Part shown: one piece after another, positions 1-31,070 of the stretch | Numbering within the stretch: position 1 is the stretch's first letter | Layout of the letters: each line of letters begins with the position of its first letter | The notes under the pieces: generated by a model | Told to the model about the DNA's origin: nothing | Databases searched by the model: none | What the model saw: only the letters and a program-made list of their open reading frames with translations | From: a virus | Reading direction: 5' to 3' (one strand) | Virus record (IMG/VR): IMGVR_UViG_3300030406_000565 | Location: 1-31,070 of that record | Length of the DNA: 31,070 nt | Made by a program: the position numbers and the translations under genes

Positions 1-1426
1 CGGCTACCATTTTACGACAAAACTCCCTTGAATTATTACTAACCGCTAAAGGTGCATATTGGTAACGGACTATAAATTTTTTTTCGCTTTTGGTTTCACC
101 ATCTAAATCGGACTTTGCATTGGGTCTTGCCACTCCTGTACTTGCTAATCCTATCATTTTATCTAAGGCTTCTTCTTGCTCATAATCTACAGGTCTTTCA
201 TCTACAAGTTCCCAATCGTCAAAGTTTTCTTCTTCGCCAAACTCGTCTAATAGGTTAAACATTTTGTCATCATCAAAGGTGTCTGTGCTTAATTTAACAC
301 CTGTTTCTTCCTCTCTTGCTTCGTCAGTAATAGCATTGTCCGTTTCTATAAATTCAAGCGGTTGTAGGGTCTTAAAATACAATTTTAAAGCAATCCCATT
401 TACTGCTAATATATCGTCTATAGCATCAATAATTAAATCTTGGTAAGGTCTAATAGTTGTGTTGTTAAATAATAAAGAAGCAGTTTTAATTTCGTCAGCG
501 TTATTGCCAAGTCCGTTGTTACCATCTCTAATACCTAAAAGCAAAGGAGAAGTAATCCTATGTGCAACCATTAACTTACTTACACACTCGTTAGATAAGT
601 ATTCGTAGTGTTGTGGTGCATCGTTTAGTGGTATGTCATCTACAGTTGTTTTGCTTTCTGCATTGTTGTTAAAAGCTATAATTACCTTTTCGCCTCTTGC
701 ACCTGTTAGCTTACGCATTACGTCAGACTTAATCTGTAACTGCTTTTCTCTATCGGGTACACCGTTGTTAAAGTTTACAACCTTAGTACCACTAAATCCG
801 TTTTGTACATCGTTTATAAGGTAGTCAGCTACTTCGCTTTCAAGTTCTGCATAAGCAGTACCTCCCATATAGTCAGGTGGACAATAATAATCGTAACCTG
901 ACAAGTATCTTTTTACTATTTTAATTTCAGGTTCTTTACCGTTACCAAATCCAAAAGCAGCTATTCTTTTTGGCTTGTCGTTTGGTTTTACTTTAGACCA
1001 ATCATTATGGTAGTAGTATGCTTCGATCTCACCATCTTCGTTACACTTTTCTGCTCTTAGTGTTTGTCTTGGGAAGTGTTCGGCTTTTGCTACTTGACCA
1101 TCTTTATATAATACTTGAAAACTTGCCTCTCCTAATAGTTTTAGGTCAAAGGTTATTTTTCTAAGACAAGAATCGTTAAATATAGACCTTAGTGCTGCGT
1201 ACTCATCTGTCTTAGTAGAACTATCTAAAGCATCTAAGCCTTTTCCGTAAATCATTTGACTAACACCGTTTATAATTGCATTGTTAGTTGTAGATTGTAT
1301 ATAAAGGTCTATTAGATAAGTATAAAAATCGTTGTCATCTCCATACGCTATCCATTCTTTTTTTTTGTCCTCTTGGATTTTAGGTCTATTGTAAGAAGAT
1401 AAATTCACTATATGTACGTTATCCAT
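1..1426 (-). CDS. Phage portal protein (3' end cut by window edge)
   Basis: About 475 codons are visible, starting MDNVHIVNLSSYNRPKI at 1426 and running off the window without a stop. The protein would form the dodecameric portal ring through which DNA is packaged and to which the neck attaches. Portal-like features are the N-terminal EWIAYGDDNDFYTYLIDLY stretch, a central segment with 'RITSPLLLGIRDGNNGLGNNADEI' character, and a long alpha/beta body. The visible end (RYQYAPLAVSNNSREFCRKM) resembles the start of an extra C-terminal domain I associate with Bacteroidota phage portals. The ATG overlaps the TAA of the upstream gene by one base, so translation is probably coupled. The gene lies downstream of the capsid gene, an unusual position. 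Function rests on pattern memory, not on a search. Confidence 0.8.
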   Translation of the reverse strand, partial: MDNVHIVNLSSYNRPKIQEDKKKEWIAYGDDNDFYTYLIDLYIQSTTNNAIINGVSQMIYGKGLDALDSSTKTDEYAALRSIFNDSCLRKITFDLKLLGEASFQVLYKDGQVAKAEHFPRQTLRAEKCNEDGEIEAYYYHNDWSKVKPNDKPKRIAAFGFGNGKEPEIKIVKRYLSGYDYYCPPDYMGGTAYAELESEVADYLINDVQNGFSGTKVVNFNNGVPDREKQLQIKSDVMRKLTGARGEKVIIAFNNNAESKTTVDDIPLNDAPQHYEYLSNECVSKLMVAHRITSPLLLGIRDGNNGLGNNADEIKTASLLFNNTTIRPYQDLIIDAIDDILAVNGIALKLYFKTLQPLEFIETDNAITDEAREEETGVKLSTDTFDDDKMFNLLDEFGEEENFDDWELVDERPVDYEQEEALDKMIGLASTGVARPNAKSDLDGETKSEKKFIVRYQYAPLAVSNNSREFCRKMVA

Positions 1427-1767
1427 TATATAAATATAAATTCGTTAGTCGTGTCTTGCTCTGTGTATTGGCTATCGTTTACCGTAAAGTCTGATATTGT
1501 TTGGTTAGTGCAAAATATCTTGTCTTTGAATATAACATCGCTTCCTGACTTTACAGTAACTATATAAAAGTTATCTTGTTTTACGTTAAATATAGCATTT
1601 AGCCTATTGTAGTACAAGTTTTCTGTTATAGAAGTAACACTTTGGTTGTAAATCTCTGTATTGGTTTGTTCGTTTACTATAGTAACATTATAAGTGTTAC
1701 CGCTTGTAAAACTTCTTGGTATAAAATCTAAGTTTTGTGCAGATGCACTTTCTTGTAAAACTATCAT
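1426..1767 (-). CDS. Conserved phage structural-region protein, 113 aa
   Basis: A small beta-rich protein (MIVLQESASAQNLDFIPRSF...) of a type I associate with Bacteroidota phage head regions, with a recognisable DKIFCTNQT segment near residue 80-90 and a C-terminal TNEFIFI. It has no transmembrane segment or catalytic motif, and its role is unknown. A neck or head-surface protein is possible from its place between the probable tail tube gene and the portal. It follows a strong terminator (1810-1835), and its ATG lies inside a TATTG-N7-ATG motif, so it probably starts its own transcript, which continues into the portal gene through a one-base stop/start overlap. Confidence 0.75.
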   Translation of the reverse strand: MIVLQESASAQNLDFIPRSFTSGNTYNVTIVNEQTNTEIYNQSVTSITENLYYNRLNAIFNVKQDNFYIVTVKSGSDVIFKDKIFCTNQTISDFTVNDSQYTEQDTTNEFIFI

Positions 1768-1779
1768 ATATATACAATA
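1765..1779 (-). promoter_or_regulatory. Recurrent late motif TATTGTATATATATG (copy 1)
   Basis: On the minus strand this reads TATTGTATATATATG, with the final ATG being the start codon of the 113-aa gene. It lies directly after a terminator, so a new transcript must begin here. Very similar sequences occur at 4113, 7182, 14354 and 16346. It may be a phage-specific promoter element or a translation-start signal. It lacks the usual Bacteroidota -7 TAnnTTTG. Confidence 0.5.
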
Positions 1780-1809
1780 AAAAAACTTAAATTTTGTTAT
1801 TTATAAAGC

Positions 1810-1835
1810 AAAAAAAAGGGCAGCTAATGCCACCC
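1810..1835 (-). terminator. Rho-independent terminator after probable tail tube gene
   Basis: On the minus strand, arms GGGTGGC and GCTGCCC (seven pairs, two G-U) enclose an ATTA loop and are followed by eight T residues. It closes the transcript of the 182-aa structural gene, ahead of the next transcription unit. Confidence 0.85.
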
Positions 1836-1859
1836 TCTTATCCTAATCATTCCTAACTA

Positions 1860-2408
1860 TTAAGAGTTAGTTCCCTCTGTTACTGTAACAGTTGCACTTC
1901 CCATTCCTGCAAATGGGTCAGCAGCAGTAGGTGAATCTACAAAGTTAGCAGGTAAAAGTTCTTGGGCAGTTAGTGTTAAAGTATATCCACTTAAATCACC
2001 CATAGCAGCACCTGTAACAATAGTACCACCTGTTACCTCTGCACCGTGTTCTAATCCCATAACAAAAACATTACCGTTGTAATCTTCAACTGCAACGTGT
2101 GGTCTGCCATAGGCTAATAACTTTAATTCCTTGTTGTCCTCTTTACTTAGTTTTTTAAGAGTAAGGTTTAAAGTTTGCTCAAAGAATGTAGTACCATTCT
2201 CTCTTGAAGAAGTAATAGTTTGCTCAAAGCTACTATTCCCCTTTAATTCGTATTCAAAGGCAGTAAAAGTACCTGACATATCTGTAATTTCGTCATTAGT
2301 CTGTGTTACTGTTCCGTAACCACCAAAGTCAGTAAAATAGACTTTACTAATGCCTCCTACTACGTCCTTACATGGTTCTTTTCTACCTGCTGATAAATTA
2401 CAAGCCAT
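1860..2408 (-). CDS. Probable major tail tube protein, 182 aa
   Basis: A beta-rich structural protein (MACNLSAGRKEPCKDVVGG...) with TFTAFEYELKG and LNLTLKKLSKEDNKELKLLAYGRPHVAVEDYNG segments, resembling the abundant virion protein that follows the capsid gene in Bacteroidota siphophages. The length, lack of transmembrane segments and Gly/Thr-rich C-terminal half fit a tail tube subunit. It is flanked by terminators at 2464-2497 and 1810-1835, so it forms a single-gene unit, as expected for a protein needed in many copies. A dyad at 2429-2455 precedes it. The tail tube call is inference; a head decoration protein is the main alternative. Confidence 0.6.
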   Translation of the reverse strand: MACNLSAGRKEPCKDVVGGISKVYFTDFGGYGTVTQTNDEITDMSGTFTAFEYELKGNSSFEQTITSSRENGTTFFEQTLNLTLKKLSKEDNKELKLLAYGRPHVAVEDYNGNVFVMGLEHGAEVTGGTIVTGAAMGDLSGYTLTLTAQELLPANFVDSPTAADPFAGMGSATVTVTEGTNS

Positions 2409-2428
2409 ATCCTATAAAAAATTTTTTT

Positions 2429-2455
2429 GTAACTATTTGATAATCAATTTGTTAC
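2429..2455. promoter_or_regulatory. 27-bp imperfect palindrome upstream of tail tube gene
   Basis: The outer arms are GTAAC/GTTAC and the inner core is TTGATTATCAA (or TTGATAATCAA on the other strand); 11 of 13 arm positions are complementary. It lies between the capsid terminator and the ATG at 2408, where a promoter or operator for this unit would be. It could also be an mRNA hairpin in the leader. Confidence 0.45.
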
Positions 2456-2463
2456 TTATTATT

Positions 2464-2497
2464 AAAAAAGGGTAGGCAGATATAAAACCACCTACCC
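2464..2497 (-). terminator. Rho-independent terminator after capsid gene
   Basis: On the minus strand, GGGTAGG pairs perfectly with CCTACCC across a 14-base loop, followed by six T residues. It lies about 20 bases past the capsid stop codon. Confidence 0.85.
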
Positions 2498-2519
2498 CTT
2501 ATTGTTAGTTAATCAGTTC

Positions 2520-3476
2520 TTAGTTAGCAGAGTTTGTAATACCGTAAGTTACAATATCACCTGCGATACCGTACTCTACACCTGCGGTAAATCTCATTAC
2601 TACTCTTACGTTTTGTGAACCATCAAGGTCAGCCATATCTAAAACTTTCACCTCGTTGTGGTCAGATAAAAGACCTGTACCAAAGTAAAGGTTAGATTTT
2701 TCAGCAGCCATAGCAGTATTGTCAGCAAGACCGTTAGCAACAAATAGTTTTACACCATCAAAGCTAAGTCCTCCACCGTTGTACCATTGTGTACCTTTAG
2801 CATCAGTACCTGCAGCACCAATTTGTGAAGCAAATCCACCTAATGCTCTTACATAGGCTCTTGCAATATTTTGAGAAACATACAAATATAAATCTTCACT
2901 ACCATACAGTGTAGACGGTATCGCGTCAATTATGCTTCCAAGTTGTGCAATTACGTTAGTCGCATCTACAGTAGTACCTGCAACCTCTTGTGCAGCAGGT
3001 AAAGAAGCATCAAGTGCAATTTTAGTCATAAGACCATTAAATTGTCCTGAAGTTGATGTGTTACCTGTCCAAATGTTAGTTTCTGTTCTCTGTGCTACTT
3101 TAGCAGCTACGTGAGAAATTAAAAAGTCAGAAAACTTAGTAGGTAGGCTTTGGTGAGCAGAAAATCCCATTGATAGTGCTTCCCAATCGTCTTGAAAATC
3201 TGCCTTACATAATTTTAAGTTAACTTGTTGAAACTCAGGGGTTAAGACCCTTTCATCTAAAGTAATTGTTGAAGTGTCTGTGAAATCACAAGTTGCATCT
3301 TTTACAATGTCATCTGTGCTTACAGTTTTAATTACGCTTTTGTACTTTACATTAGGCTTAACGGTAATACCACCGTTTTCAATAGTATTAGCTGATAAAA
3401 GAGCAGCAGAGATGTATTCTCCTGCAAATTCTCCATTATAAGCTATACTTACGTTTTGTGTTGTAGTTGTTGCCAT
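2520..3476 (-). CDS. Major capsid protein, HK97-like, 318 aa
   Basis: Predicted shell-forming subunit of the icosahedral head. Visible features: a short polar N-terminus, an extended E-loop-like segment with TPEFQQVNLKLCKADFQDDWEAL (about residues 78-100), a helical stretch with FLISHVAAKVAQRTETNIWTG (about 117-137), and a C-terminal A-domain-like part ending RVVMRFTAGVEYGIAGDIVTYG. There is no long N-terminal delta domain, which agrees with a separate scaffold-like gene immediately upstream (3485-4102). A terminator follows at 2464-2497. The context of protease, scaffold, capsid in that order makes the assignment firm, although the fold itself is inferred. Confidence 0.85.
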   Translation of the reverse strand: MATTTTQNVSIAYNGEFAGEYISAALLSANTIENGGITVKPNVKYKSVIKTVSTDDIVKDATCDFTDTSTITLDERVLTPEFQQVNLKLCKADFQDDWEALSMGFSAHQSLPTKFSDFLISHVAAKVAQRTETNIWTGNTSTSGQFNGLMTKIALDASLPAAQEVAGTTVDATNVIAQLGSIIDAIPSTLYGSEDLYLYVSQNIARAYVRALGGFASQIGAAGTDAKGTQWYNGGGLSFDGVKLFVANGLADNTAMAAEKSNLYFGTGLLSDHNEVKVLDMADLDGSQNVRVVMRFTAGVEYGIAGDIVTYGITNSAN

Positions 3477-3484
3477 TTTTAAAT

Positions 3485-4102
3485 TTATTTATTTTTAATA
3501 TTTGAAATCTTTGCAAATACTCTATCAGCAGTTGTTAATTCTCTTTTCTGTCCGTAGAGTTTCATCTCTCTTTGTGGTTCTGCTTCAGGATTGTGTGTTA
3601 CTTTTTCAAGTTGTACTTCTTCAGCAACTTCCTCTTTTTCCTCTTGCTTAGACAATTCTTCTTTGTCAGTTTCTTTTACTTCTTCTGACATTTTTTCTTT
3701 GTCTTTTTCAATCATAGCCTTAATTTCTTCAATCATAGACTTGACCTCTGCAAGTTCTTCTTTGGTTGCATAACCCATATCCTGTTTTTCTTCCTCTAAT
3801 TCTTCCTCTTTTGACGCTTCTTCTTCAGCAGGTGCTTCCTCAGGTTTTCCGATTGCAGCAATAATGCCTTCTTCTTCAACCTTTAATTGTTCACCATCTT
3901 CTAAAGCATATGCACCAACAGGTAGTGCTACCTTTTCATCGTCTGTTACAATAAAAACTTCACTACCAATAGCAAAATCTTCACTTTCTATAACAGTTCC
4001 GTTTTCCAAAGTAGCTTGTGCTAATTTTACTTCTTGGGTTTCTTCAGATGCTTCCACACCAACAAGTTCTTTTACTTTGTTTAACATATCTGTTGCTTTC
4101 AT
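3485..4102 (-). CDS. Scaffolding-like protein, 205 aa
   Basis: Residues 1-85 look like a small beta domain (LENGTVIESEDFAIGSEVFIV, PVGAYALEDGEQLKVEEEGIIAAIG). Residues 86-170 are an extremely acidic Glu/Lys-rich coiled coil, and the end is basic (KLYGQKRELTTADRVFAKISNIKNK). A charged helical middle with a basic C-terminus is typical of capsid scaffolds, which bind the inside of the procapsid and leave or are cut by the protease encoded upstream (5565-7184). It sits eight bases before the capsid gene. I associate this two-part architecture with Bacteroidota phage capsid neighbourhoods. The scaffold role is inference from composition and position. Confidence 0.7.
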   Translation of the reverse strand: MKATDMLNKVKELVGVEASEETQEVKLAQATLENGTVIESEDFAIGSEVFIVTDDEKVALPVGAYALEDGEQLKVEEEGIIAAIGKPEEAPAEEEASKEEELEEEKQDMGYATKEELAEVKSMIEEIKAMIEKDKEKMSEEVKETDKEELSKQEEKEEVAEEVQLEKVTHNPEAEPQREMKLYGQKRELTTADRVFAKISNIKNK

Positions 4103-4112
4103 AAAATAAGAT

Positions 4113-4127
4113 TATATATATACAATA
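4113..4127 (-). promoter_or_regulatory. Recurrent late motif TATTGTATATATATA (copy 2)
   Basis: Lies in the 50-base gap before the scaffold gene. It is nearly identical to copy 1, but here the motif is about 11 bases away from the start codon (ATG at 4102). That spacing fits a transcription signal better than a ribosome site. It would drive the scaffold and capsid genes. Confidence 0.5.
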
Positions 4128-4152
4128 AGTTATTTAATTGTTTGTTATATTT

Positions 4153-5568
4153 TTAAGTAATTGTAGCGTATTCAGTTATAATTCCGCTTTGCACACGTAT
4201 CTGTGCATTTTCACTTGTTCTACAGTAATAACCATCAGCAATCGTAGTAAAAAGGTTAGATGCTATATTATAACCTTGTTCGTTTGACTTTTGTATATCT
4301 ACAAATAAACCTGAATGTTGGTCTGTTTGAATATCAAATATTGACATATTAACTGCTGCACTTGAAACAGGGTTAATACTACTACCTGATGAATCTCTAC
4401 TACCTGTTACTACATTAATAGATACATTACCTGAGCCTGTTTGTAATGATGTGAATTGCGTGTCAGATTTATGTGATAATAATTGTCCAACAAAACCACC
4501 CATACCTACTACTTCATAAATAGCACTACTTTCTGTAAAAGTTATTCCTGTTGAATCACCGCTTACTACTGTAGGTTGTGCATAGCCAAAGAATTGTATC
4601 TTACCTGTAATGTTTGCTAAATCTACAGTTGTAGATGATGTGTCAGGTACATTAGTGTCTTTTATTTTTAATCTCCATGTTCTAACACCTGTAAGATTAT
4701 TTGAAGTATATAGTTTTGTTTTACTTGGTTGATAAGGTGTAAAATTACAATTTTCTAAGGTGCTTCCTGCATTAGAATAGCCATCAGGAACAGTAAAATC
4801 AAAGTCTATTGATCTCTGTATATCAGCAAGTGTAGTATTACTTGCAAAAGATGTGGGGTCAACACCTGAAGCAGTAATGCCACTTGAAAAAGATGCAGTT
4901 AGTGATCCACTTGTTCCTATGTAAATTGTTGCAGTACCAACATCTGTACAACTATATTCGGCAATAGCAGGTTGTGTTGCAGTTGTCGTACAAGCTAACG
5001 TGCTTCCTGTGTTAAAATATCCACTTGGTACAGTTATATTAACATTAAGCGTTCTTACTGTGTCTACACTTACTGTGCTAAACGAAGATGGACTTGTAGA
5101 AGATATTGTACCTATATCAATAGAAGGGGTTGTTATAACACCTCCTTGTGATACTGCATACCCTGTAAAAGTAATATCGCTACAAGCAAGTGTAGGTGTA
5201 GCTAATTGTGTTACTGTATCAGTCGTGCATATAGTTTCTCCTGTATTAGAGTAACCTTCAGGTACTGTTACACAAACTGTAACGGTTCTACTTGTGTTAG
5301 TATCTACTATATCAAAAGACGAAGGGGTTACAGACGTTACAGTTCCTATATCAGAAGTAGGATTAGTAATAGTTCCATCTTGTGCTACTGCAAATCCACT
5401 CAATGTAAGTGAACTACCGCCCAAAATATTTCCGTGTATACTACCTATCCCTTGAGTGCGATAGTCATCACCATCGCAGCACTCTCTTGAATATGTGTTA
5501 GTATCCCAACAAAGACATCCCCTTCTATCGTCTTGTGGTACAGGGTATTTTTCTCTATAATTTCTCAT
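4153..5568 (-). CDS. Repeat-rich virion protein with Ig-like modules, 471 aa
   Basis: The N-terminus carries a Cys-rich motif (GCLCWDTNTYSRECCDGD, residues 17-34) that I associate with Bacteroidota phage virion proteins. Three modules of about 70-75 residues follow (about 57-125, 129-203, 206-281), each with a 'G-x-A-V-x-x-x-G-x-I-T-x-P' start, a 'P-S-S-F' middle and a 'V-P-x-G-Y-x-N-x-G-x-T' end. The first two are clear; the third is diverged. The C-terminal third (about 285-471) is different and ends EYATIT. One related module occurs in the tail-region gene 12082-12630. Its start overlaps the protease stop as ATGA. Likely a head- or neck-surface appendage; function not proven. Confidence 0.65.
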   Translation of the reverse strand: MRNYREKYPVPQDDRRGCLCWDTNTYSRECCDGDDYRTQGIGSIHGNILGGSSLTLSGFAVAQDGTITNPTSDIGTVTSVTPSSFDIVDTNTSRTVTVCVTVPEGYSNTGETICTTDTVTQLATPTLACSDITFTGYAVSQGGVITTPSIDIGTISSTSPSSFSTVSVDTVRTLNVNITVPSGYFNTGSTLACTTTATQPAIAEYSCTDVGTATIYIGTSGSLTASFSSGITASGVDPTSFASNTTLADIQRSIDFDFTVPDGYSNAGSTLENCNFTPYQPSKTKLYTSNNLTGVRTWRLKIKDTNVPDTSSTTVDLANITGKIQFFGYAQPTVVSGDSTGITFTESSAIYEVVGMGGFVGQLLSHKSDTQFTSLQTGSGNVSINVVTGSRDSSGSSINPVSSAAVNMSIFDIQTDQHSGLFVDIQKSNEQGYNIASNLFTTIADGYYCRTSENAQIRVQSGIITEYATIT

Positions 5569-7184
5569 TTAGATGCTTTAGGGTGTTTAGCAGGAAGTAA
5601 ATCATAATCCCCCGTATATTTAGGATTTTGCGGTCGTCCGTTTTTTACTAAATATAAAAATGCGTTTACCCGTGCAAATGCCCATTGTGAAGGATTAGTT
5701 ACTCTTGGTGAATGTGAAACATTAAATGCACCCAAACCTCTTTGGAATACCGCTTTTAGTTTTCCAACCGTTACTCCATAACCAAGTTTATCTTTATATC
5801 TTTCGTTAAATTCATCACTTTTTTTTTGTAATGTAGCTTCGTCTGCTTTTGATACTTTTGCACCACGACTTGTTGATGCATCACCTTTTGCAGTTCCCTT
5901 ACCTTTTGGGTTTTTATTTGGCGTTCCTGATTTAGGTGCTTTTGGACTTTTTCTTATACCACCCCTTTCCCCAACTTCTGCAAGTTCTTTTTCGGTCATT
6001 TTTACGCACTTATGTTTTTGGTAATCTTTTCTATAACCTTTAGGACATTTATATTTTTTAAATTGTTCTTTGGTTAAGTTATGACCTTCGCATGGCATAT
6101 ACCATGTTTGTCCCATATACTCGTGGGTGTGCATACCATCACAATCAATATCTTTTGCTGCTTTTTGAGCCATTTCTTTTGTAGAATATGCAAGTCTATC
6201 ATCTATAATTGCTAAGGTGTCGTTAATAAGTTGTGATTTAAGGTTTTCTAAACTTTTAATTTTTGATTCTGCCCATCTTAAACCTGCTTTGCCACCCCAT
6301 AGTAAGTAGGATATAGTACCACACGCTTTTGTATCACTTTCATCGTAATACTCTCCTGCCCTCGATAAATAACTAAACATTCTTTTTATAGTTTCTAAAC
6401 TCACAGGTTTACCTTGTGCTAATTGTTGTGCCCTAACTTTACCTACTTGTGTTGCACACTTGTTATTTACTTTTTCGTTAAGTTCTAAACCTTTTTTAGC
6501 GTTGTTTTTTACACCACTTGGATAATCACTAAAACTTTCCATTTCAGTACGTTGCCCACTTTTTAAACGCTTATCTTTTTTTATAATGCCTCTAATTTGT
6601 CCTAACAAATATTCAGCTTCTTCTTCTTCTATTTTTGCAAGTTCGTCTTTAATAGATTTATCTTTTGGTCTTTGTTGTAATTTATCAACAAAAAATCCTT
6701 CAATAGAAAACCCTTTAACTTTTCCTGTTTTTACGTAGTTTTCCCATATATCGTCATTTAATACTTTCATAGATACCATCCAAGTTCCTATAGGTACATC
6801 TAAACCGTAGTGTCTTGTTTTGTCTTTTTCACTTTCTACTATCCAACTCTCTACTGCAGTAAGTCCTGTAAGTGGTAAATTGTGTTCTAATGTAGAATTG
6901 TTTTGGTTACCTCTTATAAAAAACATTTCACTTGCTTTGCGAACAGTATCTTTAGAAAAGTATATATAATATTCATCTTCTCCGCTTTTACGATAGATAG
7001 GTTTATTAGGCACTAAAGCAGCACCCATTAAGATACGCTTTTCTTTATCTACCTCTGCAAGTTTATATTCTTCTTTTTTAAGTGCAATAAAATCTTCCTC
7101 TATTGCAGGACTTTCTACAACGCTAATCGCCTCAATTCCTGAAACGTCATCGTTTTCGTCTATAATAAGTTCTACGATATTCAT
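5565..7184 (-). CDS. Prohead protease (XkdF/S78-like) with C-terminal extensions, 539 aa
   Basis: Residues about 1-170 match the XkdF/Peptidase S78-type maturation protease: SGIEAISVVESPAIEEDF at the start, an EHN histidine (H101) and the GFSIEG serine (S160) as likely catalytic residues, with PIGTWMVSMKV between. This part would cut the scaffold or capsid during head maturation. Residues about 215-312 form a second conserved block (YPSGVKNNAKKGLELNEK... ACGTISYLLWGGKAGLRWAESK). Residues about 345-395 are Cys/His-rich (CDGMHTHEYMGQTWYMPC), and residues about 447-530 (GVTVGKLKAVFQRGLGAF...) resemble a DUF5824-like domain. It begins at a TATTG-N7-ATG motif after a 31-base gap from the tape measure gene. 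The extra domains have no known role. Confidence 0.8.
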   Translation of the reverse strand: MNIVELIIDENDDVSGIEAISVVESPAIEEDFIALKKEEYKLAEVDKEKRILMGAALVPNKPIYRKSGEDEYYIYFSKDTVRKASEMFFIRGNQNNSTLEHNLPLTGLTAVESWIVESEKDKTRHYGLDVPIGTWMVSMKVLNDDIWENYVKTGKVKGFSIEGFFVDKLQQRPKDKSIKDELAKIEEEEAEYLLGQIRGIIKKDKRLKSGQRTEMESFSDYPSGVKNNAKKGLELNEKVNNKCATQVGKVRAQQLAQGKPVSLETIKRMFSYLSRAGEYYDESDTKACGTISYLLWGGKAGLRWAESKIKSLENLKSQLINDTLAIIDDRLAYSTKEMAQKAAKDIDCDGMHTHEYMGQTWYMPCEGHNLTKEQFKKYKCPKGYRKDYQKHKCVKMTEKELAEVGERGGIRKSPKAPKSGTPNKNPKGKGTAKGDASTSRGAKVSKADEATLQKKSDEFNERYKDKLGYGVTVGKLKAVFQRGLGAFNVSHSPRVTNPSQWAFARVNAFLYLVKNGRPQNPKYTGDYDLLPAKHPKASK

Positions 7185-7196
7185 ATTATAACAATA
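7182..7196 (-). promoter_or_regulatory. Recurrent late motif TATTGTTATAATATG (copy 3)
   Basis: Ends in the ATG of the protease gene and is identical over 15 bases to the copy at 14354. It would start the head-gene transcript. No terminator was seen between the tape measure stop and this motif. Confidence 0.5.
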
Positions 7197-7215
7197 TTAT
7201 TTTTTACTTTTTGTT

Positions 7216-8757
7216 TTATATTGATGCACTCTCTATAATGTTCCTATCTAAACTCTGTGCAGTTGTTATATCATTACTAACTACAAACGCTTTTACAGGT
7301 GTATCTTCTTTTTCTCCTATGGTTTGTGCTAATTGACTTTCAGGTGCAGCACCTACTATATTAAAAGCAGGTGGTGCTGATGCTGCAGGTGCAGTTGCAC
7401 CCCTACTACCTTTGCCTCCTGTTGGTGTTTGCACCGATGTTATTTGTTTTACTGTTTGAATACCTGAAGCTAATATACCTGCTGCACTTATGGCTTTCTG
7501 TATGCTACCAAATGGTTCAGGTATTGTAGTAGGTGTTTTAAGTACATCGGTAAATGCTAAATAACTATTAATTGTAGCTTGTGCTATAGCTGCTGCTTTT
7601 CCTGCTGCACTATTTTCTCCTAACAAAGCAGTTATACCTCCAAGTGCTTGACTTGTTAAAGCTAATTTTTGATTAGATGTTATTTCGTCTAAGGCTTGTT
7701 CTTCTTGTGCTACGACTTTTTTCAAACCACTTAAATCTGTTACTAACCCTTTTTCAAAATCGCTATCTGCTTTTTTAATTTGGTTTATGTCATCGCTTTG
7801 TTTTTGTATAGCAGCTAACTCCGCAGCACGTTCTGCTGCTTTTGCATCTGCCTCTGCTTTACGTAATCCTGCCGCAACACCTAATAGTTCTTTGTTTCTA
7901 ATCAGTCGTTGATCTTCAAGTTGAATTACGTTAGCTATCAATTGTGCTTCTTCGTCTAAATCTTCTTTTGTCGATTCGCTTAAACTATTTTCTTCTATTT
8001 TAATATCACGTCTTAACGCAGCAAGTGCGACTTCTTTTTTAGTAATCTCATCTTCTTTTGCTGCAGCTTCTAATAAAAAACTAATCCTTTGCTCTGAAGT
8101 AAACTTATCAACTTGTGCAGCTTTTGTTTTTAATTTATTAATTTCTACATTAGCTTTTGTTCTTTCAATTAACAAAGCACGTTCTTGCTTATTAGCATCT
8201 GCTATTTTATCTGCTAAATCTCCTGCTAATTCTAATTCTTTTCGTGTTTCTTCCCCAAAGTTGAACACCCTTTCTTTTAGTTGGTCAAAAGCATCACCTG
8301 CTGCACTAAAATTACCGCTAAGTGTTTCTAAAATAACTGTACCTAAACTTGAAAATATATCACCTACATTACCTGCTATTACTCCAAGTTGTTTTAAAAT
8401 CTTACTAAACCTATTTTGCCCTTCCTCACTTGCAGTAAATGCTGCAGTAACAGATGTAATTGCAACAACTAAAGCACCAATTCCTGTTGATATAATAGCA
8501 CCCCTAAGCGTTCTAAATCCTTTAGCGGTGTTTTTTAACATCCCTGTTAATCCTTGAAATTTACTTATAGCACCGCCTGTAACAGTATCAAGCTGCCCTC
8601 CCATTTCAGAAAAGTCATTACTAAGTTTTTTAGTTTCTTTGGATGTTTCTTGTGCTTCCTCTTTAACTTTTTCAACTCCTTTTGCAACGTTTTTTAAATC
8701 TTTTTCAGTTGCACCTGTTTCGGTTTTTAATTCTAATACTATTTCTCTTTGTGCCAT
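7216..8757 (-). CDS. Tape measure protein, 513 aa
   Basis: Long, mostly helical Ala/Lys/Glu-rich protein that sets tail length. Features in order: a basic coiled N-terminus (about 1-55), a hydrophobic segment (about 86-108, IISTGIGALVVAITSVTAAF), long coiled coils (about 170-350), a second Ala/Gly-rich hydrophobic region (about 368-440) and a Gly/Ala/Pro-rich linker (about 442-465). It ends with a conserved-looking tail (KAFVVSNDITTAQSLDRNIIESASI). By the usual 1.5 Angstrom per residue, 513 residues would give a tail of about 77 nm (inference). The start overlaps the end of the small gene 8739-8894. In this phage it follows, rather than precedes, the large tail-structure genes. Confidence 0.85.
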   Translation of the reverse strand: MAQREIVLELKTETGATEKDLKNVAKGVEKVKEEAQETSKETKKLSNDFSEMGGQLDTVTGGAISKFQGLTGMLKNTAKGFRTLRGAIISTGIGALVVAITSVTAAFTASEEGQNRFSKILKQLGVIAGNVGDIFSSLGTVILETLSGNFSAAGDAFDQLKERVFNFGEETRKELELAGDLADKIADANKQERALLIERTKANVEINKLKTKAAQVDKFTSEQRISFLLEAAAKEDEITKKEVALAALRRDIKIEENSLSESTKEDLDEEAQLIANVIQLEDQRLIRNKELLGVAAGLRKAEADAKAAERAAELAAIQKQSDDINQIKKADSDFEKGLVTDLSGLKKVVAQEEQALDEITSNQKLALTSQALGGITALLGENSAAGKAAAIAQATINSYLAFTDVLKTPTTIPEPFGSIQKAISAAGILASGIQTVKQITSVQTPTGGKGSRGATAPAASAPPAFNIVGAAPESQLAQTIGEKEDTPVKAFVVSNDITTAQSLDRNIIESASI

Positions 8758-8894
8758 AACTCCTGCTTAAATATGTTATACGCTTCTCTTACACCTGAAG
8801 GTAATTTGTTTTTACCTAATGCTATAGATGTATATACGCCTGACTGCTTTGTTTGCTTAGCTATTTCTAATAAGTTTAATATATTTTCTATCAT
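8739..8894 (-). CDS. Small tail-module protein, 51 aa
   Basis: Begins MIENILNLLEIAKQTKQSG at 8894 as an ATGA overlap with the upstream 715-aa gene and ends inside the first codons of the tape measure gene. It fills an otherwise empty 133-base gap. It is helical and soluble with no transmembrane segment. By position just before the tape measure gene it could be a small tail assembly factor, but I do not recognise it. Confidence 0.65.
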   Translation of the reverse strand: MIENILNLLEIAKQTKQSGVYTSIALGKNKLPSGVREAYNIFKQELWHKEK

Positions 8895-11038
8895 ACTGTT
8901 CCGTTCCAATCTACTCTAACATTTGTACTATCAACCGTTAAGAATCTTTTATCTACAGTATCTGCTAAATACTGATCTTGGTTTTCTATTACAAAGTCGC
9001 TTACCTCGTTTATTAATTCTAAATCACTTACACCTGTTGCAAGGTTAGTTGTTATTTCATTTATCTTATATATCTTGTCAAAGATTATTAGTCTATCTGC
9101 TAATGATAGATTTAATAATATCCTAAGTGGTAAGTATGCCTTAAACTTACTTAGCCTTCGCTTTTGGTCAAATGTATCGCCTATGTAATTACTATAATAA
9201 GTTTCAAATAACGTTTTCTCAAATACTGTTCCTGCATATTCGTTAAACTCTGCTTTGAAGTTTAGGTTTTGACTATCTGTTATATCTACACTGTTAGATG
9301 GTATATAATAGTCCGTAATACCAACTCTTACAGATGATGTTTTAACTACACTTATTTGTGTACCACTTGTGATTTTCTTTGCATAGAAAAGTAAAGGTTT
9401 TCCTAAATATGTTTCTTGCTTTATATCTACAGACCACCCCCATTGTGCATCGGTAGGTGTATTGTTAGCATCTCTTAGTCTTTCAAACTTATGATGTTCA
9501 AAAGGTATCTTTAACTCAAACGTTTCTCCTTCTGTGTTGTAAAAATCTTCGTATTGTTCTGTACCCCATTCTACACCAAACAGTTCTTTATGGCTTTGAC
9601 TAAAAAAACTTTCTGTACCATCGTAAGCAAAAGATATTCTACGATAAGGCATCAAAGCATCTACAGATGCAGTATTAGTATCTAAAAACTCTGTTATATC
9701 AAAGGTATTTCTACTTTGTGCGTAAAAGTCATCTAATGGCTTTACTTGTATTATACCTTCATAATCTTGAAATGCAGTCAAGTTAAACATCTTGAATAAT
9801 CCTGTAATAAAGTCTAATGTTTTAATATCAGGTAATTGCAAAGCTGCATTAAAATCTGCTACTGTTTCTACTTTTGCTCTACCTTGTAATTGTACTGTTT
9901 TATTATCACTTGCTAATCCTAAAAACAACTTAACCCACTCATTAAGAGTAATGTCTAACTGAAATTCAGCAGCCGATGCACTTTCAAAAAATATTCTATA
10001 AGTTCCTGCAGGGAATCTATGGTTAGTATCTATACCACCTAATGTTTGGTTACCACTTACATTATCTAATCTTTCTCTTTCCTCACCATCTCTTTCTACA
10101 ATTACATTATAGTCTGTTGCGTTTGTTATAATGTCTATTTTGTATTGTAGTCTTACATTATCAGGATTGTTAGGTTGTCTAAAAGTAAAACTGTCAGAGG
10201 TTATCTTATCTGACCAAGTGTTTTTGTCATCACTTGTTCCTGTGATACAACAAAAAGTAGTCTTTGCTCTTATTTGATCTTCCTCTAAAATACCACCTTC
10301 TTTTCTATGTAACCATAAATAAAGGTTATAAAAAATACTGTTGTCTTGATTAAAAAAATCACCGCTAAATTTAAGACCATATTTATCTTCTATAGCTTTT
10401 ATTAAGGTATAAACTCTTAGTGCAGGTTTTAACTGTTCGTATTTTACGCCTTGTACAATAGAACCATCATAAGCTATATTACCACTTTGTGCAACAGGTA
10501 ATGTACTATCGTAGTATAACCTTTGTGTATGAGTAATTAAAGGAACTACAAGTGCATCAGGGTACGAAACACCATTTACAGTAACATCTAACCCATCTTG
10601 CATATAAGTTACTATGTTGTCTGCGTTATAAGTAAACTCCATTCCGTAGATATTATCTAAAGCTGATAGTTTACTCTCACCTAATAGGTCTTTTAGGTTT
10701 ACTGTATCCCCTATAAATGTAAGTCTGTATGTATGTGCTTTTGCTTGTTTCAAACTAACTCCCTCTAACCGAATCTTACCTTTTTTAAACAACTGATGGT
10801 TAAGATATAACTCTGCAGTTTTTTTAACACCTGAAACATACCCTGTAACATCAAAGTTGTAGAAGTGTTTAAATAGCTTGTTATTTTCTTTACTTGCAGG
10901 TACGTTAAATGTCTTAGTAAAATCTGTAAATATCTTACTGATGTCTTTTACGTTTTGTAAGGTCTGTGTTAGGCTTACGCTTTCATCCTTAAACAATTCT
11001 ACCTCTGTACCCTCTATGTATAGTTGTAGGTTTAGCAT
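8891..11038 (-). CDS. Large tail/baseplate structural protein, 715 aa
   Basis: Starts MLNLQLYIEGTEVELFKDES and contains SLTQTLQNVKDISKIFTDFTKTFNVPAS (about 22-50), a pattern I associate with Bacteroidota phage tail genes next to the tape measure. It is mostly beta-rich with no transmembrane segment. The region around residues 390-440 (LQLPDIKTLDFITGLFKMFNLTAFQDYEGIIQVKPL) resembles hub- or tail-tip-type folds, but this is only an impression. It overlaps the next gene as ATGA and is joined to the upstream gene end-to-start at 11038. Likely part of the tail tip or distal tail complex; the exact component is unknown. Confidence 0.7.
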   Translation of the reverse strand: MLNLQLYIEGTEVELFKDESVSLTQTLQNVKDISKIFTDFTKTFNVPASKENNKLFKHFYNFDVTGYVSGVKKTAELYLNHQLFKKGKIRLEGVSLKQAKAHTYRLTFIGDTVNLKDLLGESKLSALDNIYGMEFTYNADNIVTYMQDGLDVTVNGVSYPDALVVPLITHTQRLYYDSTLPVAQSGNIAYDGSIVQGVKYEQLKPALRVYTLIKAIEDKYGLKFSGDFFNQDNSIFYNLYLWLHRKEGGILEEDQIRAKTTFCCITGTSDDKNTWSDKITSDSFTFRQPNNPDNVRLQYKIDIITNATDYNVIVERDGEERERLDNVSGNQTLGGIDTNHRFPAGTYRIFFESASAAEFQLDITLNEWVKLFLGLASDNKTVQLQGRAKVETVADFNAALQLPDIKTLDFITGLFKMFNLTAFQDYEGIIQVKPLDDFYAQSRNTFDITEFLDTNTASVDALMPYRRISFAYDGTESFFSQSHKELFGVEWGTEQYEDFYNTEGETFELKIPFEHHKFERLRDANNTPTDAQWGWSVDIKQETYLGKPLLFYAKKITSGTQISVVKTSSVRVGITDYYIPSNSVDITDSQNLNFKAEFNEYAGTVFEKTLFETYYSNYIGDTFDQKRRLSKFKAYLPLRILLNLSLADRLIIFDKIYKINEITTNLATGVSDLELINEVSDFVIENQDQYLADTVDKRFLTVDSTNVRVDWNGTV

Positions 11039-12027
11039 TATTTAATATTGTTTATTTTGCTAAATGCAAATTCAAAATCTAATGTGTGATTAATTAATTT
11101 ATCGTTTAAAGATGTTTTGTATGTGTGTTGTTTGGTTGTTATAATTACAGGTAGTGTAAATCCTTCCCATCTTAGCCAAACGTTTTCGCTTAATAGTAAT
11201 TCTTCTATTGCTTGGTTAAAATCTTCGTTTACAAATCCTGTATTTAGTTGTACTTTTTTAGTAGCAGAAACGTTATATCTTTCTTGTTGTCCTTTATATG
11301 TAGGATAAGTAACCGTAGAGGTATCTATAATATTTGCTTTATACAACTCATCTGTTACAGACATACTTTCTACTGATTTTTTAAAGAAGTATATGTCTTG
11401 GTACGCCCCATGTTTATTTACAAAAGTAGCTTTATAGGGTGTAAACTTAGGTTCGCATATATTATTTACGGTAACAGTTGCCAATAAAGTTGCATCATCC
11501 GTATCGTAAACCTGTATAGTACTGCTATCAGCAGGTATAGTAATGTATTGTATTTTTTGATTTGAGTTACCGTTATCTGTTATTTGTGTATCTACGCCAT
11601 CTATTGTTACCTTACCAACCCCTTCTGCAAATATTGGTAGTTTACCTGCAGTAGCTTCAGGTAAGTAGATTGTGGTGTTGCTCATTAATAGGTTGTCTGA
11701 TAATTGTGGGTTAATACCATCTTCAAAATAGCCATAACCATCCATAGCTAAGTAATGGTTTGTTACAGGACTACCACTTGTAAATTCTTCACCATCAGCA
11801 TCATATAACCTCGTAATAGCAGTTACCCATTTTGTACGACTTAGGTAATCATTGTTAAAGGTTACATCTATATAATCTCGTACCAATTCGCTAATTTCAA
11901 ACAGTACGTTATCTTGGCTTGATATTCTTGTCTTTGAGAGTTCGTATCTTAGGTCAGTAGTAGCATAACTACCTGACGTACCATCGTAGATATACAATTC
12001 TAACTCTGCTCTATCTAATACAGGCAT
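11038..12027 (-). CDS. Tail structural protein, 329 aa
   Basis: Beta-rich protein (MPVLDRAELELYIYDGTSG...ELVRDYIDVTFNN) with a C-terminal WLRWEGFTLPVIITTKQHTYKTSLNDKLINHTLDFEFAFS segment. I associate this type with Bacteroidota phage tail modules, paired with the 715-aa gene that follows. It may be a distal tail or baseplate component (inference). The start used here may not be the ancestral one: a short out-of-frame reading frame at 12030-12080 encodes an ARSPFFIE N-terminus like the one I expect on this family. A restart at 12027 or a one-base sequence error are both possible. Confidence 0.7.
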   Translation of the reverse strand: MPVLDRAELELYIYDGTSGSYATTDLRYELSKTRISSQDNVLFEISELVRDYIDVTFNNDYLSRTKWVTAITRLYDADGEEFTSGSPVTNHYLAMDGYGYFEDGINPQLSDNLLMSNTTIYLPEATAGKLPIFAEGVGKVTIDGVDTQITDNGNSNQKIQYITIPADSSTIQVYDTDDATLLATVTVNNICEPKFTPYKATFVNKHGAYQDIYFFKKSVESMSVTDELYKANIIDTSTVTYPTYKGQQERYNVSATKKVQLNTGFVNEDFNQAIEELLLSENVWLRWEGFTLPVIITTKQHTYKTSLNDKLINHTLDFEFAFSKINNIK

Positions 12028-12029
12028 AA

Positions 12030-12080
12030 TTAATTGCTATTAAATTCTATAAAAAAAGGACTTCTTGCGTATATTCTCAT
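12030..12080 (-). other. 16-codon leader ORF with ARSPFFIE motif (possible detached N-terminus)
   Basis: Encodes MRIYARSPFFIEFNSN and starts one base after the stop of the upstream gene, exactly where the next tail gene should begin. It stops just before the ATG at 12027, in a different frame. The ARSPFFIE motif also begins the upstream protein (12082-12630). One extra base in the A/T run before 12027 would fuse it to the 329-aa protein. It may be a real leader peptide, a recent frameshift, or a sequencing slip. Confidence 0.5.
12045..12068 (-). repeat. 24-bp direct repeat, copy B
   Basis: Matches 12598-12621 at 23 of 24 bases. Both copies encode ARSPFFIE (up to the Ile-Glu codons) at the N-terminus of consecutive tail reading frames, pointing to duplication of the gene start or strong conservation of this motif. 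Confidence 0.7.
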
Positions 12081-12081
12081 C

Positions 12082-12630
12082 TTAACTTAATGTATCTGTT
12101 GTACAACCCTGAACTAAATCGAAATAAGTTACATCTCCTGAAACTGTTGGAAACCCAAAGGTGTTTGTGTTAAATGGGTAAACGCATATATCTACACTTG
12201 TACTTGGTGGTATAGTATATGTTATGGTTTGTTGTCCATCACAAGCTATGTAATTAAGCAATCCGTTTTCTGTTGAACTGTTGTTTGTTACTCTATATGT
12301 TTTACAATGTGCAGGTGTAACTGTTGCAGGTTGCGTTACTTGTACCGTACATCCTATCTCATCACTTGAATCAGTAGGTGGTCTAAATTTAGAAGAATCG
12401 TATGTTACATAAACCACTACGTTTCTTACTGTATCTGTTGTAACTGTTCCAAAACTACTTGGCTCTACACTATGAAATGTGCCTACACTTGCAGTTGGGT
12501 TTGTTATAGTACCGTTTGCTGCTACTGCAAGACCTGATATTACAGTATCTTCACAAGTAAATCTATTTAGCACCGCAGGTGCAGCAGGTTCTTCGTGTTC
12601 TATAAAAAAAGGGCTTCTTGCTTTAATCAT
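12082..12630 (-). CDS. Tail-module protein with one Ig-like repeat module, 182 aa
   Basis: Begins MIKARSPFFIEHEEPAAPAV, then a single module at about 25-104 (GLAVAANGTITNPTASVGTF ... PSSFGTV ... VTQPA) that matches the repeats of the 471-aa virion protein at 4153-5568. The C-terminal 75 residues hold several cysteines (HCKTYRV, YIACDG, VDICVYPF, GCTTD) and may form another beta domain. The start overlaps the end of the upstream gene by eight bases. It is probably an exposed virion ornament or adhesin subunit carried on the tail. Function is inferred from the shared module only. Confidence 0.65.
   Translation of the reverse strand: MIKARSPFFIEHEEPAAPAVLNRFTCEDTVISGLAVAANGTITNPTASVGTFHSVEPSSFGTVTTDTVRNVVVYVTYDSSKFRPPTDSSDEIGCTVQVTQPATVTPAHCKTYRVTNNSSTENGLLNYIACDGQQTITYTIPPSTSVDICVYPFNTNTFGFPTVSGDVTYFDLVQGCTTDTLS
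12598..12621 (-). repeat. 24-bp direct repeat, copy A
   Basis: Lies at the 5' end of the 182-aa tail-module gene and encodes ARSPFFIE. It differs from 12045-12068 by one base. Confidence 0.7.
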
Positions 12631-13168
12631 TTTTTAATCCTATAAAATCGTCTATGTCTAATGCAAACTTTTCTATTAATTTTTCAGGTATTTTCATAAA
12701 AGCGTTCTCGAATGGTTTAGTAAAAAAGAAAGATGCTCTTAACCCTTTTTCGTAAATACTTTTTGCTAATAAAAACCTTAAACTTTTTCTCCCAACAAAT
12801 CTTCCTTTTTCATCCCTTACGCCTTTTATGGATTTTTTAACCATCCACTTATCCAATGTCTGTGGAGGTATGCTTTTAAATCTACCTGAATACTTATAAG
12901 GACTATCTTTGCTTTTACTGTATGTTGATTTACTTCCCTTTACCCCTAAGTCTTGAAAAGTACCGTAGTCTGCCATAAAGAATTGAACATTAAATCCATC
13001 TTTACCTACTGTTAGTTTATAATCTAAACTGTTTTCCAATTCTCCACTTGTTGAACCTGTAATAAACTTATTATTACGATTCCTTCTTAGGTTACCCTTT
13101 GACTGTTTTATAACAGTATTTGCAAATGCCTCTAAGGCTTTTTTAGTTTGTTCAAAGGTCATTAGCAA
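12623..13168 (-). CDS. HK97 gp10-like tail completion / minor tail protein, 181 aa
   Basis: Basic protein with a helical N-terminus (TFEQTKKALEAFANTVIKQSKGNLRRNRN) and a middle reading MADYGTFQDLGVKGSKSTY, the 'Y-G-x-x-x-x-x-G' pattern seen in gp10-type neck proteins, followed by a Phe/Lys-rich C-terminus (SFFFTKPFENAFMKIPEKLIEKFALDIDDFIG). Such proteins sit at the head-tail junction. It overlaps both neighbours by a few bases (13162-13168 upstream and 12623-12630 downstream), so it is in a tightly coupled tail operon. The family call is moderate. Confidence 0.6.
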   Translation of the reverse strand: MLMTFEQTKKALEAFANTVIKQSKGNLRRNRNNKFITGSTSGELENSLDYKLTVGKDGFNVQFFMADYGTFQDLGVKGSKSTYSKSKDSPYKYSGRFKSIPPQTLDKWMVKKSIKGVRDEKGRFVGRKSLRFLLAKSIYEKGLRASFFFTKPFENAFMKIPEKLIEKFALDIDDFIGLKND

Positions 13169-13617
13169 ACAGTCATATCATTAATTACTACTACGTCAAA
13201 GGTTGCAGTCCATCCTGCTAACTTATTCTCAAACCTATCTACAAATGGCTCACAAGTTACGTCAGCTTCTACTTGGTATTTATCTGTGTAGCTATCGCCT
13301 CTTTGTAAGTCATTTATTACTCTTGTAAGAAGTGCAAGTTGTGTGTTTAGTACATCCTGCTCGTTGTCGTTTCCTACAAATACATCTGTAACCTCATCGT
13401 TAGATATATCTACTAAGTCCATAGCAAGTATAGAAATACTAAAAGTTGTAGTCTTTGTGCCTACTACTGCATTGTTTACTATGACATGAGAAAGTGGGAA
13501 TATACTTTGCTTATCTAAATCTACATCGTCTATACTACCAAATGTAACTGTGTTTACAAATGGCTCTGCATTTAACAATGTCTTAATCTTATCTGTTACG
13601 CTATAAAAACCTTTCAT
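13162..13617 (-). CDS. Tail terminator/completion-like protein, 151 aa
   Basis: An alpha/beta protein starting MKGFYSVTDKIKTLLNAEPFVNTVTFGSIDDVDL and ending EPFVDRFENKLAGWTATFDVVVINDMTVC. The N-terminal helix followed by beta strands and a final 'W-x-A-x-F-x-V' strand resembles tail terminator or minor tail subunits that cap the tail tube. Its ATG overlaps the TGA of the frameshifted chaperone extension (ATGA at 13614-13617), so it is coupled to the shifted reading frame rather than to the unshifted one. Function by position and rough shape. Confidence 0.55.
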   Translation of the reverse strand: MKGFYSVTDKIKTLLNAEPFVNTVTFGSIDDVDLDKQSIFPLSHVIVNNAVVGTKTTTFSISILAMDLVDISNDEVTDVFVGNDNEQDVLNTQLALLTRVINDLQRGDSYTDKYQVEADVTCEPFVDRFENKLAGWTATFDVVVINDMTVC

Positions 13618-13868
13618 CGTTTTTTAATCATTGATTTCTCTAATTCTAATTTCTCTTTTTCAAATGCTAAATACATTAGTGATTTGTGAACATTTAGTTT
13701 TGTAACCTTGTCAAATTTGGTAACATCCCCCTTAGCCAATCCATAGATTGATTGATACCAACCCCACTTTCTTCCAAAATTTGTCGTTGCTGAGAAGTCA
13801 GATTGTCCCTCATTTCCTTCGCTAAATATTTCAGGGTAATTTGCAACAACTCCTCGCTTAAACTCCAA
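13614..13868 (-). CDS. -1 frame extension of tail assembly chaperone (T part of GT-like fusion)
   Basis: 84 codons in the -1 frame relative to the gene starting at 14356. They encode EFKRGVVANYPEIFSEGNEG ... FGRKWGWYQSIYGLAKGD ... LNVHKSLMYLAFEKEKLELE. This FGRKWGWYQSIYGLA block is what I expect of the conserved T-type domain of Bacteroidota phage tail chaperones. It has no good ATG of its own, and the only upstream in-frame option is a TTG at 13883. Ribosome slippage at the nine-T run (13867-13875) would make a 247-aa fusion. Its stop forms ATGA with the next gene. Such fusions recruit tail tube subunits to the tape measure protein. Confidence 0.75.
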   Translation of the reverse strand: MEFKRGVVANYPEIFSEGNEGQSDFSATTNFGRKWGWYQSIYGLAKGDVTKFDKVTKLNVHKSLMYLAFEKEKLELEKSMIKKR

Positions 13869-14356
13869 AAAAAAACAAGGCAACCCATAACAACGTCTAA
13901 AGGCATATGTTTAAAAACACTTGCATCTTCTTCTCCTGTGTATTCCTTTATTTGGTATCTATGGTCTTTCTTTAGATCAATAGGTCTATATAAGACTGCC
14001 ATAGCCTTATGCATTGTTTCCCAATCAGAAATGTTATTGTCAAGGTCTATGTACTCGCCTAATGTAATATCGTCTAACTTAGGTATCATACCATATTCTA
14101 CACCTTTCATTTTAAAGGTAGGTATTAGTTCTGTCTTTGTGTTAAAGATATTATTAAGGTCGTTTACTATTTGTGTAACGTAGTTAAATTTGATTCTTGC
14201 TATGTCTTTTAGGTCAAGCCTACAAAATATCTCTACCATCTTATGTAGTAGAAAATTAGTGTTTTGGTTTTCCTCTGTGTTTAGCTTTGCAAACTTCTGA
14301 TACTGCTCTAACGTAATGTCAGATAATTCGTCAGGTATATATATATCAACTTTCAT
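13694..14356 (-). CDS. Tail assembly chaperone, unshifted product, 220 aa
   Basis: MKVDIYIPDELSDITLEQYQKF... is a mostly helical acidic protein at the start of the tail module, with RPIDLKKDHRYQIKEYTGEE around 124-143 and a conserved-looking helical end (SLSEELLQITLKYLAKEMRD...). Codon 161 starts a G-T9-G run where the -1 frame is open, so this is the G-like product and the -1 product is the GT-like fusion. The 174 bases after the slip site are read in two frames, and both look like sensible protein. It starts at a TATTG-N7-ATG motif right after a terminator, so it heads its own transcript. Confidence 0.75.
   Translation of the reverse strand: MKVDIYIPDELSDITLEQYQKFAKLNTEENQNTNFLLHKMVEIFCRLDLKDIARIKFNYVTQIVNDLNNIFNTKTELIPTFKMKGVEYGMIPKLDDITLGEYIDLDNNISDWETMHKAMAVLYRPIDLKKDHRYQIKEYTGEEDASVFKHMPLDVVMGCLVFFWSLSEELLQITLKYLAKEMRDNLTSQQRQILEESGVGINQSMDWLRGMLPNLTRLQN
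13867..13876 (-). promoter_or_regulatory. Putative -1 ribosomal frameshift site (G followed by nine T)
   Basis: The zero-frame codons are GTT TTT TTT TGG. Slipping one base back on TTT gives TTG GAG and enters the -1 frame, fitting an X-XXY-YYZ heptamer made of T only. A pure homopolymer could also allow transcriptional slippage or hide a sequencing length error. Confidence 0.65.
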
Positions 14357-14368
14357 ATTATAACAATA
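14354..14368 (-). promoter_or_regulatory. Recurrent late motif TATTGTTATAATATG (copy 4)
   Basis: Identical to the copy at 7182 and ending in the ATG of the chaperone gene. The terminator at 14388-14413 lies about 20 bases upstream, so transcription of the tail module must restart here. This is the clearest functional context for the motif. Confidence 0.6.
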
Positions 14369-14387
14369 AAATTTTGTGAATTATGTA

Positions 14388-14413
14388 TAAAAAGAAAGGG
14401 GGTAAAAACCCCC
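14388..14413 (-). terminator. Rho-independent terminator before tail module
   Basis: On the minus strand, GGGGG and CCCCC form a stem around a TTTTTA loop, followed by TTTCTTTTT. It separates the terminase-side genes from the tail genes. Confidence 0.85.
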
Positions 14414-14447
14414 TAACTCTAATTAACCAAACAAAATGAAAAAAAAT

Positions 14448-14729
14448 CTATACCTCAATATACTTATTTTTTTTAAAACACCAAACCTTATCTTTTATAA
14501 ATTTATGTTTATACATAAAATATATATCTACATATAGTTCTTCCATTCTCTTACTATAAGCCTCTTGTCCTTTTTTATTCTGCTTATATTCTACATCGCC
14601 TAACTTGTATTCGTTACGCATTTGTAGTTCTAATCTTACTTTTGTGTTGTTCTCAAAAGGCACAGGATAAAACCTATAGCCATTATCCCAACACCTTTGT
14701 TTCATTTGCCAATCTTCTATCCTCGCCAT
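14448..14729 (-). CDS. Unknown phage protein, 93 aa
   Basis: A basic, aromatic-rich protein (MARIEDWQMKQRCWDNGYRFYPVPFENNTKVRLEL...) with two lone cysteines and no transmembrane segment. It overlaps the small membrane protein gene upstream by 13 bases and is the last gene before the terminator at 14388-14413. The high Lys/Tyr content and 'YKQNKKGQEAYSKRMEELYVDIYFMYKHK' helix could bind nucleic acid, but I do not recognise the family. Confidence 0.7.
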   Translation of the reverse strand: MARIEDWQMKQRCWDNGYRFYPVPFENNTKVRLELQMRNEYKLGDVEYKQNKKGQEAYSKRMEELYVDIYFMYKHKFIKDKVWCFKKNKYIEV

Positions 14730-14872
14730 ATAAGAAAAGCTATTTTTACAAATGCAAATGTACCAATGTAAAAGCTACCAAATAAGATAGTAGTGCTTAC
14801 TAATGCTTTCTTAATGTGTTTTCTGTTCTCTTTAGAACAAATCTCTTTTTTAATAATTATAAAATCTTTCAT
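14717..14872 (-). CDS. Small single-pass membrane protein, 51 aa
   Basis: Starts MKDFIIIKKEICSKENRKHI at 14872 with a Lys-rich N-terminus, then one hydrophobic segment (about residues 24-48, LVSTTILFGSFYIGTFAFVKIAFLI) and a short end. The stop lies within the next gene (overlap 13 bases). It is positioned between the large terminase gene and an unknown gene. Function unknown. The 38 bases between 14873 and the terminase stop hold no other feature. Confidence 0.6.
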   Translation of the reverse strand: MKDFIIIKKEICSKENRKHIKKALVSTTILFGSFYIGTFAFVKIAFLIWRG

Positions 14873-14910
14873 TGTAAATTGTTTTATGATTCAAAGATAT
14901 AAACATTTTA

Positions 14911-16080
14911 TTAATAAACAAAATATTCTCCCCTGTGGGAATTATCTATTGTATCTGTTAGTATGTATCTACAAGCATCTATGCAGTCAGGGTGTTCTCC
15001 TGTTGGTTTAGGTAAGGTATTACCATCTTTGTCTTTTGCCCATACATAGCCTTGTAGTTCTCTTTTTAGATTCCTGCTTTTGCTTGTTACATATATTTCG
15101 TTTTGGTTTATTAGGTTAATTCCAAAGTTTACACTATCCCTGCCTTTAGTACAAGGGTAGATGTTATGACCATCACGTCTAAGCGTTTCTATGGACTTAG
15201 GCTCTGCTTGGTCAGCTATTATATTCTCTTTTATGTTATTGTGCCTTAGAAACAAGCTAACATCCCTTAAAACGGTATTAGACTTATAAAACACCTCATC
15301 AAATATGTAGGCTTCATTGTATTTGTAAAGTGCTATAATTGTAGTAGGGTCTGTATATCCAAAGTCCATACCATATCCTAATAGTCTTGCATCTTGTGGT
15401 ATTGTGTCTATCTCTTTCCAATCAGGAATACATACACCGTCATAAGACCCAACTTCCCCATCTAAAAAAACCCTGCACCAATTTTTCCAATAGGTAGATG
15501 TCTTTGCTTTATCTCTTGCTTTTAGTAGTTCTTTTACGATGCTTTGCGGTAAGCTATCGTTATCTTTGTATGTAAGTGTTACAAAGTCTGTGTCAGGTTG
15601 TCCTATTAGTTCCTTATCTACCCAAAATAATCCTGTTGGGTTGTAGTCTAACCATATAATATCGTTTGTTCTTATTGCAAGTTCTTGGTATGCATCAAAG
15701 CCACTTATAGTATTTGCCTCATTCACAAACAAAACATCTCTACGACTACCTCTGAGTTTGCTGCTATCGTCTGTACTAAAAAAGTCAAAGTAGCTACCAT
15801 TAGTAAAAGTGTATCGCATTAATGATTTATTGTGCTGAATTTCTTTATATCTATTTAAACCTTTTAAGATACTAATAAAATCCTTGTATCCACCACGCCT
15901 AAGAGCAGGTACAGTTCCTGTAACAACAGATATTACCATGCTTTCATTTCGTATAGCATAGTCTATTAGTATAGTGAGTATAGATATTGTTTTAGAAGCT
16001 GAAGTGCCTCCGCGTACTATCCGTACTCGATTATTCAGTTTCCGTAATATGTTAAGTGCTTTTGTTTTTTTTACCTGCAT
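14911..16080 (-). CDS. terL: Terminase large subunit, 389 aa
   Basis: DNA-packaging motor that docks on the portal. The ATPase half has a Walker A-like GGTSASKT (24-31) and Walker B DVLFVNEAN (115-123). The nuclease half has MDFGYTDP (D239), IIADQAEP (D290) and HPDCIDACRY (D365/D368), consistent with the RNase H-like metal-binding triad of Terminase_3-type enzymes. The length is close to the shorter members of the family. It directly follows the small terminase gene (one base between stop and start). Packaging type (cos or pac) cannot be read from the sequence. Confidence 0.93.
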   Translation of the reverse strand: MQVKKTKALNILRKLNNRVRIVRGGTSASKTISILTILIDYAIRNESMVISVVTGTVPALRRGGYKDFISILKGLNRYKEIQHNKSLMRYTFTNGSYFDFFSTDDSSKLRGSRRDVLFVNEANTISGFDAYQELAIRTNDIIWLDYNPTGLFWVDKELIGQPDTDFVTLTYKDNDSLPQSIVKELLKARDKAKTSTYWKNWCRVFLDGEVGSYDGVCIPDWKEIDTIPQDARLLGYGMDFGYTDPTTIIALYKYNEAYIFDEVFYKSNTVLRDVSLFLRHNNIKENIIADQAEPKSIETLRRDGHNIYPCTKGRDSVNFGINLINQNEIYVTSKSRNLKRELQGYVWAKDKDGNTLPKPTGEHPDCIDACRYILTDTIDNSHRGEYFVY

Positions 16081-16081
16081 A

Positions 16082-16327
16082 CTAATCTACAAACAACGGA
16101 ATGTCCTCGTTGATTGTAATGTCCTTAGTTTCTCTTGGCTTACCTGCATAGTAATTATAGAAAAGTTGTACGTATTTAAAATCCTGCTTTTCTAATCCTT
16201 TCATCAATGCCTCAAATGCCAATGGCTCTAATGGAGTAAGTTTTTCTATCAGTTGTACTTCTTCTGCTTTAGGTTTTCTACCTGCGTTCTTGTTACCTCC
16301 GTTAAACTTTCTTTTGTCCATAATCAA
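16082..16327 (-). CDS. terS: Probable small terminase subunit, 81 aa
   Basis: A short basic N-terminus (MDKRKFNGGNKNAGRKPKAEEVQ) looks like a DNA-binding arm and is followed by a helical body (IEKLTPLEPLAFEALMKGLEKQDFKYVQLFYNYYAGKP). It matches, from memory, the small proteins placed just before the large terminase in Bacteroidota phages, although it is shorter than most small terminases. The second Met (MDK) is an equally good start. A palindrome and a late motif lie in its leader. The small-subunit role rests mainly on position. Confidence 0.65.
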   Translation of the reverse strand: MIMDKRKFNGGNKNAGRKPKAEEVQLIEKLTPLEPLAFEALMKGLEKQDFKYVQLFYNYYAGKPRETKDITINEDIPLFVD

Positions 16328-16331
16328 AAAA

Positions 16332-16345
16332 AATCATTAATGATT
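16332..16345. promoter_or_regulatory. Perfect 14-bp palindrome AATCATTAATGATT in terminase leader
   Basis: Lies between the late motif copy 5 and the ATG of the small terminase gene, and on the minus strand is followed by a run of T. It could be an operator or a short attenuator hairpin in the leader RNA. Confidence 0.45.
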
Positions 16346-16359
16346 CTACTATAACAATA
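16346..16359 (-). promoter_or_regulatory. Recurrent late motif TATTGTTATAGTAG (copy 5)
   Basis: Shares TATTGTTATA with copies 3 and 4 but lies about 20 bases upstream of the start codon at 16327, again arguing for a transcription rather than translation role. It would start the terminase transcript at the early/late boundary. Confidence 0.5.
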
Positions 16360-16366
16360 AAAAAAA

Positions 16367-16453
16367 CTATTCTTTGTTAAAAAACAATGCTATTAGTAAT
16401 GCTGCTACTGCAGTTAAATAAAACATTCCTATGTACTCCCACACATTAAACAT
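16367..16453 (-). CDS. Tiny membrane peptide, 28 aa
   Basis: Begins MFNVWEYIGMFYLTAVAALL at 16453 and ends ALFFNKE. Almost the whole length is one hydrophobic helix. The start overlaps the stop of the upstream DnaA-like gene by eight bases, as many real gene junctions do here. It could be a membrane-acting peptide, but so short a frame could also be chance. Confidence 0.45.
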   Translation of the reverse strand: MFNVWEYIGMFYLTAVAALLIALFFNKE

Positions 16454-16844
16454 TTATAAGTTTTAACAGGTTTCTGTGTTTGTTTTCTACATCTCTAAGT
16501 TTTATAAGAGTTTTAGCATACTTGTTTCTGTAGTATTCTTTATCTCGATACTTTCTTTCTCTGTTTAATTTACTTGCTATTATTTTATCTAACCTACTGT
16601 AAGTATCTATGTAAGATTTTTCATGCTTATCTATCCAATTATCAAATAGCTTTAGTCCGTGTAACACAGTAGCGTGATTCTTACCTACTGATTTACCTAT
16701 TGTGTTTAAAGAATGTAAAGTATATTCCCTGCATAGCTTATAATACATTGCTCTCATATATACATACTCTGTTGTTCTTTTTGTGTTTAATAAGTCGTAT
16801 CCTGTTTCCTGTTCTACTAACTCTCTAATTTTGTCTATTGTCAT
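16446..16844 (-). CDS. Stand-alone DnaA domain IV-like DNA-binding protein, 132 aa
   Basis: Residues about 25-65 (YVYMRAMYYKLCREYTLHSLNTIGKSVGKNHATVLHGLKLFD) match the DnaA C-terminal helix-turn-helix that reads DnaA boxes, including the signature 'G-x-x-x-G-[KR]-x-H-[AS]-T-V-L-H'. There is no AAA+ ATPase domain. The C-terminal half is a Lys/Arg-rich coiled helix (NRERKYRDKEYYRNKYAKTL). It may mark the phage origin for the host replisome, or bind host oriC or DnaA sites to hinder host replication. It overlaps the upstream small gene by 20 bases. The domain call is strong; the role is inference. Confidence 0.75.
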   Translation of the reverse strand: MTIDKIRELVEQETGYDLLNTKRTTEYVYMRAMYYKLCREYTLHSLNTIGKSVGKNHATVLHGLKLFDNWIDKHEKSYIDTYSRLDKIIASKLNRERKYRDKEYYRNKYAKTLIKLRDVENKHRNLLKLINV

Positions 16845-17004
16845 TTTCTATTTCTTTTATCGCTTTTAATATTCCTGCACAAGCCTCATAGTCCTCTATG
16901 TCCTCGTACATTTTTAATGTTTGTTTTAACTCGTCTAAGGTAACACCATTTTCTATATCTAATAGTGCTAATAGGTAAAATTCATTTGCTACTTTTTTAT
17001 TCAA
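16825..17004 (-). CDS. Small acidic helical protein with TTG start, 59 aa
   Basis: The reading frame starts with TTG at 17004, overlapping the TGA of the methyltransferase gene (TTGA), and encodes (M)NKKVANEFYLLALLDIENG ... EIENDNRQN. It is helical and acidic with no recognised motif. An ATG at internal codon 32 is the alternative start but would leave an unusual gap. The precise stop/start overlap supports the TTG start. Confidence 0.55.
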   Translation of the reverse strand: MNKKVANEFYLLALLDIENGVTLDELKQTLKMYEDIEDYEACAGILKAIKEIENDNRQN

Positions 17005-17603
17005 AACATCCTTATTTGGGCTTGATGTTGTTTTAATCGTTTTATTGCTGCTTCGTAATATTCTGTATCTATTTCATATCCTGTTAAATCATATCCTAAG
17101 TTATGACAAGCTATCGCTATGCTTCCGCTACCTAAGTGTGTGTCTAATATTCTATCTTTTTCTTTAGCATATCTTACCAATATTTCTTCGTACAACCTTA
17201 CAGGTTTTTGACAAGGGTGGTATCTATCTTTATACTCAGCAGATACTCTAATTATTTTTGGTACTTTGTTAAAAGAAGTCCAACATAACTCGTGCATAGC
17301 ATAATTAATTTCTGCTTTTTTTTTATCCCAAACTAACCAATCTCTCTCGTTAGGTAATAAGTTAGCATAATAGTTTGCACCAAATATAATTTGATTTTTA
17401 CTAACTCTTAAAAGTTCTATAAAATATTTTTTGTCAGGTATATTATCATTCCAATTTTTAGCACTCATAAGTTTACCTATTGGATTTGTACCTTTCATTC
17501 TATTTGATATACCAAAAGGAGGGTCAACAATAGCAAGGTCAAACTGATTATCAGCAAACCCTGCCATTGCAACCATACAATCCTCATTGTATAAATTAAT
17601 CAT
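17001..17603 (-). CDS. DNA methyltransferase (N4/N6, beta class), 200 aa
   Basis: Transfers a methyl group from S-adenosylmethionine to an adenine (or cytosine) amino group. The catalytic DPPF is at 27-30, the target-region HPCQKP motif at 129-134, and the SAM-binding LDTHLGSGS at 153-161 (motif I, with 'LDTH' in place of the common 'LDPF'). The order IV then I marks the beta class; DPPF favours N6-adenine. No restriction partner with the same site is evident. It overlaps the ParB-like gene by eight bases, a pairing often seen in phages. It may protect phage DNA against host restriction. Target site unknown. Confidence 0.88.
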   Translation of the reverse strand: MINLYNEDCMVAMAGFADNQFDLAIVDPPFGISNRMKGTNPIGKLMSAKNWNDNIPDKKYFIELLRVSKNQIIFGANYYANLLPNERDWLVWDKKKAEINYAMHELCWTSFNKVPKIIRVSAEYKDRYHPCQKPVRLYEEILVRYAKEKDRILDTHLGSGSIAIACHNLGYDLTGYEIDTEYYEAAIKRLKQHQAQIRMF

Positions 17604-18348
17604 TCTGTATCTCCCTATAGAAGTTTATTTGTTTTGTAACTTCAGGTCTAATAAATTCTACAGAAGAAAGTATTGGACTATCTTGTTCTGCCCAAGTTTC
17701 TAACTGATTAAAAACAAAGTTCATCTCCTTCATATTGCCTTTACTTTTGCTATGTGCTATAGCACAAACTCTGTTTATAGTAAATGCCTGTATCTTAACA
17801 CCACCATATAGTTTTTTTAATTCATAAAATCTTTTAAAAAGGTATTCGCTAAATACTCTGTTTCTTATAACACTAACACCTTGCTTAAATGTTTCAGTAC
17901 AACCTGCATTAAAGTATATATTTAAAACGTTCCCAACAGAAAACACATCTTTAGTTTCGTAATACTTTTTTAGTACATAGCTATAGTCCTTTCTTGTTTG
18001 TGAGTAGCTTTCTAAATAATCAAGTGCAGTCCATTTTCTATTATTATTATTTATGCTCATAATAAATTTTTGGTATTCATCTTTATTTTTGGCATCTATC
18101 CAATCTACAATATAAGCAGGTAGTGTTTCTATACCCATTTGTTTAGCACATTCTACCCTGTGGTGTCCTTCTATAAGATTAGCTTTGTGGTCTACAATTA
18201 TAGGCACTAAAAATCCAAACTCTACCATTTTCTTTTTAAAACTATCCCTGTGCAACTCTACAATTTTTCTATTTACACCTGCGTGTTTTAGTTTGTTAAT
18301 TTGATAATTTCTTTCAAATGTTCCTGTTTTAATGTTTAATGTATTCAT
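17596..18348 (-). CDS. ParB/Srx-like nuclease-domain protein, 250 aa
   Basis: The N-terminal 85 residues match the ParB/sulfiredoxin fold: FLVPIIVDHKANLIEGHHRVECAKQMGIETLPAYIVDW, with the E-G-H-H-R box at 60-64. In phages this domain is often found beside methyltransferases and may act as a nuclease, a nucleotide-dependent DNA clamp or part of a modification system. The C-terminal 150 residues (VLKKYYETKDVFSVGNVL..., FTINRVCAIAHSKSKGNMKE...) are helical and not recognised. It overlaps the methyltransferase gene. A real partition role is unlikely, as no ParA is present. Confidence 0.75.
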   Translation of the reverse strand: MNTLNIKTGTFERNYQINKLKHAGVNRKIVELHRDSFKKKMVEFGFLVPIIVDHKANLIEGHHRVECAKQMGIETLPAYIVDWIDAKNKDEYQKFIMSINNNNRKWTALDYLESYSQTRKDYSYVLKKYYETKDVFSVGNVLNIYFNAGCTETFKQGVSVIRNRVFSEYLFKRFYELKKLYGGVKIQAFTINRVCAIAHSKSKGNMKEMNFVFNQLETWAEQDSPILSSVEFIRPEVTKQINFYREIQND

Positions 18349-18396
18349 AATATTAATTTATTGTTTTGCCTACTCTGAAAGGTTTTCGGCTTTCCC

Positions 18397-19161
18397 TTAT
18401 AATATACCTCGCATCACATATTGATCAAGGTCGTGTTCTTCTACAAAGAAGTATTTATATAGGTCTGTAGCTTGTTTGAATTTGTCCTTACCTCTTGCTA
18501 TAAATTCATCACTCGCATCAAATATTCCTATATCACAACTACCCTTGTCAATTACCAAGAATGTAACCTTACTTGCTTTGAATAATCTTTTGTAAATATA
18601 TGCTTGTAGGTCGTAACCAAATTTATCTGCAGAGTACCTAAAGCCATTCAAGTCTTGACTACTTTTTAAGTCTATAATGTGTCCTTCTTTAAGTATGTCT
18701 GCTTTGCCTCTTACAGGAAAACCATCTAACATCTCTAATGCAGGTACTTCAAACTCTGACTTATTAATTAGTTTAATAGCTTCTTCGTTTCTTAGTAAAG
18801 CATCTGTTAGTCTTTCAGCATCTTGTTTCTCTTTTTCTAAATATACCTCTCCGTGTTTAGATAATGCCTCCTTGTAAACTTTAGCGTTTTTAGAAGATAC
18901 ATCTACAAACTCTAACCTGTCTATCTTGTGGGGTTCCAATACCATCCAATGTAATAACTTACCTGCTCTTAGTGCAGGGGTGTCCTCTACACTACCATAC
19001 TTAATTATGTTTCTGTAGGTCTTAGGACTTTTAAGAATAGTTTTTAGACTACTACTACTTAGTGCATACTTGCCAAGATGACCATAATAAAACTCATCAT
19101 CGTACATCTGTGTCAGTATTTCATCCTTACCCCAAGCCTCACCATTTAGTAGTGTAATCAT
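18397..19161 (-). CDS. PD-(D/E)XK exonuclease (DUF3799/exonuclease VIII-like), 254 aa
   Basis: Predicted recombination exonuclease. Core motifs: LRAGKLLHWMVLEP (64-77, the 'G-x-x-x-H' helix), GKADI with D155, IIDLKSS with D164 and K166, and the YDLQAYIY helix with Q186. These are the pattern of RecE-like exonucleases, which chew one strand from DNA ends to allow annealing or end repair. No Redbeta- or RecT-like annealase is seen, but the DUF3127 protein (22770) and NinG (23599) are in the same early block. Start is an ATGA overlap with the small gene 19158-19313. Confidence 0.8.
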   Translation of the reverse strand: MITLLNGEAWGKDEILTQMYDDEFYYGHLGKYALSSSSLKTILKSPKTYRNIIKYGSVEDTPALRAGKLLHWMVLEPHKIDRLEFVDVSSKNAKVYKEALSKHGEVYLEKEKQDAERLTDALLRNEEAIKLINKSEFEVPALEMLDGFPVRGKADILKEGHIIDLKSSQDLNGFRYSADKFGYDLQAYIYKRLFKASKVTFLVIDKGSCDIGIFDASDEFIARGKDKFKQATDLYKYFFVEEHDLDQYVMRGIL

Positions 19162-19313
19162 AATCCAAGTATCTCGTCTTGTGATTCTTGCCTATTGCTT
19201 AGTTCAGCTTTGGCTTCCTCTATGTGGCTTTTAAGTGTGCTGCCACTTTTAATAATTTGTCGTAGTTCGTCATTTGAATAAAATGACCATAAAAACTTAC
19301 TGTAGTTATCCAT
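19158..19313 (-). CDS. Small early protein, 51 aa
   Basis: Starts MDNYSKFLWSFYSNDELRQI at 19313 and ends EILGL, its TGA overlapping the ATG of the exonuclease gene. Residues 14-47 are a charged helix. Not recognised. The close coupling suggests it is made with the exonuclease. The 45 bases on to the next gene upstream are A/T-rich and hold nothing else clear. Confidence 0.6.
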   Translation of the reverse strand: MDNYSKFLWSFYSNDELRQIIKSGSTLKSHIEEAKAELSNRQESQDEILGL

Positions 19314-19358
19314 AATTTTGTTTTTAGTAAAACTACTTATTAATATTTAATTAACAAA

Positions 19359-19577
19359 TTATTTATTTAATTTTTTAATCTTTTGTATATAAAGTGCAGC
19401 ATCAAGCAATTCAGTTTGTAATTCATTTAGCCACGTATCAAAACCTTCAGGATTCTTTTCTAATGTAGTTCCGTATTCTTTTTGTCCTTCTTCACTACGC
19501 TTGTCCATAATATACTTTACATCTTCTACTATGCCATCTGTGTGCATCTCAAAGTATTTCTTTTTGCTATCACTCAT
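19359..19577 (-). CDS. MazG-like small early protein, 72 aa
   Basis: Contains RSEEGQKEYGTTLEKNPEGFDTWLNELQTELLDAALYIQKIKK, a pattern ('R-x-x-x-G-x-x-x-Y-G-x-T-L ... W-L-x-x-x-x-x-E-L-x-D-A-x-x-Y') that recalls the helical core of MazG/dUTPase-type nucleotide pyrophosphohydrolases and related phage proteins. Metal-binding acids are E61 or E57-type and D65 in the last helix, but the full four-helix set is not present. It overlaps the upstream gene by four bases. A role in nucleotide handling is plausible but unproven. Confidence 0.6.
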   Translation of the reverse strand: MSDSKKKYFEMHTDGIVEDVKYIMDKRSEEGQKEYGTTLEKNPEGFDTWLNELQTELLDAALYIQKIKKLNK

Positions 19578-19885
19578 AAGCCTAATTCTTTTTCTTTTTT
19601 AAGTTTTGCTATTTCTTTTTCTAATTCTTCTACTTTTTTTTCTGCTTTATTTGCTCTGTCTATTGCTCTAAGTTTGTCTGATCTGTATTCACTTAGTGCC
19701 TTGTTAAAATAAAGTTCGTTTGTGTATATCTCTGTAATGTAGTAATTAATATCTACAAGACTACCCATTAGCTTATCAACTGCATCAGTTGGTTTTTTCT
19801 CTTGCCACTCTAACAAGGTGTTTGCTATTATATCAAAGTTAGCTAAGTAATTAAGGTGTTTTAAATTGTGTATTTTTTTGTGCAT
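19574..19885 (-). CDS. Coiled-coil early protein, 103 aa
   Basis: Residues 1-60 are helical (LNYLANFDIIANTLLEWQEKKPTDAVDKLMGSLVDINYY). Residues 65-103 form a long charged coiled coil (RAIDRANKAEKKVEELEKEIAKLKKEKEL). No enzyme motif. It overlaps the MjaI-like nuclease gene by 35 bases and the MazG-like gene by four. Because it sits beside the nuclease it could be a partner or regulator of it, but there is no direct evidence. Confidence 0.65.
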   Translation of the reverse strand: MHKKIHNLKHLNYLANFDIIANTLLEWQEKKPTDAVDKLMGSLVDINYYITEIYTNELYFNKALSEYRSDKLRAIDRANKAEKKVEELEKEIAKLKKEKELGL

Positions 19886-20510
19886 TGTTGTAATGTAATA
19901 TTATGTCTATCTTGTTTTTTATTTTCTGTAGTTCGTATATTTCTTCGTCTTGATAATATATAAGTAGATGTGGTACTTTAAATCTTTCTCTGTAATCTAA
20001 TCTTTGTTTTTCGTGGTTTTCTTTTGCCTTAACTTGATAAGGTTTACTCATATACTTATAGCTGATTGGTTTAATCTGCCCACCAAACACTAATGTGTCT
20101 TTTGTATATACCTCAAAGTCTGTAAAGTATTTTTCATCTAACTCATATAATGATTTTCTAAAATCTAAATTAGGATAAAAATTATTAAGTTGTTTTATAA
20201 ATTTCATTTCCCTAACAAATCCGTTGTAGGTTTGTCCAATAATTCTATGATATATATAGTCCACTATAGTCTTGTCATCATATCCTGTCAGTTCTTTTAT
20301 TTTAAATGCAATTTCACCTATCCTAATTTCTCTGTCTATTGTTAAGTAAAATGTTTCCCACCCATCCATAGTAAATTCATTTGATAAACGATAGTAGTTA
20401 TCTATAAGTTTCATGCACTTACCTACTGACTTACTGTTAAAATACTTATTAACCCTTCGATCTTGGTTTAGGGTTTTGTATATTTTATCTTCTATTGGGT
20501 TTATATACAT
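19851..20510 (-). CDS. MjaI-like restriction endonuclease, 219 aa
   Basis: Matches, from memory of the family, the MjaI restriction endonucleases (type member cuts CTAG): a TYNG motif at 94-97 followed by a helix, then DEKYFTDFEVY (125-135, D131 a candidate metal ligand), the GGQIKPISYK core (143-152, K147 as the PD-(D/E)XK lysine, with Q145 in place of the acid) and a C-terminal VPHLLIYY strand (179-186). Length is typical of short type II enzymes. I find no CTAG in the entire window, which would make the phage immune to its own enzyme. It could destroy host or rival DNA. It overlaps genes on both sides. Confidence 0.72.
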   Translation of the reverse strand: MYINPIEDKIYKTLNQDRRVNKYFNSKSVGKCMKLIDNYYRLSNEFTMDGWETFYLTIDREIRIGEIAFKIKELTGYDDKTIVDYIYHRIIGQTYNGFVREMKFIKQLNNFYPNLDFRKSLYELDEKYFTDFEVYTKDTLVFGGQIKPISYKYMSKPYQVKAKENHEKQRLDYRERFKVPHLLIYYQDEEIYELQKIKNKIDIILHYNNAQKNTQFKTP

Positions 20511-20923
20511 TATAAATACTGATTATAAACTGCTACTAAGTCTTTCCATATTATCTTACCAAAACTACAAGGTGTACAATCTACCTTTGTTTTAAATATT
20601 CTCTCGTATATGTCTTTGTAAGTTTCTTGTTCGTCAAATGTAAACCTATTTTTTTTGGTATCTATAGCCATCTTAATAAGGTTAAACTCATTTTCAGTTA
20701 GACATTCAGGCTTTTTGTATCTAAACATTTTGTTTAGTTTTTCCTGTCTTTCATCGCAGCCACAATCTTCCCCTGCTAACCACTTGACTGCTTTCTTTAT
20801 GCCTGTAGCTTTTGTTATTTTTTCTACAGTATCTCCAAGTCCTTCACTTGCTTGTGCGTGTTTTTTTGCCCATTCCTTGTAGAGTTTAGTTCTCTTATCT
20901 TTTGTTGGTGGTAATTCTTTCAT
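20510..20923 (-). CDS. Conserved Cys-containing phage protein, 137 aa
   Basis: Of a type I associate with Bacteroidota phages: GLGDTVEKITKATGIKKAVKWLAGEDCGCDERQEKLNKMF (28-67), then CLTENEFNLIKMAID and a C-terminal CTPCSFGKIIWKDLVAVYNQYL. The C-G-C and C-x-x-C pairs could bind a metal ion. Function unknown. The start overlaps the sigma factor gene by 29 bases and its stop touches the nuclease start. Its fixed place beside a sigma factor suggests an early regulatory or replication role, which is only inference. Confidence 0.7.
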   Translation of the reverse strand: MKELPPTKDKRTKLYKEWAKKHAQASEGLGDTVEKITKATGIKKAVKWLAGEDCGCDERQEKLNKMFRYKKPECLTENEFNLIKMAIDTKKNRFTFDEQETYKDIYERIFKTKVDCTPCSFGKIIWKDLVAVYNQYL

Positions 20924-21452
20924 ATTCTTTGTATTTTAAATCTAAATAATCTTCGTCAAATAATTCTCTAAGTTCCTCTTTACACTTTTTTAGTGTGTTG
21001 TATATGCTAACCCAACTAATTTTAGTTTCGTCTGCTATTTTTCTAATAGACATATCTGTATCTCTGTACAGTCTAAATAGTGTTTTGTCATACCATCTCC
21101 AATTATTTATGTGGTCATCTATTAGTGTTCTAAATTTATCATATCCTATTTGCTCATCCAATTCCGTATTGTCTGCAATTTGCGTAAAGTTTTCTTCCGC
21201 ATCAAGTTCAATTTTTTTAACCTTTTTTTTAGCATTAATAAACTGTAGCCAAGTAGTGCGAAGGGTAAAATACATATACCCACGACTAACAACACCATTA
21301 TCAATAATTTTTTCTTCACTTGCGTATTTATAAATTATTAAATAAGCCTCTTGAACAATGTCCTCTTGAAAGTTTTTCTCTCCAAACGATTCTACTATTT
21401 TTATCCACTCGTTATGTCTTTCGGCTACCTTACTTAGCCACTTACTTCCCAT
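20895..21452 (-). CDS. Phage-encoded sigma-70-like factor, 185 aa
   Basis: ECF-size sigma factor that would redirect host RNA polymerase. Region 2 is visible as FQEDIVQEAYLIIYKYA (28-44, the '-D-x-V-Q-E-x-x-x-x-x-Y' helix that binds core). Residues 57-75 (RGYMYFTLRTTWLQFINAKKK) fit the -10 recognition helix. Region 4 is TDMSIRKIADETKISWVSIYNTLKKCKEELR (132-162), a clear helix-turn-helix. It lies in the early block, so the late TATTG-type motifs are candidate targets. Overlaps of 29 and 19 bases tie it to both neighbours. A sigma-like transcription regulator without core binding is the alternative. Confidence 0.8.
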   Translation of the reverse strand: MGSKWLSKVAERHNEWIKIVESFGEKNFQEDIVQEAYLIIYKYASEEKIIDNGVVSRGYMYFTLRTTWLQFINAKKKVKKIELDAEENFTQIADNTELDEQIGYDKFRTLIDDHINNWRWYDKTLFRLYRDTDMSIRKIADETKISWVSIYNTLKKCKEELRELFDEDYLDLKYKEYERITTNKR

Positions 21453-21688
21453 ACTACGTTTACACTTATTATTCCTAAAATTGCTTGTAAAGTGTATTCC
21501 GTAATTTCTTTATTGTTTTCTGTAAATTTTTCTTCGTGTACTAAAGCACCTATGACAAATCCCTTTATAGGAGATATTATAATTTCTGCTTTGTTATACA
21601 ATCCAACAAACGCAAAAAAGATTGTTATAATACCTGTTGCTATAAATAAGTATACCATAGGGTAACTGAATATTAGTTCAGCTTTCAA
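21434..21688 (-). CDS. Small two-pass membrane protein, 84 aa
   Basis: Hydrophobic segments at about 8-29 (SYPMVYLFIATGIITIFFAFVG) and about 36-50 with a weaker third near 68-82. Between them is a short acidic loop (HEEKFTENNKEITEYT). It overlaps the sigma factor gene by 19 bases and the ATPase gene by four. It could act in the inner membrane, for example as an anti-host or exclusion protein, but there is no family match. Confidence 0.6.
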   Translation of the reverse strand: MKAELIFSYPMVYLFIATGIITIFFAFVGLYNKAEIIISPIKGFVIGALVHEEKFTENNKEITEYTLQAILGIISVNVVWEVSG

Positions 21689-22590
21689 AATTTAATCTTG
21701 TTCGGTTCTTCGTGCAGTATGTCTTTACCTTGAAATTCAAAGCCTACATTGTTTAAGGTCATACGTAATTTAATAGGTTTTTCAAATGGTGTACATCTAC
21801 CTCCTGTTTCTGTTTCTTTTACTTTTAAAACGTGCAAATGGCTAAACATCCATTCGCTTTCGTGTGAATTATATCTATGACAACAAAGTACGTCATCTGC
21901 TCTATTAGACCACTTACCACCACCCTCTACACTTGCAAGACCTAATGGCATAGGCAAACTTGCATACTCGTGTTCTTTGGGGTGAGTACGTCTTAAAGCC
22001 TCAGTTACACCATGTGCATTTAGATATACTGTAACGTTTTGTTTTTTAGCAAACAATCTAAACTCTGTAGCTATTTGATAATCATATTCGTGTCCACCTA
22101 CTGCTTTTAAAAGGTGATGGTCTTTGCTTAAACTGTTATAAGGGTCTATAAGTAGTGCATTATAATCCCAAGCGTTTTTAACTGCCTTTGCCTCTTTTAG
22201 TAAATCCTTATACGTGTACAAATCTTCTACGTCTATAATTTTAAAATACTTATCTGCCCATTTTACTGTATCGTTAATCTCATCTTCTTGTGCGGTGTGT
22301 ATAGGTTTATTCATTTTAAACTCAATAATCTTTCTTAGTATGCTCTGTGGTGTGTTTTCACTTGACCATATTAGAAATCTTAGTTTGTGTTTTATTGCCC
22401 ATACTGTAAATAGATAACTAATTATTGTAGTCTTTCCTACGTTTGCGTGTCCTATAATTAAATTAAAGTTTCCTTGTTTGTATCTTATGTATTCGTCTAT
22501 GTCAGGTACTCCTATTTTTAATCCTTCTTTTACCCTGCCATATTTAATATCTAAAATCCTTTCTTTTATTTTATTACTTTGTGCTATCAT
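21685..22590 (-). CDS. RecA/DnaB-like ATPase (AAA_25), 301 aa
   Basis: A P-loop ATPase with Walker A GHANVGKTT (47-55), a strand with sensor-like FLIWSSENTPQSILRK (72-87), Walker B ALLIDPYN (145-152) and a downstream VYLNAHGVTEALRR strand/helix. The overall order is that of RepA/DnaB-type replicative helicases without the N-terminal primase-binding domain. It probably helps open or remodel DNA during phage replication. An SSB-like protein is encoded just upstream and no phage polymerase is seen, so it would work with the host replisome. The start overlaps the small gene 22587-22739 as ATGA. Confidence 0.8.
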   Translation of the reverse strand: MIAQSNKIKERILDIKYGRVKEGLKIGVPDIDEYIRYKQGNFNLIIGHANVGKTTIISYLFTVWAIKHKLRFLIWSSENTPQSILRKIIEFKMNKPIHTAQEDEINDTVKWADKYFKIIDVEDLYTYKDLLKEAKAVKNAWDYNALLIDPYNSLSKDHHLLKAVGGHEYDYQIATEFRLFAKKQNVTVYLNAHGVTEALRRTHPKEHEYASLPMPLGLASVEGGGKWSNRADDVLCCHRYNSHESEWMFSHLHVLKVKETETGGRCTPFEKPIKLRMTLNNVGFEFQGKDILHEEPNKIKF

Positions 22591-22739
22591 CTAATTTGGT
22601 TTACGTTTAACCCATATTTCAAATATTCTTTTCTACTGTTTCTTTCTAATGGATCGTATTTGTAGCCTAAGATAGGATTTATACCGTAATTCCAAAAATC
22701 TATAGGCATAGGTTCGTCTTGTTTTAATCTTTTGGGCAT
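22587..22739 (-). CDS. Small early protein, 50 aa
   Basis: Starts MPKRLKQDEPMPIDFWNYGI at 22739, right after a terminator, and ends NVNQIR with its TGA overlapping the ATPase ATG. Contains an aromatic/Pro-rich middle (NPILGYKYDPLERNSRKEYL). Not recognised. Its position suggests it opens the ATPase-sigma transcript. Confidence 0.6.
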   Translation of the reverse strand: MPKRLKQDEPMPIDFWNYGINPILGYKYDPLERNSRKEYLKYGLNVNQIR

Positions 22740-22740
22740 A

Positions 22741-22764
22741 AAAAAAAAGGGGGCAATGCCCCCC
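22741..22764 (-). terminator. Rho-independent terminator inside early region
   Basis: On the minus strand, GGGGGC pairs with GCCCCC across an ATT loop, followed by eight T. It separates the DUF3127 gene from the ATPase/sigma/nuclease block. Confidence 0.85.
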
Positions 22765-22769
22765 TATTG

Positions 22770-23099
22770 TTAAAATGGTAAATCTATTTCTGCTTCTCGT
22801 TGTGGGTTTTGTTGTGAGTTAGTAACCTCGTTATTAATTATGTGTGCCATTCTCCAACCTACTAAGTTATTGTAGTATTTACCGTTGTATTCATTGCCTC
22901 TTAAATTAATATCTACAGACACCTTATCTCCTACTTTGTATTTTTGTAGTATTTGTGTCTTGTCATTTAAAAACTCTATTGCAATGTCCTGTGGGTACTT
23001 AGTATCTTCGTCTATAGTAACTACTATTTGTTGTTTAGTTAGCTTGTGGCTTACTTTCTGTATGTTGTTGATTAACTTAATAGTTCCTTTTAAATTCAT
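22770..23099 (-). CDS. DUF3127-like ssDNA-binding (OB-fold) protein, 109 aa
   Basis: Beta-barrel pattern: MNLKGTIKLINNIQKVS, KQQIVVTIDEDTKYPQDIAIEFLNDKTQIL, YKVGDKVSVDINLRGNEYNGKYYNNLVGWRM, and an acidic C-terminal DLPF tail of the kind that SSB proteins use to recruit partners. The family (DUF3127) is typical of Bacteroidota and their phages and is thought to be SSB-like. It probably coats single-stranded DNA in replication or recombination. It overlaps the upstream gene by four bases and is followed by a terminator, so it may be made in excess. Confidence 0.75.
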   Translation of the reverse strand: MNLKGTIKLINNIQKVSHKLTKQQIVVTIDEDTKYPQDIAIEFLNDKTQILQKYKVGDKVSVDINLRGNEYNGKYYNNLVGWRMAHIINNEVTNSQQNPQREAEIDLPF

Positions 23100-23410
23100 A
23101 TCTTATTTAATTCTAATTCTACTTTCTTACTTATTTTAAATTGGTTTCTAAGGTCTTGTATTGCATAACCTTTTTTAACTAAACTAATAGCTTTGTTGTA
23201 GTCAGGTGTGTTTTGGTTTAACCATCCTTTCTCATCTTCAGCTTTTTTGGGTATAGGTGGTAAAGATTGTTCACTTCCCATTACCCAATCTGCAAACTGT
23301 TGTGCAGTTGCTAAAACCTTTTCTTCCGTTTTAGTTTCTTCTGATTGCCAAAAGGCATTTGCATTTGTAAGTGCGTTTTGCTTAATGATGTACTTCTGTG
23401 TGTTGTCCAT
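23096..23410 (-). CDS. Conserved early protein, 104 aa
   Basis: Helical protein with NALTNANAFWQSEETKTEEKVLATAQQFADWVMG (12-45), a pattern I associate with Bacteroidota phage early regions beside DUF3127 genes, followed by a Pro/Lys linker and an end (YNKAISLVKKGYAIQDLRNQFKISKKVELEL) with a possible helix-turn-helix look. It is coupled to the DUF3127 gene (four-base overlap), so it may assist in single-stranded DNA handling. Function unknown. Confidence 0.7.
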   Translation of the reverse strand: MDNTQKYIIKQNALTNANAFWQSEETKTEEKVLATAQQFADWVMGSEQSLPPIPKKAEDEKGWLNQNTPDYNKAISLVKKGYAIQDLRNQFKISKKVELELNKI

Positions 23411-23513
23411 AATTAATACCGTTTTGAATGTTTAATTGTTTTCTTAGTAAAGAGTTTTCGTGTTGCAGTTCCAAGACCTTGCCTTGAAGTTCTGCTTTTG
23501 TTAAATGTTCCAT
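23382..23513 (-). CDS. Small leucine-zipper-like protein, 43 aa
   Basis: Starts MEHLTKAELQGKVLELQHEN at 23513, with Leu at near-heptad spacing (ELQGKVLELQHENSLLRKQLN), so a short coiled coil is likely. It overlaps the next gene by 29 bases and follows a terminator by about 28 bases. Role unknown; a dimerising regulator would fit the shape. Confidence 0.55.
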   Translation of the reverse strand: MEHLTKAELQGKVLELQHENSLLRKQLNIQNGINYGQHTEVHH

Positions 23514-23541
23514 ATTGCTAAGTTATAAAAAAATATCTAAC

Positions 23542-23571
23542 AAAAAAAAGGGGTAGTAATTAAACCACCCC
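23542..23571 (-). terminator. Rho-independent terminator after NinG-like gene
   Basis: On the minus strand, GGGGTGG and CTACCCC pair (one G-U) around an eight-base loop, followed by eight T. It divides the NinG unit from the DUF3127 unit. Confidence 0.85.
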
Positions 23572-23598
23572 TAACAATAAAACAATAAAACAAAAAAA

Positions 23599-23991
23599 TT
23601 ACAGAAAGGTCTTTAATTTAGTATTGTAGTGTTCAATCATCTGTTCAATATCATAACTACTAAATTTTACAACCTCTTTACTTTTCAAATATAATTCATT
23701 ACTTAACTCCGAACCAAGAAAAAGGGAGTATTTATATTGTTCACCCTGTTTAAACATATTGCAGCCGCAACATTGGGGTTTTACATTATCTTCATCCCAT
23801 CTCGTTGAGTAATGCTTTCTACTCATAAAATGCCCTGCTTGTATATTTTTCCAATGGTATTTACGATCGCAGGTAACACAAGTACAAAAACCATTCTTAT
23901 CTGCACTACTTAGTCTTATATACTTACTAAAAACTATGTCAAGTTTTTTTATCAGTTTACTTTTAGTTGGTTTTTTTGCAGTTCTTGGCAT
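23599..23991 (-). CDS. ninG: NinG/Rap-like recombination endonuclease, 130 aa
   Basis: Resembles lambda NinG (Rap), a structure-specific nuclease in recombination. The zinc-binding pattern is visible: CTCVTC (C36, C38, C41), QAGHFMSRKH (H54), and QCCGCN (C74, C75, C77), with a basic N-terminus (MPRTAKKPTKSKLIKKLDIVF). The 'A-G-H-F' and 'N-V-x-x-Q-C-x-x-C-N' motifs are strong for an HNH-like fold. Length is shorter than lambda's 204 aa but normal for Bacteroidota phage homologues. It is followed by a terminator and preceded by the 80-aa gene with a four-base gap. Confidence 0.85.
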   Translation of the reverse strand: MPRTAKKPTKSKLIKKLDIVFSKYIRLSSADKNGFCTCVTCDRKYHWKNIQAGHFMSRKHYSTRWDEDNVKPQCCGCNMFKQGEQYKYSLFLGSELSNELYLKSKEVVKFSSYDIEQMIEHYNTKLKTFL

Positions 23992-23995
23992 TATT

Positions 23996-24238
23996 TTACG
24001 TATCCATAGCTTGTACTAAACTCTTGCCTAACGTTTCGTCTATCCCTTGTATCATGCGGTAGATATACTTACTATCTGACTTTACTTTTTTCTTTTCACT
24101 TACTAAACTATCTTTACCAAGGTTAGTATATTGGTTTGCATCTAATCTTAGTAATAAATCTGTACGTTCTTTTACAGATACTGCAAAATCTTTAGCTATT
24201 TTCTCTGCAAGTTGTCTAATAGTAGTATCTTCTGACAT
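23996..24238 (-). CDS. Unknown helical protein, 80 aa
   Basis: A helical protein of a type I associate with Bacteroidota phages (IRQLAEKIAKDFAVSVKERTDLLLRLDANQYTNLG). No enzyme motif. It starts after a 102-base gap (24239-24340) that holds A/T-rich sequence and an inverted repeat but no gene, so it may begin a transcript that continues into NinG. Confidence 0.65.
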   Translation of the reverse strand: MSEDTTIRQLAEKIAKDFAVSVKERTDLLLRLDANQYTNLGKDSLVSEKKKVKSDSKYIYRMIQGIDETLGKSLVQAMDT

Positions 24239-24313
24239 TTTAAATATATATTAATTAGTTAAACATTATTTACCACTAACCCACCAAAGTTAGCGACTTT
24301 TTTTTTAAAGTTC

Positions 24314-24353
24314 AACAGGGTGTTAATAATTTTAGCATAACTATTTACCCTGT
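24314..24353 (-). repeat. Inverted repeat ACAGGGT...ACCCTGT
   Basis: Seven-base arms spaced about 26 bases apart at the end of the small basic protein gene. The run after it on the minus strand is TTGAACTTT rather than a T tract, so it is only a weak terminator candidate; it may be an RNA stem after the lysis genes. Confidence 0.3.
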
Positions 24354-24475
24354 CCTTTATATTTCTTACTATATAATTTACTTGATTTTAGGCTACTTTG
24401 TTTGCTTTTTGCGTGTATGCCTTTACGCTTTTTCTTAGGTTTCTTGTAATAGTTACTTACTATCTGTTTAGCCAT
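24341..24475 (-). CDS. Small basic conserved phage protein, 44 aa
   Basis: Encodes MAKQIVSNYYKKPKKKRKGI followed by HAKSKQSSLKSSKLYSKKYKGQGK. The pattern 'KKxRKGxHAKxKxSxxKxSKxYxKKYxGQG' is one I know from many Bacteroidota phages. Very basic, so probably RNA- or DNA-binding. It overlaps the holin stop by eight bases. Function unknown. Confidence 0.75.
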   Translation of the reverse strand: MAKQIVSNYYKKPKKKRKGIHAKSKQSSLKSSKLYSKKYKGQGK

Positions 24476-24887
24476 TGTTTTTTATACTTGATACTTTTTC
24501 AAAACTTCTTCCACCAAAATATCCTGCAAAAACTATCCACAATAATTCTTTAACTATGTCAAGTTCTTCTAATTGTAAATACCATCCTATTACAAAAGCT
24601 ACTGTCAAAAAAACTAATGTAAGTGGTCTTACGTTTTTACTAAGCCAACTATCACTTCTACTGTCTGCTACCCATCTTTTAGTAATGCCATCCATTTCTG
24701 CACGTTCTAAGCGTAGCTTTTCAAGTGCTACCTGCTTATCTGCCTCTGACATTTCACTACCGCCAATAATAGCTTCTATAACACTACCTACAGGTGTGTC
24801 ATTTGCTATCTTACTTACTACGTTAGGGATTTTATTAAGTAGAAATTTACCTACTACTGTGTCTTTAAATTTCTTTTTACCTGCCAT
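24468..24887 (-). CDS. Holin (GTA_holin_3TM-like), 139 aa
   Basis: Predicted lysis timer that holes the inner membrane. It has a soluble N-terminal part (IANDTPVGSVIEAIIGGSEMSEADKQVALEKLRLERAE), then W-V-A-D-S-x-S-D-S-W-L-S-K-N-V-R-P-L-T (about 72-90), two or three hydrophobic stretches (about 88-127) and a GGRSFEKV end. The R-W-x-A-D-x-x-S-D-S-W-L motif is that of the GTA-type three-helix holin family. It is in a cassette with the endolysin and lipoprotein genes. The upstream gene overlaps it by 11 bases. Confidence 0.8.
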   Translation of the reverse strand: MAGKKKFKDTVVGKFLLNKIPNVVSKIANDTPVGSVIEAIIGGSEMSEADKQVALEKLRLERAEMDGITKRWVADSRSDSWLSKNVRPLTLVFLTVAFVIGWYLQLEELDIVKELLWIVFAGYFGGRSFEKVSSIKNNG

Positions 24888-25077
24888 TTACAATTTCGTT
24901 GTATAGTATCTGTGCTAATTTAGCTTCATTATGATTTTCTATGCAAATGTCTTTTGTAATTTCTTTAAATCGCTTTCGGTTTGTTTCCCTTACACTTGCA
25001 CAACTCATCATCGTTGCAACAAGTATCGTCATTATTACTCGCATTGTGTTTGTTTGTTTGTGCAATATGTATTTCAA
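24877..25077 (-). CDS. Small lipoprotein, possible outer-membrane spanin, 66 aa
   Basis: Contains a signal peptide with lipobox-like ending (MRVIMTILVATMMSC, Cys 26 counted from the 25077 start), followed by a charged helix (VRETNRKRFKEITKDICIENHNEAKLAQILYNEI). Start may be at 25077 or, better for a short signal, the ATG at 25044. Lipoproteins of this size beside a holin are commonly o-spanins that help break the outer membrane. It overlaps the gene at 24965-25165 in another frame, a nested layout seen in Rz/Rz1 pairs. Function is by context. Confidence 0.55.
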   Translation of the reverse strand: MKYILHKQTNTMRVIMTILVATMMSCASVRETNRKRFKEITKDICIENHNEAKLAQILYNEIVNGR

Positions 25078-25165
25078 TAATTGCGTTAGTTAGTTTGTCG
25101 ATACTTTTGCGTATCTCTTTTAATTCGTTTCTTAGTCCGTTAGCCTTTACTTTTATTTCACTCAT
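24965..25165 (-). CDS. Small coiled-coil protein with Cys-rich end, 66 aa
   Basis: MSEIKVKANGLRNELKEIRK... forms a helical coiled coil for the first 40 residues, and the tail is unusual: DDTCCNDDELCKCKG, four cysteines among acidic residues, which might bind metal. It lacks a signal peptide or transmembrane segment. It starts inside the last codons of the nested reading frame 25158-25541 and overlaps the lipoprotein gene in another frame. Either this or the lipoprotein frame might be chance, but both have protein-like sequence. Confidence 0.5.
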   Translation of the reverse strand: MSEIKVKANGLRNELKEIRKSIDKLTNAIIEIHIAQTNKHNASNNDDTCCNDDELCKCKGNKPKAI

Positions 25166-25541
25166 AGCTTATCGTACTTCCTACTGTATTAGTATGTCCA
25201 AATGACATTTTTGGTTTTACCTTTTTCGGCAGTATCACAATGTATGAAGGTACTTGCAATACCGATTCGATTGAATCCTGCACTAAGTAACGCTGATATA
25301 ATAATGAATCTGCTTCTTGAATCTGTGCAATGTATGTCTGCTGCTTTGCCGATAAGGTGGGCTGACTTAGTTGGCTCTTTTCCCAATTTTTTGTAGATAG
25401 CTTGGTGATGTTCTGTTGTGCGGTAGGCACTATTAATTTTAAAGGGTATCCCTGCAATCTCACGTGCTGCTTCCAACTTTTGCAAGAAGTCGCTATCCAT
25501 ATTGATCCCACTATTAGGAAGGTCAGGCGAATCAAACTCAT
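25158..25541 (-). CDS. Possible nested lipoprotein ORF inside the endolysin gene, 127 aa
   Basis: Lies almost wholly within the M15 gene in a different frame. It begins MSLIRLTFLIVGSIWIATSC, a convincing short signal peptide with a lipobox-like Cys at position 20, and later has a helical stretch (LSAKQQTYIAQIQEADSLLYQRYLVQ). Its stop overlaps the next gene's ATG by eight bases, closing a 23-base gap after the endolysin stop. Rz1-type lipoproteins are often nested in this way. A chance open frame opposite a conserved enzyme remains possible, so this is tentative. Confidence 0.35.
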   Translation of the reverse strand: MSLIRLTFLIVGSIWIATSCKSWKQHVRLQGYPLKLIVPTAQQNITKLSTKNWEKSQLSQPTLSAKQQTYIAQIQEADSLLYQRYLVQDSIESVLQVPSYIVILPKKVKPKMSFGHTNTVGSTISYE

Positions 25542-25575
25542 CTAAAGTAAAATATTTAAGATTTGTTTTTGTCAT
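25189..25575 (-). CDS. M15-type peptidase endolysin, 128 aa
   Basis: Zinc D,D- or L,D-carboxypeptidase-like enzyme that cuts peptidoglycan cross-links at lysis. Motifs: FKINSAYRTTEHHQAIY (45-61, substrate loop S-A-Y-R), SAHLIGKAADIHC with H73 and D80 as metal ligands, and FIHCDT with H112. The whole protein is the catalytic domain; no wall-binding domain. No signal peptide, so release needs the holin. It overlaps the upstream 121-aa membrane protein gene by 20 bases. The family call is firm; which bond it cuts is not determinable here. Confidence 0.88.
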   Translation of the reverse strand: MTKTNLKYFTLDEFDSPDLPNSGINMDSDFLQKLEAAREIAGIPFKINSAYRTTEHHQAIYKKLGKEPTKSAHLIGKAADIHCTDSRSRFIIISALLSAGFNRIGIASTFIHCDTAEKGKTKNVIWTY

Positions 25576-25921
25576 CGTATTCTAAGGTTTTATTTATAAG
25601 CAACCTATCTATAACGTCATCCTGTATTTTAATAAGTAGTTCTTCTAACTTGTCTTTTGCTACTACAAGCTGCTCTACTTTACTTTCTAAAGCATCATTT
25701 TTACGTTGTAACTCTATTACCTCGTTTGGGTCTTTGCCAATAAATACATATATAGCTGCACCTATAGTAGCCACCAAAGCACCTGTAATAAGTTTAAAAG
25801 TATCGTTATTTGTTTGTGGAATTTCAACGTAACTAAGAAAAATAAGAAGGGCAATAACAAACAAAAATACTACTCCACTTCCTATATAACCTCTTAACTC
25901 TCTCCTTTCTCTACTTGTCAT
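25556..25921 (-). CDS. Membrane protein with two TM segments and coiled coil (holin or spanin-like), 121 aa
   Basis: Transmembrane segments at about 13-31 (GSGVVFLFVIALLIFLSYV) and about 43-62 (KLITGALVATIGAAIYVFIG), then a long coiled coil (about 66-110, VIELQRKNDALESKVEQLVVAKDKLEELLI). Membrane anchor plus periplasmic or cytoplasmic coil fits an inner-membrane spanin or a holin accessory. ATGA-coupled to the 51-aa membrane protein upstream and overlapping the endolysin downstream, so it belongs to the lysis cassette. Confidence 0.65.
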   Translation of the reverse strand: MTSRERRELRGYIGSGVVFLFVIALLIFLSYVEIPQTNNDTFKLITGALVATIGAAIYVFIGKDPNEVIELQRKNDALESKVEQLVVAKDKLEELLIKIQDDVIDRLLINKTLEYDDKNKS

Positions 25922-26073
25922 TTTTTAAATGATTTATATATGTTTAGTACCGTATAAACAAGCGTTGCTAATAATACTAAGAACTGAAGCAAAGAATTTA
26001 TATCACTTATACTAAAAACTAAAGCAAAAAGACTTGCCGCATAGGTTGTAAATATCTTCATTGAATCATCCAT
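25918..26073 (-). CDS. Small two-pass membrane protein, holin candidate, 51 aa
   Basis: Starts MDDSMKIFTTYAASLFALVF at 26073 with segments around 7-22 and 28-45 (LLQFLVLLATLVYTVLNIY), ending with a basic KSFKK. Small two-helix proteins like this are common just after the tail-fibre gene in Bacteroidota phages, and may be holins. Stop overlaps the next ATG (ATGA). Confidence 0.65.
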   Translation of the reverse strand: MDDSMKIFTTYAASLFALVFSISDINSLLQFLVLLATLVYTVLNIYKSFKK

Positions 26074-26079
26074 TTCATT

Positions 26080-29000
26080 TTATTTAAATGCCATATATAG
26101 ATATTGACCACCATCAGTATTAATAGAACCTCCAAACTGTGATGTACTCATGTTAAAGCCTGTGTCTGTTATATTTATTGATGTTGTTGTTCCACCATCA
26201 GCTTCTGCAAGATTTGTATCAGCATCTAATATTAAATTTAAAGGAGTTGTATCCCTTCTTGTATCAAATATTCTCCAACTATTACCTGAATCTGTTCTTC
26301 TTATCATTACCCAACTTGGTTTAAAATCTGTAGTTATTGTAGTAGTTGCAGTAGTTCCGTTACCTTCGTAAGTACCTATCTTACTATATCCGCTTACAGA
26401 GCGAAAGCAGTAAGCTATGTAGTCATTATTATTTAAATTATCAGCACTACCTCCTGTAAGTGTGAACACATTGCTTGTTGGTAAAACACCGTTCCAAACC
26501 TGTTGTGTGTTAAATGTTGTTGCAGCATCATCATCATTTAATTCTAAATATTTATATTCTCCACCACTTTGACCTAATAGTTCAGAAAAAACGTACCAAT
26601 CTTTATTATTATCTAAAAGTTTTACAATAATTAAATCAGGTGGTGTACCAAGTCCATGTCCTACTGTTGCACCTGCAGTTCCATTACCTGTATATTTTAC
26701 AATACTAAACCCTGCGGCAGCATTTGCTGAAACCATACAATTAGCACCATTAATTGTACCATCATTATTTTGTTGTGCCTCTCCACCACCAAGCCACACC
26801 CACGAAACATAATCTTGACCATTTGAATTAGTTCTACCACCACTACCTTTTACAAAAAATCCATTTGCTTCAAGTGAAGATGGCATATTACTACTAAATT
26901 GTTCCAAATCAGTTGTATCACTTGCAATATAACCTGTGCTTGAACCAATAGTTCTTAGGCTATCTACAATAGCGTGAGAAGTAGCACTACCTGTTCTTCT
27001 TTTAGTCCAAATTAAACCGCCACTTGTTTCCAAGTCCATTCCTACATTAGAAATGTATTGGATTGAACTTGAAGATGTACCATTCCCCGTATACAATACA
27101 GTTTTAAAATTAGATGTATCTGTTTCAGGTTTTTCGTTGTAAAGTTGTATAATTTGACTACTCGTAAGTGCGGAAGCAAACAATCTTACTTGGTCTATTT
27201 TTCCATCAAAATAATACTGAAGGCTTCCTCCGTTGTTCCTTACTCCTAAATATGTTTTGTTTACAGTTATTGCAGATGGAGTTCCTGTAGAACCCATTTC
27301 AACACCATTAATCCACACATTAGCATTATCATTTTCATCTTTTTGAGCAAATATATGAATCCAAGTATTGGCACTATATCCACTAAATGTTTGAGTAACA
27401 TTTCCCCATCTAACTTGTATATCGTCTGTATTATAAAATCTTATGTAATTTTCAACACCTTGACCATCCCCTTGTTGAAATGCCCATCTTTCACTAAAAT
27501 TGTCAGCATTTACCCATATAGATACACCTCTTGTAGACGTAGCTATAGATGTGCCTAAATCAATATAAGCGTTACTTCCATTAAATACAGCAGCTTGACC
27601 ATACTTACCAAACCTGTATTCTATATTTGATTCAGTACCATCATAAGTTCCTGAATGACTATCTTCTGCTGAATTGTCTAATTTGTAATATGCAAGATTT
27701 GTTGTTGGATAATCATTATCAGTTGTTGTAGCAGTATGTACACAAGCGGTTTCTCCACTTCCACTATTATAAAGCGTATCTATTTCTGATGTACTTAGGG
27801 CTTTAGAGAATATTCTTACTTGGTCTATATCACCATCATAATAGTAACTACCACCGCTTCTTCCAATTCTTAATCCATCACTTTGTCCATAAGGAGTAGG
27901 ACTTAATGATACTGCTGAACCTCCGTTAAGATAGACATTAGCAGTAATTGCACTTCCATAACTACTTGCAGAGTAAGATGATGCCCACCCTGTAAACACA
28001 ATACAAACAAAATTCCATCCTGTGATTGCAGTCGTTGAATTTATATAAATATTTTCAAGAGTTGATGTTGCAGTATTGCTTCCTGTGCCATTTATAGTAA
28101 TATCTATTCTACCTCCTCTATTGTTAAAATACAAGGCAGGATTTTGTGAGCCAACTGAATCAGCATTAAACCAAAAAGAAACGCTATTTGATGCAGCATC
28201 TAAAGATAATGATGTCTGTATAAAACTACTACTTCCGTTAAATCTTGCACCAAAGTTTGTTATTCCGCCTACTCCAAATTCAACGTCAGTAGGTGTACCA
28301 TCAAAGTAGCCGCTTTCTTCACTTGCATCATAATCCATAGAATATAAAGCCACCCCTGCACCTTCATTAAAAGGATTTGTATTAGATGCGGTAGATGATG
28401 TTTCAGCGTAAAGCGTAGATACATCATCCGCAATCAAGGCTTTGTTAAATATTCTTACTTGATCTATACTGCCATTTAAATGTTGCGAATACCCACTTGA
28501 AGAAGAAGAACTATAAAATGCACCTAATGTTACTCTTGACCCTACTGTACCACTCCAACTATTTGTTGATAAAGTTGCAGTATCTAATAATAACCCATCT
28601 ATATAAACATTTCTTTCTCCTGCAGATTGATTAAGTGATACAACTATATGATGCCAATTGCCATCATTATATGCAGAGGATGAAATAAATATTGTATTAC
28701 TACTTTGGTTATAATCAGTTGTTACCTCAACTGTACCATTTGCATTCATTATGATATCACAATTTCTGCTTGTTTGAGCATAATCAGTAAAAATTCTTGA
28801 CCTTGTTGTCGTGGTTGTTTTAAACCATAAAGAAACAGATAAAGTGTTTTTTCCAAAAAATAAAGATGTCAATGGTAAATTAATATAAGAATTACTACCA
28901 TTAAAAATAGCAGCCTGTCCAATATATGCCCCTGTTGATGAGTATGTTACATTTGGGTCATTTGTGCCATTGTAGTTAGTTGTAGTATCATTATCATTAC

Positions 29001-29124
29001 CATCAAGCTCATATAAAGCTATATTGCTACTGTATGCGTTATCAGCACCAAATGCCTGTACTGATTCAGTATTACAAGTTTCTACTGCTGCACCTGTATT
29101 AATTAGTCTTTTGCCTAAAGCCAT
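26080..29124 (-). CDS. Tail fibre/adhesin with three LamG-like domains, 1014 aa
   Basis: Receptor-binding candidate. After a short N-terminal segment (ALGKRLINTGAAVETCNTES), three concanavalin-like (LamG-type) domains lie at about 35-243, 258-455 and 472-668. Each has 'A-x-F-N-G-S-x-S/A-x-I' near its start and ends with 'I-D-Q-V-R-[IL]-F-x-x-A-L' and 'LYN/LYA'. The C-terminal 340 residues carry FKTVLYTGNGTSSSSIQYI, WVWLGGGE, GFSIVKYTGNGTAGATVGHGLGTPPDLIIVK and YIAYCFRSVSGYSKIGTYEGNG repeats, a domain seen in marine phage tail proteins (DUF7483-like). LamG folds bind carbohydrate. The N-terminal part would attach to the virion with help from the small proteins encoded just upstream. Confidence 0.82.
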   Translation of the reverse strand: MALGKRLINTGAAVETCNTESVQAFGADNAYSSNIALYELDGNDNDTTTNYNGTNDPNVTYSSTGAYIGQAAIFNGSNSYINLPLTSLFFGKNTLSVSLWFKTTTTTRSRIFTDYAQTSRNCDIIMNANGTVEVTTDYNQSSNTIFISSSAYNDGNWHHIVVSLNQSAGERNVYIDGLLLDTATLSTNSWSGTVGSRVTLGAFYSSSSSSGYSQHLNGSIDQVRIFNKALIADDVSTLYAETSSTASNTNPFNEGAGVALYSMDYDASEESGYFDGTPTDVEFGVGGITNFGARFNGSSSFIQTSLSLDAASNSVSFWFNADSVGSQNPALYFNNRGGRIDITINGTGSNTATSTLENIYINSTTAITGWNFVCIVFTGWASSYSASSYGSAITANVYLNGGSAVSLSPTPYGQSDGLRIGRSGGSYYYDGDIDQVRIFSKALSTSEIDTLYNSGSGETACVHTATTTDNDYPTTNLAYYKLDNSAEDSHSGTYDGTESNIEYRFGKYGQAAVFNGSNAYIDLGTSIATSTRGVSIWVNADNFSERWAFQQGDGQGVENYIRFYNTDDIQVRWGNVTQTFSGYSANTWIHIFAQKDENDNANVWINGVEMGSTGTPSAITVNKTYLGVRNNGGSLQYYFDGKIDQVRLFASALTSSQIIQLYNEKPETDTSNFKTVLYTGNGTSSSSIQYISNVGMDLETSGGLIWTKRRTGSATSHAIVDSLRTIGSSTGYIASDTTDLEQFSSNMPSSLEANGFFVKGSGGRTNSNGQDYVSWVWLGGGEAQQNNDGTINGANCMVSANAAAGFSIVKYTGNGTAGATVGHGLGTPPDLIIVKLLDNNKDWYVFSELLGQSGGEYKYLELNDDDAATTFNTQQVWNGVLPTSNVFTLTGGSADNLNNNDYIAYCFRSVSGYSKIGTYEGNGTTATTTITTDFKPSWVMIRRTDSGNSWRIFDTRRDTTPLNLILDADTNLAEADGGTTTSINITDTGFNMSTSQFGGSINTDGGQYLYMAFK

Positions 29125-29126
29125 AT

Positions 29127-29684
29127 TTATTCTTCTTCAGATGGTGGGAAAAATTGTACGTTGTATTGCAATGCAGTCTTATAAGACTTCTTGGCATTTA
29201 CTTCGGCTTCCAACCTGTCGGCTTCTGCCAAAATACTTGCTCTTTCTGTTGCAACATCAGAACTAATAGCAATATCTCTCTCAGATTTTCTTATAACTTG
29301 CCAATCTGTAGGTTGTAATAACTTACCTGCTATAGATTTTATCTCTGCAATTTTACTTGCTTTTATATCGGCTAATTTATACCTCTTTTCTTTTTCGCCT
29401 GTTGGCTCACCATCTTCTCCTATAATATCTACCTCTTGATTAAAGTTTATATCAGTAACATCATAAGTAACTATCTTTTTCTTTTCGTCAAAATAAAGAC
29501 CGCCTTTGGTTTGTGTCAATTTATTATAGCTTGGTCTTACTACATCGTAAATACCAATAGCTTCAAGTTCTTCTTTTGATAGGTTGTTTGCACCTCCTAA
29601 AATGTATTTTTTGGGAGTTTTTAATTTGTTAGGTAAACTTTTATAAATGTTTACTATTCTTCCGTTCTCTACTGCTGCTTTCAT
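29127..29684 (-). CDS. Tail-fibre-linked protein (possible chaperone or connector), 185 aa
   Basis: MKAAVENGRIVNIYKSLPNKLKTPKKY... has an N-terminal beta segment and a C-terminal coiled helix (ASKIAEIKSIAGKLLQPTDWQVIRKSERDI...ERASILAEADRLEAEVNAKKSYKTALQ). The 'L-L-x-x-T-D-W-x-V' plus 'R-x-x-I-L-x-x-A' end resembles tail-fibre assembly chaperones that hold the fibre for trimerisation. It directly precedes the fibre gene (two bases). The role is inferred from this resemblance and its place. Confidence 0.65.
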   Translation of the reverse strand: MKAAVENGRIVNIYKSLPNKLKTPKKYILGGANNLSKEELEAIGIYDVVRPSYNKLTQTKGGLYFDEKKKIVTYDVTDINFNQEVDIIGEDGEPTGEKEKRYKLADIKASKIAEIKSIAGKLLQPTDWQVIRKSERDIAISSDVATERASILAEADRLEAEVNAKKSYKTALQYNVQFFPPSEEE

Positions 29685-29686
29685 AG

Positions 29687-30121
29687 TTATACGCTTTGTG
29701 AAATTGATAAGAAAAATGTATTAGCTGCAGTACAAGCAACTTGTATAAAGTTTACTGCACCTGCGGTAGCACTATAACTACCTGCAATAGTTGTAACAGT
29801 ATTACTACTTGTGTCAAAAGTTAGTGAAGATGTACCTCCTGAATCTGTTACAATAATGTCTTTTACATCACCTATTGATGCGTTTGTAAAGTTTAAATCT
29901 ACTGCTATGCTTGATGTCATTGTAAAAACTGCTGCGGTGTCAAAATCAACATCGACATCTGCTGCTGCAGTTAAAGCAGAAGAACCTCTTAGGCTATCTC
30001 CTGTTCCACTTTGTCCGTAGATGTCAGCAGTCATTGAATTTACGGATACAAAAGCATCTCTTAGTGTATCCCCATTGCCATCGTTAGGTTCTGTACCTAC
30101 GCCTATGTTTATTCTTGCCAT
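29687..30121 (-). CDS. Short tail protein with NDGNGD-type N-terminal motif, 144 aa
   Basis: INIGVGTEPNDGNGDTLRDAFVSVNSMTADIYG matches the phage tail-appendage motif 'V-G-x-x-P-N-D-G-x-G-D-x-L-R-x-A-F-x-x-x-N' at the start of many fibre proteins. The rest is a Ser/Thr/Ala-rich beta-solenoid-like stretch ending FIQVACTAANTFFLSISQSV. It may be a short fibre or a fibre base. It sits two bases before the 185-aa gene and a few bases after the 76-aa gene. Confidence 0.7.
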   Translation of the reverse strand: MARINIGVGTEPNDGNGDTLRDAFVSVNSMTADIYGQSGTGDSLRGSSALTAAADVDVDFDTAAVFTMTSSIAVDLNFTNASIGDVKDIIVTDSGGTSSLTFDTSSNTVTTIAGSYSATAGAVNFIQVACTAANTFFLSISQSV

Positions 30122-30132
30122 TTTATATATTT

Positions 30133-30363
30133 TTATTCAAATAATGTTACTAAAGTTAAATCAGCTTTTAGTTTTGAAGAATCTACACTATATAATTGTG
30201 TGTCATCTATCGTTAATGCTAATGTTTCTGTTTGACCACCTTCTAAAGCACCTAAAAAGCACTCAGGAGAGGAAAAATGTGGTATTGCTTCGGCTACTGT
30301 AAAATCTTCAATACCAAACTCTGTAAAGCAATATATCTTACCCCAATTTATTGTGTTAGCCAT
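30133..30363 (-). CDS. Unknown virion-region protein, 76 aa
   Basis: A small beta-rich protein (MANTINWGKIYCFTEFGIEDF...) with two widely spaced cysteines and no transmembrane segment. It begins at a TATTG-N7-ATG-like sequence (30361-30375). Not recognised; by place it is a minor tail or neck component. Confidence 0.65.
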   Translation of the reverse strand: MANTINWGKIYCFTEFGIEDFTVAEAIPHFSSPECFLGALEGGQTETLALTIDDTQLYSVDSSKLKADLTLVTLFE

Positions 30364-30375
30364 ATATTATCAATA
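30361..30375 (-). promoter_or_regulatory. Possible late motif TATTGATAATATATG (copy 6, weaker)
   Basis: Shares TATTG-N7-ATG with the other copies but differs in the middle, and it overlaps the end of the 34-codon frame upstream. No terminator precedes it. Confidence 0.35.
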
Positions 30376-30474
30376 CTTTTTTTTCGTTTTTGTTATATAT
30401 GTTTTTTGTAGATATTCTTTTAGCCTTTCTACATTTAGTGTTTTAGGCTTATAATCGTTTCTTACAAAACCCAT
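30370..30474 (-). CDS. Small basic peptide, 34 aa
   Basis: MGFVRNDYKPKTLNVERLKE..., Lys-rich, starting inside the end of the 167-aa gene (13-base overlap) and ending at the 76-aa gene leader. It fills the gap 30364-30461 with no other feature there. Could be a real coupled peptide or chance. Confidence 0.4.
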   Translation of the reverse strand: MGFVRNDYKPKTLNVERLKEYLQKTYITKTKKKY

Positions 30475-30965
30475 CCTTCAAAATTTGCGTTTTTGTCAGG
30501 GTACACGTCATCGTTTGAATTAGTGTAATATTCAGGATATTTACCACTTGCATTAAATGACATATAATCTATAAATCTATCAGTATAATACTGTGCTATG
30601 TTTCTTTCTTTTTCTATTAAAAAATCTATCTCATCTTTCTCTACGTTAGATGCGTTTTCGCTACCATGTTTAAATACGCCCTTGTTTGCAATAGTATAAG
30701 CAGCAAAAGGCAAATACTCAACCATTGCCCAATGTATTAGCATAGGTTTTACATAGTCAGTAACAAGGCTTAGATAATCACCTGTCAAACTACTTGCCTC
30801 TATATCGTCTTGTATTTTGTTGTATAGGTCAGTTCCTAAGTAGTTTCTAATATGTATATCTTGTGCAATCTTTATGTACTGCAAAAATTTGTCTGAATCC
30901 ACCGAACCGTTTACGGAAGTGAATTTAACTAAATCTTTTCTTGTTATAAATAATCCCTCTGCCAT
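30462..30965 (-). CDS. Head-tail connector-like protein, 167 aa
   Basis: Helical protein (LFITRKDLVKFTSVNGSVDSDKFLQYIKIAQDIHIRNYLGTDLYNKIQDDI...) of a type I recall from Bacteroidota phages (DUF6712-like) and which resembles gp6/adaptor-type head-tail connectors: several helices with a 'Q-x-x-x-I-x-x-x-L-G-x-x-L-Y' start. It probably forms a ring under the portal. The start lies three bases after the stop of the truncated gene at the window end; if that gene is the portal, the pairing portal-connector is exactly as expected. Confidence 0.65.
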   Translation of the reverse strand: MAEGLFITRKDLVKFTSVNGSVDSDKFLQYIKIAQDIHIRNYLGTDLYNKIQDDIEASSLTGDYLSLVTDYVKPMLIHWAMVEYLPFAAYTIANKGVFKHGSENASNVEKDEIDFLIEKERNIAQYYTDRFIDYMSFNASGKYPEYYTNSNDDVYPDKNANFEGWVL

Positions 30966-30968
30966 TTC

Positions 30969-31070
30969 TTATTTATTTACGAATCCACGATTAGCCATAT
31001 CTTTCGGTTTTATTGAAACCTTGGACGGTTCTTTACTTTTACTTGGTGCTTTTATACCTTCTTTTGCTCT
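30969..31070 (-). CDS. C-terminal 33 residues of a truncated gene (possibly the portal)
   Basis: Open from the window edge to a TAA at 30969, encoding a basic, flexible-looking end (...APSKSKEPSKVSIKPKDMANRGFVNK). The protein continues beyond the window. Its last residues and its place just before a connector-like gene make it a candidate for the missing end of the portal gene found at 1-1426, but the two pieces are not in the same frame if joined without a gap, so some sequence would have to be missing. Confidence 0.6.
   Translation of the reverse strand, partial: RAKEGIKAPSKSKEPSKVSIKPKDMANRGFVNK

Follow-up and report, generated by a model that had tools for sequence, protein, structure and literature searches.

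A predicted CYRG endonuclease in an exchangeable phage slot and a phage genome free of its word

Introduction

The window, that is the whole stretch of 31,070 bases of viral DNA analysed here, encodes a protein resembling the restriction endonuclease MjaI, whose site is CTAG. This raises the question of how a phage can harbour a gene for a cutter of short sites without being cut itself. A sequence-only reading of the window had seen no CTAG in it and had proposed that the phage is self-immune by site loss, so that its nuclease could act as a weapon with no need for a matching methylase.

Results

The MjaI-like gene and its slot

The ORF encoding this protein is intact and starts with ATG. It lies between two ORFs of the same strand:

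20510..20923, minus strand: upstream border of the slot, 137 aa, phrog_32048; conserved, with a homologue found there both with and without the type A gene
19851..20510, minus strand: type A slot protein, 219 aa, predicted MjaI-like PD-(D/E)XK endonuclease with predicted site CYRG (RE_MjaI, PADLOC, AF2 model, dN/dS)
19574..19885, minus strand: downstream border of the slot, 103 aa, charged, coiled-coil-like; likewise conserved there whether or not the type A gene is present

The stop of the upstream ORF overlaps the start codon of the nuclease gene, and the downstream ORF extends 35 bases into its 3′ end. In every carrier contig that includes both flanks, the type A gene sits between homologues of these two ORFs; in relatives the slot holds another protein, or nothing.

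The assignment to the MjaI family, made in the sequence-only reading from motifs, was borne out by profile search. Pfam RE_MjaI (PF09568) matches the window protein with 29.8 bits, above the gathering cut-off of 22.7 (E = 6e-7), and matches 11 of 11 homologues at E ≤ 0.01 (best 7.7e-11). PADLOC REase_II also matches the type A protein (E = 3e-8), which, judged by its sequence, is thus a member of a known nuclease family. The candidate active site is formed by E101, D131 and Q145-x-K147. D131 and Q145-x-K147 are invariant, and in the AF2 model (pLDDT 91.7 for the window protein) they are placed on paired strands (132–136 and 139–148). When the model was compared with solved structures by VIA-align, it came closest to Hjc (Z 8.4) and the restriction enzyme BsaWI (Z 7.9 over 147 residues), followed at lower rank by VSR, BstEII and PspGI. 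Each of these is a nuclease of the PD-(D/E)XK type, but such Z values, near 8, are middling. The PD-(D/E)XK core fold, with D...QxK on paired strands, is therefore found in type A at this middling level of similarity. Foldseek gave no match at E ≤ 0.001, and no sequence relative was found in the PDB. The gene evolves under purifying selection (dN/dS 0.07–0.10).

Three further types of slot protein were distinguished. Type B (126–129 aa) has invariant D32 and E43-L-K45. Type C (131 aa) has invariant D29, D31, E45 and K47, and its model resembles Hjc (Z 7.7). Type D (154–158 aa), present in G020, L088, L068 and L283–L287, contains the stretch HIDFYVNDIGIDVKG and shows a weak match to RE_MjaI (E = 0.0013). 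No confident family assignment was obtained for types B, C and D, which look like small PD-(D/E)XK nucleases. On the TerL tree the slot changes type at least 14 times. In one contig (L080) it holds a 108-aa protein without nuclease motifs.

Words missing from the window

CTAG is indeed absent from the window, where 111–121 copies are expected: dinucleotide shuffles gave a mean of 113.9 (sd 10.9) and an order-2 Markov model 111. GATC, which the sequence-only reading had used as a comparison, occurs 14 times in agreement with its count, but is itself low (76 expected), and CATG is found in 14 copies where ~75 are expected. As the signature of the enzyme, CTAG turned out to be too narrow. That reading had missed further words that are equally empty: CCAG/CTGG (0 against 119 expected, both strands), CCGG, GGCC and GCGC, together with a series of 5- and 6-bp sites. 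Four of the empty words, CTAG, CCAG, CTGG and CCGG, together make up the whole of the degenerate palindrome CYRG. CYRG was first spotted in the word counts; in a ranking of all degenerate palindromes of length 4–6, carried out afterwards on the window alone, it came out as the top-ranked empty one. When synonymous codons of the 42 genes were shuffled, CYRG was found on average 164 times and never less than 140 times. Since the observed count is so far below these values, coding constraint does not explain the absence.

1..31070, no strand: CYRG-free genome, proposed determinant of self-immunity (0 observed against 239.8 expected; 0 against 164 in the synonymous shuffle)

The type A enzyme would thus probably cleave CYRG, a site broader than that of MjaI and containing it.

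Other words absent from the window are GGCC, GCGC, CCNGG, GGWCC, GAGTC, AAGCTT, GAATTC, GGTACC, GTGCAC, GCNNGC and RGATCY. No nuclease matching these words was found in the phage, and their loss is probably due to host restriction pressure.

Loss of CYRG follows the type A gene

The carrier set comprises 15 contigs: 13 IMG/VR loci, one contig reached through TerL, and the window. Pooled over these, CYRG occurs once where 914 copies are expected and is the top-ranked word for type A. The sole copy is a CTGG located 122 bases from a contig end; CTAG is zero in 15 of 15 carriers, as are CCAG and CCGG. Contigs with no CYRG at all were 14 of 15 for type A, 0 of 83 for type B, 5 of 72 for type C and 0 of 8 for type D. 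Carriers are scattered over the TerL tree, occupying at least four distinct positions. Two additional scans for the type A gene yielded just one new carrier.

The sequence-only reading had suggested comparing related phages with and without the gene, and its refuting outcome, CTAG equally absent where the gene is lacking, was seen in part; the result differs between CTAG and the full set. CTAG is often zero in the absence of the MjaI gene (29 of 81 type B contigs, 15 of 69 type C contigs), whereas the complete CYRG set tracks the gene. G007, a TerL relative lacking the gene, illustrates this difference, with CTAG 0/108 but CCAG+CTGG 48/121 (observed/expected, here and below). CTAG alone was therefore ruled out as a signature.

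Six CYRG-free fragments were obtained in which the gene was not seen. One, L010, belongs to the phage of the window itself (TerL 100%), and the rest end before the slot. For L086, which is among the latter, its sample yielded a second fragment, L317, that reaches across the slot; L317 contains the gene and is CYRG-free, and both fragments are ~97.5% identical to the carrier G016. Homologue sets of every other gene of the window were analysed in the same manner, and for none of them was a comparably empty word found across contigs.

Each slot type has its own empty word

For each slot type, a ranking was made of every degenerate palindrome and every plain word of 4–6 bases. In the initial contigs, the first-ranked empty word was CATG for type B (4/848) and GATC for type C (0/310). 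Once these predictions were made, new contigs, none of them used before, were fetched with the B and C proteins. In this hold-out, CATG was again the emptiest word for type B (1/1304 in 67 contigs) and GATC for type C (3/1732 in 64 contigs). Three of the four stray copies (1 CATG, 3 GATC) lie within 160 bases of a contig end. In the type B contig G008, the only CATG copies are at 510, 1017, 3656 and 6060, all in the first 6.1 kb, which is possibly recently acquired DNA.

Contigs without CATG were 80 of 82 for type B, 12 of 15 for type A, 23 of 72 for type C and 0 of 4 for type D; contigs without GATC were 70 of 72 for type C, 12 of 15 for type A, 16 of 79 for type B and 1 of 8 for type D. Many type A fragments thus also lack GATC and CATG. 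The two words are lost for other causes too, yet they are essentially always lost with the matching gene. Label permutation is a poor control here, some words being rare globally, and it is the hold-out and the out-of-family tests that carry weight.

For type D, the pooled contigs are devoid of CCGG (0/51), CCNGG (0/65) and TACGTA. None of the words is completely missing from a 93-kb contig encoding a distant type D homologue, and low CCGG counts are seen in most of these phages.

The association holds outside the family

Homologues in unrelated phages gave the same match of gene and word. In the Tenacibaculum jumbo phage pT24 (234,670 bases), BPT24_046 is a type C protein (36% identical), and GATC is absent (0/721) while CTAG (471/480) and CATG (476/843) are not. 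The pT24 genome paper is silent on restriction, methylation and GATC (PMC5502841). CCGG (0/81) and GGCC (1/42) are also empty or nearly so in pT24, without a matched gene. A phage found in a Maricaulis MAG encodes a 50%-identical type C protein, and GATC (0/52) is its only absent 4-bp palindrome. The same is true of G034 (type C protein 43% identical; GATC 0/80), where CYRG is at 223/212. The 39-kb phage record OX376640, encoding a 46%-identical type B protein, has CATG 0/129. It also lacks AGCT (0/177), GATC (0/125), CCGG and GGCC, and may encode more solitary nucleases.

No match to types A and D was found in INPHARED, and no plasmid match to type C. In scans of bacterial genome contigs, no homologue of type A or of type C was found beside a methylase of known specificity; for type C only the Maricaulis-MAG phage and L303 matched, and the latter was rejected as a chance match inside a 3,861-aa ORF.

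Alternative causes of word loss

Host restriction could have removed CYRG, CATG and GATC, with the slot genes being captured host nucleases or passengers. Phages widely avoid the restriction-modification sites of their hosts (PMC6286503). Many other words are gone with no corresponding gene in the phage, and phages lacking the matching gene are in many cases also poor in GATC and CATG. We nevertheless find this improbable, since the match of word and gene persists through the 14 or more changes of slot type and recurs in unrelated phages, no 4-bp palindrome other than the matched word is absent from the Maricaulis-MAG phage or from G034, and zero CYRG is confined to type A and to contigs adjoining type A on the tree. 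Short palindromes are lost here as in the cases of PMC6286503; there, however, the selecting enzyme is the host's, whereas here the phage's own gene tells which word is missing. Restriction by hosts may well have prepared the genomes for taking up a cassette.

It is very unlikely that the slot proteins are DNA-binding or anti-restriction factors, the word being harmful for some other reason. An anti-restriction protein would relax site loss, not impose it, and the invariant D...ExK of types B and C and D...QxK of type A, together with the RE_MjaI and REase_II matches of the latter, point to nucleases, although nuclease activity is predicted from sequence and types B and C could not be confidently placed in a family. 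The genome-wide purge of a 4-bp word does not fit the long site of a homing endonuclease; such enzymes also spread their own gene, and the cassette may be mobile.

Two genes close to the slot bear on ordinary restriction-modification and on the fate of cut DNA:

17001..17603, minus strand: N6/N4 DNA methyltransferase (Pfam N6_N4_Mtase, E = 2e-17)
18397..19161, minus strand: exonuclease VIII-like protein (Pfam DUF3799 (PDDEXK_1), E = 1.4e-19; phrog_412 exonuclease VIII, E = 9e-34)

A phage methyltransferase such as that at 17001..17603, only 2.2 kb from the nuclease gene, might protect the DNA and site loss be secondary. We give this hardly any credence: the homologue is found neither in the carrier G016 nor in the slot region of the carrier L002 and is present in many non-carriers, and a genome free of sites offers no substrate for methylation. 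This distribution led us to reject the enzyme as a cognate methylase. A crude scan for the motifs DPPY/NPPY or PCQ in ORFs of at least 100 aa gave no candidate in G016 (30.7 kb) or L002 (8.5 kb). No cognate methyltransferase was thus found alongside the nuclease gene, as a type II restriction-modification system would have, and no methylase tracks it. The N6/N4 methyltransferase adjoins a ParB-like protein (17001–18348); it is patchy among relatives, independently of slot type.

Compositional bias or a general scarcity of CTAG, a word rare in many bacteria, has practically no chance of being the cause: it is refuted by the near-normal CTAG of type D relatives (374/414), the absence persists under Markov models and synonymous shuffling, and CCAG and CTGG are missing from carriers to the same degree.

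A solitary endonuclease with immunity by site loss

The purifying selection on the gene, its predicted nuclease fold and the lack of any methylase tracking it make a solitary restriction endonuclease the most likely product. Type A would accordingly be, with high probability, a methylase-free CYRG endonuclease with self-immunity by site loss, and one of several swappable cassettes of the slot. The core of the original proposal is strongly supported, but the predicted site is CYRG and not CTAG, and the case is one of a wider rule. According to this model, the type A gene would encode a sequence-specific endonuclease cutting the degenerate 4-bp palindrome CYRG; there would be no cognate methyltransferase, and the phage would be immune because its genome is devoid of CYRG. 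The fixed slot would accept interchangeable cassettes: the MjaI-like A for CYRG, B for CATG, C for GATC, and D as a further type. The resident enzyme would select for a lineage genome free of its own word, which would slowly return once the cassette is lost or exchanged.

The slot genes are intact and conserved and carry PD-(D/E)XK-type motifs, and the association of word and gene is reproduced in the hold-out and out of the family; from this we infer that the slot proteins cleave their matched words. As to the use of such cutting, breakdown of host DNA early in infection, by analogy with chloroviruses, has about an even chance of being right. The exonuclease VIII-like protein is a possible partner, which would digest DNA from the cut ends. 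A more tentative proposal is that cutting destroys competitors, be they phages or other elements. The same metagenomes hold relatives with different cassettes, each carrying tens of the other's sites, which makes competition plausible: in sample 3300029448, CATG is absent from G001 (type B), which has 38 GATC, and GATC is absent from G002 (type C), which has 38 CATG.

We think it likely that these genes form a class of phage weapon, made of swappable, methylase-free, short-site endonucleases in which self and non-self would be told apart by complete absence of the word only. It is equally likely that this class spans at least three nuclease types and is found in the small marine phages of the window's kind, in the jumbo Tenacibaculum phage and in other phages.

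Relation to known systems

Chloroviruses likewise encode short-site restriction enzymes, and a breakdown of host DNA in the first minutes of infection has been ascribed to those packaged in the virion (PMC7019647). They are protected by adjacent cognate methyltransferases, whereas protection here is apparently by complete site loss, with cassettes swappable in one slot. PacI, as cited in PMC3488263, is a solitary restriction enzyme whose bacterial host genome lacks its site, so that self-protection relies on site absence and not on a methyltransferase, as proposed here; PacI is bacterial with a rare 8-bp site, whereas the phages studied here would have to lose hundreds of 4-bp copies, repeatedly and for different words. 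RE_MjaI (PF09568) is the sequence family of type A, but the site of its member MjaI is CTAG, whereas the phage genomes point to the broader CYRG.

The archaeal-virus enzyme HHPV4I has been proposed to exclude other viruses (PMC10101028). This SRA-wH-HNH protein cuts only methylated GATC and thus separates self from non-self by methylation, in contrast to the site absence proposed here. Odn of ICP1 is a stand-alone nuclease acting against the PLE satellite and exchangeable with CRISPR-Cas at the same locus (PMC8263062). It is a phage nuclease directed against a competitor, as the slot nucleases may be, and is like them swappable at one locus, but it targets a replication origin via iterons and they would target a 4-bp word absent from the phage. 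In open-licence PMC papers, no report was found of short-site nucleases that phages encode in exchangeable form, without a methylase and with loss of the matching site throughout the genome. Each ingredient has a precedent; the combination has none among these papers.

If true, this would be a new route for a virus to carry a toxic DNA cutter, through a target-purged genome and not through methylation or modified bases. The specificity of an uncharacterized nuclease could then be read directly from the missing words of a genome, and the evolution of restriction-site avoidance would become testable, as some apparent host pressure may come from the phage's own gene. Candidate small enzymes of 129–131 aa for CATG and GATC, and a possible CYRG cutter, are at hand, and pT24, an isolated phage, is a ready model.

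Gain and loss of cassettes

In contigs without a given cassette, the observed/expected ratio of its word rises with the TerL distance to the nearest carrier (rho 0.65 for CYRG, 0.81 for CATG and 0.72 for GATC; contigs share ancestry and hosts, and raw p-values overstate). G018, which is sister to carriers but has nothing in its slot, contains 3 CYRG where 56 are expected. Both results fit a purge while the gene is resident, followed by a slow return of the word.

Five type C contigs are CYRG-free, for instance G027 (25 kb; CYRG 0/185), and no MjaI gene was found anywhere in them. Because their TerL, in those having one, is close to that of the type A carrier L093, they are possibly recent swaps of an A for a C cassette. 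The type C contigs G027, L220–L222, L227 and L228 contain neither CYRG nor CATG, possibly a record of earlier cassettes.
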